DNA from: Thalassotalea sp. PS06
GTDB taxonomy: Bacteria > Pseudomonadota > Gammaproteobacteria > Enterobacterales > Alteromonadaceae
Length of the DNA stretch: 64,000 bases
Reading direction: 5' to 3'
Assembly: GCF_007197775.1 (NCBI RefSeq)
Contig: NZ_CP041638.1
Span: forward strand, 1,860,001-1,924,000
Shown here piece after piece: positions 1-64,000 of this stretch (the first letter of the stretch is position 1; each line of letters begins with the position of its first letter). The notes under the pieces are model-generated. The model ran no database searches. It saw only the letters and a program-made list of their open reading frames with translations, and was not told where the DNA came from. The position numbers and the translations under genes are program-made.

Positions 1-43
1 TTAGTTTATCAAAAGCTTCTACAAGATAAAACTGACCGCTGCC

Positions 44-1090
44 ATGAGTTTAATGATTAACAAGATCGATTTGCGTTTTGTCGCAAAACCAGAAAACGAA
101 CCACAAGTGACAATTACTACTGGTGATGCACCTGTAGCCATTACCCCGAAAATCAATGCGTTTATAGAAGATCTGCATACGATATACAACGCTAAAGGCT
201 CAAAAGCCTATGGTGGATTTAAAGAAAGCCCCGAAGCTTCGGATTTGACACCATTCCATCATAGTTTTGATGACTATCTCAATGAGCAGCTAGCGTTTAA
301 CGATTTTAGTGACCGTATAGCAAAAGGTTTGGCTGCCGAACTTGAAAAATACGACATGGCCGAAACGGGTTATCTATTAACCTGTCACTATGAAATGTTA
401 TCGGGTCGCTACCTTTTGGTCGCGATGTTACCAGTAACTGAGCACTTTTATGTCGATGGCGAGTTAAACATCTCTTCAGACCAACATATCGACAGCTCTA
501 AACTGCAGCTTGCCGCCCGTATCGATTTATTTGATTACGCCGACAATAGCGATAAAAAGCGTTACATCTCGTTCATCAAAGGCCGCGCCGGTCGAAAAGT
601 GTCAGATTTCTTTTTGGATTTTCTTGGTTGTGAAGAAGGCATCGACCCGAAACAACAAAGTCAGGTGCTGATCAGCGCCGTGGAAGAGTTTGTTAACGTT
701 CAGCAGTTAGATGCAGAAGAGAAGCAACAGACCCGTAAGGAAATGCTGAACTACTGCAAAGAGCAGCAAACTCTGGGGCAGGACGTTAATCTTCAGGAAT
801 TATCACAATCATTACCAAACGAAGATAATGGCGACGCGTTTTACCAGTTTTGTCAGAGCAATGACTACCCATTAGAAGAGTCATTTCCACACGATCAGGC
901 AACCATTAACAAAGCGACCAAGTATTCTGGTTACGGTGCGGGAATAAGTATTAGCTTTGAGCGTAGCCACTTTGGTCAGGATGTAGTGTATAATCCTGCA
1001 AATGAAAGTTTGACGATTCACCGTGTACCACCGAATTTGAAGGATCAATTGTTAAAATTGTTATCCAGTAATACCGATTTGGAAGAATAG
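44..1090 (+). CDS. yejK: Nucleoid-associated protein YejK/NdpA
   Basis: 348-residue protein of the YejK/NdpA (37-kDa nucleoid-associated) family, close to the usual 335-350 residues. The N-terminus MSLMINKIDLRFV matches the family start, and a conserved core around residues 180-190 reads SFIKGRAGRKVSDFF. Family members bind DNA and associate with the nucleoid; their exact role is unsettled. The gene is followed by 79 bp and then pyrC, in the same direction. The first ATG is preferred because it gives the canonical N-terminus; a second ATG lies four codons inside. Confidence 0.9.
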   Translation: MSLMINKIDLRFVAKPENEPQVTITTGDAPVAITPKINAFIEDLHTIYNAKGSKAYGGFKESPEASDLTPFHHSFDDYLNEQLAFNDFSDRIAKGLAAELEKYDMAETGYLLTCHYEMLSGRYLLVAMLPVTEHFYVDGELNISSDQHIDSSKLQLAARIDLFDYADNSDKKRYISFIKGRAGRKVSDFFLDFLGCEEGIDPKQQSQVLISAVEEFVNVQQLDAEEKQQTRKEMLNYCKEQQTLGQDVNLQELSQSLPNEDNGDAFYQFCQSNDYPLEESFPHDQATINKATKYSGYGAGISISFERSHFGQDVVYNPANESLTIHRVPPNLKDQLLKLLSSNTDLEE

Positions 1091-1169
1091 ACAGGTTAGG
1101 ATACTGCCGCAGTATTTCTCAAATTTTCATCAACTATATTTTAACTAGTTAGATCTTACGGAATTATTA

Positions 1170-2201
1170 ATGACGACTCTTACGATTACTCGCCCTGACG
1201 ACTGGCACGTTCACCTACGCGATGGCAATGTTTTACCGGATACGGTAAGAGACATAGGTCGCTATTTTGGTCGCGCTATTGTTATGCCTAACCTGGTTCC
1301 ACCGGTGATGAATACGGAACAGGCGATTGCATATTATGATCGCATTCAGGAGGCGAATACCTCTGATACGTTTGAGCCGTTAATGGTGTTGTATCTAACG
1401 GATAACACCACCAGTGAAGATATCCGCGAAGCCAAAGCCTCTGGCAAAGTATTTGCCGCCAAACTTTATCCTGCGGGCGCAACTACAAACTCTGCTTCTG
1501 GCGTGACCGATGTTAAAAACATTTATTCAGTGCTTGAAACCATGCAAGAAGAAGATCTACCACTATTGTTGCACGGCGAAGTCACCGACAGCCATATTGA
1601 TATCTTCGATCGTGAAAAAGAATACATCGAGCGCATTTTAAAGCCGGTTGTGGCTAAATTCCCGACGCTTCGTATCGTACTGGAGCACATCACCACAAAA
1701 GATGCCGTGGATTTTGTTAATCAGGCGGGTGCAAACATCGCTGCAACGATTACCGCTCACCATCTTTTGTTTAACCGCAACCATATGCTGGTTGGTGGTA
1801 TCCGTCCACATTACTTCTGCTTACCGGTTTTAAAGCGTAACATTCATCAGCAGGCATTAATTGAAGCGGCAACCAGTGGTAGCACGAAATTTTTCTTAGG
1901 GACAGATTCTGCACCACATACCAAAGAAGCTAAAGAAAGCGCTTGTGGTTGTGCGGGGTCGTATACAGCACACGCTGCAATTGAGTTATACGCAGAAGTG
2001 TTTGATCAGGAAAATGCCCTGGATAAGCTGGAAGGTTTCGCAAGCTTCCATGGTGCAGATTTTTACCAACTACCTCGCCATACCGATACCATCACCCTGG
2101 TAAAAAAATCCTGGGCAGTGCCGGATACTATGCCTTTTGGTGACGATACTGTGGTTCCTATTCGCGCTGGCGAAGACATTCAGTGGCAAGTTAAGTCATA
2201 A
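1170..2201 (+). CDS. pyrC: Dihydroorotase PyrC
   Basis: 343-residue dihydroorotase of the E. coli PyrC type (about 348 residues). It interconverts N-carbamoyl-aspartate and dihydroorotate in the third step of cytosolic pyrimidine synthesis. Visible motifs are the metal-binding HVH near residues 13-15 in [12 protein letters not shown], the lysine that is carboxylated to bridge the two metals in FAAKLYPAG near residue 98, LLLHGEV, LEHITT, and GTDSAPH near residue 245. The ATG follows an AT-rich intergenic stretch. The PTPS-family gene begins 15 bp after the stop and may be co-transcribed. Confidence 0.97.
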
Positions 2202-2216
2202 GCAGGCACGTCGATA

Positions 2217-3110
2217 ATGAGTCTTAAAACCATGCAATTGTTCGTCAATGACTTGACCGTCATTGACTTCTCATATCTGTGCAAGGATAGGGGAGTTGTG
2301 GGAGAAAGCTGGATCGTTGATGTTATTTTAAGTGGCGATTTGAATGCTGAGAGTATGGTCCTTGATTTTGGTATTGTGAAAAAGCAAATCAAGGCCATCA
2401 TAGATGATGCGGTTGACCACAAATTATTACTGCCCAAAGACGATAACAAGCTTTTTGTTGAGCAATCCGATCGTGACAACCACCTTTATGTGGATTTCTA
2501 TCCCCAGGGAATGAGCAGTATCCACCTTCAGTCGCCACATTGTGCTTTCGCACAGATACCCGGTGACAAAGTTAATGAAGAAGGGGTAACGCGTTACCTT
2601 GTTGAGGTGATAAAAGCTCAATTACCAGAGAATGTGACCGGTATTGAACTGACGTTACGACCCGAGGCCATTGATGGTTTTTATTATCACTATACCCATG
2701 GCCTGAAAAAACACGATGGCAACTGTCAACGTATTGCCCATGGGCATCGATCGAAAATTAATCTGTTTGAAAACGACATTCGCTCGTTGAGCCTGGAAAA
2801 ACAATGGTGTAATCGTTGGCAGGATATCTACCTGGCAACCGACAGTGATGCCATTACCCAGCAACAGGTGGAACTATCAAAACGCGGTAAGCAGGATTTG
2901 TCTGATCAACATCAGTGTTTTTCCTATTACGCACCTCAGGGACGTTTCGACATCGCGATTAAAGACAAGTTAGAAGTCGTCGATTGTGATTCAACCGTGG
3001 AACTTCTTGCCGATTATATTGCCAGACAATTAAAGGCAGAAAACCCGGAGAACCGATACAAAGTGGTTGCGTTTGAAGGCGTTGGTAAAGGAGCCATTGG
3101 TTATGTCTAA
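2217..3110 (+). CDS. 6-pyruvoyl-tetrahydropterin synthase (QueD/PTPS) family protein
   Basis: 297-residue protein that appears to be two PTPS-like modules in tandem. The N-terminal half has VLDFGIVK and DHKLLLP, the PTPS pattern [V/L]DFG..K...DH. The C-terminal half has CQRIAHGHRSKI near residues 173-184, like the C...HGH zinc motif. Single-module members make 6-carboxy-tetrahydropterin (queuosine pathway) or related pterins. The double-length form is known in marine gammaproteobacteria, but I cannot assign a substrate. It follows pyrC by 15 bp and overlaps the next start by 8 bp, so translational coupling is likely. Family call fairly firm; reaction open. Confidence 0.7.
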   Translation: MSLKTMQLFVNDLTVIDFSYLCKDRGVVGESWIVDVILSGDLNAESMVLDFGIVKKQIKAIIDDAVDHKLLLPKDDNKLFVEQSDRDNHLYVDFYPQGMSSIHLQSPHCAFAQIPGDKVNEEGVTRYLVEVIKAQLPENVTGIELTLRPEAIDGFYYHYTHGLKKHDGNCQRIAHGHRSKINLFENDIRSLSLEKQWCNRWQDIYLATDSDAITQQQVELSKRGKQDLSDQHQCFSYYAPQGRFDIAIKDKLEVVDCDSTVELLADYIARQLKAENPENRYKVVAFEGVGKGAIGYV

Positions 3111-3993
3111 AACCAGGAATCTGTTCCAGGGAATGGAAAAACTGTGTCGTAACCTAATCCCAAATAAATACGCACTGTTGTTAGTTTCAGCGTTTGGCTT
3201 TAACCAATTAAGCCTTGCAAATCCAGATTTACTGATTGATTTACAAGGTGAAATTACCCAGGGAAGCTTGATGGTTGGTAAAACCCAGCCGGGTAATAGC
3301 GTGCATTTAGATGATCGGGCACTAAAAGTGTCGAGACACGGATTGTTTACGTTTGGCTTTAGCCGTGATGATGAACACAACTATCAGCTCAAGATTACTA
3401 GTGGAAATGAAGAGCTGGTAAAATCTTTACAGCCGAGTAAGCGCGAATATAATATCCAGCGTGTTAACGGCATCGCCAAAAAGATCATGAACCCGGATCC
3501 AAAAGATATCGAGCGAGCGCGACAAGACAGTAAACAAATTGGTCAGGTTCGTAATCAAGAAGCGGATAATATTGATTTTGCCCATGGTTTTATTGCGCCG
3601 AGTAAAGGCCGTGTCACTGGTGTCTATGGCAGTCAGCGTGTATACAATGGTAAACCTGGAAATCCTCACTATGGTATTGATTACGCAGGCAAAACAGGAA
3701 CTTTAGTACAAGCTCCTGCGGCAGGTGTAGTTACGCTTTGGGTACCCGATATGTTTTACTCCGGTGGTACCTTGGTTATTGATCATGGCCATGGCGTAAC
3801 CTCAACATTTTTGCATCTTTCTGGATCGCTGGTAAAAGAAGGCGATAACGTTTTACAAGGTCAAAATGTTGCAAAAATAGGTTCGACAGGGCGCTCAACT
3901 GGGCCTCATTTAGACTGGCGTGTGAACTGGTTTAAGGTTCGATTAGACCCAGCCCTGGTGCTAAAACTACCAAATATGCAGACGTTTAAGTAA
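3103..3993 (+). CDS. M23-family peptidoglycan endopeptidase, exported
   Basis: 296-residue LytM/M23 protein. A long basic N-terminal region, then ALLLVSAFGFNQLSLA, looks like a signal peptide, so it should act in the periplasm on cross-linked peptidoglycan. The zinc site shows HYGID (H near 189, D near 193), then VIDHGHG and TFLHLS. The last motif is GPHLDWRV rather than HLHW, so the second HxH histidine is Asp. That variant recurs in a gammaproteobacterial subgroup and may alter or weaken metal binding. I chose ATG 3103, inside the stop of the previous gene; an upstream TTG would add 12 residues without a signal-like start. Confidence 0.82.
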   Translation: MSKTRNLFQGMEKLCRNLIPNKYALLLVSAFGFNQLSLANPDLLIDLQGEITQGSLMVGKTQPGNSVHLDDRALKVSRHGLFTFGFSRDDEHNYQLKITSGNEELVKSLQPSKREYNIQRVNGIAKKIMNPDPKDIERARQDSKQIGQVRNQEADNIDFAHGFIAPSKGRVTGVYGSQRVYNGKPGNPHYGIDYAGKTGTLVQAPAAGVVTLWVPDMFYSGGTLVIDHGHGVTSTFLHLSGSLVKEGDNVLQGQNVAKIGSTGRSTGPHLDWRVNWFKVRLDPALVLKLPNMQTFK

Positions 3994-4000
3994 GCGACAA

Positions 4001-4033
4001 CGTTTAAGTAAGCGTTTATCGCTTACTTAAACG
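4001..4033. terminator. Perfect 14-bp hairpin between convergent genes
   Basis: CGTTTAAGTAAGCG and its exact complement are separated by a five-base loop (TTTAT). No strong T-run follows on either strand, so it may be a bidirectional or factor-assisted terminator between the M23 gene and the convergent integrase. The left arm is a direct repeat of the last coding bases of the M23 gene (ACGTTTAAGTAAGCG at 3982-3996), so the hairpin arose next to a short tandem duplication. Confidence 0.6.
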
Positions 4034-4104
4034 AGAATAAAGACTGCAGTGCACAGAAGGCAGGTTGCCAAGATTACCGCAGTCTGTCGTCTGCTGTCTT
4101 TTAT

Positions 4105-5384
4105 CTAATTACTTTCAATCGTACGATTCTTACCAGATTTCGCCCGTTCAAGGTGATCAGACTGCACATAAACCCGGTCTGTGGTTCCCATGCTGGCATG
4201 TCCCAGTTCATCGGCCATATGTTTTAGCGGTCGAGAAGATATATCCATCGAGGCGCCAGTATGTCTGAGCCAGTGGGTTGTAGCCTCTTTAAGGGTTTGC
4301 GCCTCGTGGGAGAAGCCTTCATTTGTCATTTGTTCAAAAGCATTATCAAAAGCCTGCTGCACAATACGACGCAGTTGTCGTGAAGTCATGCCGCCAAAAC
4401 CTTTAAGTTTATTGATTAATGGATCGGTTTCAGAGGAAAGCGGAAAACCTGAAAGACCACGATAGTTACGATAACGTTCTAAATAAGGTAAAAAGCTGTC
4501 TGGTACCGAAACGTCTCGCTGTTTATTGCCTTTACCGAAGACCTTAAACCAATGGTTTTTATCTTTATCGGTCCAGAAGTGGCCCATAACGGGCGACCAG
4601 ACAGGGCGTTCCGATAACTCGGAAATACGTAAGTACAAGGTTTTTAAACATGCAACAATGAATAATGTACGTTCATGATTTTCGTCAGAATCCGCCAGTT
4701 TTTGCGTAGTTTCAAGGATGTAATCCCATTGCAAAGACGATAATCGTTTAACTTCAACAACCGACGCATCCTTAATCAAATAAGGACTGTCTTTTTCACT
4801 GATGCAATCGCATTACCAAATGCATAATCTTCGGTAACCAGGTAATCATAGAATACATTTAATACCGAAAACGTCGCTTTAATGGCATCTTGAGAGCACT
4901 GATAGTTACGTTTTTTATGATTAAAATCAATATTATCTAAACGCTGGGATTTAGGGATCTTAATTGTGAATGGCCGCCAATCAGGATTTACTTGACGGTA
5001 GCCATTTAAATCTTCAAAGCGACGATAAACGTAACTGGAAATCCAATTAACCGGTGGTTTGTGGACAAAATCAATGTAGGTTTCTAAATCGCGGCGCTTT
5101 AACGCAATAATAGATTTACCGGCAAACAACCAGGACCATAAAAGAAATTTTTCGGTTTCTGAACGGAAAAGATTATAAGTAGCTTCGTTGCGACGTCCTT
5201 TAGATTGTAAAAACTCTTTGGTAAATCGGTAATCATCAAGGGCACCGTTAACGGTTTGATTTATTTTTTCAACGTAGCTTTGTACGGATTGATTATCTTC
5301 GCTATATAACTGATTGCGATGCAGTTGCTGGAAGTGTCGATGGGAATCAAATAAAGGTTCGGCGTTAAACTCGTCGTTATTCAT
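4105..5384 (-). pseudogene. Tyrosine recombinase/integrase interrupted by a frameshift
   Basis: Two reading frames together make one integrase of about 425 residues. The upstream frame (ATG at 5384) holds the N-terminal SAM-like core-binding region and ends ASVKKTVLI. The downstream frame (to 4105) holds the catalytic domain: LRISELSE (Arg), GKGNKQR (Lys box), THWLRHTGAS (HxxR), ELGHAS (GH) and DRVYVQSD (Tyr nucleophile). The frames meet at an A5 run near 4786-4792. One extra A would restore KKDSPYLIKDASVV without a break. The downstream frame has only a TTG that overlaps the upstream stop (TTGA). A true one-base deletion, sequencing error or ribosomal slippage are all possible. Genes of this type also occur alone on Alteromonadales chromosomes. 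Confidence 0.75.
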
Positions 5385-5492
5385 AAGCGCATTTTTCTTA
5401 TTAATTAAATGATGGCTTTTTATTGTGTTATAAAAGCCAGGCTGCAATTAAGCAGTAAACATAACGTAAACACCATGTTAAAAGCCCTGAAC

Positions 5493-5528
5493 CCAAATGT
5501 CCACTAATTAACATTATCGGACATTTGG
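5493..5528. promoter_or_regulatory. 10-bp inverted repeat upstream of the split integrase
   Basis: CCAAATGTCC and GGACATTTGG are perfect complements separated by 16 bp, about 110 bp upstream of the integrase ATG. Spacing and symmetry suit a dimeric repressor operator or a recombinase binding site; no known consensus was recognised. Apart from this, the gene-free stretch 5385-5776 is AT-rich and shows nothing else I can name. Confidence 0.45.
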
Positions 5529-5776
5529 TGTGGGTGCATGTCGGGTATGGCTGCCCTCATTAAGCTTATTCTCATGTTTTTATCGAATATTCAATTAAAT
5601 CATTAAAAATCAATTAGTTAAATTTAATTGGACGCCATTCGTTTTTACTTAAAATGCCCTGCAGCCCCTTATATACAACGACTAAAGCATACTTTTAGAA
5701 GAAATCACCGTGCGCTACATGAAATTTGCACGGCTTATCCGTGTAATTACCCTGGAGTTTTTAATCTCCGTACGCT

Positions 5777-7594
5777 TTATTCTTTAACATTTAAATCAAA
5801 TGCGACAACGATTCGTTCACTGTCATCAGTAAACGGTAACGTGCCATGCCAGAAAAAAGATGGAAAAATTACCAGCTCTCCAGCTACCGGCTTAACTTTA
5901 TGATCGTATTCTAAATCAACAGGCAAATCTGGTTTACCAAAACCCAAATAACCTGATGATTCAGCTTCATCGCTTTGAGCTACCTGCTCAGGAATTTTTA
6001 CGTAATAAACAGCACTGAACAAACCTTTACTGTGAATATGCGGTAAATGAAAACCACCGGTTCTATTTTGAATCGACCATGCGGTTAACCATTGCAGATT
6101 ACCTGTAAAGCCTTGATGCAAAGGATTTGATTTTGCTAATTGCGAAAATTCAATGTTATCTATGGCATTGCGCCATGACTTTTCTAACGTATTTTTCAAC
6201 GATTGAATAACGTCAGCTTTATTATTAAACAGATATCCCGGAGTTTGAGTTCCGCCACCTGTTACGGATTGCGATAACGGGCTCTCATTCATCACGTGTA
6301 ATGCACGCAATTCTTTTTCAAGGCATTGATTAAACTCGTCAACACTAGCATAGCCATCAGGAACTTGAATTTTTGTTTTTAAAACCAAGTGTTGGTAATC
6401 ATACCATTGCTGATATTCACCGCGGTCGTTGATTCTTAAACAACTAGCGTACAGTGCCCGTATATACTGGTCGTTGCTATTTTCTTGTAGCAACTTTTCA
6501 CAGGTTGCTAACGCTTGTGGGTTTTCACCTAACGCTATAAGTGCTTTGACCAGATACTCTTGAAATGGCGCTACAACGCTTAGCGTTTTATTAGATTGAG
6601 CGATAGCGACGACGTCTTGGTATCGACTGAGCGCCAGATAAACTTGCGCTAGAATTACACAATAATCCGTTTCAGACTGATATCGATTTTCAAACTTTTG
6701 CAGATTATTAAGTGCATCTTCTGGTTTAGACAAAAGTAAAAGTGTCTGACTAAAACCTACCACCAAAGGTAACGACCAGTCGGTAATATTTTGCCAGCAG
6801 CTTAACGGCTCATCCTCGCCTAGTTCGTGGCGCAGCGACGTATTTAGATTGAGCAATTGCAAAGCATTGGGAAATATTTCAAGCCCAAAGTTGAGTGCTT
6901 TTAGCGCATTTACAGGTTGTTTTCCGTCTAAAAAGCCTAAGCAAAAGTCTTCAATGTCGCCTTGGGTGAGCGCGGATTTACTCATATTTCTTATCCACTG
7001 CAAGGCCTGTTCTGAGTCCTGAAGCTGAATTGAGGTTAATATCGACAGTTTTACAACATCCGCTCTTGCAGCTGCATCAGGATGCAAATCCGCCAAGGTT
7101 TCAAGATGATTAAGGGCTTGCTGCGGAGTCTTTAGTTTTAACTGTACTTTAATCAACAACAACCAGCTATTGAGATGACCGGGTATCTTTTCGGTTATTT
7201 GATTTAGTAACCTTGCTGCCGTGTCATACTCAGCTAATTCATAATGCATTAACGCCAGGTTGTATTGAAAAGCAGCGATAGCTGGCGCAACAGCGATGGC
7301 TTTTAGAAAGTGTTTTTTTGCTGTCTGATGATCGCCCTGCTTTTTAGCTAGATCGCCATATACATTGTGCAAATCGGCGTCACTAGGATACAAGGTTAAA
7401 TAGTCAGGCAGTAATACTCTTGCCTTATCAAGTTGACCACTGTTGAGGTAAGCCACAATCGCAGGTTTATACAACTTAGGATTTTTAGGGATCAGTGCGG
7501 TTAACTGGTCAAAGTTCTGTGCGGCAAGTTGGAATTGATTTTGTTTCAACGCTTGCATTGCGTTAACTAAATACGCTTGAAAGCGGTTGTGCAT
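5777..7594 (-). CDS. TPR-repeat protein with C-terminal 2-oxoglutarate/Fe(II) oxygenase domain
   Basis: 605-residue protein. The first 400 or so residues are tetratricopeptide helices; early ones read DADLHNVYGDLAKKQGDHQ and AAFQYNLALMHYELAEYDT. The last 170 residues match the putative 2OG-Fe(II) oxygenase family TIGR02466. They carry GGFHLPHIHSKGLFSAVYYV, then PVAGELVIFPSFFWHGTLPF and ERIVVAFDLNV, which supply the His-x-His/His iron ligands and the Arg for 2-oxoglutarate. The substrate is unknown. The gene stands alone, 81 bp downstream of letB and in the same direction. The start is the only good ATG before the first TPR. Confidence 0.75.
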   Translation of the reverse strand: MHNRFQAYLVNAMQALKQNQFQLAAQNFDQLTALIPKNPKLYKPAIVAYLNSGQLDKARVLLPDYLTLYPSDADLHNVYGDLAKKQGDHQTAKKHFLKAIAVAPAIAAFQYNLALMHYELAEYDTAARLLNQITEKIPGHLNSWLLLIKVQLKLKTPQQALNHLETLADLHPDAAARADVVKLSILTSIQLQDSEQALQWIRNMSKSALTQGDIEDFCLGFLDGKQPVNALKALNFGLEIFPNALQLLNLNTSLRHELGEDEPLSCWQNITDWSLPLVVGFSQTLLLLSKPEDALNNLQKFENRYQSETDYCVILAQVYLALSRYQDVVAIAQSNKTLSVVAPFQEYLVKALIALGENPQALATCEKLLQENSNDQYIRALYASCLRINDRGEYQQWYDYQHLVLKTKIQVPDGYASVDEFNQCLEKELRALHVMNESPLSQSVTGGGTQTPGYLFNNKADVIQSLKNTLEKSWRNAIDNIEFSQLAKSNPLHQGFTGNLQWLTAWSIQNRTGGFHLPHIHSKGLFSAVYYVKIPEQVAQSDEAESSGYLGFGKPDLPVDLEYDHKVKPVAGELVIFPSFFWHGTLPFTDDSERIVVAFDLNVKE

Positions 7595-7675
7595 CTGTTG
7601 TTCCTGCTTTTTTTGTTGTTTTGCAGTTATCTTAATTGTTTCGTTGATTTTGGCAAGGATTAAACCCGTGTAATG

Positions 7676-10639
7676 TTAATGGCCCGGATAATCTTCTTGA
7701 TGCAGGTCAAAAACACGGTGTTGTTTTACCGAAATACCATCGTTTTTTGATACTTCTGGCGCCGTAAAAGCAACGCCACCTGCGAGAATGGTAGATATTG
7801 ATTCTGTAGACACGCTAACCCCAGAAAATAACCCGGCATCGATATCGATACCGCTAACGTTGTAAAATTTAGCATCTGCAGATACTAAATTGGCATATTC
7901 TGATTCGATATTGATATAAATCAGAACGCCGGTACCTTCATTATTGAGTTCGCTACCCAGAACACGACCCACAGGTATCTGACGGAAATAAACACTCTGA
8001 TCGGTTGCTACTGAACCAAGTGACGGTGCCGCTAAGGTTAAGTTTAATCCTTGATGAAGTTCCCTTACGATTGGTGTTCGACGCGTTGCTGTAAATTCAG
8101 TTAGTAATTGGCCATCTCCAGGTACAACACCGAGTTGGTTTCCTCCTAGTAAAGTAGAAGCGTTTTTGATTTGGGTTAGACTAATACTTGGCTCAAGTAA
8201 AAAGTACTGAGCCCCCTGCTGTGTAAGTTTCGGGAATGCTTCACTTACTTTAACTTTTAATTTTGTGTGGGTTAGTTCATCTGCAAGTATTACTTGAGTG
8301 ACAACCCCTACTTCATGGCCCTGATAAATCAATGGTGCGCCGGCTTTAATATCTACAACTTCGTTGAACAGAACTTCAATAACAGGACCTTGATATTGGC
8401 TATGCCGGACCGATTCTAACAACGGATATTCGCTTAACTCCTGAGTTTGAACCTGCTGCGTATTCATTGGATTGACTAAGGAAATGCCACCATTAACTAA
8501 GCGTTCGAGGTTTGGAGAAGACACAGATACACCGGATAAGCTTGCTTCTACGTTTAAACCGCTCGCTAAATAGAATTCGCTGTTATTAAACACTAAGGGG
8601 TGATACTCAGGTTGTATCGTCACGATGAATTCAAAATAGCGCCCACTTTCTTTTAGATTAACGGCTTCAACCTGGCCAATCGTCAAGTCTTTAAAAATCA
8701 CTGGTGCGCCTGGTTTTAAGCCATGGGAATGGCTATTGGTTAACCGCAGTTGTAATCCGGGTAATCTGGCTCCGAAATTACCGCCTTTGGCAAGTATCTC
8801 GAATTGATTTCGGTATTCACCGTGACCTGGCAGTACTTCTAAAAAGCTACCTGAAACCATTGCATTGAGTTGTTTAGCGCTTAATCCAGCAGTTACCATT
8901 CGTATCTGGCTGTGTTCTCTAAACAGGGTTTTGAACTTAGGATCATAAACTACCGATATTTGCATTTCGTTGAGCTCTTCGTTCAGCTCAACGTCATTAA
9001 CTTTTCCAATTTCCAGGCTTTGATATTTAAGCAAGGTAAAGTCCGGGTATATATCAATCAACCCTGGAAAGCTTAATTGTAATCGTTGACTGAATCGTGA
9101 TTCAGCCTCGTTATCCGCCAGATTAAACTTATGACCATCAACAAGCGTACCTGAGGTGAGAAAGGTATCCGTGACAAAGCCTATGCCACCGACAAACATA
9201 TTGGTTAACGTTCCTGCTTCAATTCTAATTTGTGGTAACTTTGCCTGAACGTCTATACCTCCTAATTTGAAAAATCGTGTGGTTTCATTCACCAGATACT
9301 CATACTCAGGCAATATGAAAATATGCACGGAAAAACTTTGTTTGTCAGGATTCAACGCGTTTTCCTGAACGCTACCAACTCGCATATTACGGTAAAATAT
9401 CGGTGTGCCAACTCCCAGAGAATCGATATTTTCGGTTTGTAATTGTAAGTGTAGCCCTGGCTCTTCAAAACTCAGTGGCGGTGGCTGCGACTTTACGTTG
9501 AATACACGGGTAGGTTCGCCCGAACCGAGACGAAAGGAAACGTAAGGGCCGCTTAGCAAACGGTCAAGGTTAGATATACCAGATAAGCTGATTTTGGGTT
9601 TTACCAACCAAAATTCCATGCCTGACAATAAATAGGGTTCGAGTCTGGGGTCGAAATTTACACTAGCGGTTAAACCGCCTTGTGCCTGGTTATAGGTAAA
9701 ATCTTCAACAACGCCTAATTCAACACCTTCAAATATAACTTTTGTTTCACCTGCTTTCACGCCACTGTTTTGCGGGAAGTTCATCGTCACTTTGATGCCG
9801 GCCTGGGCGGCATCAAAATCATCATATAAATTGAATTTTGTGTAATCTTCTACGTCAGGAAATTGCTTGTCGGTTATCGGAGTATGGAAGGCAATACCGC
9901 CAGAAATTATCGAAGAAAACGATTCTGTGCGAACTTTAAAACCAGACAGATCGCCACTGACCTCAACGCCGCTGGCGTTGTAAAACCTGCTGTTAAATTT
10001 CACCAGATTCTTATATTGTTCATCGATCAACAACTTAACGGCTACATACCCGCTTTCCTGAATCAATTGATAATCGTAAACTTCACCAACCCTTATCTGT
10101 TTGTAATAAACACCACTACCACGATTCAGCGAACCCAAGGACTGCGCGTGCAAAGTAAGGTGTAGGCCTGGGGAATCTGCGGGTATTGCTGGGGGTGAAT
10201 CAAGGGCATAAAATTCTCTGAGTCGTTCACCTTCATCGGCGGGCAGCATTTCAAAATAATTACCGGTTATCACGGTTTCCAATCCGGATACACCAGAAAG
10301 GCTGATCTCAGGTTTTACTAACCAAAATTGTGAATTGCTATTTAAATAAGGTTTGGTGCTACGATCCATTTCGACTTCTACGGTGATCACATCCAATCCA
10401 CTGTTGATGGTTAATTCCCTGACTAATCCCACCGGCAGGCCTTTAAACCTTACTTCGGTTTTTGCTTCTACAATACCGTCGGCATCTTTAACAAATATCT
10501 TGATATCAACACCAGATTGATAATATGCCTGTACTAATAAATAAATAGCGATAAATGCTGCAAGTATGGGCAATATCCAAACGAATGAAATTCGCGCCCT
10601 GGGTTCGACAATAGCGGTGTCAGCTTGATTAGGGCTCAT
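7676..10639 (-). CDS. letB: LetB/PqiB-type MCE protein with eight MCE modules
   Basis: About 987 residues, one N-terminal membrane helix (FVWILPILAAFIAIYLLVQA) and then eight MCE (MlaD-like) modules. Each opens with a pattern like EVRFKGLPVGLV. Openings are visible at VRFKGLPVG, VYYKQIRVG, VIFEGVELG, IFYRNMRVG, LKYQSLEIG, VIFKDLTIG, LIYQGHEVG and VYFRQIPVG. E. coli LetB (YebT, 877 residues) has seven modules stacked as rings forming a periplasm-spanning lipid tunnel; eight would give a longer tube. ATG 10639 overlaps the end of the upstream letA by 11 bp. Three codons upstream of that, the frame offers earlier ATGs (10654), but they lie deeper in letA. Confidence 0.88.
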   Translation of the reverse strand: MSPNQADTAIVEPRARISFVWILPILAAFIAIYLLVQAYYQSGVDIKIFVKDADGIVEAKTEVRFKGLPVGLVRELTINSGLDVITVEVEMDRSTKPYLNSNSQFWLVKPEISLSGVSGLETVITGNYFEMLPADEGERLREFYALDSPPAIPADSPGLHLTLHAQSLGSLNRGSGVYYKQIRVGEVYDYQLIQESGYVAVKLLIDEQYKNLVKFNSRFYNASGVEVSGDLSGFKVRTESFSSIISGGIAFHTPITDKQFPDVEDYTKFNLYDDFDAAQAGIKVTMNFPQNSGVKAGETKVIFEGVELGVVEDFTYNQAQGGLTASVNFDPRLEPYLLSGMEFWLVKPKISLSGISNLDRLLSGPYVSFRLGSGEPTRVFNVKSQPPPLSFEEPGLHLQLQTENIDSLGVGTPIFYRNMRVGSVQENALNPDKQSFSVHIFILPEYEYLVNETTRFFKLGGIDVQAKLPQIRIEAGTLTNMFVGGIGFVTDTFLTSGTLVDGHKFNLADNEAESRFSQRLQLSFPGLIDIYPDFTLLKYQSLEIGKVNDVELNEELNEMQISVVYDPKFKTLFREHSQIRMVTAGLSAKQLNAMVSGSFLEVLPGHGEYRNQFEILAKGGNFGARLPGLQLRLTNSHSHGLKPGAPVIFKDLTIGQVEAVNLKESGRYFEFIVTIQPEYHPLVFNNSEFYLASGLNVEASLSGVSVSSPNLERLVNGGISLVNPMNTQQVQTQELSEYPLLESVRHSQYQGPVIEVLFNEVVDIKAGAPLIYQGHEVGVVTQVILADELTHTKLKVKVSEAFPKLTQQGAQYFLLEPSISLTQIKNASTLLGGNQLGVVPGDGQLLTEFTATRRTPIVRELHQGLNLTLAAPSLGSVATDQSVYFRQIPVGRVLGSELNNEGTGVLIYINIESEYANLVSADAKFYNVSGIDIDAGLFSGVSVSTESISTILAGGVAFTAPEVSKNDGISVKQHRVFDLHQEDYPGH

Positions 10640-11273
10640 TGAAACTCCCATCATCCCAGAGTAATTTTGAATCGAAACTGGCAGCCGCGAAGATACTTAA
10701 AATCACCATAATGCCGAATGCCGTTGCCCCTGGTCCTGCAACGACTTCTAAGACATTACCGATTTCAACTAAGGCAACGAGCAGTGCAACTACAAATACA
10801 TCTAACATCGACCAGGGACCAAACATTTCTATATACCGGTACATATGTGTGCGTTGGCGACGGCTAAACTTTGCGGGGTAGCGCACCGAATAAAGCAGGT
10901 ATATCAAACCAATCATTTTCGCCAGGGGGAATACAAAACTGGCGATAAAGACAATAGCGGCGATTGGTGCCATACCATTTTGAAACATATAGAGTGTTCC
11001 CGATAAGATGGTATCCCCCTGCCCTTTACCAAACTGTAATATGGTCATGATTGGATAAAGGTTGGCTGGGAAAAAGGCGATAATGGAACATATCGTCAGG
11101 GCTAAGGTTTTTTGATAGGCAAATGGTTTGCGCTGTAGCAGGCGGGAATTGCATCGCTGGCAGCGATTGTGAGAAGACTCATCATATACATTTACCCAAT
11201 GACAGGTATCGCATGTAGCCAGCTTATTTGCCTTTCCATTTTGGCTAAAATCGACATTAACCTGATTAACCAT
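10629..11273 (-). CDS. LetA/PqiA-type membrane protein, second half
   Basis: 214-residue inner-membrane protein of the paraquat-inducible protein A family. It begins with a zinc-ribbon-like pair, CDTCHW and CQRCNSRL, then about four hydrophobic helices (for example LALTICSIIAFFPANLYPI and IVFIASFVFPLAKMIGLI). E. coli LetA fuses two such modules in one chain; here they are two adjacent genes. It is expected to work with the MCE protein encoded just downstream in moving lipids between membranes. ATG 11273 overlaps the previous stop by 8 bp, which points to coupled translation; the longer frame from 11309 would run deep into that gene. Confidence 0.85.
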   Translation of the reverse strand: MVNQVNVDFSQNGKANKLATCDTCHWVNVYDESSHNRCQRCNSRLLQRKPFAYQKTLALTICSIIAFFPANLYPIMTILQFGKGQGDTILSGTLYMFQNGMAPIAAIVFIASFVFPLAKMIGLIYLLYSVRYPAKFSRRQRTHMYRYIEMFGPWSMLDVFVVALLVALVEIGNVLEVVAGPGATAFGIMVILSIFAAASFDSKLLWDDGSFNEP

Positions 11274-11919
11274 GCACTGGCACCTTATTCCAAAGCAACT
11301 CTTTGTCAAAGCTAAGCTTTAGGCCAACTATGGTGATCATAAAGAGAATGTAACTTACCAGCCCTAAGTCAAAAAATAGTTCGGCATCATCCCGAAGTTT
11401 AAAGATTGATACCAGAATGCCTATCATAAAAACTTCCAGCATTTCCCAGCTGTCGATTCGTTGATAAAACTTAATTAACGGTATATAACGGCGACTTGTC
11501 ACTCGCTTTAGTTTCACCGCAATGCCAAGATATAGAGCAATAATTAACTTGCCAACCGGTGCCAGAATGCAGAAAAAACAGGTTACCAAGGCGACAAAGT
11601 AAATTTCGTTCTTCCACAATGCATAAACTGCAGATGAAAGACTGACAGTGCTGCTAATACTTAGCATTTTCATCGACATAATAGGCAGAAAAATTGCGGG
11701 CACGGATAGAATTAAACCCGCGATAGATACCGCAATGCTGCGATTTACGGGGTCACGCTTGCGATAAAGCAATATATGATGGCATTGGCGACAACGAGCC
11801 TGCTCTCCCTCCTGTAAATCAGGATAGTGCATAAGGTTGTCGCACTCACGACAGGCCAGTATTGTGGGTGTTTGCGAAGTAGCAGCTGTCATTATTATTG
11901 TTAATCTGTATCCAGACAT
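11266..11919 (-). CDS. LetA/PqiA-type membrane protein, first half
   Basis: Up to 217 residues, PqiA family. CRECDNL and CRQCHHIL form the N-terminal cysteine ribbon, followed by hydrophobic segments such as IAVSIAGLILSVPAIFLPIM and YFVALVTCFFCILAPVGKLI. It is the first gene of the three-gene letA-letA-letB operon, whose genes all overlap. Two ATGs are possible, 11919 and 11892, and neither has a clear Shine-Dalgarno; the shorter form would start MTAATSQTP just before the ribbon. Confidence 0.85.
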   Translation of the reverse strand: MSGYRLTIIMTAATSQTPTILACRECDNLMHYPDLQEGEQARCRQCHHILLYRKRDPVNRSIAVSIAGLILSVPAIFLPIMSMKMLSISSTVSLSSAVYALWKNEIYFVALVTCFFCILAPVGKLIIALYLGIAVKLKRVTSRRYIPLIKFYQRIDSWEMLEVFMIGILVSIFKLRDDAELFFDLGLVSYILFMITIVGLKLSFDKELLWNKVPVHG

Positions 11920-12023
11920 TCAGATAAAATCTAGACGGTTAATCTCTAATTTTTTATCTGTTCCTATTACCTAACCATATAAGGTAATGGAGATTTTTCA
12001 ACTTTATCTGACAGTGTTTAGCG

Positions 12024-12662
12024 TTATATCCGTTGCAGGATCCACCAGTTAAAGCTTTGTTCCGCGCCCCATGGTGTCAGGTGTTGCTGTTGCCATTTCT
12101 TTACAGATATAAACTGATCAGGAAAATGCTGCTCAACAAATGTAATAAGGGCTTGGTGACTGTATCGCAACACGGGTAATCCTGAGCACTTTTCAGGGCC
12201 ATGCTCTGAAAAGGTTGCAAGTATCCAGTAGCCCTTTTTTGGCAACACATCTAATAATCTGTTGAGGTAATTACGTTGCTGCTCTATGTCAGTCAGAAAG
12301 TGAAAAACGGCTCGATCTATCCAGCAGTCTGCAGTTAAATTTGATTGGTTAGCTTTGTTTGCCAAATCGATACACAAATACTGAATATTAGCGTTACTTA
12401 GCTGTTGTTCGTTGTGGCGTTTTTTTTGTTTAACCAATGCCTGTTGGGAAATGTCCACTAAGGTTATACGGGTAAAACCGGCGCTAACAAGTTGATCCGA
12501 AAGACGAGAGACCCCACAACCGGCTTCAACGATATGGCTATTTGAGGAAAGGTTTAAAGCTTGCAACGCTTTTAATGAATGGTCTTCTTCAGCCTGCGTC
12601 CAACTCATTTCCACGGGTTCTTTGTTACTGAAAACCTGTTGCCAATGCTGACATTTATCCAT
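12024..12662 (-). CDS. Class I SAM-dependent methyltransferase
   Basis: 212 residues from ATG 12662. The SAM-binding motif I is IVEAGCGVSRLSDQL, followed by ITLVDIS (acidic end of strand 2) and DRAVFHFLTD (motif IV region). The length and the YWILATFSEHGPEKCSG block fit small bacterial methyltransferases acting on small molecules; no substrate can be read. The gene starts inside the last codons of the upstream reading frame (overlap 8 bp), so the pair is likely translated together. Confidence 0.78.
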   Translation of the reverse strand: MDKCQHWQQVFSNKEPVEMSWTQAEEDHSLKALQALNLSSNSHIVEAGCGVSRLSDQLVSAGFTRITLVDISQQALVKQKKRHNEQQLSNANIQYLCIDLANKANQSNLTADCWIDRAVFHFLTDIEQQRNYLNRLLDVLPKKGYWILATFSEHGPEKCSGLPVLRYSHQALITFVEQHFPDQFISVKKWQQQHLTPWGAEQSFNWWILQRI

Positions 12663-13140
12663 GTTGCACACCTGCCACTTCAATGTAATCCAACGGAACG
12701 CGAACCTTTATTGTATCACCATAATTAAGCCCGGGAATAAACGTAGATATCACCTCAATGGTATTTGAGGATTGAAAATGGCCTATTTTGGTTGCGGGAT
12801 CCGGGTAATATATGAACGCGGAGTATCGCTGTCCTGAATGCGTTATTTCACAAGGCGAAAATAGAAATGATTCCGCCGGGAAGTCTCTGTGCCATTGCAA
12901 TTCAGTTATCGCTTTCCAAGGTTTAGACCAACGGAACGTTGCGCTGCCAAGATCAAGGTTCAACGTACCGGCAAACAAAGATTCGAACGGCAAACCCTGT
13001 TGGCAAAACAAAGGTAACTGTAATTGCAGACTACCACAACCATATGGGTTATCGTTGCTCTTACCCGATGCGATTTGATAACCGGGGATCAATTTGACGT
13101 TGAACCATGAAGACCAGGTCAACTTATATTCATTCACCAA
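12655..13140 (-). CDS. Protein resembling archaeal CTP-dependent riboflavin kinase (DUF120-like)
   Basis: 161 residues, no close bacterial family that I recognise. The order of motifs is suggestive: an early glycine-rich segment (PGYQIASGKSNDNPYGCGSL), then LFAGTLNLDLGSATF (compare PGTLNV/L in the archaeal enzyme), HFQSSNTIEVIS, and a final GDTIKVRVP. In archaeal RibK these positions bind riboflavin and CTP and the tail is (L)KDGD.V.IEV. This is a fold-level inference only. It is coupled to the methyltransferase downstream and lies 64 bp after the end of the phosphoribosyltransferase, behind a terminator. Confidence 0.45.
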   Translation of the reverse strand: MVNEYKLTWSSWFNVKLIPGYQIASGKSNDNPYGCGSLQLQLPLFCQQGLPFESLFAGTLNLDLGSATFRWSKPWKAITELQWHRDFPAESFLFSPCEITHSGQRYSAFIYYPDPATKIGHFQSSNTIEVISTFIPGLNYGDTIKVRVPLDYIEVAGVQHG

Positions 13141-13157
13141 AGCTTCCTATTGTTCAC

Positions 13158-13183
13158 AAAAAAGGGAAACATGAGTTTCCCTT
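13158..13183 (-). terminator. Rho-independent terminator after the phosphoribosyltransferase
   Basis: Read on the minus strand, AAGGGAAAC-TCAT-GTTTCCCTT is followed by a run of T. It closes the phosphoribosyltransferase transcript before the next minus-strand gene. Confidence 0.85.
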
Positions 13184-13204
13184 AACATGTTATCAGACTT
13201 GAAT

Positions 13205-13771
13205 TTACTTTTCGTCTATCAAGATATCCATGATGTTCGCAAGATCAGTTTTACCATTTCTGATCTCTTCTGGTGATAAGCCTGAAAGTTCATGTGGGAA
13301 TACTAACCACTCGTCAGAATCATGCACATAGTAATCTGGAACGATATCCACCTTAGAATTCTGAGGTTTATACCACGGACAAGCGATACGGATATCTTTA
13401 GGTGTATTTAATCGCATAGATTCTCGGATTTGTTTGATTAACGCATCAATACTGCGACCGGAATCAAATACATCATCGACAATTAACAACCCATCTTCAG
13501 CGTTGGCATTTTCAATTAAGTAATGCAAGCCATGAACTTTGATTTCTTTAGACTGCTTATTAATTCCGTAATAGGACGATGTACGCACGGCAATATGGTC
13601 TGTTTCTACTTGTTTAAAATCAAAGTACTCTTGAACAGCGATACCAATCGGTGCCCCACCTCGCCAGATACCGACGATAAACTCAGGGCGGAACCCATCT
13701 TCATAAACTTTTGCTGCGACTCGAAAGGAATCTTCAAGAAGATCTTGAGCACTGATAAATTTTTTATCCAT
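13205..13771 (-). CDS. Hypoxanthine-type phosphoribosyltransferase
   Basis: 188-residue type I PRTase. The PRPP loop LLIVDDVFDSGRS is clear near residues 94-106, FIVGIWRGGAPIG supplies the hood/PPi loop, and DEWLVFPHEL near the C-terminus is typical of purine PRTases annotated as hypoxanthine phosphoribosyltransferase in marine gammaproteobacteria. It would salvage a purine base with PRPP to give the nucleotide in the cytosol. The base specificity (hypoxanthine, xanthine or guanine) cannot be told from sequence alone. Monocistronic, with its own terminator. Confidence 0.82.
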   Translation of the reverse strand: MDKKFISAQDLLEDSFRVAAKVYEDGFRPEFIVGIWRGGAPIGIAVQEYFDFKQVETDHIAVRTSSYYGINKQSKEIKVHGLHYLIENANAEDGLLIVDDVFDSGRSIDALIKQIRESMRLNTPKDIRIACPWYKPQNSKVDIVPDYYVHDSDEWLVFPHELSGLSPEEIRNGKTDLANIMDILIDEK

Positions 13772-13935
13772 TCTATGCCTCTTGGATAATGACCGTATCT
13801 AACGGTTTAACGGTTCGAAAATAGTCTCAAAGGCACCTGGGGGTTCGCCCCTCACGGATCAAACATCCGGGTGAATTGAGTTAACTGTCAATTATAACGG
13901 ATTTTAAACTCAAAAGTACCCGCAAACCGGGCTTT

Positions 13936-14210
13936 ATACCAATCACATTAAATTATTGCTCACTCAGTGAGAGTTTAAAGGCTTTTAGACAAGGCTTTGA
14001 TGGCAGAGAATGGTTATTCCGCTGTTAAAATGAGCCAAAATCAGTAACCCAGGATAAACGCCTTTAAAACTCACCCGCAGGGAGTTAGTGAGAGGCCCAT
14101 TTACTGCCCTATATTCCATCAATATAGAATGGCTATATCAATGAAATCTATGTTGTAACTGAACCTCTGCCCTAACTCTGAGTTGTGCACAAACTTAGTG
14201 TGATTGGTAT
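13936..14210. mobile_element. 275-bp MITE with 19-bp terminal inverted repeats
   Basis: Starts ATACCAATCACATTAAATT and ends AACTTAGTGTGATTGGTAT, which are inverted repeats with two mismatches. Just inside lie CTCACTCAGTGAGAGTTTAAAGGC and, inverted, GCCTTTAAAACTC...AGTTAGTGAG, so the element can fold into a long hairpin. There is no open frame for a transposase. It is flanked by TA-rich sequence, and its first 85 bp are repeated directly after it. Confidence 0.75.
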
Positions 14211-14211
14211 T

Positions 14212-14296
14212 ATACCGATCACATTAAATTATTGCTCACTCAGTGAGAGTTTAAAGGCTTTTAGACAAGGCTTTGATGGCAGAGAATGGTTATTCC
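14212..14296. repeat. Truncated second copy of the MITE left end
   Basis: 85 bp identical to 13936-14020 except one base (ACCAAT to ACCGAT). The copy stops abruptly inside the element, 41 bp before the end of the M28 peptidase gene. It shows either an incomplete tandem insertion or a deletion of the rest of a second element. Confidence 0.8.
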
Positions 14297-14336
14297 ATTG
14301 TCAAAAGGTATTAGCGATAAAAGTTAGTTTGTTTTG

Positions 14337-15296
14337 TTATGGGGTAACAGGATTATCGGCTGTGGGATTGTCCAATGAAGCTAAATGGGCATCGAGTGTT
14401 ACGATTAATTCTGCGATTGCATGAACCCCTTGTTGATAAAAACCTGGGTCAATAGTCGCGATCGAATCGCGCTGGGTGTGATAGTACTGGTGGTTATCGC
14501 CGGTGACAAACAAGTACGGTATACCGGCTTTATAAAATTCATAATGATCGCTGGCTTTATGCAAATCGATACGATGAGTATGACGCGAGGAATGCTGCAC
14601 TGGCAATCGACGTTTTGCTTTAAAGGGGACCCGGGCTCGATTATTAGCTAACACCATGGTTTCTTTTAAAGGCGACCAACGCTCGGTACCTACTAACCAA
14701 TAATGACGGTTATTGACACCGTGGGCTATCATATCGAGATTAACCAAAGCACGGGTGTTGTTGAGGATTTGCGGATTCGCATCGATAAAGGCCTTCGCGC
14801 CTCTCAAGCCCTGTTCCTCACGATCGACGGCAATAAAAATGAAATTATGTTGCCATTTTTGCGGTGCCATACAAGTTGCCAGAGCAAGAAGTGCCGCAGT
14901 ACCTGAAGCATTATCATCGGCTCCCCAATAGGTTTTTTTTCCTTTTGTTCCTAAGTGATCGTAATGGGCGATAACAAGAATATTAGCGTTTAAAGGCATC
15001 TGCTGATTTGCATTCAGTACCCAGTTAGTGCCGTTTTTTTGAGAGAATCCACTTTGATACGTAAAAGACTGAGCTTCCAGTTTGCTAGTCGCTAATGGTT
15101 TTAGTATTGAGGATATATAGGCTTGGGCGTTCAGGTGACCCGGCTGTCCCGGACCTCTGCCCTGCATTTCCTCACCAGCTAAGTATTGCAAATGGCTCCA
15201 GGCATTTTCACCAAGATCGTTACAGGCAAAGACAGTTGCAGAACTAAGCCAACACCAACTTACCGCTGCACAAATCCGTTTATTTATCATACTCAC
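14337..15296 (-). CDS. M28-family zinc aminopeptidase, exported
   Basis: 319 residues from a GTG, or 317 from the ATG at 15290. The N-terminal hydrophobic stretch ICAAVSWCWLSSATVFA is a signal peptide. The two-zinc site of M28 peptidases is complete: AHYDH, GADDNASG, DREEQGL (Glu-Glu), NLDMIAH and a late YYHTQRDS histidine. It should cleave N-terminal residues from peptides in the periplasm or outside. The GTG overlaps the stop of the upstream lipoprotein gene (TAGTGAGTATG), so the two form an operon. Confidence 0.87.
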   Translation of the reverse strand: MSMINKRICAAVSWCWLSSATVFACNDLGENAWSHLQYLAGEEMQGRGPGQPGHLNAQAYISSILKPLATSKLEAQSFTYQSGFSQKNGTNWVLNANQQMPLNANILVIAHYDHLGTKGKKTYWGADDNASGTAALLALATCMAPQKWQHNFIFIAVDREEQGLRGAKAFIDANPQILNNTRALVNLDMIAHGVNNRHYWLVGTERWSPLKETMVLANNRARVPFKAKRRLPVQHSSRHTHRIDLHKASDHYEFYKAGIPYLFVTGDNHQYYHTQRDSIATIDPGFYQQGVHAIAELIVTLDAHLASLDNPTADNPVTP

Positions 15297-16480
15297 TACA
15301 ACTTGCTGAGCAATCTTAGCTTGTTCGCGTACTTGCGTTCGATATCGGGAAAGCTCGCCTGATTTTTCGCCTTGGTAAGATACCGCTCGCTGCGTTCATA
15401 ATCGCCAAGCTTGTAATAGGTTTTCGCTAAACCAAAGTAGAACTCATGTTCTTTTGGCTGCATATCACTAGCTTTTTTGAAGTGTTGAATGGCTTTATCG
15501 TAATTTCCATTATGATAGGCTTCATCCCCTAACACCGCATAATAATAAGGATTATTTGCTCTCACTCGTTCGATAAAGCGAGCAATTTGTTCGGCTTCGT
15601 CTTCATTGCCCTGTTCTTTGAGCAAAATACCTAAATTGGTCCAGGCATTATAATTTTCACCGTCATGTTTAATGGACTGCAAATAACTGGCTTTGGCGAG
15701 GTTTTTCATACCATGAATTTTGTATAGATAACCTAAATTTCCCCAAACGGCACTGAATTCTTTATCAACTTCGATGGACTTTTTAAAGTTCGCATAAGCG
15801 ACGTTATAATCACCCTGCGTCAACGCAGCCGCACCAATGTTGTTATAAAACATGGCGGTAACTCGCTGCTTGGAAATGATCTCCTTGGCAAAATGTTTTT
15901 TAACGACGTAGGGATCGAAGTCTATTGTTGTATATTGGCCACCCCATAAACGTTGGAATTTAGTTTTGCTATCGCCAATCACCACTAAATTAACATGGCG
16001 GCTTAGTAAGTTATATTCACCATCGCGGACCCAATATTCTGGAATTTCCACTTCTTGAAAGTTAACTTTAAGATTTACTTCATCGGCGAGTGCGAATGCA
16101 AGAATGGTTAATGACAAACAATTTGCTGATTGCTCGCTGAACGTTTGCTGGGCAGTTAAATTTGCCCCTTGGTTATAAAGCAGGCCCGTGGGAGAGCGAT
16201 TAAAAAGTTTCCTTAATAATGCTTCAGCACGAATTTTCGGTTCTTCAATCCACATTAAGTGCCCTCGGGCAAAGTCCTTCATTTCATCATTCAGGGCGAA
16301 AATTTCTTTTTGATCGACAAGTTCAACGTCTTTGTGGGCAGGGAAGATTGAGTCGTGAAGCAATACAGAGGCGGGGATTGGGTTGGATTCTATTTTCGGT
16401 ATGCTTGTACAAGCAAACATAAAGAAGGCGATCAGCAACAATGACAAGCAGCGTAATCGACTAAGATGAATGTCTTTCAT
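15296..16480 (-). CDS. TPR lipoprotein with transglutaminase-like domain
   Basis: 394 residues. The N-terminus ends in a lipobox, FMFAC near residue 24, so the protein is probably a lipoprotein. Residues 110-215 look like a transglutaminase/cysteine-protease-like fold: ANCLSLTILAFALAD (Cys), LLSRHVNLVV (His) and TTIDFDPY (Asp). The C-terminal half has five or so TPR units such as AVWGNLGYLYKIHGMKNLAKA and AWTNLGILLKEQGNEDEAE. The role is unknown; coupling to the downstream M28 peptidase suggests a shared envelope function. Confidence 0.72.
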   Translation of the reverse strand: MKDIHLSRLRCLSLLLIAFFMFACTSIPKIESNPIPASVLLHDSIFPAHKDVELVDQKEIFALNDEMKDFARGHLMWIEEPKIRAEALLRKLFNRSPTGLLYNQGANLTAQQTFSEQSANCLSLTILAFALADEVNLKVNFQEVEIPEYWVRDGEYNLLSRHVNLVVIGDSKTKFQRLWGGQYTTIDFDPYVVKKHFAKEIISKQRVTAMFYNNIGAAALTQGDYNVAYANFKKSIEVDKEFSAVWGNLGYLYKIHGMKNLAKASYLQSIKHDGENYNAWTNLGILLKEQGNEDEAEQIARFIERVRANNPYYYAVLGDEAYHNGNYDKAIQHFKKASDMQPKEHEFYFGLAKTYYKLGDYERSERYLTKAKNQASFPDIERKYANKLRLLSKL

Positions 16481-16869
16481 ATGAGCTCCTCCCTTTACCT
16501 TTATAAGTAAAGCATAACCAACTTTTTCTTCTTTTACCTTATTAGACCCCGCCGTTACATAAATGTTTACACTTAATTTTGTGTGTTTGATATTAGTGGA
16601 AATGAGTAAATATCAGCATCATAGGTGCTATTTAATGTTAACAGGTAGCTGTCAGGACCGGCTTTGCTTATGCCGTAAATCGTCCGATGTACCAACAAAT
16701 TCTGGTAACGCTAAGCAGGGTCTTACGACGGGATATATTACAGGTTTTGTTAAGATAATAACTTGTGTTGCATCTTTTATAGGTTGCTGTTGGGAATAAT
16801 ACGTAGCCTTTAATAACTCTAATACCCGGGGACCTAACGTTTGTTAGGAGCCCTGATATGCGATTAGTG
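16481..16869. other. Gene-free stretch upstream of the TPR lipoprotein
   Basis: AT-rich DNA that must hold the promoter of the lipoprotein gene. The only structure I see is a 6-bp hairpin, CCTAAC-GTTT-GTTAGG at 16833-16848, just past the end of the small membrane protein gene. It lacks a T-run on the relevant strand, so it is at best a weak terminator. Confidence 0.4.
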
Positions 16870-17298
16870 CTATGAATCCATGGCTTCGTTTGTATAGTAG
16901 GCAAAAAAGGCGAGCGCACTTAATGATAGATAAAGCAGAATAACAACCGAAATTGCTTTAAACAGCAGATGGGTTGAGTCAGCAAAGGTCTGATAGGTCA
17001 CTACCGTAAAAAGTGCAGACAATCCGGTATAGAGTATCGCTTTAGATAAGTTTGCATTTTTGATAAGAGGTTTGGCATTGCCTTCATATCTCTCATTGGT
17101 GTAGTAAGATGCGTAAGCAAGGGTGCTTAACGAAAAAAATATCGCCATCGCAATAAACAGGATTTGCATTACCAGCATTGCTGATGTCATTACTGAGTTT
17201 GCAGCGAGCAATACAAATAAAACGGCAACGGGTGCACAAACTAAAGCTCTAAATAAGTTCTCATTTTCAATAAGAACGTCATTGTTAACCTGCCCCAT
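16870..17298 (-). CDS. Small four-helix membrane protein, unknown function
   Basis: 142 residues, family not recognised. Four hydrophobic segments are visible: about 18-40 (ALVCAPVAVLFVLLAANS), 42-64 (AMLVMQILFIAMAIFFSLST), 86-106 and 112-135. The motifs YASYYTNERYE and FFAYYTNEAMDS after helices 2 and 4 are alike, which suggests an internal duplication of a two-helix unit. An ATG preceded by GGAAGAACC supports the start. It stands alone. Confidence 0.65.
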   Translation of the reverse strand: MGQVNNDVLIENENLFRALVCAPVAVLFVLLAANSVMTSAMLVMQILFIAMAIFFSLSTLAYASYYTNERYEGNAKPLIKNANLSKAILYTGLSALFTVVTYQTFADSTHLLFKAISVVILLYLSLSALAFFAYYTNEAMDS

Positions 17299-17531
17299 AG
17301 GTTCTTCCTTCTATTAATTAATTTTTTTTATCATTATTTTTCCGATAATACTGCTGAACTTATCGTTTATTATTTAACCATCGATTTGTTCAGATGAAAA
17401 CCAAAACCGCTGATTTTTATCTAAATATAAAATAAAGCTAGTGTTGAGTAGGCTTGAAGACGTATTTATAAATCTGCCAGTTACAGGAAATCAGTTAATG
17501 CTACGACGATGAATCAAAGGACGGTTCAGCA

Positions 17532-17696
17532 ATGAATATGGCTGCAATAAACAAGGATGTATTAGACAAAAGCAATGATGAATATGGCGGTTATAAACAC
17601 GGATGTTTTGTATGCCGCCACGCCATGGACGACGCTAAAAGCAAAAAACCCGCTGTTAAGCGGGTTTTTAAATATGGCGGTGAGATAGGGATTTGA
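17532..17696 (+). CDS. Possible 54-residue small protein reading through the hairpin repeat
   Basis: An open frame begins ATGAATATG with AAGGA 11 bp upstream and contains KHGCFVCRHAMDDAKSKK. It runs through the tRNA terminator and ends inside the tRNA-Ser 3' end. The same peptide frame stays open in the repeat array at 18.7-19.2 kb. The overlap with an antisense tRNA and the strong hairpin content make structural DNA or RNA the better explanation; kept at low confidence. Confidence 0.2.
   Translation: MNMAAINKDVLDKSNDEYGGYKHGCFVCRHAMDDAKSKKPAVKRVFKYGGEIGI
17592..17634. repeat. Single copy of the structured repeat next to tRNA-Ser
   Basis: ATGGCGG...ATAAACACGGATGTTTTGTATGCCGCC can pair ATGGCGG-type with CCGCCA-type arms around an inner AAACA/TGTTT stem. 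It matches the units of the array at 18.7-19.2 kb and, like them, is followed by an AAAAAACCCGC hairpin. Confidence 0.6.
17643..17667 (-). terminator. Terminator of tRNA-Ser
   Basis: On the minus strand AACCCGCT-TAAC-AGCGGGTT followed by TTTTT, directly after the tRNA-Ser 3' CCA. Confidence 0.85.
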
Positions 17697-17765
17697 ACCC
17701 TAGAGGCGCTATTAACGCCTGCCGGTTTTCAAGACCGGTGCTTTCGACCACTCAGCCATCTCACC
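17675..17765 (-). tRNA. tRNA-Ser(TGA)
   Basis: 91 nt including an encoded CCA. Acceptor GGTGAGA pairs with TCTCACC; the anticodon loop is CTTGAAA (anticodon TGA) within CCGGT/ACCGG. The long class II variable arm has stem GGCG...CGCC, and the T arm holds GGTTCAAATCC. The variable arm differs from that of the second tRNA-Ser(TGA) at 40352. The 5' flank TGAAGTGGTGCGAATATTA recurs beside the tRNA fragment at 40536. Confidence 0.97.
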
Positions 17766-17923
17766 TGAAGTGGTGCGAATATTAATGGCTGCTTTGAGCA
17801 ATGTAAAGGGCTACAACGAAAAATCTTTAAAAAAAATGGCATTTTGGGTTCGTTTGATTAATCGTTATACAAACTCTGGGCTTACCCCTGCAATTTTAAC
17901 GTATTTAAGGTTCTATATACGAC

Positions 17924-18661
17924 ATGGATAATGACCAATCTTACATGCAAGACTTTATGAAAGTCTTTTCAACACTCGAACGATGGGGCCCAGGCAAAGA
18001 AGAGGAATCTATGTTGGCGTTAGCTCACCTTGCGAAAACGCCTGAAAAGATCCTCGAAATTGGTTGCGGAAAAGGATTGACGACGATTGCCCTGGCCAAT
18101 GCTACGGATGCCATGATAGTAGCCTCCGATAACGAAACCGGTGCATTACAGTCACTAGACAGTATGTTGCAGCAAACCGGCCTGAAACATCGCGTAGAAA
18201 CGGTTTGCGCAAGCATGAAAGAACTGCCCTTCCCTGAAGAATCTTTTGACACTATTTGGGCAGAAGGATGTGCCTATATAATGGGTTTTACAAATGCTCT
18301 GTCTGCATGGAAAAAGTTTCTTACCCCTAGTGGGGTATTAGTCGTTAGCGATTTAGTTTGGTTTTCAGATGATCCGGGAACAACAAGTAAATCTTTCTTT
18401 TCAGGTGAGTACCCAGATATGACAACGCTTGAGAACAGACTTGAGCAAATTAAGAGTTCGGGTTATCGGGTGCGACACCATTATTCTCTTAGTGAACAAG
18501 CATGGAAAAATTATTACCAGCCATTAAAAGAAAGAGCATTACAGCTACAATCGTCCATGCCAGACTCTAGGGCGATCTCCGATATCCTCAATGAAGTGTC
18601 TCTTTACGAACACTACCTGGGCGACTTTGGTTACCAAGTGTTCGTGTTAGAAAAACATTGA
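17924..18661 (+). CDS. Class I SAM-dependent methyltransferase
   Basis: 245 residues. Motif I is KILEIGCGKGLTTIALA near residues 42-58, then IVASDNE (strand 2 acid), VETVCASMKELPFPEESFD (motif II/III region) and FDTIWAEGCAYIMG. The layout is that of the Methyltransf_11/25 small-molecule enzymes; the substrate is unknown. It lies between tRNA-Ser and the repeat array, alone on the plus strand. The frame after its stop stays open through the repeat units without a start codon. Confidence 0.8.
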   Translation: MDNDQSYMQDFMKVFSTLERWGPGKEEESMLALAHLAKTPEKILEIGCGKGLTTIALANATDAMIVASDNETGALQSLDSMLQQTGLKHRVETVCASMKELPFPEESFDTIWAEGCAYIMGFTNALSAWKKFLTPSGVLVVSDLVWFSDDPGTTSKSFFSGEYPDMTTLENRLEQIKSSGYRVRHHYSLSEQAWKNYYQPLKERALQLQSSMPDSRAISDILNEVSLYEHYLGDFGYQVFVLEKH

Positions 18662-18952
18662 TGGCGCGAAAAAAACACAAGCGGTTATAAACAGGGAAGT
18701 TTTGTATGTCATCATTCCAGGGATGGTTTAAATGATGACGATAAACAGGGAAGTTTTGTATGTCATCATTCCAGGGATGGTTTAAATGATGACGATAAAC
18801 AGGGAAGTTTTGTATGTTATCATTCCAGGGATGGTTTAAATGATGACGATAAACAGGGAAGTTTTGTATGTCATCATTCCAGGGATGGTTTAAATGATGA
18901 CGATAAACAGGGAAGTTTTGTATGCCGCCATGCCATGGATGGCGCTAAAAGC

Positions 18953-18979
18953 AAAAAAACCGCTAGTATAGCGGGTTTT
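18953..18979 (-). terminator. Terminator-like hairpin inside the repeat array
   Basis: AAAAAAACCGCTAGTATAGCGGGTTTT resembles the tRNA-Ser terminators on either side, but no tRNA follows it. It is probably a relic of duplication of a terminator-plus-repeat block. Confidence 0.6.
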
Positions 18980-19151
18980 CTAATATGGCGGTTATAAACA
19001 CGGATGTTTTGTATGTCATCATTCCAAGGATGGTTTAAATGATGACGATAAACACGGATGTTTTGTATGTCATCATTCCAAGGATGGTTTAAATGATGAC
19101 GATAAACAGGGAAGTTTTGTATGCCGCCATGCCATGGATGGCGCTAAAAGC

Positions 19152-19177
19152 AAAAAACCCGCTAATTTAGCGGGCTT
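19152..19177 (-). terminator. Orphaned terminator of the split tRNA-Ser
   Basis: AAAAAACCCGCTAATTTAGCGGGCTTT lies 8 bp beyond the 3' CCA of the displaced tRNA-Ser fragment, just as the terminator at 17643 follows the intact gene. It would terminate tRNA-Ser again if the island excised. Confidence 0.75.
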
Positions 19178-19183
19178 TCAAAA

Positions 19184-19245
19184 GTGGCGGTGAGATAGGG
19201 ATTTGAACCCTAGATACGCTACAAACGTATGCCGGTTTTCAAGAC
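19184..19245 (-). repeat. attL: displaced 3' part of tRNA-Ser(TGA)
   Basis: 62 bp identical to 40351-40412: CCA end, T arm, variable arm and anticodon loop of tRNA-Ser(TGA), ending GGTTTTCAAGAC. Beyond this point the sequence departs from the tRNA. It is the original chromosomal 3' end left behind when the island entered and supplied its own copy. Confidence 0.92.
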
Positions 19246-19285
19246 AGAAGCTAACTCCAATTATATCAAAAGGTTAATGACAATA

Positions 19286-19350
19286 TTTCACAATAAGAGT
19301 ATTAACTAACTTATTGATATATATACACGGTAACATTTTATATTGTGAAA
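19286..19350. promoter_or_regulatory. Pair of putative integrase arm sites, left end
   Basis: TTTCACAATA at 19286-19295 and its complement TATTGTGAAA at 19341-19350, 40-105 bp inside attL. The same decamer recurs at the right end of the island, as expected for arm-type sites of a lambda-like integrase. Confidence 0.5.
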
Positions 19351-19373
19351 GATTTTACGATATTTCTGATGAT

Positions 19374-19403
19374 ATACTCAGGGGTTGACCTGAGTATTTT
19401 TTT
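19374..19403 (+). terminator. Strong rho-independent terminator near the island left end
   Basis: ATACTCAGG-GGTTGA-CCTGAGTAT followed by seven T on the plus strand. No protein gene precedes it within the island, so it would end a short untranslated transcript or block read-through from the chromosome. Confidence 0.75.
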
Positions 19404-19679
19404 AAATTAACACTGGCGCCAGCAAATTGTACCAATATTTTAAATTTAGATGGTATTCGGAGTTATTACTCGAAGCAGTTAAAAATGGTCCTTCATCGTC
19501 CGGGGGGTTGATGGCCAAAATTAGGTCTCATTTTTCAAAGAAATTAAAGAAAAGATGACTAGTAATATGGCTAAGCTTTACTTTGCTATGCGTGCCCTAC
19601 AATATTACTACAATTAAAGTCAATTGGACTTACGATGGAGTTTTAAGATAACAACGTGAATTTCAAGCTGTCCATACGT
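19404..19679. other. Gene-free left region of the island
   Basis: AT-rich DNA. A 15-codon frame, MAKIRSHFSKKLKKR, starting near 19511 resembles the beginning of a transposase helper frame but stops at once. The paired words AGTAATAT and ATATTACT around 19560-19612 could form a weak hairpin. Probably insertion-sequence debris; nothing else is supported. Confidence 0.3.
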
Positions 19680-19734
19680 GTAGTAGCTCAGACCTGATCT
19701 GACAGTTACCCCATTTTTAGACAAGGTATCTGTC
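19680..19734. repeat. Direct repeat, left copy, flanking the helicase module
   Basis: GTAGTAGCTCAGACCTGATC... through GGTATCTGTC. It matches 22718-22771 with a single one-base indel (CCCC against CCC). The two copies bracket the XRE-nuclease, small protein and helicase genes. Confidence 0.85.
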
Positions 19735-19758
19735 GGCTGGCTGCTGAGCTAATACAGT

Positions 19759-20442
19759 TTAAATAATATCTTTAAGTTGTTTAAGAAGATTTTGTCCATT
19801 ATTGTCTTTCTTTACAGCCCTCAAAAACAAACAAGTATCCTGGCTATGTTTTGCATGCAGTTCTCCAACATGTTTATTTTCTGTGGAATCATCATTAGCT
19901 TCGTCAGTTTTTTCTTTACATTCAATTACTAAGATTCGACCGTCATGTAGTTCAGCGATAAAGTCAGGGTAAATATTACTATTGCCTAAAGTTAAGCTAA
20001 ACGAGGTTTCATCTCTTCTAGGTAAGTTTCTAACCCATCGCTTTACTTCGGGCATTGAATCAAGCGTTTGTGCACAGTCAAATTCTTCACTGTTTGATTT
20101 CATATCCTCTATCCTAGGATAATAGTATTTTGAGAAGCTATATTGCCCTTGATAATTAGGTTGTATTGCAGGGTAGTTATCTGCATTGAATTCGAGGCTA
20201 GTCAAAACATCTTCTTCAAATTCTATTTCTCGTAAGCGCGGTAAAAGCTCATGAGGATCACAGCCTAACTCTCCACATATCTTATAAAGCGTTTCTAACG
20301 TAATGTTAGTTTTTCCCCGTTCTATTTTCCCATAATAGGCTCGCGCTATTTCAACTCTTCTAGCAAAGTTCTCCTGCGATATTCTTAGACTCTCTCTTAC
20401 CTTTCTAATTCTAGACCCAACGACTTTTGCTAATTGATTCAT
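19759..20442 (-). CDS. XRE-family regulator fused to a type III Res-like PD-(D/E)xK nuclease domain
   Basis: 227 residues. Residues 7-72 are a helix-turn-helix of the XRE type (ISQENFARRVEIARAYYGKI, ERGKTNITLETLYKICGELG). Residues 115-227 match the C-terminal endonuclease region of type III restriction Res subunits: ECAxxLDSxPEVKxWVRNL is seen as DCAQTLDSMPEVKRWVRNL, followed by YPDFIAEL (D160), ILVIECKEK (E174, K176) and HVGELHAKHS. So the catalytic PD...ExK triad is intact. It is divergent from the small protein and helicase genes, with a 14-bp palindrome between. Inference: a self-regulating nuclease subunit that pairs with the separate helicase. Confidence 0.8.
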   Translation of the reverse strand: MNQLAKVVGSRIRKVRESLRISQENFARRVEIARAYYGKIERGKTNITLETLYKICGELGCDPHELLPRLREIEFEEDVLTSLEFNADNYPAIQPNYQGQYSFSKYYYPRIEDMKSNSEEFDCAQTLDSMPEVKRWVRNLPRRDETSFSLTLGNSNIYPDFIAELHDGRILVIECKEKTDEANDDSTENKHVGELHAKHSQDTCLFLRAVKKDNNGQNLLKQLKDII

Positions 20443-20480
20443 AAAGTTAGTCCGCTAGTTACAAAATAGACATATTTGCA

Positions 20481-20511
20481 TATTGAGCTCAATAAGTACA
20501 CGTCTTATAAT
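20481..20511 (+). promoter_or_regulatory. Promoter with overlapping palindromic operator
   Basis: TTGAGC (20483-20488), 17-bp spacer and TATAAT (20506-20511) form a near-consensus sigma-70 promoter driving the small protein and helicase. A perfect palindrome TATTGAGCTCAATA (20481-20494) covers the -35 box. It lies between divergent genes, one encoding an XRE regulator, so repression by that protein is the natural reading. Confidence 0.7.
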
Positions 20512-20546
20512 GCTCACCTGTGATTTTTTGTATGGGAAAGTTGTAT

Positions 20547-21059
20547 ATGAAGTTAGATCCCTTCGTCGCTGAAATACTCTTGATGGAAAACATAGACCAT
20601 TTCACAACGAGCGACATTCGAACCGGCTATATCTTGCTGAAAAAAGACAATACTCTGGATTCAGCATCAACGAGACGTTTTATTTACAGCGAGTTACTCA
20701 AACTCGTTAAAAAAGGGTGGCTTAAGAAGGTCATCTCTAAGAAGAAAGAGTTAACGAGCTTTATTAAAACGGATTTGATTGACTTTACTGTTTTACGAGA
20801 AATTTCGAATAAAAAGGTTGTGAGTAGTGAAAACGTTAGCGCTTCGAAGCTTGACGCGTTAAAAAAACGATTAACGGCATGCAAAAATGATTTTCTCATT
20901 TGTGTGGGGGAATATGAGGCGTATGAGGAGATTTCTGCAGAGATGCCTGAATTTAATTCAGACATTCAGAGTGAATATAACCTTCTATGCGAGCGCCAAA
21001 CAAAGCTGCTTGGAAAAATAAAACGCTTTGAGATATTTATCAATCAACACAAAACATAG
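20547..21059 (+). CDS. Small protein between the XRE-nuclease and helicase, unknown function
   Basis: 170 residues, not recognised. The N-terminal 75 residues look like a winged-helix fold (AEILLMENIDHFTTSDIRTGYILL, RRFIYSELLKLVKKGWLKKV). The C-terminal part (95-170) is a charged amphipathic helix pair, probably coiled coil. ATG 20547 is chosen because GGGAAAG precedes it by 6 bp; GTG 20520 and ATG 20532 are in frame but lie at or next to the predicted transcription start. Stop is 9 bp before the helicase start, so the two are one transcript. Confidence 0.72.
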   Translation: MKLDPFVAEILLMENIDHFTTSDIRTGYILLKKDNTLDSASTRRFIYSELLKLVKKGWLKKVISKKKELTSFIKTDLIDFTVLREISNKKVVSSENVSASKLDALKKRLTACKNDFLICVGEYEAYEEISAEMPEFNSDIQSEYNLLCERQTKLLGKIKRFEIFINQHKT

Positions 21060-21068
21060 GTAATGTAA

Positions 21069-22451
21069 ATGAAATTAAGAACCTGGCAGGCTGACTTTAT
21101 CCAGTCTGCTTTAATGAAATACTCAAATGGGCAAAAGCACTTTTTGTGTCTTGCTACACCAGGAGCCGGCAAAACGCATGCAAGTTCTGTCTTAACGCAA
21201 CAGCTATTTGAAAAACAAATGATCGATTTAGTCGTCTGCTTTTCACCGTCAAGTATAGTAGCCCATGATTTTTGTATTTCTCTTGAGACTTTAACTGGAG
21301 AAAGGTTTGACGGTAAGTTAGGAGCCAAAGGCCGCTCAATGACGTATCAATCTATGGGATACCTAGACGACGATTTTTGGCATCTGTTTATAAATTATCG
21401 CATTTTTGTGATTTTTGATGAAATTCACCATTGCTCCGGTGAAGATCTGGATGCATGTAATGTATGGGGAAAACACATCATAGAATACATATGTGAACAT
21501 GCTAGTTTTACGCTTTCCCTAACAGGTACTCCTTGGCGTTCGGACGAAACACCGATTGCGCTAGCTGAATATGACGAATCAGGTAAAGCTCTATGTGATT
21601 TTGTATATGGACTATCTGATGCGATTATCGATGGCGTATGCCGTATTCCACAAATCGTGGTTTTAGACAACGATAACATCGAGGTAACTAAAAAAGGTAA
21701 GAAAAAAGAATATGAAAGCTTGAAGCCGGTGATTAGTTCTAAAGTGCTGTCTTACTCAAGGTTTATTAAGAATGATGAGATCATTCATGAACTTTTGTCG
21801 CTTGCTGTTGAAAAGCTAGATTGCATTCGAAAGATTAATCCTGACGCAGGAGGCTTGATTGTTGCCGCTTCGGTTGAGCACGCCCATCAAATTGCGGATT
21901 TACTGTATGAACGCTTTTTTGAACCTAGTATTGTTGTCACATATGAAGAAGATAAGCCGTCCGAGATAATACGCCAGTATCGGTATGGTAGCGGTAAGTG
22001 GATAATTAGCGTTGGAATGATCAGTGAGGGAACCAATATCCCCAGGCTCCAAATATGTTGCCATCTTAGTAAAATTAAAACTGAATTGTATTTTCGACAA
22101 ATTTTAGGACGCATTCTTCGCATGACTAGCTCTCCTAATCAAGACGCTTTCCTTTTTATGCTGAATGATCCTGTATTAGTTGAGTATGCTGAACGAATTG
22201 CTGAAGATATCCCTGATCAATCTAACGTTGTAGTTTTTGAGGGAAGTACACATGGAGGTTCGGAGGCAGACGATGAAAACGAAAGCAAGAAGAAGAAAAG
22301 AAACAACCCGCCACCGGAGATCACACTCACGGTCGCTAGCTCATTTAACATTTTGTCATTAGTCGATAACTCTGCTCTGCGATATGGCTACGACAATTCG
22401 GTAAACATATTTGGGCGATTCAAAGAGGAATTTCTCGATATTGGCTTGTAG
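21069..22451 (+). CDS. SF2 DEAD/DEAH-box helicase (restriction-type)
   Basis: 460 residues, both RecA-like domains present. Motif I TPGAGKT (30-36), motif II DEIH (117-120), motif III SLTGTPWR (150-157), motif V VGMISEGTNIP (315-325) and motif VI QILGRILR (344-351). The shape is that of the translocase part of restriction enzymes (Res/HsdR/UvrB-like) without a nuclease. A basic linker KKKKRNNPPP precedes a short C-terminal tail. AGGTAATGTAAATG gives an acceptable ribosome site. With the divergent Res-like nuclease it could form a split restriction-type complex; no methylase is encoded nearby. Confidence 0.85.
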   Translation: MKLRTWQADFIQSALMKYSNGQKHFLCLATPGAGKTHASSVLTQQLFEKQMIDLVVCFSPSSIVAHDFCISLETLTGERFDGKLGAKGRSMTYQSMGYLDDDFWHLFINYRIFVIFDEIHHCSGEDLDACNVWGKHIIEYICEHASFTLSLTGTPWRSDETPIALAEYDESGKALCDFVYGLSDAIIDGVCRIPQIVVLDNDNIEVTKKGKKKEYESLKPVISSKVLSYSRFIKNDEIIHELLSLAVEKLDCIRKINPDAGGLIVAASVEHAHQIADLLYERFFEPSIVVTYEEDKPSEIIRQYRYGSGKWIISVGMISEGTNIPRLQICCHLSKIKTELYFRQILGRILRMTSSPNQDAFLFMLNDPVLVEYAERIAEDIPDQSNVVVFEGSTHGGSEADDENESKKKKRNNPPPEITLTVASSFNILSLVDNSALRYGYDNSVNIFGRFKEEFLDIGL

Positions 22452-22565
22452 TTATAATGGATTAAGTTCTTGTTCATCAGACACTGTGTATACTACGCAT
22501 GCATAATGGAATTTAAGCAACTTTAGTTTGCCTCAGCTCGACCCTAAATCGAAAGATGCCTCATT

Positions 22566-22771
22566 AAAAATCGGGTAACTATCAAATAAGGTCTGAGCTG
22601 AATCAAATCAAACGTTGCAATTCTAAATTTGACAAGGTGGGGAATTGATTGCGTTTCGCGGGTTTGAGATTCAGAAGCACCAAGACACTTAGCTGAATCT
22701 TTTCACATAACTCATATGTAGTAGCTCAGACCTGATCTGACAGTTACCCATTTTTAGACAAGGTATCTGTC
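22566..22771. mobile_element. Insertion-sequence-like remnant with inverted ends
   Basis: AAAAATCGGGTAACTATCAA...GGTCTGAGCT near 22568-22602 is a diverged inverted copy of the repeat at 22718-22771 (AGCTCAGACC...GTTACCCATTTTT). The two would be the ends of an element of about 206 bp, with no transposase inside. The rest of 22452-22878 shows nothing I can name. Confidence 0.45.
22718..22771. repeat. Direct repeat, right copy, flanking the helicase module
   Basis: 54 bp, the partner of 19680-19734. Both copies read in the same direction, so recombination between them would remove the three-gene module. Confidence 0.85.
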
Positions 22772-22878
22772 AGTTTAGATTTGAGCTCCCTACTCTCCCT
22801 TGTGAGCATGTTCAGGATACTTGAAGTACACAGATAAATTAGCTCACTTATTGCGCCAGAAGCAAATCACAATTAATA

Positions 22879-23253
22879 CTAAAAGCGCTGTTTAATATCA
22901 ATAGCTATAGCTTTCCAGCCCCAGCTTGATCTTTTATTGTTGTAATTTAAGACGGCTTTTCCCGAAACAGTATCGCCGTCTTTCACCTCATACTTTTCAA
23001 TTAATTTTCGGTCAATAAAAATGTCCGCAGAAGTGAAGCCAAGCCCATTAGAAATACGAACTTCACCACTAAATTCCTTTAAAACATTAGTATTCGGCTG
23101 TTGATCAGATTTCTTAATAGTTAACGCTTGATATTTACTACCATGTTTAGTCTTGGACTTTGAAAGCTTCGCGTTAATTGAATCACCAATACTTAATCGC
23201 CCCGGTGTTTTTGAAAATGGAATGACGGTGTCGACACCTCTATCAAAAATCAC
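22879..23253 (-). pseudogene. Fragment of an OB-fold/cold-shock-like protein
   Basis: 124 residues from a GTG. The open frame continues upstream as VGIVDHVNSAKKLVHV, with the typical start of an OB-fold, to a TAG about 23318 without an ATG. A second OB-like unit follows (EFSGEVRISNGLGFTSADIFI, DGDTVSGKAVL). The N-terminus therefore looks cut off at the terminator of the DUF2130 gene. It may be the C-terminal remnant of a larger protein, or translated from a rare start. Confidence 0.45.
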
Positions 23254-23302
23254 ATGGACTAGTTTTTTGGCTGAGTTTACATGATCTACTATTCCAACAA
23301 AT

Positions 23303-23329
23303 GAGACCTCCAGCTACATTGAAGGTCTC
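23303..23329 (-). terminator. Hairpin after the DUF2130 gene
   Basis: GAGACCT and AGGTCTC are 7-bp complementary arms with a 13-base loop, 16 bp past the DUF2130 stop. T-rich but without a clean T-run; moderate support as a terminator. Confidence 0.55.
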
Positions 23330-23344
23330 CCCCAATTCCCCTAG

Positions 23345-24610
23345 TTAGTTACCCAACAGGGCGATATCATCTAACAAAGGCATGCTTCCGTGCGACAAGC
23401 CTTGTAATTCCCCGCAAATCGCCATCATTTGATTAGTAATACCACCGATTTGCCCTTCGCGTTTCTTCCAGATCCGCTGCATCGCTGATTTTTCCTTATC
23501 CAGCTCCAAGCGCATTTGCTCTTGGTGATCGACTACCGCCTTAATACGCTGCACAAACTGCGTACTACAGATGTAGTCATAGAGCGCTTCCATTTGCTCA
23601 TTTTTACCTACACTCACCGCTTTTTGGCGCTGAGCTTCGGTCAATACTGTTCTAAGAGCTTCTGATAGCCCCTTAGCTAGTGCTGGTTTAACTAACCAAA
23701 CCCCGTCTTTCATAACCATTGGCTCTTCGATTCCAGCCGGGAATACCGTAGAAACCAATACCGCGATATCTCCACCCACTTCTTGCGAGTCAGCTTTAAG
23801 CTTGGTGATCCAATTATTTGACCAGTTATCAGCACGTTTGGTCTCCCAAACTATCTTTCCGCAGACGGTGCCAGTTCGTAATCGAACCGTTTGAATAACA
23901 TCAGCACCGCGTGTTCCTTTTCCAACAGGGTCGATATCGTCTAACGGATACGCTTGAGCAAGTTCATGCTCTAGCTCAAGCTCAAGCACTTCACCTTGAA
24001 GCTGCTGTGATTTTTGCTCAAGTTTGCGTTGGAGATCATCGTTTGCCTTGGCAACATCATCCATTTTCTTCTTCCACTCAGCTTCTTTAAGCTTAAACTC
24101 TTCGTGTATGGTAGAGCGCAATGTCTCTTTTTCATTTTCAACACGACGAGCTAATTCAAGCTCCATGTCTTTTTGCTTATCTTCAAGTTCAGTTTTAGCT
24201 TTGCGCAATGCTAGTTCTTGCTCGCGGAAACTTGCCAGTTGCTCCTCTTTGGATTTCAAAGACTCTTCCAAAGCATCATGCTCAAGTTTGACCGATTCTC
24301 GGATCTTGTCTTCCGCTTTTTTCTTCTCTTCAGCAATTCTTGCCTGCAATGATTTAGCGCTGTCTTGGCTATCGGCAAGCTGCTCTTGAAGCGTTTCAAT
24401 CTGCTTCTTAAACGTTTTAGCAATAGACTTTTCAGCATCTTTTGCGGCTTGCTCTTGAAGGCTAACCAGCTCTTTACTGAGTAGTTGCTGATATTCATCT
24501 TCGTGTTTTTCAATCAAGTGTTTGGCAACTGCCTCCTTGATTGGGAATTCACTGTTACAGTGAGGACAAGTAATTTGGTCTTCGGCGTTAAGAATGATTT
24601 TTGAGGTCAT
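23345..24610 (-). CDS. DUF2130 protein, coiled-coil, zinc-finger N-terminus
   Basis: 421 residues. Residues 14-35 carry CPHCNSEF...H...H, a zinc-finger-like start. Residues 40-215 are a long charged coiled coil (repeated EEQLASFREQE, KAKTELEDKQKDMELELARR). The C-terminal third is the DUF2130 domain, with GKGTRGADVIQTV and GKIVWETKRADNWSNNW; E-K in WETKRA and the preceding D suggest a PD-(D/E)xK-like core. DUF2130 genes are frequent in restriction loci, but their role is unknown. It lies 140 bp after mcrC, same strand. Confidence 0.82.
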   Translation of the reverse strand: MTSKIILNAEDQITCPHCNSEFPIKEAVAKHLIEKHEDEYQQLLSKELVSLQEQAAKDAEKSIAKTFKKQIETLQEQLADSQDSAKSLQARIAEEKKKAEDKIRESVKLEHDALEESLKSKEEQLASFREQELALRKAKTELEDKQKDMELELARRVENEKETLRSTIHEEFKLKEAEWKKKMDDVAKANDDLQRKLEQKSQQLQGEVLELELEHELAQAYPLDDIDPVGKGTRGADVIQTVRLRTGTVCGKIVWETKRADNWSNNWITKLKADSQEVGGDIAVLVSTVFPAGIEEPMVMKDGVWLVKPALAKGLSEALRTVLTEAQRQKAVSVGKNEQMEALYDYICSTQFVQRIKAVVDHQEQMRLELDKEKSAMQRIWKKREGQIGGITNQMMAICGELQGLSHGSMPLLDDIALLGN

Positions 24611-24750
24611 GGCAAAATCTCATAATAGTTAAACACATGCCAACTAATACAATATTGGTGCCAATTTATATCTTATTGATTTACATGGAGTTTAATGAGG
24701 GTTAATAAATAAAACGGTAACGCGCATTACTTATCGGTAAATATATTTAC

Positions 24751-26076
24751 CTAGTTTGGTATTTGGAAAATACTGTTTGAGGGAAATGTGAGCCTTTTGT
24801 TGTCATCGACATTATCAGAAACATCAAAAGGAATTACCCATAGTTTTAATTCACTACTGTATTCGAATGGGATTTCAATAGGTTCAATGAAATCATCATG
24901 ACTAGGATATATTAAGAACAGTTCTCCATAACCGGATAAGTATTGATGACCATAGGCGAACATTTGATACAAATCGGCCTGGGACAGCCCAAATTTATCA
25001 ATGCCATTGTCTTTTCTACTGTCGATTAGCTTCCATTTTGTATCCAATACCACAATTCTTTTGCTATTTTCTGTGATTAGTAGATCAGGTTGTAAACGAA
25101 AAAATTTTCGTTTATTAAATGACACTAGCGACTCAGCTTTTGTTTGAGTCTCAAGATCCATATGTTGAGGTAATTGCGTTGCTATAATTGACGCTACGTA
25201 GCTTTCAAAAACAGTTTCTAGCGGAAATAGTAATGATGACGCATAACTGCTGCCCATCATCGTCAAAGGTGAAAATCCTTCCAGAATTAATCTAGCCCAA
25301 TCAAAAGGTTCTTTATAATAATTCATCCCACGATCTAACTTAACGGCAGACAAATCATTTTTGACATTTGTACTTATCGGGATATCTGTAAAAGCAAATA
25401 AAAGTTCTTTAGCTAACTTTTGATTTGCAGCGCTGGAAGAATAAGTAGAGACTTTATGTAATGCTAGGTGAATTAATCTATTAATTGGTCTATCAAGTAC
25501 AAACTCATCATGTTCAACATGAAATTTATGTTTATCAATGGAGTTCTCTCTCAACTGCTTACTAACTAGCAATTTTCCCTTCAAAAAAGATAGGTTGCTT
25601 TCACGTCCAATATAATCACTTCGTAGCCCTTTTTTAATCAGTACATTCACTGAATCAAGAAATTGACCAATAAATACTTCAAGTAAAGGCATTTTAGACT
25701 TAGATAAATTGGCGTTATTAGTGCGAATGTGGCGAAATGAGCCAAGTGTTGCCAACATATTGAGCAAAGAATCACGTGCCCTGGTTTGGCTATCTTCGCC
25801 ATCCAGCTTTCGCCCAATTTTAGGCAAGACTTCAATTTGAGTACCATCTGGCGTAAACAACACCCCAGCATAGTTCTGGAGTTGGAGTACCTCAGTATTA
25901 TCTATACTCTTTAAGCTAAGAAAGCGGCTTTCAGATTGGTCGCATAGGCAAAGTTGCTTCAAGTATGCAAATGATGATTGACTGATTTTACTTATGCGTT
26001 TCGAATGTTCTGCTTTTTCGCCAATGCCTACATAGCCAAATTCAAATACTGTTATTGCAGCTTGAATCCTTTTCAC
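24751..26076 (-). CDS. mcrC: McrC, nuclease subunit of the McrBC restriction system
   Basis: 441 residues, McrC family. The N-terminal DUF2357-like region (YAGVLFTPDGTQIEVLPKIG) binds McrB, and the C-terminal part holds the PD-(D/E)xK nuclease: LQPDLLITENSK (D) followed by VVLDTKWKLID (D-x-K). It cuts DNA containing modified cytosine once McrB recognises and translocates on it. Stop of mcrB and start of mcrC are 3 bp apart, so the two are made together. Confidence 0.88.
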   Translation of the reverse strand: MKRIQAAITVFEFGYVGIGEKAEHSKRISKISQSSFAYLKQLCLCDQSESRFLSLKSIDNTEVLQLQNYAGVLFTPDGTQIEVLPKIGRKLDGEDSQTRARDSLLNMLATLGSFRHIRTNNANLSKSKMPLLEVFIGQFLDSVNVLIKKGLRSDYIGRESNLSFLKGKLLVSKQLRENSIDKHKFHVEHDEFVLDRPINRLIHLALHKVSTYSSSAANQKLAKELLFAFTDIPISTNVKNDLSAVKLDRGMNYYKEPFDWARLILEGFSPLTMMGSSYASSLLFPLETVFESYVASIIATQLPQHMDLETQTKAESLVSFNKRKFFRLQPDLLITENSKRIVVLDTKWKLIDSRKDNGIDKFGLSQADLYQMFAYGHQYLSGYGELFLIYPSHDDFIEPIEIPFEYSSELKLWVIPFDVSDNVDDNKRLTFPSNSIFQIPN

Positions 26077-26079
26077 TAC

Positions 26080-28005
26080 TTAGTCTTCTTTTTTCGCTTT
26101 ATAAATGCCTACGTATGCTTCTGGTTTATTCCACACATCATTATCAAAAGGTAAAAGCGTATAGCTTTTTTCTTCTTGCGGATAATTATTCAACCCGTGG
26201 TTATTGCCAAACAAGCTATCAAACGATTGCTTTTCTTCTATTACAAATTGCAGCCCTTCAGCTTTCTGGTTATCACCAAGCACTAATCGTATTTTATTCC
26301 AGTCCTCAAAAAAGTACTCTTCTAGTAATGGAATAATTTTGTTTTTAAATACTGACTTAAGGGTTTCAAATGCTTGCTCTTGTTTGTCCACTAAATCTTT
26401 AACAGGCATGAAAAAAGCATGGCCGAGTGTATGCTCTCGGTCGTAAAGTACTTCAATGCGCTGATTCATCTTGCTGAGTAGCGCTTCCAATTCTATACCG
26501 TTAATAGATACCTCATTAAACAACTCCGGCCTAGGCATCATTTCAACAAAATCAAAGCGACGACGAAGCGCAGTGTCCATCATTGCTAATGAACGGTCAG
26601 CCGTATTCATAGTGCCAATTAGAAATAGATTCACTGGAACACTAAAGGGTTCACCTGAATTTGGCAAAACAACTTCTAATGCTTCGTCTTGGTCCTCTCC
26701 AGACCTTTTCGATTCTTCTATTAGGGTAATCAATTCACCAAATACTTTTGAAATGTTCCCCCTGTTTATTTCATCAATCACAAGTACAAAGTTTTTCACT
26801 TCACCTTGTTTGGGCGCTTCAAAGTCATTTACGCTATATGTTTTTTTAATATGGTTTAGGATCGATTTAACATACGATGAATTATAAATTTTCTTAACGC
26901 TTAACCCGCGATATAACTTTCGTATGTTATCAATTGAAACAGGGTATCCCTTTCCTAAATCTTCGTGTGAAGTTGCTTCAGGGAACACTCTAAACGTAGT
27001 GTTACCGTGATATTGCACATCAAAATCATTTCCACGAAGTGTCTTTAGCGTAATGGTAGAGGTTTCTTCTAATTCGGCTTTAAACATCTCTATAGCTTGT
27101 TCTAGAGGGTCATTATCTGGCTCAACTCCTTGGCGAGCATCTTCACAAATTTGCTTAAATATTCCAGGTTCAACATCATAAGATATTTCCCCGTTATTTG
27201 AGTTTGCCTTCAGACCCTCTACAAACTCTTCATAGCCATAACTTTGATGAAAGGTAACAAATCGAATTCGTTTATCAGCTACCAATTCATCATACTTTTT
27301 CTTCAAATCGACACGTGATTTAGCTTGAAAGTCTGGTTCAGCCGCTTTAACAGAGGCTTGAACAGTATGATAAGTTTTACCTGTGCCTGGAGGGCCATAA
27401 AGGATTTGATTTAATGGTGTAACTCTATTTGGCTCACTGCTATTAACTATAGGTTCGCCATTGGTTGTTAGTTCACCATCGTTTAAACCCATTTTATTCG
27501 CGACTTCGTCATAATCCATGTCGAAATTTTCCATTTGTTGCTTTGACCAAGTTAGTATCTGCTCAAAGTTTAATTTTATTGCGCTTTCAATAGGCATCAA
27601 ACTGACAATGCCTGAAGAATTAAAGTCGCCCCTAATTTCAAGATACTTCTTTCTTCGTTTATCTTTGCTTTCATCTAAACCGACAGTATCAATTTTGATG
27701 TCTAACCCTTCAGTATTGAACCCAATGGTATAGGCGAGCTCTTTAGGTGAGTCTTTTTTCGGATAAATTCTTGCCCATAAATAGCTTTCAAATTTTTGAC
27801 CTTGGTTGACCGGATTTTTAACAAGTTTTACTCGTCCATTATCAGCAAACACAGCTTTATTAATACTGCGCGCCCACTCTTCAACTAGTTGATACACTGA
27901 TTTCAACTTTTCGCGTGATGAGGTGTGTAGCGGATCATTCTTATCGTATTTCTTTCTTGCCCACTCATTCAGCAAATTAAAATGTTCTTGAGTAAAATAC
28001 GCCAT
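26080..28005 (-). CDS. mcrB: McrB, GTPase/AAA+ subunit of the McrBC restriction system
   Basis: 641 residues. Residues 1-170 form an MrcB-like N-terminal DNA-recognition domain (FESYLWARIYPKKDSPKELA, DFNSSGIVSLMPIE). The AAA+ motor has Walker A YGPPGTGKT (203-211), Walker B LVIDEINRGNISKVFGEL, and sensor GTMNTADRSLAMMDTALRRRFDF. In E. coli the motor uses GTP and drives McrC. The domain at the N-terminus decides which modified base is read; it is not the E. coli type, so the target cannot be given. Confidence 0.88.
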   Translation of the reverse strand: MAYFTQEHFNLLNEWARKKYDKNDPLHTSSREKLKSVYQLVEEWARSINKAVFADNGRVKLVKNPVNQGQKFESYLWARIYPKKDSPKELAYTIGFNTEGLDIKIDTVGLDESKDKRRKKYLEIRGDFNSSGIVSLMPIESAIKLNFEQILTWSKQQMENFDMDYDEVANKMGLNDGELTTNGEPIVNSSEPNRVTPLNQILYGPPGTGKTYHTVQASVKAAEPDFQAKSRVDLKKKYDELVADKRIRFVTFHQSYGYEEFVEGLKANSNNGEISYDVEPGIFKQICEDARQGVEPDNDPLEQAIEMFKAELEETSTITLKTLRGNDFDVQYHGNTTFRVFPEATSHEDLGKGYPVSIDNIRKLYRGLSVKKIYNSSYVKSILNHIKKTYSVNDFEAPKQGEVKNFVLVIDEINRGNISKVFGELITLIEESKRSGEDQDEALEVVLPNSGEPFSVPVNLFLIGTMNTADRSLAMMDTALRRRFDFVEMMPRPELFNEVSINGIELEALLSKMNQRIEVLYDREHTLGHAFFMPVKDLVDKQEQAFETLKSVFKNKIIPLLEEYFFEDWNKIRLVLGDNQKAEGLQFVIEEKQSFDSLFGNNHGLNNYPQEEKSYTLLPFDNDVWNKPEAYVGIYKAKKED

Positions 28006-28027
28006 CTTTTAAATCCATTTTTTATTA

Positions 28028-28945
28028 TTAAAAAGTCACATTCGCTGAATCAGAAACATCAAACGCTTTCAATTCACAATATTGCTCGAATCGCTTACTA
28101 AAGATTTCTTCATTAAGCATAACCACATCATCATTCACTTCCGAATGACGCTCATCCAACCCAATACCCCAGAAAAGAGCACCAAGCTCACTAATGATGT
28201 ACCTGTTGTGCAAAGCTTCACCGTTATCTCTCTCTTTCAATGACGTGACCGTTAACGAAGCAATGCCCGTTGAATTAAAGTCGTTATGCGTAGTTATTGC
28301 ATCCATCAAGAATTGAATCGAAGGTACGTCAGTACGGTCTTTTAGCAATATAGTAATTTCCTTACTTTCAACGGGTGAGTTAGCACCGCAAAACTCTATA
28401 AATTTGACCATTGGATTTAACATGGCTGCTCGATGGCTAAAATATGGGTCAACAAAGGTAATTCGAGAAGATAGTCTAAGGAAATCAGAAGTTGCCTGTA
28501 CCATTTCATCCAAGCTTTTTTGTACTAATTTTTGATTGGGCAGTGGGTTAATACCATTATTCAAATCTGCCGAGTAAATAAAACCTATGCCGCCCACAGC
28601 TTGACCTGCTGGTTCATTTAAACAAAAGATATGCGAGGGTGATTGTTGATGCGCGTTGATGCAATTTTCGAGAAAGCTGAGATTTCCATCGATTCCAGAG
28701 TTCCTGTCTACTAAACAAGTCTCTTCAATAAATTGAAGTAATTCGATCAACATGGTTTGCTGATCTTCATTTACTGCTTCGCCCTGCACTTGAAGCGTTT
28801 TTTTTCTGAACTTACTAAACTTTTGTAACTTACCAACAACTCTCGGCGATTGTCTTGAAAACTCTCTAAGAAAGTCATTGAAATTTCGACGAGACGAAAC
28901 AACCTGAGTTAAGAATTCCGGCTCAATCAAATGCTCCACTAACAT
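28028..28945 (-). CDS. PLD-like protein paired with a DUF3696 ATPase
   Basis: 305 residues. The C-terminal half has a phospholipase-D-like layout: RITFVDPYFSHRAAML (strand ending in D-P-Y-F), EITILLKDRTD, and LHNRYIISELGALFWGIGLDE, where HNRY stands at the place of HxK with Lys replaced by Arg. Only one such motif is present, so a dimer would be needed for catalysis, or it is a binding domain. ATG shares a base with the stop of the ATPase gene (TAATG), so the two are tightly coupled. Family not recognised by name. Confidence 0.6.
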   Translation of the reverse strand: MLVEHLIEPEFLTQVVSSRRNFNDFLREFSRQSPRVVGKLQKFSKFRKKTLQVQGEAVNEDQQTMLIELLQFIEETCLVDRNSGIDGNLSFLENCINAHQQSPSHIFCLNEPAGQAVGGIGFIYSADLNNGINPLPNQKLVQKSLDEMVQATSDFLRLSSRITFVDPYFSHRAAMLNPMVKFIEFCGANSPVESKEITILLKDRTDVPSIQFLMDAITTHNDFNSTGIASLTVTSLKERDNGEALHNRYIISELGALFWGIGLDERHSEVNDDVVMLNEEIFSKRFEQYCELKAFDVSDSANVTF

Positions 28946-30729
28946 TACAAATATTCCTCTCTGCGTTCAGAGAAGAAGCCTTGAGGCCACTTAGAAGTGA
29001 ATTCACCGTCTTCATCTAGTTTGATTCGTCGGGTGATAACACCCTCGTCAGACGGCTCAAAGTAAACAATAGAAATGTCATCTTTATCAACAGGCTTAAA
29101 CCCTTCTGGCAACTCTTTATCCGTTGTTTGTCTAACACGCTTTCTCAAGCGAAGTATTAAATGTTCGCTGTGTGTTTCAATCAAGAAATTAGTTGCTCGC
29201 CCGGTTTGAGTTAGTAGGTCCCCAATGGCGACTTGTATTCTGGGATGAACATGCAGTTCTGGTTGTTCGCAAGCTACAACCCTCTTATTTCTGCTAAGTG
29301 CAGCTACCACCAATGGCATTAGCTGTGAAATACCGACACCAATATCACTTGGCGTCACAGACATTCGGTTACTTAAATCAAATAGTGAATATGTGTAGTT
29401 TGTTTTTACTTCGTCTGGGTGAGGGACTCTAGTGGCTCCCTTTAAATCTTCAGATATGATACGCTTTAGTTGCTCTTCGGCTGGAGAAAAGGATCCAGAA
29501 GGGCTGAACCTTTTTATCTCGGCGTAATGTTTTTCGACTCGGTGAGCTAAGCCATAGCCTAAACCTAATTTATTTTCATTGGAGATCCACTCATCAACTG
29601 CAGTAATTAGCTCGCTATCACCTCTAGCTAATACGTCCCACGCTGCCAAACCGTCATGCCAATCTTTTTGTTCTACATATGGATTTGGTTGATGTAAGAA
29701 ATCTGGAATTCCTCGCAAAGGGCCTATGCACAGGCTGTCATTTAACAACTTTTTAAGGTTATCTAATGGCGCGACAAGGATATCGCTTAGCAACTCAACA
29801 AACACTTCGTTTTGTTTTTCATTATCCAAGCTTAGTGATGACTTAAGTTTTCGACCCAATGGAGGTAACGCGCCCGATAGTCCCTCAATACCAATAGGAA
29901 CATGAATTAAAGTTTCACCTTCAACAACAACCATATTGTCAGCACTATCAAATTGATTGCTGATGTCTCGCTCGTTATTCAAAGCTTCTTGAAGTGGACT
30001 AACAAAACAGTCATCCGTAAACAAAAGGTCTTTATCGTCTCCTTCAAACGGCCTAGCTGCACCATCTTTGATTTCATGATGGCTTGGATTATAGAGGTTA
30101 AGTAAATCGAGCAGCTTATCGTATAAAGCATTGCTAATTGGCATATCATTTTCGAAACAATCGATTAACCACTCATCGTGATCGTCTGGTAATAGGAGAG
30201 GATGCAAATAGTTTAAGCTGGTTATTTGCGGTTGCTTTAATCCCGCATCCGATGAGACTTCGGCAATTTCAATTCCGTCAAACCATATTTTATAGTTGGC
30301 GATATAAGCTGTTTGATGCTGTTCTACCCAAGAGATAACAAATTCTAATGTCACCTTTTCAACATCAATAACCGGGCTACTGATACGAACGTCAAGCTCA
30401 CCTTCTTCAAGCAAATCGGCTAGAAAGTCATAACTACTGCCAACTCGATTACCTTTGTCGTATTCGATTTTTAGGGTGATAGATTGATTTAAGTTTCTGC
30501 GGTGAACTAAGTTTTTAAAGCCGCCTACTAATTTACCACCTAAAGCTTCAATACGTTGTGGATCACATTGGCCTTTATCCAATATTTGTTGAAGATAAAA
30601 CAGCGCCATCAATACCGAGCTTTTACCGACACTGTTTGGGCCAAATAATAAAGTTACTGGTGCAAACTCAATGGTTTGCTCCTGTTTAAATGATTTAAAG
30701 TTGGTTAACGATAATTTTGTTATTCTCAT
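28945..30729 (-). CDS. SMC-like AAA ATPase with C-terminal DUF3696
   Basis: 594 residues from ATG 30729. Walker A FGPNSVGKSS (29-38) in the RecF/SMC-like context ITKLSLTNFKSF. The signature region ends in the D-loop/Walker B zone VVACEQPELHVHPRIQ and the H-switch FLIETHSEHLILRLRKR. The tail KWPQGFFSERREEYL is DUF3696. There is no TOPRIM nuclease domain as in OLD/GajA proteins, so the PLD-like partner is the likely effector. An upstream GTG (30759) would add ten poorly conserved residues. Confidence 0.82.
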   Translation of the reverse strand: MRITKLSLTNFKSFKQEQTIEFAPVTLLFGPNSVGKSSVLMALFYLQQILDKGQCDPQRIEALGGKLVGGFKNLVHRRNLNQSITLKIEYDKGNRVGSSYDFLADLLEEGELDVRISSPVIDVEKVTLEFVISWVEQHQTAYIANYKIWFDGIEIAEVSSDAGLKQPQITSLNYLHPLLLPDDHDEWLIDCFENDMPISNALYDKLLDLLNLYNPSHHEIKDGAARPFEGDDKDLLFTDDCFVSPLQEALNNERDISNQFDSADNMVVVEGETLIHVPIGIEGLSGALPPLGRKLKSSLSLDNEKQNEVFVELLSDILVAPLDNLKKLLNDSLCIGPLRGIPDFLHQPNPYVEQKDWHDGLAAWDVLARGDSELITAVDEWISNENKLGLGYGLAHRVEKHYAEIKRFSPSGSFSPAEEQLKRIISEDLKGATRVPHPDEVKTNYTYSLFDLSNRMSVTPSDIGVGISQLMPLVVAALSRNKRVVACEQPELHVHPRIQVAIGDLLTQTGRATNFLIETHSEHLILRLRKRVRQTTDKELPEGFKPVDKDDISIVYFEPSDEGVITRRIKLDEDGEFTSKWPQGFFSERREEYL

Positions 30730-30778
30730 ATAATTATTCTTTTTGAGCCAACAGCTCACATCCTTGTTGATTAGTTAC

Positions 30779-30875
30779 AGTTCACCAGCACAACTGAGTA
30801 GGGAACTCAGTTGAACAGCCTCTGGCTGGCCCGAAGGGTGAGCGCCAAGGATGGTGCGAATAAAGGCTTTTTGGT
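30779..30875. repeat. Short repeat insertion after hsdS
   Basis: The words AAAGGCTTTTTGG and TTCACCAG occur twice within 30772-30903: once in the end of hsdS and again beyond its stop. Between them lies CAACTGAGTTCCCTACTCAGTTG-type palindromic sequence and GGCCCGAAGGGTGAGCGCC, which looks like a dispersed palindromic (REP-like) unit. It separates hsdS from the ATPase/PLD genes. Confidence 0.5.
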
Positions 30876-31970
30876 TCATAATTCACCAGTAAAGGCTTTT
30901 TGGCACAGCGCATTAAACAAACCACTTTTATCTAACATCGAATTATCAACTTTAGAACGCATCGCCAAAAATTGTTTTTTTACAATTGAGAACTTTACTT
31001 GCTCTTGCAACGGCGGAATTATCATTTCAAGTGGATATATTCTGTTCCCAGAAACTAGGGGTTGCGCTGCTTTACCAGCATACTGATTTAAATTAGCCAA
31101 TTCCAAAAGTTGAGCTATATAATCAATGTTAATTTCTTCTAGGTACTCTTTGACAAACAGTGCGTTATCAGTGACCCAAGACTTAGGTTTCGTAATGTGT
31201 ATAGCTCCACAATAAACTCCTACTCTCCCTATTATCAATTGGGGTTCATCAAACATATATTGAGAGTGCCTACCATTTATTCCATTACCACCATAAACAT
31301 TGTATTCCCCATCAGAATCCATATTTTTAGCCGTTAATCCTTTACCACTTGATAGTTTGAACACTTTAGCTAAAGGCTTTTTTTCCCATCCCTTCGGATT
31401 AGTAACAGGATCACCGAACATATTTAGGAATACGCTGCGGAGGAACTCGTCGGCTAGGTTGATGGCTTTTTGGCGTTTACGGCGCACGCTGTCGGCTTTA
31501 TCTAAAATCGAAGCGATTCGTTTTTGCTCATCAAGTGGTGGTAGTGGAATCTGATGCTCCCAAAACACTTTCATAGATACGCGAGGCATCTTTGCACCAG
31601 CAACTTGATCACTTATCCAGCTCACAAACTGATTAGATTTTAAATAATAAGCTAAATATTTTCTATCCAACCTGTTTTCATCAGGGCACAAAGGTACTAA
31701 TTCTGTGGTAGCTAATCCTTGCTCATCTGGCAGGACTACTTTGTTCAAATAAGGGCGTAATTTTGAGTAAAGTACATGTCGCTCATCAAACCAATGTGTA
31801 GAAGAGCCTGCCGATTCAACCGAGTCATAAACTTTTTCTATCACTATTCCAGATTGTGATTGGACTTTATCTAGATTAAGCTGCCAAACAGAGTCCTCAT
31901 TGGTTATATCAGGATTTTTTAGTGGTTTTGAAGGCGCAACTTCACCTAAAGAAACTAGTTGCCAACTCAC
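30876..31970 (-). CDS. hsdS: HsdS, type I restriction specificity subunit
   Basis: 364 residues. Two target-recognition domains separated by the conserved spacer helix: QIPLPPLDEQKRIASILDKA near residues 136-155, then LADEFLRSVFLNMFGDP; the second TRD ends with IPPLQEQVKFSIV. Each TRD reads one half of a bipartite DNA site. The C-terminus, AFTGEL, is standard. It overlaps hsdM by 4 bp. The second half is rather short, so the second TRD is compact. Confidence 0.92.
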   Translation of the reverse strand: MSWQLVSLGEVAPSKPLKNPDITNEDSVWQLNLDKVQSQSGIVIEKVYDSVESAGSSTHWFDERHVLYSKLRPYLNKVVLPDEQGLATTELVPLCPDENRLDRKYLAYYLKSNQFVSWISDQVAGAKMPRVSMKVFWEHQIPLPPLDEQKRIASILDKADSVRRKRQKAINLADEFLRSVFLNMFGDPVTNPKGWEKKPLAKVFKLSSGKGLTAKNMDSDGEYNVYGGNGINGRHSQYMFDEPQLIIGRVGVYCGAIHITKPKSWVTDNALFVKEYLEEINIDYIAQLLELANLNQYAGKAAQPLVSGNRIYPLEMIIPPLQEQVKFSIVKKQFLAMRSKVDNSMLDKSGLFNALCQKAFTGEL

Positions 31971-33508
31971 AGCATCTTCTCCAGATCTTTTAAGTCAGCT
32001 AATATTTCATTTTCTAAGCTAACTAAATTTGCCAGAATATCTTTTGGATCGTCATGCTCTTCCTGCTGGTAAACCACTTCTTTATAGCGATTAATCGACA
32101 AGTCGTATTTATTAGAAACTATCTCGTCTTTACTCACCCAAAATGCTTTTTTGGTTTTATCGTTTGTCTCAGTGTCAGCAATTGCTTTATCACGGGCTTT
32201 AAACTTGGCTACTAAATCAGGAAGATCATTATCTTTTATCGGTGTACGTTTGTCGTCTAGTGAGAAGCCATCGGCTTTTAAATCATAAAACCAAACATGG
32301 TCTGTTTGAGAGCCTTTGGTAATAAAAAGAACAGCGGTAGATACCCCTGCGTATGGTTTAAATACACCGGATGGTAATGAAACAACACCTTGAAGTTCAT
32401 TATTTTCAACTATGTGTTTACGTAGTTGTTGATGTGCATTTGATGAACCAAATAGTACGCCATCAGGTACTATAATCGCCGCTTTACCACCGTTTTTAAG
32501 TAAACGAAGAATTTGCGCGACAAACAATAGCTCTGTCTTCTTGGTTTTCACCATACGCAATATTGCAGGGTCTACGTCTTCTTCATCTAATGAGCCTTTG
32601 AACGGTGGGTTGGCTGCACATATGGTATAAGAATCTTTACTTTGCGTTGGGAAGCGCTCTGTAAAGCTACCACTTAACGTGTCTTGGTAATGAATATCAG
32701 GCTCAGTCACGCCATGCATGACTAGGTTCATCGCGGCGATACGTAACATGGTAGTATCAAAATCGAAGCCATGAAACATATCGGTGTTTACATGATCGCG
32801 ATGCTCAACCAATAAATCACCACTAAAGATTTTTACCTTTTGCTCTTCGCCTTTTTCATTCACTACTGTTTCAGTATGAACACCTTCTGGTGACGTGTAT
32901 TTCTCCATTAAATACTCATAGGCCACCGTTAAAAATCCGGCTGTGCCACAGCTAGGATCGATAATACGATCTTCATGTGTTGGGTCTAGCATTTCGATCA
33001 TGGCGCGAATGATATGGCGCGGTGTTCTAAACTGACCATTAATCCCTGCTGTTGTTAACTTGCTAAGCAAGTATTCGTATAAATCACCTTTGGTATCGCT
33101 GTCTTCCAATGGCAATTTGTTGATCATCTCAACTGCGGATTCCATTAACGTTGGTTTTTGGATCATGCATTGTGCGTCTTTCATAAACCCAGCAAACAAT
33201 GAACCTTCACCCGAAGTGCTTTTGAAATGAGGAAATACCTCATCACGCACCTCTTTTAACATGCTGTCTTTATCTTGGTGGATGAAGCGGTGCCAACGAA
33301 TATGTTGTTGGTCTTCACTAAAACGGCGCTTGAACTCTCCACCTCTTAGCTTTTGGCGTTTTTCGTCGCGCTGCTCGTGTAAGTCGAGCAAACGGGCATA
33401 CATTAAAAAAGTGATTTGTTCGATTACGGTGAGTGGATTAGCAATGCCGCCCGTCCAGAACTCTTCCCATAACTTGTCAATATCGCTTTTTAATTTACCA
33501 GTGATCAT
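31967..33508 (-). CDS. hsdM: HsdM, type I adenine methyltransferase
   Basis: 513 residues. N-terminal HsdM helical domain (LWEEFWTGGIANPLTVIEQI), SAM motif I IIDPSCGTAGFLTVAYEYL, and the N6-adenine motif IV NPPF in CAANPPFKGSL. The order SAM motif then NPPF is that of gamma-class amino-methylases. With HsdS it methylates the host site and with HsdR forms the restriction complex. It is 22 bp downstream of hsdR. Confidence 0.95.
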   Translation of the reverse strand: MITGKLKSDIDKLWEEFWTGGIANPLTVIEQITFLMYARLLDLHEQRDEKRQKLRGGEFKRRFSEDQQHIRWHRFIHQDKDSMLKEVRDEVFPHFKSTSGEGSLFAGFMKDAQCMIQKPTLMESAVEMINKLPLEDSDTKGDLYEYLLSKLTTAGINGQFRTPRHIIRAMIEMLDPTHEDRIIDPSCGTAGFLTVAYEYLMEKYTSPEGVHTETVVNEKGEEQKVKIFSGDLLVEHRDHVNTDMFHGFDFDTTMLRIAAMNLVMHGVTEPDIHYQDTLSGSFTERFPTQSKDSYTICAANPPFKGSLDEEDVDPAILRMVKTKKTELLFVAQILRLLKNGGKAAIIVPDGVLFGSSNAHQQLRKHIVENNELQGVVSLPSGVFKPYAGVSTAVLFITKGSQTDHVWFYDLKADGFSLDDKRTPIKDNDLPDLVAKFKARDKAIADTETNDKTKKAFWVSKDEIVSNKYDLSINRYKEVVYQQEEHDDPKDILANLVSLENEILADLKDLEKML

Positions 33509-33530
33509 AGTGTTCTCTTTTCAATTCTAA

Positions 33531-36500
33531 TTAGTCTTTAAAAGACGTATCTAATTTGTTTAACGGTGTTGGTAGCTCTAGAGACTTTAATAATGAAAAA
33601 ACGTCATCTTCACCGCTACCAAGCACACCCTCATATATTCTGTTGTAAGGCGCTTTGTCTAAGTCCGCAATTTTAATACCACCGCTTCTGGCAATGTGCC
33701 CAATCAACATATCGATGATACGCATCGCCTGAGGTGGCATCCGATGGTGTTGCAATAAAACCGTGAAACTCTGTTCAATATATTTAGCATCCATGCCAAC
33801 AATACTGCGGAGCAACTTATCTAATGGCTCAGTAGTATCTGGGTAAAACGTTTTAAGCGTTTCAATATCCAGGTCTGCATATTTGGCATGAATAACGCCA
33901 TTGAGTTGCACAATTTCATCTTCAGTTACAGGCTGCCCATTTCTGATTTTTTGAATAACTGGATCACTTTCAAAAATCGGCTCTAACGCTTCCTGCACTT
34001 TTTGCTGATAGATTTTGTAGTCAACCGTATGAATATTTGTAGCTCTAGTTCTAATTTCTATTTCAGTTTCATCCTCTGGAATATCTGTATATGTAGGGCC
34101 GAGATTTGGCGGCAGGATTTCACCTTCAAGCAAATACATGATGTCTCTTAACGCAATACGATGTTGCTCCAGAGCATCAAAGGTGATGCCGTGCCAATTA
34201 TTGTCATCCATCAAAAACTTGATTTCAACGGCTTTGGCCTGCACTTGAGCTGTATTTTTTGGCAGGCGTTCTAACACACCTTTAATTTCAAATTTAAGCT
34301 CACCAATTGCTTGAGGATTGAGTAATAGTTCTGTTTGTGTTTGAGCAATTAAACAATCCCAACGGAGAGCTTTACTTTGCCCACGAATATCAAGCCAGTT
34401 CATCAATCGCGCAATTTCACTTTCAAGTAAGGCGACTGTTGGCTTGGCAAATTGCTTTAACAGCTTAGCGTCTGACATTTGTTCAACGAGTTGCCAATTG
34501 TCTCGCACATTAATGTTCTTAGTATCTAAGGCTATTATGTCTTGTTGAATTAACTTAATTACTGTTTCAAACGCAGGGATTTCTAGTTTATTTAGCGCAC
34601 TTGACGCTAGTAACATCCTTAACTCGAAACGCTTTTGCGCCAGTGATTTACTATTGGTTGGCTCGACTTCTTCGTATTCAAATTCGAAGTAATCAAAGTT
34701 GTTCCAATGGTCGAAAATTAGGAAACGTGTTTTATGTTTTCCTTTACCAAATAAATCTTCACATAGGCGTGTACCACGGCCTATCATTTGCCAGAACTTA
34801 ACCTTCGATTTTACAGGTTTGGCAAAGACAAGGTTTACCACACTTGGCACATCAATCCCGGTATCTAACATATCAACGGATATCGCCAGCGTGATCGGAT
34901 CTGGTAACGAAGGATCTTTTGCCTTTTCTTCCTCAGTCACTTTAAACTGATCGATCAATGCTTCAGCTCTTGGCTCATCTGAGTGAATAACTTCACAAAA
35001 GCCATTACTGAGCTCTGGGTACATTTCATCGAACAGTTCTTTAAGCAAACGAGCGTGGTCGATTCGTCTGGCAAAGATAATCGACTTACCAATGAATTGA
35101 TTGTCTTTGTCCTTGATACCATTTTCCATTAAGTTGCGGAGGACTTTTCGGTTGGTATCTTTGTTTAAAATGACCTTATCAATGTCTTTTGAGTCAAACT
35201 CAAGTTCGTTTGGGTCTACACCTTGGTCTTCCAATTCCGCTATTTGTTCATCGGTCAAAGAGCGTTGATTAATTCCATCGCGCATGAACTTGGTTGTCAT
35301 TGTGACAATTTCATACGGCACTAGGTGATCTTCTTCTATTGCTTTTTCCAACGGATAATTAGCCGTGGGGTCTTTATAACCACAGTCGAATAATTGACAG
35401 GTGGAGCGTGAAACCATTTCTACTGGGGTTGCGGTTAAGCCAACTTGTAAACAATCAAAATATTTAAAAATATTGCCAAACACGTTGTAGATTGAACGGT
35501 GTGATTCATCGGCAACGATTAAATCAAAATAGCCAACGTCAAATTTTTCATAGATGCCCATCATGCCAGGATACGTAGCGATAAAAATACGAGCCGTGCT
35601 TTCGTATTTTTTATCACTTTTACCTACTACGTAAGGCTTAACACCTAAAAACTCGACAAAAGCCTGTTCTGCCTGTTTGCGCAATTCTTTCCTGTCGCAT
35701 AAAAACAGAATGCGCTTTGCCCATTTAGCATCTTGCAGAGATTTCGTTAGTGCAATTGAAACACGCGTTTTGCCCGTACCCGTTGCTTGAACGATTAACG
35801 CTTTTCTGCGCTTTTTCTCAAATGTATCATGTACGCGAGAAATGGTTTCTAACTGATAACGGCGACCAGCAATACCAGCATCAATGGTGACATCTGATAG
35901 CTTTTTCTTTTCTACTAGCTGGAATTTAACCAAATGTTGCAATGAGCTTTTTGAGTAGTAACCATAGATTTTTCTTGGCGGGTAACCTTGAACGTCATCC
36001 CATATATATATGTCATGTCCATTGGTGTAAAAAATCACAGGTCGCTGCCCATGTTCCTTTTCTAAACCATCGGCATAATCTTTCGCTTGCTTCTTACCAA
36101 TACGTGCATCTTTTGACGTTTTCTTAGCTTCAACAACAGCCAAAGGCAGTCCATCGTCATCCCACAGAACATAATCTACAGAGCCATTACCTGACTCTGT
36201 AGGTTGATACTTAACTGGTACTTCTTGTCCAACTTCGTCAGTTGATACTGCATTTTCTGCAACATCCCAACCGACTTCACGCAATTCCATATCAATAAGG
36301 TATTTGCGCGTTTCCGCCTCGCTGAAATCCAGCGTTTTAGAGATAGATTGGCTATTGGTTGTAAAGGCTTCAAATACAGGCTCGTTACGAGTTGCCGCAG
36401 CCTGTTTCGATTCAGCTAATATTCTTTCGTTGACTAAGCGTTGTTCTTCCAACTCAGCCATTGCTTGCTGATAAAGGTCGTCACTTTTTTCTAATTTTTT

Positions 36501-36947
36501 CTTTAATTTGCTCGCCGCTGAAATATCGGTATTAAACTCAATAAATTCAGGCACAGTATCCGCTTTGACATTGTGATAGCTACAATAAAACCACGCCCCT
36601 AATTGATAAGATTGTTTAACGCCAAACACAGCATCTTTATCAGTTCCTTTGTTTTCATGAGCAGCCTTATTACCCAATGTTTTAATCGCGTGAAATTTAT
36701 CTAAAACAGGTGCAGACGCTAGTTGTATAAAGTCTTCACCGATTAACTTTTCGTGGAATGTAGCTTTTGGCAAGCAAGGTAAGTTCAATTTACGGTAAAT
36801 AAAGTTCACCATAAATTCACCGAATGAACGTAGCTTAATTAGCGCACTTTGAGGGTCGCTAAACGCGTATTCTTCAGCGTAAGCACCAAAGTCGGCTAAT
36901 TCAGGCCAGTCTTTTCTTAAGAACTCAAAATTCATGGATTGCTTCAT
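33531..36947 (-). CDS. hsdR: HsdR, type I restriction endonuclease/translocase
   Basis: 1138 residues (EcoEI/type IB-like). It starts with a DUF4145-like helical region, then the nuclease core YVLWDDDGLPLAVVEAKKTS (D...ExK), SF2 motor motifs ATGTGKTRVSIAL, VADESHRS, GLTATPVE, and QMIGRGTRL, and the EcoEI-type C-terminal domain. It translocates DNA and cuts when it meets unmethylated sites. A second ATG four codons in (36935) is equally plausible; the first has AAGGA 9 bp upstream. First gene of the restriction run. Confidence 0.93.
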   Translation of the reverse strand: MKQSMNFEFLRKDWPELADFGAYAEEYAFSDPQSALIKLRSFGEFMVNFIYRKLNLPCLPKATFHEKLIGEDFIQLASAPVLDKFHAIKTLGNKAAHENKGTDKDAVFGVKQSYQLGAWFYCSYHNVKADTVPEFIEFNTDISAASKLKKKLEKSDDLYQQAMAELEEQRLVNERILAESKQAAATRNEPVFEAFTTNSQSISKTLDFSEAETRKYLIDMELREVGWDVAENAVSTDEVGQEVPVKYQPTESGNGSVDYVLWDDDGLPLAVVEAKKTSKDARIGKKQAKDYADGLEKEHGQRPVIFYTNGHDIYIWDDVQGYPPRKIYGYYSKSSLQHLVKFQLVEKKKLSDVTIDAGIAGRRYQLETISRVHDTFEKKRRKALIVQATGTGKTRVSIALTKSLQDAKWAKRILFLCDRKELRKQAEQAFVEFLGVKPYVVGKSDKKYESTARIFIATYPGMMGIYEKFDVGYFDLIVADESHRSIYNVFGNIFKYFDCLQVGLTATPVEMVSRSTCQLFDCGYKDPTANYPLEKAIEEDHLVPYEIVTMTTKFMRDGINQRSLTDEQIAELEDQGVDPNELEFDSKDIDKVILNKDTNRKVLRNLMENGIKDKDNQFIGKSIIFARRIDHARLLKELFDEMYPELSNGFCEVIHSDEPRAEALIDQFKVTEEEKAKDPSLPDPITLAISVDMLDTGIDVPSVVNLVFAKPVKSKVKFWQMIGRGTRLCEDLFGKGKHKTRFLIFDHWNNFDYFEFEYEEVEPTNSKSLAQKRFELRMLLASSALNKLEIPAFETVIKLIQQDIIALDTKNINVRDNWQLVEQMSDAKLLKQFAKPTVALLESEIARLMNWLDIRGQSKALRWDCLIAQTQTELLLNPQAIGELKFEIKGVLERLPKNTAQVQAKAVEIKFLMDDNNWHGITFDALEQHRIALRDIMYLLEGEILPPNLGPTYTDIPEDETEIEIRTRATNIHTVDYKIYQQKVQEALEPIFESDPVIQKIRNGQPVTEDEIVQLNGVIHAKYADLDIETLKTFYPDTTEPLDKLLRSIVGMDAKYIEQSFTVLLQHHRMPPQAMRIIDMLIGHIARSGGIKIADLDKAPYNRIYEGVLGSGEDDVFSLLKSLELPTPLNKLDTSFKD

Positions 36948-36993
36948 TCCTAGTTATTCCTTAATTCCTGTTATCGCAATTGATATGCCAACT

Positions 36994-38508
36994 CTATTTT
37001 TCAGGTTCATTTTCAGAGATCATCTTCAACCGCTTCATCATATTTCTTAGATTTTGATGATTACCCAAACTTAACATTTCCGCACTTTTAACGCGGCCAT
37101 TCCCCGTCGCTTTTAACGCCGCCTCTACGTATTTTTTTTCTATATTTTCAATGATTTGCTTCAAGTTCACCACATCACCGTAGGCTAAGTGTATGTCATG
37201 GTCTTGTTGCTTATTTTCTCGGTTTATAAGCGCATTTTGAATATCTAAATCAAATATCTCATCGTTATCCGAAAGTAGTAAAGCTCGATTCAAGGTACTC
37301 CACAGTTCGCGGATATTTCCTCGCCAAGGTTGGGACAATGTAAACTTCATTCCCTTATTGGAAATTATTTTACTTTTATAATTTTGATGCTTTTGTGCGT
37401 TATCATTAATTTCTTTTGCTAAGGCGTTTACCAAGGGCTCGATATCTTCAACTCGATTTCTTAAAGGTGGGATTTCAATAACACCAAGTGCCAATCGATA
37501 AAATAAATCTTCCCGGAACTCTCCGCACTCCACCATGCCAACCAAGTTGCGATGCGTAGCGGCAATAACTCTGACATCAACGGTTATCGTTTTGTCATCG
37601 CCAACACGAGTGATCTCACCTTGTTGTAATGCCCTTAATAGCTTCACTTGGACATCTAATGACAATTCACCTACTTCATCTAGAAATAATGTTCCACCGT
37701 CTGCTTGCTCGAATACACCTTTATGTTCTTTTACAGCACCGGTGAAAGCCCCTTTTACATGCCCAAACAGGATGGAATCAACGAGGTTTTGGGGCAAAGC
37801 GCCGCAGTTGACCGTTTTCATCGGTTGTGAAGCACGACTGCTCGCTTTATGAATTGCATTGGATATCACTTCTTTACCGGTGCCGGTTTCGCCTAATACC
37901 AATACAGGTAAATCAAGAGGGGCTAATTTCGATGCTTTATTTACAACCTCAAGCATTGGAGGAGAGACAGCAATGATGTCTTCAAACGCTTTGTTATTGG
38001 TCGGTAATTTAGTCGCTTTAGAAGAGATCGCCCTCGCAACTGATGCATCATGTTCTGCTACAAAGTCAAAAGGAATGTCATCTAAAAATATTTCTCTTTG
38101 GCGATTTGATTGGTAAAAATATGTATTGGTTTTACCTTTACCCAATATAATGCTTACGGCAGACATAGCGGGCGAGCCAGAAGTAAGGTTTATATAGAGC
38201 TCATCGCTCTCACTTGAAAGTTTGTTGATCCACTTTTGTGATTGTTTGGATATGGAGACGTAATCGATTGGACTGGTAATACTAACCGTGTGACCTTGAA
38301 CCACTTGAAAAGGTCGCTGGGCTATTGCGAGTTTTTTTTCCAACCAGGGAACATAGTTACGCCTTTCCTCTTCCCATTTATTCGAGATGATTACGATTTG
38401 ATCAAACGGTTCAGGATGCTTCAACGCGATATTGGAAATCGGAGAGTCAGTATCCTGATTCATACCGTCAACATCAGCTTGACCAAACCACGTAAAAAGA
38501 GTTTTCAC
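36994..38508 (-). CDS. Sigma-54-dependent activator with CARF-like sensor domain (RtcR-like)
   Basis: 504 residues. N-terminal 150 residues have a Rossmann-like pattern: MKTLFTWFGQADVD, then ELYINLTSGSPAMSAVSIIL, where NLTSGSPAM matches the ligand loop of CARF/RtcR-type sensors. The AAA+ domain has Walker A GETGTGKE (about 204), the sigma-54 contact GAFTGA (about 253), and GGTLFLDEVGEL. A Fis-like helix-turn-helix ends the protein (RVKSAEMLSLGNHQNLRNMM). Such proteins activate sigma-54 promoters on ligand binding. It lies 46 bp upstream of hsdR on the same strand. Confidence 0.83.
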   Translation of the reverse strand: MKTLFTWFGQADVDGMNQDTDSPISNIALKHPEPFDQIVIISNKWEEERRNYVPWLEKKLAIAQRPFQVVQGHTVSITSPIDYVSISKQSQKWINKLSSESDELYINLTSGSPAMSAVSIILGKGKTNTYFYQSNRQREIFLDDIPFDFVAEHDASVARAISSKATKLPTNNKAFEDIIAVSPPMLEVVNKASKLAPLDLPVLVLGETGTGKEVISNAIHKASSRASQPMKTVNCGALPQNLVDSILFGHVKGAFTGAVKEHKGVFEQADGGTLFLDEVGELSLDVQVKLLRALQQGEITRVGDDKTITVDVRVIAATHRNLVGMVECGEFREDLFYRLALGVIEIPPLRNRVEDIEPLVNALAKEINDNAQKHQNYKSKIISNKGMKFTLSQPWRGNIRELWSTLNRALLLSDNDEIFDLDIQNALINRENKQQDHDIHLAYGDVVNLKQIIENIEKKYVEAALKATGNGRVKSAEMLSLGNHQNLRNMMKRLKMISENEPEK

Positions 38509-38576
38509 AATTCACACTTATTATCCTTATTAGATTGTAAATAATCTTACCTTATCTAATTTTTTTTACATACCAA

Positions 38577-38602
38577 AAAGGTGAGCAAATTAGCTCACCT
38601 TT
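38577..38602 (-). terminator. Hairpin terminator after a small minus-strand frame
   Basis: AAAGGTGAGC and GCTCACCTTT, loop AAATTA, followed on the minus strand by CTTTTTGG. It directly follows the stop of the 42-codon frame at 38601 and lies upstream of the sigma-54 activator. Confidence 0.75.
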
Positions 38603-38729
38603 AACTTACGTAATTAGATTCAGAGTTTTCTACTAAATTAGATCGTTCACCGACTAGTAATGCCCAGCTCAGAAAACCGCCACGTAAATGGCAATACCAT
38701 GCGTAAATCGTTTTTAAAAAGTCAACCAT
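38601..38729 (-). CDS. Possible 42-residue small protein with its own terminator
   Basis: Frame begins MVDFLKTIYAWYCHLRGG, with a hydrophobic middle (GFLSWALLVG), and ends at a TAA that overlaps a strong rho-independent hairpin. The ribosome site is weak (AGAGAC at 11 bp). An AT-rich stretch upstream contains TTTACA and TAGAAT. The tight fit of stop and terminator is the main support; a regulatory RNA is the alternative. Confidence 0.4.
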   Translation of the reverse strand: MVDFLKTIYAWYCHLRGGFLSWALLVGERSNLVENSESNYVS

Positions 38730-39059
38730 TTAAAATAAAGTCTCTATTCTATTTTAAAAATGTAAATGACGTCTCCTTTTAAAAAAATTTCTTTTAAAAA
38801 CTTGCGCACAACTGAACATGTATCTATAGTGTATATTGGGTTATTTTTTTCTGATTATCTGTGCTATACTTCTTACATATGACGTGTGGGGAGGGGCTCG
38901 GTGTGATTAATGATTTAAACCATGTTTTAGTGCCGTATCTCAGGTACGTTAAACCTGAGAAAGTGTTGCTACGACAGTATGCCTTAAATTTTGTTATACC
39001 CCCTCTTACCTACCGAAGAATCACCAGTAAGTTCGCAATACAATCCAGACGGTTTCTCA

Positions 39060-40100
39060 ATGGCCAGAAAGCGCGCTGATCCCGCCGACGCTTGGATGCC
39101 ACCACGCGTATATCGTGGGCGTTCCGCTTTTGAGTTCCGGGCAAGAAACGGTAAAACCATTCGTTTATGCGGTTTAGATTCGCCAAAATCTCAAGTTTGG
39201 AAAAATTATGAAGAGCTTGATAAACGAAATCTCAAGTTCAAAGACACATTCGAAAAATTGTTAATCGACTATTACGAAAGTCCGCAACATGCGCAAAAAA
39301 AGCCAGCGACAAAGCAAAGCTACGAAGACTACAAAAAAGATCTGCTGAAGCACTTTGGTTCGATGAAAGCCAGGACCATTGGCCCTCGACACGTTAGAAA
39401 ATTTCTCGACGAAAAATATGAACGCTCCGGCGCAACACAGGCCAATCGTCATAAATCAGCGCTGAGCGTAATTTTCAGTTGGGGGTTTGAGCGAGAGAGA
39501 GTCGAGCGAAATCCATGTGTGGGGATCAAAAAATTCAAAGAAACGCCACGAGAAGTTTATATCGAAGATGATGACTACAAATTGATGTTAAAGCATGCCG
39601 ATCCACCACTTGAGGCTGCAATGGAAATCGCTTATTTGTGTATGGCGAGAAATATGGATGTACGTAACCTTAAAAAAGCCGATTGTTTGCAAGAAGGTGT
39701 GTATATTTGCCAATCAAAAACCAACAAGAAGCAAATAAAACGCTGGGGGAAGCGACTGAGAGCTGCCGTGAAACTGTGTGATCAGCATTTTAAAAGTAAT
39801 AACTCGCTGTTTGTCGTGCATCAAGAAGATGGCAGCAAATATTCTCACAGCGGTTTAAACAACCTTTGGCGTAAAGCGAAGAAAAAAGCCGAGAAAGAGC
39901 TTGGACGCACGATAAATTTTACGTTTCATGATATCAAAGCCAAAGGCATTAGCGATTTTGAAGGTTCGGAAGAACAAAAACGTGAAGCTGCGGGTCACAC
40001 CAACGTAGCACAAACCCGAGATTACAACCGAAAAACGATGGTCGTGGACACCGTAGAAACCGCTAGCCAAGAACCAAAGAAAAAAACCAAAAAACCTTAA
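39060..40100 (+). CDS. int: Tyrosine-recombinase integrase of the island
   Basis: 346 residues from ATG 39060. N-terminal arm-binding part (MARKRADPADAWMPPRVYRG), then a core-binding domain (RTIGPRHVRKFLDEKYERSG), then the catalytic domain: ARNMDVRNL (Arg I), SKTNKK (Lys), FHDIKAKG (HxxK in place of HxxR), AAGHTN (GH) and TRDYNR (Tyr). It is 251 bp from the right att site, as expected for the enzyme that inserted the island at tRNA-Ser. The longer frame from 38991 has no ribosome site. Confidence 0.9.
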   Translation: MARKRADPADAWMPPRVYRGRSAFEFRARNGKTIRLCGLDSPKSQVWKNYEELDKRNLKFKDTFEKLLIDYYESPQHAQKKPATKQSYEDYKKDLLKHFGSMKARTIGPRHVRKFLDEKYERSGATQANRHKSALSVIFSWGFERERVERNPCVGIKKFKETPREVYIEDDDYKLMLKHADPPLEAAMEIAYLCMARNMDVRNLKKADCLQEGVYICQSKTNKKQIKRWGKRLRAAVKLCDQHFKSNNSLFVVHQEDGSKYSHSGLNNLWRKAKKKAEKELGRTINFTFHDIKAKGISDFEGSEEQKREAAGHTNVAQTRDYNRKTMVVDTVETASQEPKKKTKKP

Positions 40101-40122
40101 TGCCAGTGCCCTACCCGAGTTA

Positions 40123-40265
40123 TATTGTGAAATCATATTGTGAAGCCGAAATGTTCGATGCTTAAAAAGCAAGGAGCATTTCGCGAATTTACGGTGATTT
40201 CAAAACATAAAATTTTTAAAACCACCATCCTGTGCGTTCAGATTTTTCAACCTTTTTTCACAATA
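40123..40265. promoter_or_regulatory. Three putative integrase arm sites, right end
   Basis: TATTGTGAAA at 40123-40132, TATTGTGAAG at 40136-40145 and the inverse TTTCACAATA at 40256-40265, between the integrase gene and the right att site. Same decamer as at 19286 and 19341. The first two are spaced 13 bp apart. Confidence 0.5.
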
Positions 40266-40305
40266 TAAACGTGTTGTTCGGTTGTCGTCGACAATGCTGA
40301 ACCAT

Positions 40306-40336
40306 AAAAAAAGGGCTTAGTTTTCACTAAGCCCTT
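40306..40336 (-). terminator. Terminator of the restored tRNA-Ser
   Basis: On the minus strand AAGGGCTTAG-TGAAAA-CTAAGCCCTT followed by a T-run. It is island-borne and differs from the chromosomal tRNA-Ser terminators, which fits the model that the island supplied the 3' end of the tRNA with its own terminator. Confidence 0.88.
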
Positions 40337-40351
40337 GATCTTTATCGAATG

Positions 40352-40442
40352 TGGCGGTGAGATAGGGATTTGAACCCTAGATACGCTACAAACGTATGCC
40401 GGTTTTCAAGACCGGTGCTTTCGACCACTCAGCCATCTCACC
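40352..40442 (-). tRNA. tRNA-Ser(TGA), restored at the island right end (attR)
   Basis: 91 nt with CCA. Same anticodon loop as the copy at 17675 but a different variable arm (TACG...CGTA). Bases 40352-40412 are identical to the displaced fragment at 19185-19245, so its 3' two-thirds come from the island and the 5' third from the chromosome. It is intact and should be functional. Confidence 0.96.
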
Positions 40443-40535
40443 AATATGATTTATTTCAGGATACCCCACCGCAACGACTCATTGGGTGGTTTAAAACCTT
40501 AGCATATCGCAACATCAATTTTATTGCGAAGCGCA

Positions 40536-40577
40536 GGTTTTCAAGACCGGTGCTTTCGACCACTCAGCCATCTCACC
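40536..40577 (-). repeat. Extra 5' fragment of tRNA-Ser(TGA)
   Basis: 42 bp identical to the 5' end of tRNA-Ser through the anticodon (GGTTTTCAAGAC to CTCACC), followed by CTGAAGTGGTGCGAATATTA, which is also the 5' flank of the tRNA at 17675. It lies 94 bp outside the restored gene and has no 3' half. A relic of a former tandem tRNA-Ser or an earlier insertion at the same place. Confidence 0.85.
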
Positions 40578-40731
40578 TGAAGTGGTGCGAATATTATAGT
40601 CTCGTTTTCGCCTTGTAAAGCCTTAATTTCGATAAATATTTCAACCGCTGAAAAAAGCGACAAAGTGACTTTGTTTTATGCAAAATTACTGTTAAAAATA
40701 GACTTTAAGCAAATTTCTATCGGATGTTCTA

Positions 40732-41334
40732 ATGACCGGAAATATTAAAATTCGATGCCCCTGGCTGGATTTAGCGAAACCAGATTATGTTGAATATCAT
40801 GACAAGGAATGGGGTGTCCCAGTTTATGATGATCGCAAGATGTTCGAATACCTGACATTAGAATCCGCTCAAGCCGGTCTTAGTTGGTATACGGTTATGA
40901 AGAAACGTGAAAATTATCGAAAGCTTTTTGATGACTTTGATTTTAACAAGGTCGCTCTTTACGATGAATCAAAAATTCAGGAACTACTAAAAGACCCGGG
41001 CATTATACGTAACCAGCTAAAAATTCGAGCGACGGTTAACAACGCCCAGCGGTTTATTGAAGTCAGACAAGAATTCAAAAGCTTTTGCGACTATTTATGG
41101 GGATTTGTTGATCACAAACCTATCGTCAACGTAATTGAACGATTAGAAGACTACCCTGCGAAAACCGAACTTTCGGACAAAATCAGTAAAGATTTAAAGA
41201 AACGCGGGTTTAAATTTGTCGGTTCGACAATCGTCTATGCGCATATGCAGGCGTGTGGCATGGTTAATGATCATAGTAGCGATTGCTTTCGTAGAATTGA
41301 AATATTAGATTCCAGTTGTAAAAACAATGGTTAA
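40732..41334 (+). CDS. tag: DNA-3-methyladenine glycosylase I
   Basis: 200 residues (E. coli Tag 187). RCPWLDLAKPDYVEYHDKEWG near the start holds the first Cys/Trp of the zinc snap; YDDRKMFEYLTLESAQAGLSW and KFVGSTIVYAHMQACGMVNDH carry the recognition pocket and the late Cys-His ligands. It removes N3-methyladenine from alkylated DNA. First chromosomal gene after the island; monocistronic. Confidence 0.95.
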   Translation: MTGNIKIRCPWLDLAKPDYVEYHDKEWGVPVYDDRKMFEYLTLESAQAGLSWYTVMKKRENYRKLFDDFDFNKVALYDESKIQELLKDPGIIRNQLKIRATVNNAQRFIEVRQEFKSFCDYLWGFVDHKPIVNVIERLEDYPAKTELSDKISKDLKKRGFKFVGSTIVYAHMQACGMVNDHSSDCFRRIEILDSSCKNNG

Positions 41335-41407
41335 ACATTCGCCGAAACTCGAAATTTTCTATAATATTATTCCGTTTAGCGTTAAAATTTGGTAAAAAAC
41401 GACTTGG

Positions 41408-41438
41408 AACTATTGGGGCCTGCCCCCATCTAATAGTT
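41408..41438 (+). promoter_or_regulatory. Nested hairpin in the leader of the Bax-inhibitor gene
   Basis: AACTATT...AATAGTT encloses GGGG-CCTG-CCCC, 27 bp upstream of the ATG. A stable leader structure of this sort could control mRNA stability or translation, or be a terminator of tag; no T-run follows on the plus strand. Confidence 0.4.
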
Positions 41439-41464
41439 AACTTTGGTTTAAAAAGGAAATACAG

Positions 41465-42133
41465 ATGCAATCACCTGTAGGTTTTAATACCGCTTCACAA
41501 TTATCAACTGTTGAAATTAACAAGGTTTTACGTAATACCTACACCTTGTTAGCGATGACTTTAATCTTTAGTGCAATCGTTGCAACAGCAACAATCGCAT
41601 TAAATATACCTTCACCAGGTCTAATCGTAACCCTTATAGGTGTTTACGGTTTAATGTTTCTGGTTTATAAAACTGCAAATTCAGCGATGGGTCTGGTCTC
41701 AGTATTCGCTTTTACCGGCTTTCTCGGCTATACCATTGCTCCACTCGTTGGTTATGCTTTGGGTGCTGGCGCAGCTGACTTAGTTGTTCTGTCCCTAGGC
41801 GGCACTGGCCTGATTTTCTTCGGTCTTTCAGCCTATGCACTGACCACTAAGAAAGATATGTCATTCCTTAACGGTATGCTTGTCGCTGGTTTCTGGGTGT
41901 TGATTATCGCTATGATCGGTAACTTATTCCTGCAAATTCCTGCATTGTCGCTAGCGATTAGCGCTTTGTTTATTTTGTTCTCATCAGCGATTATCCTGAA
42001 ACAAACCAGTGACATCGTTCACGGCGGCGAGACAAACTATATTGTTGCAACCGTTACCTTGTTTGTATCTCTATACAACATCTTCTCTAGCTTGCTACAT
42101 CTTTTGATGGCGTTTGCTGGTGGTGACGATTAA
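41465..42133 (+). CDS. Bax inhibitor-1/YccA family membrane protein
   Basis: 222 residues with seven hydrophobic helices (for example YTLLAMTLIFSAIVATATIA, LIVTLIGVYGLMFLVYKTA, GMLVAGFWVLIIAMIGNLF). The C-terminus LYNIFSSLLHLLMAFAGGDD is characteristic of the family; E. coli YccA modulates the FtsH protease at the inner membrane. A GGAAAT ribosome site precedes the ATG. It sits just before tusDCB, as in many related genomes, separated by a terminator. Confidence 0.93.
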   Translation: MQSPVGFNTASQLSTVEINKVLRNTYTLLAMTLIFSAIVATATIALNIPSPGLIVTLIGVYGLMFLVYKTANSAMGLVSVFAFTGFLGYTIAPLVGYALGAGAADLVVLSLGGTGLIFFGLSAYALTTKKDMSFLNGMLVAGFWVLIIAMIGNLFLQIPALSLAISALFILFSSAIILKQTSDIVHGGETNYIVATVTLFVSLYNIFSSLLHLLMAFAGGDD

Positions 42134-42159
42134 ACTATCGTCTAGGTAAATACAGAATA

Positions 42160-42185
42160 AAGCCTCGGAAACGGGGCTTTTTTAT
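42160..42185 (+). terminator. Terminator after the YccA-like gene
   Basis: AAGCCTC-GGAAAC-GGGGCTT followed by six T, 26 bp after the stop. Confidence 0.9.
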
Positions 42186-42199
42186 TTCGGGAAGATAAT

Positions 42200-42574
42200 G
42201 TGACCACTTTTGCCATAGTTGTTAGCACCGCGCCAACGGATAACAGAACCCTCACTGCATTAAAATTTGCACAATCTTTGATTGCTCAAGGGCACATCAT
42301 TGATGGCGTTTTCTTCTATCAACATGGCGTGATTAACGCCAATGTATACCTACAGACGCCCTCTGACGAGATTAATCACTTAACGGCCTGGGACAAGTTC
42401 CATGCTGATACTCAAACGCCAATGCATTTGTGTATCACTGCTGCAGAACGACGAGGTCTTACCGACTCGAATGCGCCCGGCTTCTCCCATAATATTGCCA
42501 GGCATTTTACCATTTCCGGCTTAGGTGAATTAGTTGTTCTCACCAACAAGGCCGATAAGGTAATTCAATTATGA
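42200..42574 (+). CDS. tusD: TusD, sulfurtransferase subunit
   Basis: 124 residues, DsrE family. The active cysteine lies in MHLCITAAERRGL (near residue 79), where TusD receives persulfide from TusA before passing it to TusE, in the pathway of 2-thiouridine at tRNA position 34. The start is GTG with GGGAAGA upstream. It overlaps tusC by 4 bp (ATGA). Confidence 0.92.
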   Translation: MTTFAIVVSTAPTDNRTLTALKFAQSLIAQGHIIDGVFFYQHGVINANVYLQTPSDEINHLTAWDKFHADTQTPMHLCITAAERRGLTDSNAPGFSHNIARHFTISGLGELVVLTNKADKVIQL

Positions 42575-42936
42575 TAAACAACAATCGAATTGCTATCGTC
42601 AACACGGCAACCACATTTGATGATTTTAAGGCCAAAGAGGCGCTGGATTTAGCATTGATTTTTGCAAGTTACGAGATGCCAGTGGCACTTTTTTTCATGG
42701 CCGACGGTGTGTTTCAGACAACGGCCAACCAAAACCCTGAGCTGATTGGCAACAAAGATTTCATTGCTACCTTTAAAGCATTGGGTTTTTATGACATCGA
42801 CGACATTTTTATTTGCCAGCAAGATATGCAACAAAGGCAAATAAGTGGCGATCTGGCTGTTAACGATCCGCAAATATTACCGCGTAATGATTTTAATCGC
42901 GCTCTTAACGAATACGACCTGATTTTGACATTTTAA
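42571..42936 (+). CDS. tusC: TusC, sulfur-relay subunit
   Basis: 121 residues, DsrF-like. Typical features are AKEALDLALIFASYEMPVAL, FFMADGVFQ and ALGFYDIDDIFICQQD. It forms the TusBCD heterohexamer and has no essential catalytic cysteine in E. coli. Overlaps tusD by 4 bp and is 5 bp from tusB. Confidence 0.92.
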   Translation: MINNNRIAIVNTATTFDDFKAKEALDLALIFASYEMPVALFFMADGVFQTTANQNPELIGNKDFIATFKALGFYDIDDIFICQQDMQQRQISGDLAVNDPQILPRNDFNRALNEYDLILTF

Positions 42937-42941
42937 CTATC

Positions 42942-43229
42942 ATGGCAAATTTACACATTATAAGAAGCTCTGGGTTTACCCATGGAAAACTGCAACAGTG
43001 CCTGGCAACGGTTATCGACGATGATGCGATCCTATTAATAGACGATGGCGTTTATAACCTAAACCATCCTGAACTTTTAAAAGTTATTGGTTCCCGTCCA
43101 TTATTTGCGCTTGAAGAACATGTAATCGCTCGTGGTTTAACCCCGTCTCGTTCAGAAGTTAAATATTGTGATTACAATAAATTCGTTGCTTTAACATTAG
43201 ATGCAGACAAGGTAATAACATGGCAATAG
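42942..43229 (+). CDS. tusB: TusB, sulfur-relay subunit
   Basis: 95 residues, DsrH-like, with [14 protein letters not shown] and [13 protein letters not shown]. Third subunit of TusBCD. It overlaps the tusE start by 10 bp, so tusD-C-B-E form a single operon. Confidence 0.9.
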
Positions 43230-43552
43230 AGTTTAATGGCAAAGAGTTAAAAACGGATAAAGAAGGTTATTTGTTGAATGTTGATGACTGGCAGCCTGAA
43301 TTAGCATCAATAATAGCAGCACAGGAAAATATAACCCTTAGCGATGATCATTGGGAAGTCGTTAACTTTGTTCGCAATTTTTATCTGCAATATAAAACAT
43401 CTCCGGCGATTCGGGCCTTAATAAAAGCCTTGAAAACAGAATTCCCCGAAGAAAAAGCGAATAGTCGTTACCTTTACCGGCTATTCCCAAAAGGTCCGGC
43501 TAAACAAGCAACAAAAATTGCCGGCTTGCCAAAACCTGCCCGCTGTATTTAA
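43220..43552 (+). CDS. tusE: TusE, sulfur carrier (DsrC family)
   Basis: 110 residues. [20 protein letters not shown] and [15 protein letters not shown] are standard, and the penultimate residue is the conserved carrier cysteine (KPARCI). It takes sulfur from TusD and hands it to MnmA for thiolation of tRNA wobble uridine. No dissimilatory sulfite reductase genes are near, so it is the tRNA-type relay. Confidence 0.93.
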
Positions 43553-43642
43553 AACTTACAATTTTGTCCTTTGATAATTTGTTAATCTTTTGTGAACTCG
43601 TTAGAATCAGTCCAATAGCCTCTTCAACTCAGGTATTTTTTT

Positions 43643-44110
43643 ATGAATAAATCCATAACGATAAACGGTAAATCGGTAGAAATCGATGTCGATGAGAATA
43701 TGCCATTACTGTGGTTTTTACGGGATCGCCTTGAATATACCGGAACAAAATTTGGATGCGGAAGCGGAATGTGCGGCGCTTGTACCGTTCACTTAAATGG
43801 CCAGGCGATTCGCTCTTGCGTAACTCCGGTTGGATCCTTAGCCAATCAGGAAATCACTACCATCGAAGGTTTGTCAGAAGATGGCGATCATCCTTTACAA
43901 AAAGCCTGGCTGGATAACCGCGTACCACAATGTGGATACTGTCAGGCCGGACAAATTATGAACGCAGCGGGTCTTTTAAATTCAAATCAGTCACCTAGCG
44001 ATCAAGAGATTGAAAACGCCATGCAAGGCAATATCTGTCGCTGCGGAACCTACCAACGTATCAAACAAGCCATTCGTGATGCCGCGGATGAGTTAGCTAA
44101 GGAGGTATAA
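43643..44110 (+). CDS. Isoquinoline 1-oxidoreductase-type [2Fe-2S] subunit
   Basis: 155 residues with two [2Fe-2S] clusters: plant-type [13 protein letters not shown] (45-57 region), and the alpha-helical cluster [10 protein letters not shown] with [12 protein letters not shown]. It passes electrons from the molybdenum subunit encoded next. Family members oxidise N-heterocycles or aldehydes; the substrate here is unknown. Ends 1 bp before the large subunit. Confidence 0.9.
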
Positions 44111-44111
44111 G

Positions 44112-46286
44112 ATGACTAATATCTCTCGTCGCAACTTTCTAAAATCTGCTGGTGTTGGTACGTCTGGTTTAATGCTTGGGGTTAGCATTCCAGCTACCGC
44201 CCTTGCAAGTGAAAAACCATTCAAACAAGACACCTTCAATCCGAATGCTTTTATCCACCTTACCGAAGATGGCAAAACCACCATTTATTGTGGCCGTTGT
44301 GAAATGGGACAAGGTATCAGTACCGCCCTACCCGCAGCCGTTGCTGATGAAATGGAAGCCGACTGGGGTCAGGTTACGGTACTGCAGGCTGAAGGTAATG
44401 AAGATAAATATGGTCCTCAGGCTACCGGTGGCTCAGCGAGTATCCGGGTGATGTATATCCCGATGCGTGAAGCCGGCGCGAAAGCCAAGTTTATGCTGGA
44501 AGCGGCGGCTGCTAAAACCTGGGATACCGATATCAAAAACTGTTATGCAAAAAAACACTACGTTTATTTGAAAAACAGTGACAAAAAATTGAGCTTTGGA
44601 GAACTGGCCTCTTTAGCTGCCACTATGCCAGCACCGGAAAAACCTAAGCTAAAAGAAAAATCCGAGTATGCCTATATTGGTAAAGACCTGAAACGTCACG
44701 ATCAAGCTGACGTTGTTGTTGGACAACGTACTTACGGTGTCGATACTAAATTTCCGGGGCTAAAATATGCGGCCATCGTCCACTGCCCGGTGCTTGATGG
44801 CAAATTAAAATCTGTAGACAAGTCTGCAGCTTTGGCGATCAAAGGCGTCACGGATGTTGTCGAAATTGAACGTCTCGATATTCCTTACGGATCACTAGGT
44901 GGTGTTGCCGTTGTCGCGGACAACAGCTGGACCGCTCAGCAAGGCGTTAGAGCCCTAAAAGTTGAATGGGAAGCCGGCAAGAATGGCATCTATGACACGA
45001 AAACCTATAAGAAACAGTTAGTTGCGAATGTTGAAAAACCCGCGCAAGTCAATGATGCGCGCGGCGATGTAGCAGCAGCCTTGAAAGCAGCAAAGAACAC
45101 CCATAGCGCAACCTATACCGGTGGTCATTTAAGCCACTCTCCTATGGAACCTAACGCCAGTGTGGTTTGGGTACAGGATGATAGCTGTGAAGTGTGGGCA
45201 TCAACCCAGAGTCCTGCCGATATTCAAAAGGTGTTGGCACAATTTCTTAAGCGTGAACCAAAGGACATCAAAGTTAATGTAATGATGGCAGGTGGCGCGT
45301 TTGGCCGTAAGTTTAAATGTGACTACGTCCACGAAGCTGCAGCAATTTCACAACAAGTGAAAGCACCGGTGCAGCTAATCTGGTCGCGTGAAGAAGATAT
45401 GAGAACCGGTTATTACCACTCTACCAGTGCCCAGCATATTCAAGCCAGTTTTGATGATGAAGGTAATGTGGATGCCTGGCTACAACGGGTAGCTTTCCCA
45501 TCAATTAATTCGTTATTTGATAAGTCAGTTGAACGTGCTCCGAAAGGCGCTACCAAAGATGTATTCAATCATCCGTTTGGTATTAAAAACATGCAGGTTG
45601 AAAGTGGTGAAGCCCCAGCGCATACCCGGATCGGTTGGTATCGTGCCGTATATGCAATCTTCTATGGATTCGCGTTCGCAAGTTTTGCTGATGAGTTAGC
45701 CCATAAAGCCGGTATGGATCCGTTTGAGTTTTTAAATAAACTCTATGACAGCAATACCAATCCGAAACAAGCGGAACAAATTGAGCGTTCTAAAGGCGTG
45801 TTAGCGTTAGCCGCTGAAAAAAGTGGTTACCACCAGCGCGATAAGTTGCCGGAGGGACAAGGTATTGGTCTGGCAGTGCACTACAGCTTTAATAGCTATG
45901 TAGCAATGGCCGTTCATGTAGAAGTTGATGGCGATAACATCAAAGTCCTAAACGTAGACTGTGCCGTGGACTGTGGCCAGATATTAAATACTGATGGTGC
46001 GACTGCACAGATGGAAGGTGCTGTCGTGATGGGTATGTCCCTTTCCATGTACACGGAAATCGTATTTAAAGATGGACAGGTAGTGAATTCCAACTTCCAC
46101 AACTACCCGGTACTTCGCATCAATGAAATGCCAAACGTTCGGGTTCATTTAGTAGATTCTGATAAAGATCCAACAGGATTGGGTGAACCTGGCGTCTCGC
46201 CTTTTCCACCAGCACTAACGAATGCGATATTTGCAGCATCCGGTAAACGTTATCGTGATTTACCAATAAAACCCATGTCGATTTAA
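44112..46286 (+). CDS. Isoquinoline 1-oxidoreductase-type molybdopterin subunit, Tat-exported
   Basis: 724 residues, IorB type of the xanthine dehydrogenase family. A twin-arginine signal is present (SRRNFLKSAGVG, then LMLGVSIPATALAS), so the enzyme is folded in the cytoplasm and exported to the periplasm. Molybdopterin-binding segments include EMGQGISTALPAAVADEM, GGAFGRKF, RIGWYRAVYAIFYGFA and GLGEPGVSPFPPALTNAI (late catalytic Glu). IorAB enzymes hydroxylate N-heterocycles or aldehydes at the envelope; the maturation genes are not in this window. Confidence 0.9.
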   Translation: MTNISRRNFLKSAGVGTSGLMLGVSIPATALASEKPFKQDTFNPNAFIHLTEDGKTTIYCGRCEMGQGISTALPAAVADEMEADWGQVTVLQAEGNEDKYGPQATGGSASIRVMYIPMREAGAKAKFMLEAAAAKTWDTDIKNCYAKKHYVYLKNSDKKLSFGELASLAATMPAPEKPKLKEKSEYAYIGKDLKRHDQADVVVGQRTYGVDTKFPGLKYAAIVHCPVLDGKLKSVDKSAALAIKGVTDVVEIERLDIPYGSLGGVAVVADNSWTAQQGVRALKVEWEAGKNGIYDTKTYKKQLVANVEKPAQVNDARGDVAAALKAAKNTHSATYTGGHLSHSPMEPNASVVWVQDDSCEVWASTQSPADIQKVLAQFLKREPKDIKVNVMMAGGAFGRKFKCDYVHEAAAISQQVKAPVQLIWSREEDMRTGYYHSTSAQHIQASFDDEGNVDAWLQRVAFPSINSLFDKSVERAPKGATKDVFNHPFGIKNMQVESGEAPAHTRIGWYRAVYAIFYGFAFASFADELAHKAGMDPFEFLNKLYDSNTNPKQAEQIERSKGVLALAAEKSGYHQRDKLPEGQGIGLAVHYSFNSYVAMAVHVEVDGDNIKVLNVDCAVDCGQILNTDGATAQMEGAVVMGMSLSMYTEIVFKDGQVVNSNFHNYPVLRINEMPNVRVHLVDSDKDPTGLGEPGVSPFPPALTNAIFAASGKRYRDLPIKPMSI

Positions 46287-46306
46287 TTGACTGGGTATCA
46301 ATCAAT

Positions 46307-46333
46307 AAGGGCGCAAGTAAGCGCCCTTTTTTA
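46307..46333. terminator. Bidirectional terminator between convergent genes
   Basis: AAGGGCGC-AAGTAA-GCGCCCTT with a T-run on the plus strand and an A-rich start serving the minus strand. Between the molybdopterin subunit and the M48 peptidase. Confidence 0.9.
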
Positions 46334-46344
46334 TTACTTTTTGA

Positions 46345-48255
46345 TTATATCGTACCTACTTTGAAATCAGGTGGTAAAGGTACCTGAAGGACATCAGCAA
46401 TTGCCCGAACTAACTCATATTCCTGGATGCTGAATATGCCGTCAATACCGATAACGAACAAACAACCTTTGATAACTTTTTCTTTGTCACCAAAACCAAG
46501 ATGGTTTAATTGCTGCAAGCTAGCACTCGCGGTCTCAAGTGATACCGCATCCGGGGTCAATTCTTTGAGATCAAACAAATCAGAGAACTGTCGTAACTTT
46601 TCCAGGTTTTCCTCGGTTAACCCATGCTCCGTTGCCCCTAACACCAGAGAGAAAATACAATGTACAGCGTCTTCAACCTCCGTGATAGCAAGATATTTTT
46701 TAAAGCCTGTTTTAGGCTGCATATCCTGTAAATGCTGAAACACAACCTGTTGCAACACCCACTCAAAACGCTCAATGTTTTCATCTGCATTTACGAGCTG
46801 GTCTACTAATTCTCTAAATCGCTCTACTTCAATAGCACTAAGTTGTTTTAGTGCCGGATTAAGCAAATCGATCAATGGCAACCGGTAACCCGGGGCTAAT
46901 GCTTCTACTTGTTGACGAAGCGAGAAAACTTTATCAATTAACCGACTAAAGTCACTCTCCTGAATGGCATTAAGCTGCTTATTTAACGTGTCTTGTTGCT
47001 GACTTATGAGTAAACAACAAACAATTGCCACCGCACCAACGGGTTCGTGACTTTCGCGATACAAATCATCACTAAAGCTATTTACAAGTTGATGCGCATA
47101 ATCTAATTGCTGTTCGTTGATATTTCCCGCTTGTGACAACACCGATAAAATCGCTACATCCGCAGGATCAATCGCGTTTGATGAGGAGGATTGACTGCTG
47201 CCTGCTGTTGTCGACGACTCAGCCACCTTACGCATTGGTTTTTTATCCGCATTGGCTTTGTTTAGCAACAAGTGTGGATCAATTCGGGAAATTCGTTCAT
47301 CAAGTGGTGGATGCGTAGCAAAAAGCCTCGAAGCAAAAGAATGCACGCCTGTTGCGAAAAAACCATGGGTATATTCCACGGCGTCCGGTTGTTCTATATA
47401 AGAACCATGAGATGCATTACGGATCTTATAAAGCGCTTCCCCTATTCCCTGCTTGTTTCGAGTAAACTGCACAGCAGATGCGTCTGCAAGATATTCTCGT
47501 TGGCGACTGATAGACGCCTTGATAATATTACCAAAAAAGTGGCCACCATAACCGATAGCAACTAACCCCAGCCCCAAGATCGCAGTTGCGTTACCATTTT
47601 TACTGCTACCGCGTCCGGCATGAAGCAGATAGTATCCGATAAAACCGATCACTAAAATACCATGCAACAAGGCCACCAACTGCAAATTGATACGCATATC
47701 ACCATTTAGGATATGACTAAACTCGTGGGCGATAACACCTTGTAACTGATCTCTATCGAGGGATTCCAACGCTCCGCGGGTGATCCCTATTACAGCATCA
47801 TTACGGTCAAAACCCGCAGCGAAGGCATTAATTCCTGGTTCACTATCAAGGATGTATACCCCGGGCACTGGCGTTCCCGCAGCTATTGCCATTTCTTCAA
47901 CCACGTTAAGCAATCTTTTCTCTAGCGTTGACGCGGTGCTGTGATTAACAACAGAACCACCTAAAGATTCGGCGATTACTTTACCACCTTCGCCAAGGGA
48001 GATTTGCTTATAGGCACTACCGCTAAAAATCACAAAACAAACGATGGCAGATATAAAAGCAAAAGCACGCCAGTCAAACTGAGAGAAAAGGTATTGGGCG
48101 TTAAACTCCATACCTTGCTCGAAATTGATATAACCAAATGCCGCCATTGCCAGAATATTGGTGACTATTACTAAGGTAATCACCGCAGCAGCAAACAGCA
48201 CCACTAATAAACTTGTAGAACGTTTCGCCTGTTCCTGGGCTTGAAAAAAGTCCAT
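46345..48255 (-). CDS. M48-family membrane metallopeptidase with long C-terminal region
   Basis: 636 residues. Two N-terminal hydrophobic segments, then the HtpX/Ste24-like site VIAHEFSHILNGDMRIN (HExxH) and REYLADASAVQFTR, which supplies the third zinc ligand. The C-terminal 300 residues are unlike HtpX: mostly helical, with LLNPALKQLSAIEVERF and a TerB-like end (GFGDKEKVIKGCLFVIGIDG). Such M48-TerB-like proteins occur beside LemA in many marine genomes. It is 12 bp from lemA and probably co-transcribed. Confidence 0.85.
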   Translation of the reverse strand: MDFFQAQEQAKRSTSLLVVLFAAAVITLVIVTNILAMAAFGYINFEQGMEFNAQYLFSQFDWRAFAFISAIVCFVIFSGSAYKQISLGEGGKVIAESLGGSVVNHSTASTLEKRLLNVVEEMAIAAGTPVPGVYILDSEPGINAFAAGFDRNDAVIGITRGALESLDRDQLQGVIAHEFSHILNGDMRINLQLVALLHGILVIGFIGYYLLHAGRGSSKNGNATAILGLGLVAIGYGGHFFGNIIKASISRQREYLADASAVQFTRNKQGIGEALYKIRNASHGSYIEQPDAVEYTHGFFATGVHSFASRLFATHPPLDERISRIDPHLLLNKANADKKPMRKVAESSTTAGSSQSSSSNAIDPADVAILSVLSQAGNINEQQLDYAHQLVNSFSDDLYRESHEPVGAVAIVCCLLISQQQDTLNKQLNAIQESDFSRLIDKVFSLRQQVEALAPGYRLPLIDLLNPALKQLSAIEVERFRELVDQLVNADENIERFEWVLQQVVFQHLQDMQPKTGFKKYLAITEVEDAVHCIFSLVLGATEHGLTEENLEKLRQFSDLFDLKELTPDAVSLETASASLQQLNHLGFGDKEKVIKGCLFVIGIDGIFSIQEYELVRAIADVLQVPLPPDFKVGTI

Positions 48256-48267
48256 TGTAGAAAACGT

Positions 48268-48864
48268 TTAGAAGCTTACTTTAGGCGCCGCCTGAATTTC
48301 AGCACTATCTTCAAACTCAAGTAATGAAGCATCCTGGCTATGCCCAAATGGACCGGCAAAGAAGTTTTGCGGGAACTGCTGCTTGTAGGTGTTGTAACTC
48401 ATCACCTGGTCGTTAAACGCTTGTCTGGCAAAACTAATGCGATTTTCTGTACTTACCAGTTCTTCATTAACCTGCATCATATTCTCATTAGCTTTAAGAT
48501 CTGGATAAGCTTCCATAACAACGTTCAGTTTATCTAAAGCTGAGGTCAACATGGATTCTGCCCCACCTAATGACTGCATGGCGGCAGGGTTACCCGGAGC
48601 CTTCATTGCCGCTTCTAATCCTTTAGCCGCAGCATTACGAGCAGAAATAACGGCTTCTAACGTTTCCCGTTCATGGCTCATGTAGGCTTTAGCGGTTTCA
48701 ACGAGATTAGGGATCAGATCATAACGACGCTTTAACTGCACTTCTATTTGTGCAAACGCATTTTGATAGCGGTTTTTGAGTGCAACCAATTGGTTGAACA
48801 CTGAGATGACGTAAAAGATCAGAGCAGCGATTACTACCCAAAAAACAATTGTGGAGATATCCAT
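48268..48864 (-). CDS. LemA family membrane protein
   Basis: 198 residues. One N-terminal helix ([20 protein letters not shown]), then the LemA coiled domain: [29 protein letters not shown] and [21 protein letters not shown]. Function is unknown across the family, which is often linked to M48 proteases, as here. Confidence 0.92.
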
Positions 48865-48946
48865 ATGAGTTCCTTTCGTTTTTTAATCACAAAAGGAACT
48901 CTAACCTATTGAATACTAATCAGCAATGGCGTTTTATCGGCAATGC

Positions 48947-49606
48947 TTAATCGAGCAGAGCCTTTTTAATTTGCGAAAACTCATCCGCTTGCTGACTTTC
49001 AGGGAAAGCGTTAATGAATAAGTCTATTTGCTCCATGGCTTTCTCTTCATCCTGCTGAAACAAGTATAAAAACACATAACCGCTTTCTACTTCGTGATTT
49101 CGGGCTGGTAAATAGTGTTGTCTCAGGCGCTGCAGGCTTTTTTCAGCATCACCCAGATAGTAACGTCCTGCCGTTAAATAAAAATAGGTAGCAGAAAAAT
49201 TACAGGCGACGGAATCTGGAAATTCCTCAAGACAATCTGTCAGGTACTCGAGGGCATTTTCGCCGCTACCGGGGATCTGCATGTTGTATCCCATTCGATA
49301 CAATTCCGACAGCATATAAAAGGTCTTTTCCTGGCCTAATTGGTCGTGGAATTGTTGCGCGACATCGACAAGTTCCATCCATGAAATCATCACTTCTTCT
49401 CGATGATTTTCATTGCTGAATCTCGGCGGATACATGCCAATTATCGGGTTTAACTGGGTAACCTCTTCATCCAGTTCTTCAAAGGTCAGTGGCTGTTTAA
49501 GGCTTGAATATTGCGTAAGGATGTTACTTGATTCAGGATGATTACCCGGAACCATAGAACAAGAGGTGATACAAAATATCAGGCTTAACAAAACAACAAT
49601 CTTCAT
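48947..49606 (-). CDS. Small TPR-like lipoprotein
   Basis: 219 residues. The start MKIVVLLSLIFCITSC is a lipoprotein signal with Cys at 16. The remainder is helical with TPR-like periodicity (FYMLSELYRMGYNMQIPGSG, FSATYFYLTAGRYYLGDAEK). No family recognised. It lies upstream of lemA-M48 but 82 bp away, and may be separately controlled. Confidence 0.68.
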   Translation of the reverse strand: MKIVVLLSLIFCITSCSMVPGNHPESSNILTQYSSLKQPLTFEELDEEVTQLNPIIGMYPPRFSNENHREEVMISWMELVDVAQQFHDQLGQEKTFYMLSELYRMGYNMQIPGSGENALEYLTDCLEEFPDSVACNFSATYFYLTAGRYYLGDAEKSLQRLRQHYLPARNHEVESGYVFLYLFQQDEEKAMEQIDLFINAFPESQQADEFSQIKKALLD

Positions 49607-50023
49607 TCGGCACTCCTATCGGCGGGGTCAGAGAAAAACCGCCAACAAATAATCAACAAGAGTTTGCAATATCCTGAAGTTATTGAGGTAAGAGTCGTTA
49701 ACCACGACCTTTGATAATTGAGAGAAGATTAAGTTGCGCGTCTTTCGAATGCCTTAATCTAAAATTTATCTTATGAAATCAAGAACTACCACAGCTATAG
49801 ATAATTAGAGAACCACTATCACGTTATGAAAATTCAAAGTATCAAAGATAAAAAACTAAACACGACCGTTATCTTTTATAAAGTTCCATCAAAACATTAA
49901 GCAAGGTGCTTAAATACAACTATAGACAAGGAATCTAACGGTTGAAAATAATTAATGCGAAATTTTTAATGTGGGCAAAGAACGTCTATTTTCGGTGTTC
50001 AAATTTATTAAATATTGAGATAT
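49607..50023. other. Gene-free stretch between the lipoprotein and eda
   Basis: AT-rich and without a convincing reading frame, repeat or hairpin on either strand. It should hold the promoter of the lipoprotein gene, but no near-consensus boxes stand out. Confidence 0.4.
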
Positions 50024-50048
50024 AAAAAAGGAGCCTAACGGCTCCTTT
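50024..50048 (-). terminator. Terminator of the zwf-eda operon
   Basis: On the minus strand AAAAGGAGCC-GTTA-GGCTCCTTTTTTA, 20 bp after the eda stop. Confidence 0.92.
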
Positions 50049-50067
50049 TGCTCAACACAGTTAAGCT

Positions 50068-50721
50068 CTATGCCACATCTACTGCAGCAACAGCCGCTTT
50101 GGTGATCTCTGTGATTTTGTCCCAATCTTTGTTAGCTACCGCGTCTGCAGGAACAAGCCATGAGCCCCCAATACAACTCACATTTTTCAGCGACAGATAA
50201 TTATTCATATTATCTTTATTGATACCGCCCGTTGGACAAAAACGGATATCAGGGAATGGTCCGGCAATCGACTTAATCGACTTGGCACCACCAATGGCTT
50301 CTGCCGGAAAGAACTTAAAGTGGTCTAAACCAGCATCAATCCCCGTCATTAATTCAGAAATTGACGCAATACCCGGAATTAATGGAATTGAGGCTTCACC
50401 GGATGCTTCTAATAGCTCTCTGGTCATACCCGGACTGATAGCAAACTTCGCACCAGCTTCCTGAGCCTGACGTAGGGTTTGCGGATTGGTAACAGTACCT
50501 GCACCTACCATTGCATCTGGTAGTTCATCGGCAATCTTACGAATTACTTGTAATGCATTTTCCGTGCGTAGTGTTACTTCTAATACGCGAATACCACCTG
50601 CCATCAGGGCTTTAGCAATAGGAATTGCATCTTCAACATTTTCAATAACCAATACAGGTACGATAGGCCCCATGGCAAAAATTTCTTGTGGCTTGATTTG
50701 CCAATTACTCGTTACAGACAT
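50068..50721 (-). CDS. eda: KDPG aldolase
   Basis: 217 residues. Class I aldolase with catalytic Glu in [12 protein letters not shown], the Schiff-base lysine in [13 protein letters not shown], and phosphate loop FCPTGGI. It splits 2-keto-3-deoxy-6-phosphogluconate into pyruvate and glyceraldehyde-3-phosphate, the last Entner-Doudoroff step. Overlaps the end of glk by 10 bp; last gene of the operon. Confidence 0.96.
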
Positions 50722-51701
50722 ACGACCTCATTATTGATTTGTTGTTTAAGAAATGCACTGGCTCCCAAAATCCCTGGTTGTGGCTCAGTAATTACGTAAG
50801 TAGGAATACCCTGATTAAATTCTTCGAATCGGCCTTTTGCTTCAAAACGGGCACGAAATTCGCTTTGAGCAAAAAACTCTAAAAACCTTGGTACGATACC
50901 TCCGGCTATATATACGCCGCCAAATGCACCGGTTGTTAACGCCAGGTTTCCAGCAAAACTACCAAGGGTTTTACAAAATTGATGCATCGCCTGAACGCAC
51001 ACTTCGCACTCGCCGGAAATGCCTTTTGCAGAGATATCTTTGGCGCGATAATTTTCTGCTTTAACGTCATTTATGTCACAAAGCGCCTGATAGATTTGCT
51101 CAATACCTAAGCCCGACAATATTTGTTCAGCCGAGACTCGCGGATATTTATGTTTCAGGAAATTTAGAATGGCGAATTCAGTCTCATCGGTTGGCGCAAA
51201 ATCGACATGTCCGCCCTCTCCGCCAACGCTAATCCACTGTCCTTGGTATGCAAATAAGTTGGCAACACCAAGACCTGTTCCTGGCCCACAAATAGCGATT
51301 GGTTTATGAGGAATAGCTTCGCCGCCACCGATTTTAACTTTTTGCGTATCATCCAGGCTGTTAATGGACATGGCAATCGCTGTGTAGTCATTAATCATAT
51401 AAAGACTATTTAATTGCAGCGATGCCTTTAACTCGGATTGACGAAATTCCCATGGTAAATTCGTCATGCTAATCAGATCGTTATCAACCGGACAGGCAAT
51501 AGCTAAACATGCATTAACCTTGCTGGAGTCAACCTGATGCTGGACAAAATAATCTTCGAGAACCATTTGCAGGCTCGAAAATTCTGCACATTGATATAAA
51601 TGTAGATTCTTAACCGAACCGGTTTCATCGAGCATACCAATACGCAGATTGGTACCTCCGATATCGGCTACGATATTAATTGCTGCGGATTTAAGCGTCA
51701 T
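50712..51701 (-). CDS. glk: Glucokinase
   Basis: 329 residues, E. coli Glk type. ATP motif [14 protein letters not shown] at the start, [20 protein letters not shown], and [12 protein letters not shown] with the sugar-binding [11 protein letters not shown]. It phosphorylates glucose to glucose-6-phosphate, feeding Zwf. Lies 3 bp after edd and overlaps eda. Confidence 0.94.
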
Positions 51702-51704
51702 AAC

Positions 51705-53528
51705 TTAGTGTTCCTCTTTAAACAAAGAACAGGCTCCAAGCTCGGCACCACTTAAACTGCTGCGCATGAATCCAAACAATTCACGACCCATGCCCTGATG
51801 TTGCATTTGCCCAGAAAATTGCGCTGTTTCGCGCTTAGCTAATTCTTCGTCGCTAACCAGAACGTTAATACGGCCGCTATAACCATCAACCTGAATCATG
51901 TCGCCATTTTGTACTTTAGCAATCAGGCCACCATCTAGTGCTTCAGGCACCAGGTGAATCGCCGCAGGTACTTTACCGGAAGCTCCTGACATGCGGCCGT
52001 CGGTTACTAAGGCAACTTTAAAACCTTTGTCCTGAAGAACGCCTAAAGGCGGGGTTAATTTATGAAGCTCTGGCATGCCGCGACTTTTAGGTCCCTGAAA
52101 ACGAACAACAGCAATGAAATCTTTTTCCAGCTCTCCGTTTTGGAATGCTTTTTCTAAATCATTTTGATCTTCAAACACAATCGCTGGTGCTTTAATCACT
52201 TCGGCACCTGGGCGCAATGCTGACGTTTTAAGAACCGCTCGACCAAGGTTACCTTCTAATACCTTAAGGCCACCATCGCTCTTGAATGGTTTTTCGTTAG
52301 TAGCGATAACTTCCAGGTCACCTGACGCTTCAGGACCATCAATCCATTTAAGCTCGCCATTTTCAAGCACTGGACGTTGCGTGTATCTTTGTAGACCTTC
52401 ACCACAGATGGTGTGAACGTCTTCGTGCAACAGGCCTTTTTCCAACAATAAGCGGAACAATAAAGACATACCACCGGCTTCCTGGAATTGGTTGATATCA
52501 GCAAAGCCATTTGGATAAATTCGCGTTAACAACGGTACCGCGTCACTAAGATCTGAAAAATCATCCCAATTAATTATCACCCCACCGGCACGCGCCGCTG
52601 CAATCAAGTGCATGGTTAAGTTCGTAGAACCACCAGTTGCAAGCAATGCGACAATTGCGTTTACCCAGCTCTTCTCGTCAATCATCTTACCAACAGGCTG
52701 GAAATTACCGGATTGTTGGGTAAGACGAGTTACCTGGCGAGCAGCAGCTTTGGTCAATTCTTCACGCAATGGCGTATTTGGGGGGATGAAAGAAGAACCT
52801 GGCAAATGCAAGCCCATGACTTCAACCACTAATTGGTTTGAATTTGCCGTACCAAAGAAGGTACAAGTACCCGGCGCGTGATAAGAGTTGGACTCTGCTT
52901 CCAATAACTCATCTTTGCCAACTTCGCCTTTTGCAAACTGCTGACGAACTCGTGCTTTCTCTTTATTTGGAATGCCTGAAGGCATTGGGCCTGCAGGGAC
53001 AAATACCGTCGGCAAGTGACCAAAAGTCATCGCTGCAATCAAAAGACCTGGAACGATCTTATCGCAGATACCTAGCATTAATGTGCCATCGAACATATTG
53101 TGTGATAGCGCCACTGCAGATGACATTGCAATAACGTCGCGACTCATCAGGCTCAAGTCCATGCCAGGCTGACCTTGGGTCACACCGTCACACATTGCCG
53201 GAACACCACCAGCAAACTGGGCTACACCGCCGGTTTCACGGATGGTTTTCTTGATAATGGCTGGATAGGTTTCGTAAGGCTGATGCGCACTCAACATATC
53301 GTTGTAAGCAGAAACGATAGCAATATCACTATGGTTTAGTTGCTTAAGTACGTCTTTCTCCTGCTTACCGCAGGCTGCAAATCCATGCGCAAGGTTACCG
53401 CAGGATAAGGCTCCACGGTGAACGGTTTGCGAGGATTCACGATCAATTTTTTCAATATAACTTTTTCTGCTTGCACGACTGCGTTCGATAATGCGGTCGG
53501 TTACCGCAGCAATTTTAGGGTCTATCAT
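51705..53528 (-). CDS. edd: 6-phosphogluconate dehydratase
   Basis: 607 residues from ATG 53528, with GGAG upstream. IlvD/Edd family: [54 protein letters not shown] and [18 protein letters not shown] [4Fe-4S] cluster is bound by Cys in the early and middle motifs. It makes KDPG from 6-phosphogluconate. The stop of pgl is 2 bp away; the longer frame from 53543 would run into pgl. Confidence 0.96.
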
Positions 53529-53530
53529 AA

Positions 53531-54226
53531 CTACTCCGCCCAAAAAACGTCGATGGTTTTTGACTGGTGATGTAAAAATGCGCGAATAGGCATTTTCATG
53601 CTGTCTTGACTTGCTATTGCCTGATCCAAAACGGTCATTTTATTTTCACCTACCAGGTGAAGATAAAGATGAGAAGCCTGAATCAATGCGTTAAAATTAA
53701 AGCTGATGCGTTCAAATGGTGCAGTGCCTGGCACGACTTTTAATAAACCAGGTTGAGCATTAACGTCCAGCCCTTCGCTAATTTCTTCGCTGCACGGGAA
53801 TAAAGACGCGGTATGCCCATCTTCACCCATTCCCAGAATCACAATATCCAAAGGTAAAACATTGCCAGCGGCAGATTTATTTAACGTTTGCACGGCTTGT
53901 TCTGTGAGATCGCCAGGAAGTTTTAATTCGAACAAAGACGCCTTGGCAGCTTTGTTTCTCAAAAGGTTTTCAGACAACAAGCGAGTATTTGAATTACTGT
54001 CTTGAAAATCTACCCAACGTTCATCAGCAAGGGTTACGGTTACCTTTTCCCAGGCGATATCCTGATTTGATAACGCCGCAAAAAAGCCCTTTGGTGTACT
54101 GCCACCAGAAAAGGCAATGGAAGCTTTGCCGTTTCTTTCCACTAGGGCTTGCAATTGACCTGCAACCTGTTCAGCAAAAGCCTGATCCAGGTCTGCTCTG
54201 CTGTTAAAAATTTGTTTGTTGTACAT
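53531..54226 (-). CDS. pgl: 6-phosphogluconolactonase
   Basis: 231 residues from ATG 54226, which shares one base with the zwf stop (TAATG). [37 protein letters not shown] and [13 protein letters not shown] are the DevB/Pgl hallmarks. It hydrolyses 6-phosphogluconolactone made by Zwf. Tight coupling to zwf and edd gives a single transcript. Confidence 0.95.
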
Positions 54227-55692
54227 TATTCGTCCCAATTACGATCGTCACGTGCGATTAACGCGATAGAGGCTACCGGTCCCCATGAACCAGCAGCATA
54301 GGATTTTGGTAATTCATTGGTAGCGCCCCATGCTTCCATGATGCCGTCAACCCATTTCCACGCCTGTTCCACTTCATCCCGACGAATAAACAATGACTGG
54401 TTACCATCAATAGCGGTAAGCAATAAACGCTCGTAGGCATCAATGACCCGGGTGTTTTCGTTGATTTCAGAGAAACTCAAATCCAGTTTTGTTTCCTTGA
54501 TCTCAATTTCATTAGAGATACCCGGAATTTTGTTCATAACCGTAAGCTCAACACCTTCATCCGGCTGCAAACGGATTGTCAGCTTATTCGCCGGTAACTG
54601 CGCGTAACTATGAGAGAAAATATTATGAGGTTGGTGTTTAAAGTAAATCACTACCTCTGAATGTTTGCGCGGCATACGTTTACCGGTACGCAGGTAAAAT
54701 GGAACACCAGCCCAGCGCCAGTTATCAATTTCGGCTTTAATGGCAACGAAGGTTTCAGTGGTGCTTGCTTTGTTAGCACCCTCTTCTTCAAGATAACCCG
54801 GTACTTCTTTACCGTTCAGATAACCTTTCGCATACTGCCCACGTACCGCTTTTTCATGAATATTAGCTCGGGTAATAGGACGCAGTGCCTTTAATACTTT
54901 TAGCTTTTCATCACGGATGCTCTCTGCACTCAGATCCGTCGGTGGCTCCATCGCTAACAAGGATAAAATCTGTAGCAAGTGGTTTTGCACCATATCTCGC
55001 ATCTGCCCGGTTTCGTCATAAAAACCCCAGCGTCCCTCTATACCAACGCTTTCAGCAACGGTAATTTGTACATGATCGATACAGTTATGATCCCAGTTGG
55101 TCGAGAACAAGGAGTTTGCAAAACGAAGGGATAACAGGTTCAGAACAGTTTCTTTACCAAGATAGTGGTCGATACGGTAAATCTGGCTTTCATTAAAGAA
55201 ACGGTTAACCTGATCATTGATAACCTGAGAGGACTCCAAATCGTGTCCAATAGGTTTTTCCATAACGACACGGGCATAGTCATTAGCTAAACCATGGGCA
55301 TGCAGGCCTTCGCATATCATACCGTATATTGCAGGCGGTGTTGCCAGGTAATATAGCGTGTTGGCTTCGTCTTTTAGCGTATTTTTTAAACTCTCGTAAC
55401 CAGCCTGGTCAGAAAAATCTAATTTTAAATAAGTAAAACGAGCAGTAAATCGTTGAACAACCTCATCGGTAATTTCATTACCAATAAAGGTGGCGAGGTT
55501 TTCGGCAACAAATTGTTGGAACTCTGGGTTGTCATATTGGTTACGAGCGACACCGATTATCTTCAGGTCGTCATGGAGAAGGTTTTCAGATTCAAGATGA
55601 TACAGGGCCGCGAACAGTTTACGGCGAGACAAATCGCCTGCGGCGCCAAAGAGTACAATTTGTTCTGCAGATTGCAGATTGTTGTGAGCCAT
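54226..55692 (-). CDS. zwf: Glucose-6-phosphate dehydrogenase
   Basis: 488 residues. NAD(P) motif IVLFGAAGDLSRRKLF, active-site RIDHYLGKETVLNLLSLRF and ANSLFSTNWDH. First gene of zwf-pgl-edd-glk-eda, which takes glucose to pyruvate and glyceraldehyde-3-phosphate by the Entner-Doudoroff path. The start lies 84-98 bp from a perfect HexR-type palindrome, so repression by HexR is expected. Confidence 0.97.
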   Translation of the reverse strand: MAHNNLQSAEQIVLFGAAGDLSRRKLFAALYHLESENLLHDDLKIIGVARNQYDNPEFQQFVAENLATFIGNEITDEVVQRFTARFTYLKLDFSDQAGYESLKNTLKDEANTLYYLATPPAIYGMICEGLHAHGLANDYARVVMEKPIGHDLESSQVINDQVNRFFNESQIYRIDHYLGKETVLNLLSLRFANSLFSTNWDHNCIDHVQITVAESVGIEGRWGFYDETGQMRDMVQNHLLQILSLLAMEPPTDLSAESIRDEKLKVLKALRPITRANIHEKAVRGQYAKGYLNGKEVPGYLEEEGANKASTTETFVAIKAEIDNWRWAGVPFYLRTGKRMPRKHSEVVIYFKHQPHNIFSHSYAQLPANKLTIRLQPDEGVELTVMNKIPGISNEIEIKETKLDLSFSEINENTRVIDAYERLLLTAIDGNQSLFIRRDEVEQAWKWVDGIMEAWGATNELPKSYAAGSWGPVASIALIARDDRNWDE

Positions 55693-55775
55693 ATGGTACT
55701 ACTCTCTTCAGACAATGAAAAAAAATTACATTTACCGTTAATTTAAACTGAAGTCAGCCCAAGGTAAAGTAAAAT

Positions 55776-55790
55776 TGTAATTAAATTACA
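55776..55790. promoter_or_regulatory. HexR operator, perfect palindrome
   Basis: TGTAATTAAATTACA, a 15-bp perfect palindrome that equals the HexR consensus described for Shewanella and other gammaproteobacteria. It lies in the zwf-hexR divergent region, about 85 bp upstream of the zwf start. Confidence 0.88.
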
Positions 55791-55906
55791 GAGATATTCC
55801 CGCTGGAATTCCCCTTAAAAACGGTTTTATTCATGTCAAATGGCAATATTATCAGCGAGTGAAACGAATAAACGCCTGTAATACGGTCTAAAAAACAATC
55901 AAATTA

Positions 55907-55921
55907 TGAAATAAATTTACA
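55907..55921. promoter_or_regulatory. Second, weaker HexR-like site upstream of hexR
   Basis: TGAAATAAATTTACA, three mismatches from the perfect palindrome at 55776, about 50 bp upstream of hexR. A further TTACA half-site lies at 51-55 of the same line (55951-55955). Would allow HexR to control its own gene. Confidence 0.5.
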
Positions 55922-55971
55922 TAAATACTGTTATCTTCTGTTAAAATAATTTACAGTAACAGCAATTCAAC

Positions 55972-56832
55972 ATGAGGCTTGTTATGAATATATTAGAAAA
56001 AATCACTAATGAATTTGATTCTTTCAGTAAATCAGAACGAAAAGTTGCCGAAGTAATTTTAGCATCTCCTGCGACAGTAATTCACGCCAGTATTGCGTCA
56101 CTAGCCAAACAGGCAAATATCAGCGAACCCACAGTCAATCGTTTCTGCAGACGTTTAGATACCAAAGGTTACCCGGATTTCAAACTGCACTTAGCACAAA
56201 GTCTGGCTAACGGAACACCGTATGTAAACCGTCATGTTGATGAGAATGATTCTGCTGAAGAGTATACAACAAAGATCTTCGAATCGACATTGGCGAACCT
56301 TGAAATGGCTCGTAAAAGTTTAGATGCCAATCTGATCAACCGAGCAGTAGATGTCCTTACCCAAGCCCGAAAAATATCTTTCTTCGGATTGGGAGCATCA
56401 GCAATTGTTGCCCACGATGCCCAAAACAAATTTTTCCGGTTCAATGTACCAGTGGTCTACTTTGATGACATATTGATGCAACGTATGAGCAGTATTAATA
56501 GCTCGCAAGGTGACGTGGTGGTGGTCATTTCCCATACCGGTCGTACCAAGCCTTTGGTTGAAGTTGCCAACATTGCCCGGGAAAATGATGCTACAGTTAT
56601 TGGTATTACCGATGCCGGCTCGCCGTTAGCGAAAGAGTGTAATATCGTGTTGTCCCCTACCGTAGCAGAAGATACAGACCTATATATGCCAATGGCTTCT
56701 CGAATCGCACAATTGGCACTTATCGATATTCTCGCCACAGGTTTTACCCTGCGCCGAGGTTCCAAGTTCAGAGATAACCTGAAAAAAGTTAAAGACAGTT
56801 TACGTAGTTCCCGTTTTGAACGGAAAGAGTAA
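55972..56832 (+). CDS. hexR: HexR, RpiR-family regulator of sugar catabolism
   Basis: 286 residues, or 284 from the second ATG at 55984-55986. N-terminal helix-turn-helix ([36 protein letters not shown]), and a SIS sugar-phosphate domain ([38 protein letters not shown]). HexR represses central carbon genes and releases DNA on binding KDPG. It is divergent from zwf and 26 bp upstream of pyk. Confidence 0.94.
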
Positions 56833-56857
56833 TTTTTCAAGAAAAGGTTTAGACTTC

Positions 56858-58294
56858 ATGCCCAGAAGAACCAAAATCGTTGCCACCCTCGGACCGGCAA
56901 CTGACGATATTAATGTTTTACGCGAAGTGATCAAAGCCGGTGTTAATGTAGTTCGTCTGAACTTCTCTCACGGTGCTCCAGAAGATCATATCAATCGAGC
57001 CAATATGGTTCGTCAAATCGCTGAAGAATTGGGAACCTATGTTGCCATTCTCGGTGACCTTCAAGGTCCAAAAATTCGTATCTCTACTTTCAAAGACGGC
57101 CCTATAACTCTGGCCATTGGCGATAAATTCATCCTTGATGCGAACCTTGGTAAAGGCGAAGGTACTAAGGAATCTGTAGGTATCGACTATAAAGAACTTC
57201 CCCAAGACGTAAAGTCTGGCGACGTTTTGTTACTTGATGATGGTCGAGTGCAACTTAAGGTTGAAAAAAGCGAGGATGGTCGAGTACACACAGTGACAAC
57301 CGTAGGCGGTCCTTTATCAAACAATAAAGGTATCAACCGTAAAGGAGGCGGTCTTTCAGCAGCCGCGCTAACCGACAAAGATAAAGAAGATATTAAACTA
57401 GCTGCGAAGCTAGATGCAGATTTCCTGGCGGTTTCATTTCCACGCGATGCTGCAGATATGCGTGAAGCTCGCTTACTTGCTAACGAAGCCGATTGTAATG
57501 CTCGCCTGGTTGCTAAAATTGAACGTGCCGAAGCCGTAAACGATAACGATGTTCTTGACGATATCATCCTGGCTTCCGACGTCGTTATGGTTGCCCGTGG
57601 TGATTTAGGCGTTGAGATTGGTGACGCCGAGCTTGTTGGTAAACAAAAGCACATTATTGCTCGTTCGCGTCAGCTAAACCGTATCGTAATTACCGCTACG
57701 CAAATGATGGAAACCATGATTTCCCAGCCGATGCCAACCCGTGCGGAAGTAATGGACGTTGCTAATGCCGTTCTTGATGGTACCGATGCGGTAATGTTGA
57801 GTGCTGAAACCGCTGCGGGTAAATATCCGGTAGAAACGGTGAAAGCGATGGCTGAAGTTTGCTTAGGCGCTGAGAAACAGCGTTCGGTAAACATCTCCAA
57901 GCACCGCGTAGAAATGATGTTTGATGAAGTATCTGAGACTATCGCCCTTTCGGCGATGTACGCGGCAAACCACCTAAAAGGTGTAAAGGCGATTATTTCC
58001 CTTACCGAATCCGGTCAGACATCGAAAATCATGTCACGTATTACCTCAGGCCTACCGATTTACTCGTTATCACGTCACCTTAAGACGTTGAACAAATCGG
58101 CGATTTATCGAGGTGTATACCCAATTCACTTTGATTCTACCGAGAGTAATAACGACACCCTGTCTAAAGATGTTTTAGCGGCGGTTGAAGAGCATTCAGA
58201 GCTAAAAACCGGCGACTTAGTTATCTTTACTCATGGTGATATGATGGAAACGGTTGGTGCGACAAACACCATGAAGATCCTGACAATCAAGTAA
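56858..58294 (+). CDS. pyk: Pyruvate kinase
   Basis: 478 residues from ATG 56858 (PykA-like). [59 protein letters not shown] and [20 protein letters not shown] are all present. It makes pyruvate and ATP from phosphoenolpyruvate. Follows hexR closely, probably as one transcript, and ends in a strong terminator. Confidence 0.97.
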
Positions 58295-58312
58295 ATTTAC
58301 GTTGCTGTTAAT

Positions 58313-58341
58313 GAAAAGCCAGCTTTATGCTGGCTTTTTTT
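58313..58341 (+). terminator. Terminator of hexR-pyk
   Basis: AAAAGCCAGC-TTTAT-GCTGGCTTTTTTT, 19 bp after the pyk stop. Confidence 0.93.
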
Positions 58342-58399
58342 ATGGCATCTCCTTAAGCTAGGTTAACAATCGTATAATCGGATCGCCAGTTGAACCATC

Positions 58400-59413
58400 A
58401 TGAACAAAAGTAACGATACTAATGTCAAAAAAATTGGCTTGTTAACCAGTGGTGGTGACGCGCCAGGTATGAATGCCGCTATTCGCAGCACAACCTTGTA
58501 TGCCCTACACCACGGCATTAAGGTTATCGGATTTGAACATGGTTACAATGGATTGATCAATAACGAATGGATTAAGCTGGATGAACCTAAAGTCAGAGAT
58601 ATTATCACTCGCGGTGGAACGATTTTAAAAAGTGCCCGCTGTGAGGAGTTTAAAACTCCGGAGGGCATGCAAAAAGCGGCGAGAAATCTCAAACAGCTGG
58701 ATATCGATGCCTTGATTGTGATCGGCGGTGATGGTTCGTTTTCGGGTATGGTCAAATTTAAGCAGTTTTATCATGGCCAGCTTATTGGTATACCAGGAAC
58801 TATTGATAACGATATCGATGGCACCGATCACACTATCGGCTTTGCAACTGCAGTCGATACCGCGGTAAATGCAATAGACAAAATTCGTGATACTGCCGAT
58901 GCATTCGAGCGGATTTTTGTTGTTGAAGTAATGGGTAGAAAAAGTGGTTTTTTAGCGTTGAATGTTGGCGTTGCCTGTGCCGCTGAACACATCATTACTT
59001 TCGAAAATTTTTCCAATCCGGGTATTGAGCTGCAACACATAGCCGCGAAAATTAAACGGATAAAGGAACATCGAGGGAAATGCAGCCACCTTATTGTCAG
59101 TGCGGAAAACCTGTATCCGGGCGGTGCCAATCAATTAGCAAGCGATCTTGGTGATTATGCCGCGATAGAGTGCATTCCCTGCATCCTTGGATACATTCAA
59201 CGCGGTGGTGACCCGGTGGCGAAAGATCGGATTTTAGCAACACACATGGGGGCCCATGCCATCGAGCAACTGCTGCTTGGTAAAACCGATATAATGATTG
59301 GCATTGAAGGTCAGTTTTGCCGTGAAGTCGCGCTTACCGAAAGTATTGAACACCACAAAGGCGTCAATGAACATCTACTGGCGATACAGGAAAGTCTCCA
59401 GGATCTGCACTGA
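58400..59413 (+). CDS. pfkA: 6-phosphofructokinase
   Basis: 337 residues, ATP-type PfkA. IGLLTSGGDAPGMNAAIR, IVIGGDGSFSGM (ATP-binding Gly-Gly-Asp-Gly), GIPGTIDNDIDGTDHTIGF (catalytic TIDND), and VVEVMGRKSGFLAL. It starts glycolysis proper and complements the Entner-Doudoroff genes beside it. GGDGS suggests ATP rather than pyrophosphate as donor. Monocistronic. Confidence 0.95.
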   Translation: MNKSNDTNVKKIGLLTSGGDAPGMNAAIRSTTLYALHHGIKVIGFEHGYNGLINNEWIKLDEPKVRDIITRGGTILKSARCEEFKTPEGMQKAARNLKQLDIDALIVIGGDGSFSGMVKFKQFYHGQLIGIPGTIDNDIDGTDHTIGFATAVDTAVNAIDKIRDTADAFERIFVVEVMGRKSGFLALNVGVACAAEHIITFENFSNPGIELQHIAAKIKRIKEHRGKCSHLIVSAENLYPGGANQLASDLGDYAAIECIPCILGYIQRGGDPVAKDRILATHMGAHAIEQLLLGKTDIMIGIEGQFCREVALTESIEHHKGVNEHLLAIQESLQDLH

Positions 59414-59432
59414 AACATGGCTGTCAGTGGTT

Positions 59433-60254
59433 TTAGTTAAGAACTGCCTGTTTTACCCGATCTTTATAGCTGCGAGATACTTTCAATTCTTTGCTGTTGG
59501 TTAGTATCAGATAGTATTCGCCATTGACCTGATTACCAAATTTATCGATATATCGTTTATTTACCATAGCGGAGCGGTGAGTTCGAATGAATACCCTAGG
59601 ATCAAGCAACAATTCCAGTTCCTTCATGGTCTTTCTGAGGATGTGTGTTTTTTCCATGGTATGCACACACATGTAATCGCCAGCGGCATCAATCCAGATA
59701 ATATCTTTAGTCGGTACTAGTGTCGTTTCTCCAACATCCTTAATGGCTAAAACGTCAGAGTAACTGCTGGTTGATACTGGTTTATCGTCTTCAAGTTGGT
59801 CGATAATCGCCTGGCTATCGTTACCGGTTACCGCACTGACAACTTCGATTAATCGTTGTTTATGGAAATCGGCTTTTTGTTGCAGCACATAGGCTTCAAC
59901 ACGATCTATCGTTTGTGACAGTCGTTCATGATCAACAGGCTTCAATAAATAATCCAGCGCGTGGATGTCAAAAGCCTGAACCGCGTAGTGATCAAAAGCC
60001 GTGACAAAAACCACAATAGGCATATCCACACTATCATTTAACAACTGCCGAACCACATCAAATCCACTGACTTCAGGCATCTGAATATCAAGAAAGACCA
60101 GGTCAGGTGCTTTTGTTTTAATGGTTTCTATCGCATCCTTACCACTAGCGCATTGGCCAATAATATCGATATTATCAAAGCCAGCCAAACGAACCGCTAA
60201 GCCTTTTCGGGCCAACGGTTCATCATCAACGATCAGGGTGGATAATTTACTCAT
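59433..60254 (-). CDS. LytTR-family response regulator
   Basis: 273 residues. Receiver domain with phospho-acceptor Asp in APDLVFLDIQMPEVSG (near residue 55), conserved VFVTAFDHYAVQAF and LLKPVD. A LytTR DNA-binding domain ends the protein (RVFIRTHRSAMVNKRYIDKF, DYLKV-like RSYKDRVKQ). Overlaps the kinase gene by 1 bp. The genes it controls are not evident from this region. Confidence 0.9.
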   Translation of the reverse strand: MSKLSTLIVDDEPLARKGLAVRLAGFDNIDIIGQCASGKDAIETIKTKAPDLVFLDIQMPEVSGFDVVRQLLNDSVDMPIVVFVTAFDHYAVQAFDIHALDYLLKPVDHERLSQTIDRVEAYVLQQKADFHKQRLIEVVSAVTGNDSQAIIDQLEDDKPVSTSSYSDVLAIKDVGETTLVPTKDIIWIDAAGDYMCVHTMEKTHILRKTMKELELLLDPRVFIRTHRSAMVNKRYIDKFGNQVNGEYYLILTNSKELKVSRSYKDRVKQAVLN

Positions 60255-61372
60255 TAATTCTCGGTTTGAAATGGAATTCTAATATTAATTTTTACACCGC
60301 TTGTAATATTATCGCTGACAACCAGAGAATAATCCTGATACAGGGTAGCTAATCGTTCACGGGTATTGGCCAGGCCGACGCCATTTTCTCGATACAGATT
60401 ACCATCGATAATCTCGGCTCCAGGACCATTATCATTAATCTCAAGTTGCAAATCATTGGCAAATCGGCTTACCTTCAGGCCTATAGTACCACCCTCTTCG
60501 CGGGCAGCAATAGCATATTTGATTGCGTTTTCCGCTAACGGCTGAAGTATCATTGAGGGGACTAGTGCATTCTGACAGTTGTTTTGAATTTCAAACTTAA
60601 TTTGCAGCTTATCTTCAAAACGCACTTTCTCGATATCAAGATACAGCTTTAGCGCCGTCAATTCCTGGGAAACCGTTACCTTTTTCATCGGATCCTTATC
60701 CAATGAATAACGCAGGAATTCACTGAGTTTGGTTACCATCGCATTTGCGGTTTTATTTTCGTTGATCAGAATCAATGTTGAAATGGCATTCAGGGTATTA
60801 AACAAAAAATGTGGGTTTAACTGGTAGCGAAGCATCTTCAGCTGCGCTTCATTTGCCATATTATTAGCATTGAGCACCTTTTCGCGCTCTTGTTGCAGCA
60901 TCTGATAATACTTAATGCCGAAATACAATCCGCTCCAGGCCAGCATGATGTAGAAAGACCAAACACTATATTGAGTATATAACAACCAGAAATCTGGCTG
61001 ATAACCGTGCTTATAGAGCTCCCAATAAGTAATGTTATTAACGACTTGCCAAACAACACCGGCAACATAAGACGAAATTAACACCACTACAGCAATCTTC
61101 AGGGGTGATAAATTCCAGGCCTTTTGATAGATATACCGAAGGGGCAAAGAGATTAAGGCTCCGGCATAAGCTCGAAATAAAATCACCCAGACGAAAACGT
61201 CTCGTAAATCATGAAGCAATGAACCAAGGTAGTGTACTAAGGCAAAGCCTACCCAGCCACTGATGTGGAGAACCCAGAAAAAGCGGTTTCTGTCTTCAAT
61301 TAAATGCTGCCAGTTCAAAATATTTCCAATATGTTGAGTTTTTTCCTTCCATTGTTTGAAAGTATCCCCCAA
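60254..61372 (-). CDS. LytS/AlgZ-type sensor histidine kinase
   Basis: 372 residues. Four or five N-terminal membrane helices (GWVGFALVHYLGSLL, PLKIAVVVLISSYVAGVVWQ, YSVWSFYIMLAWSGLYFGI), then the His_kinase domain with LRYQLNPHFLFNTLNAISTL (phospho-His) and the ATPase with LEINDNGPG and GVGLANTRERL. It pairs with the LytTR regulator encoded 1 bp downstream. The signal is unknown. Confidence 0.9.
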   Translation of the reverse strand: MGDTFKQWKEKTQHIGNILNWQHLIEDRNRFFWVLHISGWVGFALVHYLGSLLHDLRDVFVWVILFRAYAGALISLPLRYIYQKAWNLSPLKIAVVVLISSYVAGVVWQVVNNITYWELYKHGYQPDFWLLYTQYSVWSFYIMLAWSGLYFGIKYYQMLQQEREKVLNANNMANEAQLKMLRYQLNPHFLFNTLNAISTLILINENKTANAMVTKLSEFLRYSLDKDPMKKVTVSQELTALKLYLDIEKVRFEDKLQIKFEIQNNCQNALVPSMILQPLAENAIKYAIAAREEGGTIGLKVSRFANDLQLEINDNGPGAEIIDGNLYRENGVGLANTRERLATLYQDYSLVVSDNITSGVKINIRIPFQTEN

Positions 61373-61463
61373 AGCAAGCTAAAAAACCCTGTAACTTACC
61401 TTAAGATAAAGGATATTTATCGCAAATAAAGGAAGTTGCAGGGAGTTTTTAATGGTGTGAGTT

Positions 61464-61868
61464 TTAAATATCGAGAACTGGAGTTGGTTTACGATCGGCA
61501 TCCAGTGCGACAAAACTAAAGGTTCCGGTTATCGCGTGGTGCTTATTATCTTCGTACATGTTTTCCAGGTAGATATCGACTTTTACTTTCAAACTGGTGT
61601 TACCGACTTTAATTACTTCGGCCACCAGCTCACAAAAGCTTCCTGAGGGAATCGCTTCTTTAAAATCAATTCTATCTGTTGAAATGGTTACCAGGGGTTT
61701 ACGGCAAAAACGGGTAGCGGCTACGAAGGCGATATCATCCATCCATGCCATCGCCTGCCCCCCAAATAAGGTGTTATGATGATTGGTGTAACCTGGGAAT
61801 ACCGTTTTGGTCTGATAGCTTTTTGATTGCGCCATACGCTCGGCGATCAATTTTTCACGTTCTGTCAA
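61464..61868 (-). CDS. Acyl-CoA thioesterase, hotdog fold
   Basis: 134 residues of the YciA/acyl-CoA thioester hydrolase family. NHHNTLFGGQAMAWMDDIAF is the hotdog helix with the catalytic Asp; TISTDRIDFKEAIPSGSF and VKVDIYLENMYED follow. It hydrolyses acyl-CoA esters in the cytosol; chain length cannot be read. 17 bp from the HIT gene, same strand. Confidence 0.9.
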   Translation of the reverse strand: MTEREKLIAERMAQSKSYQTKTVFPGYTNHHNTLFGGQAMAWMDDIAFVAATRFCRKPLVTISTDRIDFKEAIPSGSFCELVAEVIKVGNTSLKVKVDIYLENMYEDNKHHAITGTFSFVALDADRKPTPVLDI

Positions 61869-61885
61869 TGTACATCCTTGCCCAG

Positions 61886-62236
61886 TTAAACCGCTAACAT
61901 CGGGCCAAGCGGTTTACCACCAAGTAGGTGCATATGAATATGATACACTTCCTGGCCACCATGCTGGTTACAATTAAAAATCAATCGATAGCCATCATCA
62001 GCAATCCCCTCTTCTACTGCCAATTTTTTAGCAACGACTACCATTCTACCCAGGGTTAGCTCATGCTCGGATTCGACATCGTTAATGGTTGGGATAAGAA
62101 TATTCGGGACAATTAAGATGTGGCTTGGAGCACGAGGTGAAATATCTCGAAAAGCCGTGACGAGCTCGTCTTGGTAAAGTAGTTCAGTAGGGATTTCCTG
62201 ACGGATAATTTTTGAAAAGATGGTTTCTTCAGCCAT
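61886..62236 (-). CDS. hinT: HIT-family nucleotide hydrolase (HinT-like)
   Basis: 116 residues from ATG 62236. The histidine triad is [12 protein letters not shown] (H-x-H-x-H). [34 protein letters not shown] and [13 protein letters not shown] match HinT, which hydrolyses nucleoside phosphoramidates. The upstream frame to 62266 adds ten residues without the family start; [10 protein letters not shown] is canonical. Confidence 0.94.
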
Positions 62237-62347
62237 GTTCGCTCCAAAGCTTGGCAAAATACACATATCGCACTTTCATGCGAGTGAAAGTATGCGAGGC
62301 TCAACTAAAGTAACCTATTATAGCGGCTTAACTTTTTGCGTTAAACG

Positions 62348-62935
62348 TTAATTTACTGCGGTTGACTGAAATGTGGCTAGCATGGCATCTACCAATTCTT
62401 GTATCCGTGCCTGTTTCTCTTCAACCGGAATGTTTTCTTTTACCGCTTCAGAAACCTGGCTGCGCCATACCGATTTTTTCAATTTAGGGTCAATCATATC
62501 GATAATCAACGTACCTTCAACGTACTGCTTTACATCAATATCATTGACCGGGCCACCATAGTTGTATCCACCATAATAAGGGCCGCAACTCCAACAACTG
62601 TAGAACGAGGTATTGTATGAACGAATACGAGTCTTATCTTTTGTCACTACCTGATAACGAACCTGGATATCAGCATTTTCCACCGGTTGCGAAGCCAGTC
62701 CTTTGTTTTCTAAATTGACGTTGATAGCGCGAATAATGCGGTCATTATCAAGATCGCTTAAATGTACATTAAACTGCTGATTATCGGTTTCGTTCATCGG
62801 CTCCATGGCATCGAGCACGACAAAGCTTTGAATTCCAGAAAAATTATATTCGGGGTTGTAATCGATATCAGGTTTATAACTGCTGGCACAACCACTAAGC
62901 AAAACAACCAGCCCAAACAAAAATAAACGTTTCAT
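62348..62935 (-). CDS. DUF4136 lipoprotein
   Basis: 195 residues. Lipobox FGLVVLLSGC with Cys at 16, then DUF4136: DIDYNPEYNFSGIQSFVVLD, NADIQVRYQVVTKDKT, GTLIIDMIDPKLKKSVWRSQ. A Cys/Gly/Tyr-rich loop (SFYSCWSCGPYYGGYNYGG) lies in the middle. Probably anchored in the outer membrane; function unknown. Confidence 0.88.
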   Translation of the reverse strand: MKRLFLFGLVVLLSGCASSYKPDIDYNPEYNFSGIQSFVVLDAMEPMNETDNQQFNVHLSDLDNDRIIRAINVNLENKGLASQPVENADIQVRYQVVTKDKTRIRSYNTSFYSCWSCGPYYGGYNYGGPVNDIDVKQYVEGTLIIDMIDPKLKKSVWRSQVSEAVKENIPVEEKQARIQELVDAMLATFQSTAVN

Positions 62936-63100
62936 AGCTGCTTCCTTCTATAGCATCATAGTATTAATAATATGTGGCATTTGCCAAGAATAAAACTAAA
63001 TACCGTAAACGAGAGAACAAATTACTAATAATTTACACAGACCGGAAGAAATCGCAGTTGATTCGAGTAATTTATATGATTTTTTAGGGGATAAGGAAAT

Positions 63101-63176
63101 TGGAGCGGCTAACGAGACTCGAACTCGTGACATTCACGTTGGCAACGTGATGCTCTACCAACTGAGCTACAGCCGC
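63101..63176 (-). tRNA. tRNA-Gly(GCC), copy 1
   Basis: 76 nt with encoded CCA; acceptor GCGGCTG pairs with TAGCCGC (one G-U/mismatch), anticodon loop TTGCCAA. One of five identical copies in this cluster; transcriptionally the last gene of the operon. Confidence 0.97.
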
Positions 63177-63198
63177 ATAAAGAGAGTCTGGATTAAAT

Positions 63199-63274
63199 TG
63201 GAGCGGCTAACGAGACTCGAACTCGTGACATTCACGTTGGCAACGTGATGCTCTACCAACTGAGCTACAGCCGC
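63199..63274 (-). tRNA. tRNA-Gly(GCC), copy 2
   Basis: Identical to the copy at 63101. Separated from it by 22 bp. Confidence 0.97.
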
Positions 63275-63292
63275 ATAATCCTTTCATTGAAA

Positions 63293-63379
63293 TGGTACCC
63301 GGGGCCGGACTTGAACCGGCACGTCCGTTAAGACGAGGGATTTTAAATCCCTTGTGTCTACCAATTCCACCACCCGGGC
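63293..63379 (-). tRNA. tRNA-Leu(TAA), copy 1
   Basis: 87 nt, CCA encoded, class II variable arm; anticodon loop TTTAAAA, anticodon TAA. Close to E. coli tRNA-Leu(TAA) in the acceptor stem (GCCCGGG) and D arm. Confidence 0.97.
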
Positions 63380-63420
63380 ATATAATGCCTGACTCGTTTC
63401 AATGAAATCAGAAAGAGAAT

Positions 63421-63496
63421 TGGAGCGGCTAACGAGACTCGAACTCGTGACATTCACGTTGGCAACGTGATGCTCTACCAACTGAGCTACAGCCGC
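63421..63496 (-). tRNA. tRNA-Gly(GCC), copy 3
   Basis: Identical to the other tRNA-Gly(GCC) copies. Confidence 0.97.
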
Positions 63497-63519
63497 TTCA
63501 CATGCATGGCTTAAAGAAT

Positions 63520-63595
63520 TGGAGCGGCTAACGAGACTCGAACTCGTGACATTCACGTTGGCAACGTGATGCTCTACCAACTGAGCTACAGCCGC
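63520..63595 (-). tRNA. tRNA-Gly(GCC), copy 4
   Basis: Identical to the other tRNA-Gly(GCC) copies; copies 3 and 4 with tRNA-Leu form a duplicated Leu-Gly-Gly block. Confidence 0.97.
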
Positions 63596-63646
63596 ATATC
63601 TTTAAGTTTACACTTAATTTCGTTTACATCCCAAATTGAGAAGAAA

Positions 63647-63733
63647 TGGTACCCGGGGCCGGACTTGAACCGGCACGTCCGTTAAGACGAGGGATTTTAA
63701 ATCCCTTGTGTCTACCAATTCCACCACCCGGGC
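63647..63733 (-). tRNA. tRNA-Leu(TAA), copy 2
   Basis: Identical in sequence to the copy at 63293. Four bases separate it from tRNA-Cys. Confidence 0.97.
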
Positions 63734-63737
63734 AGAA

Positions 63738-63811
63738 TGGAGGCGGGTCCCGGAGTCGAACCGAGGTCCACGGATTTGCAATCCGCTGCATAGCCACTCT
63801 GCCAACCCGCC
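63738..63811 (-). tRNA. tRNA-Cys(GCA)
   Basis: 74 nt, acceptor GGCGGGT/ACCCGCC, anticodon loop TTGCAAA, anticodon GCA, discriminator T and encoded CCA. The only cysteine tRNA in the window. Confidence 0.97.
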
Positions 63812-63850
63812 TTTTCATCAACAAGTTGGTGATGTAATTCCATGAAATAT

Positions 63851-63926
63851 TGGAGCGGCTAACGAGACTCGAACTCGTGACATTCACGTTGGCAACGTGA
63901 TGCTCTACCAACTGAGCTACAGCCGC
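63851..63926 (-). tRNA. tRNA-Gly(GCC), copy 5, first of the operon
   Basis: Identical to the other four copies. First gene after the promoter at the right edge of the window. Confidence 0.97.
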
Positions 63927-63934
63927 TTTCCAGT

Positions 63935-63951
63935 GTTGACTCCCTGTCAAC
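63935..63951 (-). promoter_or_regulatory. Leader hairpin of the tRNA operon
   Basis: GTTGAC-AGGGA-GTCAAC on the transcript, 9 bases before the mature 5' end of the first tRNA. Likely a processing or leader structure. Confidence 0.45.
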
Positions 63952-63959
63952 GGATGTGC

Positions 63960-63987
63960 ATTCTACATCGAATTTATTATGAGTCAA
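63960..63987 (-). promoter_or_regulatory. Sigma-70 promoter of the tRNA operon
   Basis: On the minus strand TTGACT (63987-63982), 16-bp spacer, TAGAAT (63965-63960), followed by a GC-containing discriminator. It is well placed, about 35 bp upstream of the first tRNA. Confidence 0.8.
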
Positions 63988-64000
63988 CAGTTAAATTTCA

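Follow-up and report, generated by a model that had tools for sequence, protein, structure and literature searches.

An XRE, PadR-like and SF2 helicase gene unit in Thalassotalea sp. PS06, with its regulator joined to a type III Res-like nuclease end

Type III restriction enzymes of the Res kind carry a helicase and a nuclease in one chain and depend on a Mod methylase. The locus described here lies in a stretch of 64,000 nucleotides from Thalassotalea sp. PS06 (contig NZ_CP041638.1, positions 1,860,001 to 1,924,000), which is termed the window, and it contains the nuclease part alone: the chain is homologous to the C-terminal nuclease domain of Res and retains the same D160/E174/K176 triad, but lacks the Res helicase and bears an XRE domain at its N-terminus. 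Mod was found neither among the 16 window ORFs scanned, as the first-pass annotation had stated, nor in a whole-genome search with one 540-residue query (recognized as Mod by eye and used with no positive control). The nearest solved structures to the XRE domain are the restriction-modification (RM) controller proteins C.AhdI and C.BclI, which are also alike in the palindrome at the promoter; unlike them, the window XRE carries a nuclease tail, and its control of a restriction gene is putative. PadR and AphA regulators combine a winged helix-turn-helix with a C-terminal helical pair, as does the predicted small protein of the locus, which stands at 10-19% identity to them with an rmsd of 18 A over the whole chain and whose gene directly precedes that of the helicase. 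The latter resembles RadD/XPB-type and phage SF2 helicases through a match to phrog_16 and weak PDB matches to XPB and RadD; phrog_16 is a broad family, and the tight group sharing 40-50% identity with the window helicase is narrower. Finally, VspR, which negatively regulates the CBASS operon of Vibrio cholerae (PMC10653837, in passages that name no helicase), is brought to mind by the annotation of one small-protein homologue as vspR_2 and by a related locus (L231) placed beside CBASS.

The features of the locus are given below; the ORFs first listed for the XRE and Res-type nuclease, the small protein and the helicase all proved real, as did the catalytic triad.

19679..19734, plus strand: 3' end relic of an IS481-family-like element, with 96% identity to a complete copy at another site of the genome
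19759-20442, minus strand: XRE-nuclease fusion ORF, 227 aa
19759..20217, minus strand: type III Res C-terminal PD-(D/E)xK part, residues 76-227 and stop (PADLOC REase_III)
20218..20442, minus strand: XRE/HTH_3 domain, residues 1-75, controller-protein-like putative repressor (Pfam HTH_3)
20481..20494, no strand: putative XRE operator, the 14-bp perfect palindrome TATTGAGCTCAATA over the -35 element
20483..20511, plus strand: predicted sigma-70-type promoter TTGAGC-17-TATAAT for the small protein and helicase, 10/12 consensus positions
20547..21059, plus strand: small protein of 170 aa, predicted winged HTH with a long helical hairpin, PadR-like (AlphaFold2, fold matches); the listed start is GTG 20520, and ATG 20547 was judged the best start by eye
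21069..22451, plus strand: SF2 helicase, 460 aa (Pfam ResIII, phrog_16, helicase alignment)
22535..22604, minus strand: relic 3' end of a related element, 80% identity over 22535-22599, with the outer end at about 22604 by eye
22716..22787, plus strand: relic 3' end of an IS481-family-like element, 99% identity

The origin of the nuclease tail in a type III Res, as proposed at first reading, is supported by the match of residues 77-227 to positions 738-894 of 898 in the PADLOC REase_III model (E 4.7e-34) and by the alignment of residues 75-227 to Res residues 732-890 of 891 in L182, which reaches 64% identity over 151 codons. The triad is common to 20 viral-contig relatives aligned. Judged from these alignments, what the window encodes is a type III Res end joined to an XRE domain. 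This fusion is the single case found: no second one appeared among the other genomes sampled from the order (294), the class (368) and the phylum (397), samples which overlap and cover strains outside its own species; one match in the phylum sample was a fragment of 54 positions. The nuclease itself occurs in 124 plasmid records, of which five were examined (L003 and L165-L168). Another Res-end fusion with a similar breakpoint was encountered in Methylomonas plasmids, where the partner is a PIN domain that is cut at 57 of 120 positions and resembles a deletion scar.

Several results bear on the constraint acting on this tail. Four of 20 strictly invariant residues, invariant in 21 other nucleases, are changed in the window (H106Y, Y175C, G177E and W196H), including those beside the catalytic lysine, while each of the 21 others has lost 0-1 of 16-17 such positions; at a conservation threshold of 90%, the window with 6/31 changed is no clear outlier against L174 (5/32) and L176 (5/31). 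The codon model gave a raised omega on the window branch (p 0.003), with several branches at the length bound and synonymous sites saturated; the bound was still reached for some branches in a rescaled second run, and therefore the relative result alone was used. The tail seems, from these comparisons, to be under weakened constraint, and it may be the remnant of a restriction enzyme, a view graded as likely and no firmer because the invariant-residue and omega tests are both limited. Owing to this apparent weakening, the tail is probably dispensable despite its open ORF and intact triad, with the XRE, small protein and helicase probably forming the working part. Against weakened constraint, a fully neutral tail would be expected to accumulate stop codons (P of a stop-free frame 0.02-0.24). 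The structure model of the fusion was poor (mean pLDDT 66.5, XRE part mostly below 50) because its alignment contained no XRE rows, and XRE rows that were added fell on the nuclease part. Its comparison with the PDB returned nothing at E 0.001, the best matches being Card1, TnsA and McrC.

The XRE domain itself is well defined, with residues 12-66 matching Pfam HTH_3 (E 8.7e-15) and the best PDB matches being C.AhdI (E 3e-6) and C.BclI (E 5e-6). The predicted promoter and the palindrome upstream would fit autoregulation by the XRE, which had been suggested from the start and is consistent with the sequence. By eye, many of 23 relatives showed a comparable -35/-10 layout ahead of the small gene, and the window palindrome did not recur in the same 23. 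The small protein was modelled at a mean pLDDT of 88.3 and a pTM of 0.50, with PadR and AphA among the best fold matches. The helicase scored above the cut-off for Pfam ResIII, showed no nuclease domain by Pfam and matched the phrog_16 DNA helicase family (E 4.4e-38); an alignment of 19 helicases shows little or no variation at the core positions of Walker A, DEIHH, GTPWR(S)D and QxxGRxLR, which bears out the description of a helicase with SF2 motifs and no nuclease. Against the RadD model it obtained 32.5 bits, where the cut-off is 720.

A single helicase query found no match among the genome contigs, while the helicase alignment as query found relatives, and a helicase relative is encoded in 495 genome stretches (tblastn, E 1e-3), of which the best 80 were analysed. 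Among these 80, a closed helicase ORF is present in 79, the small gene in 75, and the small gene together with a divergent XRE in 72, more than chance would give, where the XRE is a separate protein of 68-138 aa. The profile for the small gene was built largely from the loci in which it was counted; a single window query recovers the small protein in 76 of the 80, in pieces in L084 and L089. The small protein of the unit has about 175 residues and the helicase about 460, and the window ORFs have the same layout of divergent XRE, adjacent small gene and SF2 helicase. The nuclease was found in none of the 80 loci within the flanks covered. The neighbourhood originally proposed is thus borne out by half: the three genes co-occur, but with the XRE on its own, and the nuclease resembles a Res end piece. 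Moreover, in plasmids an HTH gene, a hypothetical protein and a helicase match follow in that order in all 13 regions examined out of 72 records, one metagenome-assembled genome encodes the small protein and helicase in one ORF, and distances over 73 loci correlate with rho 0.72 for small protein and helicase, 0.53 for small protein and XRE, and 0.44 for XRE and helicase. Exceptions are L077, the closest helicase relative among the best 80 (59%), and L083, which lack both partners despite 7 kb covered upstream. The helicase of pWL297 occurs in one of 5426 E. coli genomes, namely pWL297 itself. XRE, PadR-like winged-helix protein and SF2 helicase hence constitute a conserved unit from which the nuclease is excluded. 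No model in PADLOC, Pfam or NCBIfam names this unit, in keeping with the earlier failure to match a named system, and no publication naming it was found among titles and abstract openings, a body of text to which most subscription papers do not contribute.

Behind the XRE, the next gene lies on the same strand in 27 of 71 loci, and in at least 11 it is a PADLOC defence gene (seven type I methyltransferases, two GajA, a SIR2 and a dGTPase); behind the helicase, 2 of 29 are defence genes, as read from a table that does not name the members. The difference gives a Fisher p of 0.003; taken across the full sets of 71 and 70 loci, p is 0.009, the latter comparison being incomplete since only same-strand neighbours were considered; some loci are also kin to each other, such as L089 and L095 with near-identical GajA. 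Across some of the loci, several different defence genes thus fill the same-strand slot behind the XRE. Further neighbours are MmeI in L146, CBASS in L231, and a methyltransferase and helicase in L043. In the window, a type I HsdM is encoded 9.5 kb from the unit, and an Rfam scan of 17000-41000 returned two tRNA genes and nothing else.

These observations are tentatively read, with a confidence close to evenly balanced yet on the doubtful side, as a module under XRE control that is linked to exchangeable defence operons, the window's own operon having probably been a type III RM system that was later deleted. The XRE would bind the divergent promoter region and repress both arms; the small protein and helicase would work as a pair on DNA, as sensor or effector, and would be coupled to the operon docked behind the XRE, which in this genome was probably mod-res. 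A deletion would have taken mod together with some 730 codons from the start of res, and would have left the XRE reading in frame into the Res nuclease. Since none of the 80 loci, within the flanks covered, showed type III mod-res behind an XRE, this route is drawn from the other docked operons. A contending view, somewhat unlikely in our judgement, regards the small protein and helicase as a self-standing anti-phage system which the XRE merely represses, with neighbours due to ordinary defence-island clustering; it accords with the 44 of 71 loci that have no same-strand slot gene by the rule used and with the 49 of 80 that have no tested defence or mobile-element marker (31 have at least one), whereas the excess of same-strand defence genes on the XRE side, and the XRE-side hsdM genes lying on the XRE's strand in 13 of 13 cases, tell against it. 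That the unit mainly serves its carrier mobile elements, Tn7-like transposons and recombinase-trio islands (the trio being called 'Gamma-Mobile-Trio'), as regulator and helicase helper is quite improbable: in two Vibrio plasmids it has TnsABC-type genes on one side and TniQ on the other, and 7 of 13 plasmid loci have kin of a large integrase-adjacent protein in its vicinity, but among the 80 genome loci Tns genes occur in 2 and the large protein in 5.

The nuclease invites two other readings. A type III enzyme split over two strands is not supported and was rejected on the absence of the nuclease from the 80 loci within the flanks covered and on the helicase family, the value against the PADLOC type III model being 0.024. 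The first-pass proposal of a methylase-free split restriction system, in which XRE-nuclease and helicase act together, is very improbable, for although the triad is intact, the ORF open and two viral-contig helicase relatives (L157 and L158) are fused to an HNH nuclease, the same absence, the non-Res helicase, the altered residues beside the lysine and the raised omega oppose it. It is also improbable that the fusion is a neofunctionalised effector, the XRE tethering or restraining a nuclease that becomes active once repression lifts, much as a toxin joined to its regulator: the fusion point, which falls where the homologous Res end block begins, the near breakpoint in Methylomonas, the stop-free tail and an omega that would fit changed selection equally are in its favour, while the scar-like PIN partner and the single occurrence of the XRE fusion are not.

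Within the reading of an XRE-controlled module, it would be an unlikely step further that the unit is a portable sensor-switch, in which the helicase pair would sense incoming DNA and relieve the XRE's repression of whichever operon is plugged in, be it type I RM, Gabija, SIR2, CBASS or another; the unit would then be a control head with interchangeable effectors and no named match. If the unit does switch docked operons, one conserved head of three genes could account in part for the silencing and activation of unrelated defence systems that reside on islands, plasmids and Tn7-like transposons, and the slot behind the XRE would offer a neighbourhood signature for new defence operons. The window in turn illustrates a route by which a restriction enzyme domain may become fused to a regulator.

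The interval of 19680-22771 first delimited around the three genes is bounded by two relic element ends, which went unmentioned at that time. A transposon or insertion cassette around the genes was considered and rejected, the apparent terminal repeats being all of the 3' type; the 5' end of the element had no match in the window, and no target duplication was seen by eye. The repeats are taken as relics because, by comparison with two complete genomic copies, all three correspond to the transposase-distal (3') end. Plasmid kin of this element are annotated as IS481 family.

The simplest account of the locus is a conserved XRE-controlled unit of winged-helix protein and helicase, which in some cases is coupled with a defence operon located behind the XRE gene. 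In the window, this operon was probably a type III restriction-modification (RM) system that a deletion then pared down to a single domain, joined to XRE. The three open reading frames (ORFs) proposed in the first-pass annotation were borne out, and an integrase gene lies in the same region:

19759-20442, minus strand, XRE-nuclease ORF, 227 aa
20547 (ATG, start picked by eye)-21059, plus strand, small protein ORF, 170 aa
21069-22451, plus strand, helicase ORF, 460 aa
38991-40100, integrase

The unit is flanked on either side by tRNA-Ser genes (17675 and 40352), and the region bounded by them also harbors McrBC and a type I RM system.

Searching the helicase alignment over one genome per species gave 495 stretches, each encoding a helicase relative, from which the best 80 were kept. 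Among these 80, a closed helicase ORF was found in 79 (L135 being the exception), the small gene in 75, and the small gene together with a divergent XRE gene (68-138 aa) in 72, while the nuclease was encoded in none, with flanks of up to 7 kb covered. Fewer than 700 bases lie upstream of the helicase in L100, L136 and L137; L077 and L083 carry the helicase without either partner, XRE is missing from L111, and L084 and L089 have the small gene split in two. In L114, one ORF encodes the small protein and the helicase, adjacent to an XRE-like ORF; this joint ORF (4666-6672 of a MAG, 668 aa) may reflect a sequencing frameshift. Distance correlations over 73 loci were 0.72 for small protein and helicase, 0.44 for XRE and helicase, and 0.53 for small protein and XRE. 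Within the order, the helicase occurs in 44 of 295 genomes, the own genome included. Moreover, helicase relatives were found in 72 plasmid records, and all 13 records inspected showed an HTH protein, a hypothetical protein and the helicase match in that order.

The small protein, which had no PADLOC match, is predicted to fold as a winged HTH with a helical hairpin (pLDDT 88.3); PadR and AphA are the closest folds to this model, with scores that may reflect the common arrangement alone. The helicase gave weak PADLOC matches, and its best family was phrog_16 (DNA helicase, 4.4e-38). In two of its distant relatives (29-30%) from IMG/VR, L157 (6800-8689) and L158 (6572-8704), the helicase ORF also encodes an HNH nuclease at the N-terminus.

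Residues 77-227 of the XRE-nuclease matched 738-894 of the 898 positions of PADLOC REase_III (4.7e-34). The closest relative found is on a viral contig, L182, which encodes a 540-aa ORF (read as Mod by eye), an 891-aa Res and an integrase-like ORF; Res 732-890 aligns with window residues 75-227, so that the fusion starts where the XRE domain stops and shares its end with Res. Nuclease matches elsewhere make up the C-terminus of long ORFs. This holds for all 4 matches from the order (294 other genomes; 879-912 aa), 12 of 12 from the class (368 genomes) and 7 of 8 from the phylum (397 genomes), the eighth being a fragment. Upstream of the nuclease, at least 678 codons stay open in 24 of 38 viral loci, and in the other 14 the ORF continues past the contig end. 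The exception is two Methylomonas plasmids, identical in sequence, in which a PIN domain cut at 57 of 120 positions is joined to a type III Res end. This second Res-end fusion (L165, 3851-4477) lies beside a CopG-like gene, with a breakpoint near that of the XRE fusion.

Compared with 21 other sequences, the window nuclease keeps the catalytic triad and is changed at 4 of 20 otherwise invariant positions, of which two adjoin the catalytic K; none of the others is changed at more than one of its 16-17. With the threshold set to 90%, the counts were 6 of 31 for the window, 5 of 32 for L174 and 5 of 31 for L176, so the window copy is an outlier only at the strictest positions. In a six-sequence codon model, in which branches were saturated and some reached the length bound, omega was raised for the branch of the window copy (2dlnL 8.97, p 0.003), against p 0.10-0.97 for the other tips tested; on this branch, omega 1 was not clearly rejected (p 0.063). 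Simulated neutral change introduces stops (probability of none, 0.24 to 0.017); complete neutrality of the tail is therefore not favoured either.

In 27 of 71 loci with room, the next gene behind XRE lies on its strand and no more than 600 bases away, and at least 11 of these 27 genes are PADLOC defence genes. Those 11 are seven type I methyltransferases, GajA in two loci (62 and 35 bases from XRE), SIR2 in one (24 bases) and a dGTPase-like gene in one; in L146, the gene is MmeI, assigned by Pfam. Behind the helicase, the REase_I-type and TniQ families have one member each, read as 2 of 29. The difference between the sides gave Fisher p 0.003 (0.009 when all loci were counted), values that are optimistic because same-strand neighbours alone were scanned and the loci are related. 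Where hsdM lies on the XRE side (13 loci), it always shares the strand of XRE; on the helicase side, its strand is split three and three. Type I RM markers occur in 22 of the best 80 of 495 loci, and any tested marker in 31. Plasmid L231 carries CBASS on the XRE side, 431 bases away, and plasmid L043 a methyltransferase and a helicase. In two Vibrio plasmids (L236 and L046), the unit lies inside Tn7-like transposons between TniB/TnsC-type and TniQ genes, followed in L236 by csy2 and csy3 (type I-F Cas genes). The unit may serve as a switch of the operon behind XRE, or may be a defence system itself.

Upstream of the small gene in the window lies TTGAGC-17-TATAAT, in a scan that as a whole gave fewer sites than shuffles; many of 23 relatives have a similar arrangement, as judged by eye. 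A 14-bp palindrome across the window's -35 is not shared by these 23, six of which have a GGATTATAATCC-type palindrome across the -10. Both would fit putative XRE operators.

The flanking element, whose kin in plasmids are annotated as IS481 family, occurs in the genome in two complete copies. All three element ends in the window are relic 3' ends, so that scars, and not a transposon, bound the interval first annotated. A TOTE-type protein is represented at 22879-23253 by a C-terminal fragment (511-629 of 634 in PDC-M16B), which may have been severed beside the IS relic. Beside McrBC, an AAA ATPase (NsnB/PDC-M55A-like) and an uncharacterised 305-aa partner occupy 28028-30759, and an RtcR-like CARF-AAA-HTH regulator (36994-38508) adjoins the type I RM system (30876-36947). 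At 18687-19252, repeats spaced 54 and 199 bases lie beside a degenerate tRNA-Ser piece 80% like 17643-17742, possibly a nested attachment site.
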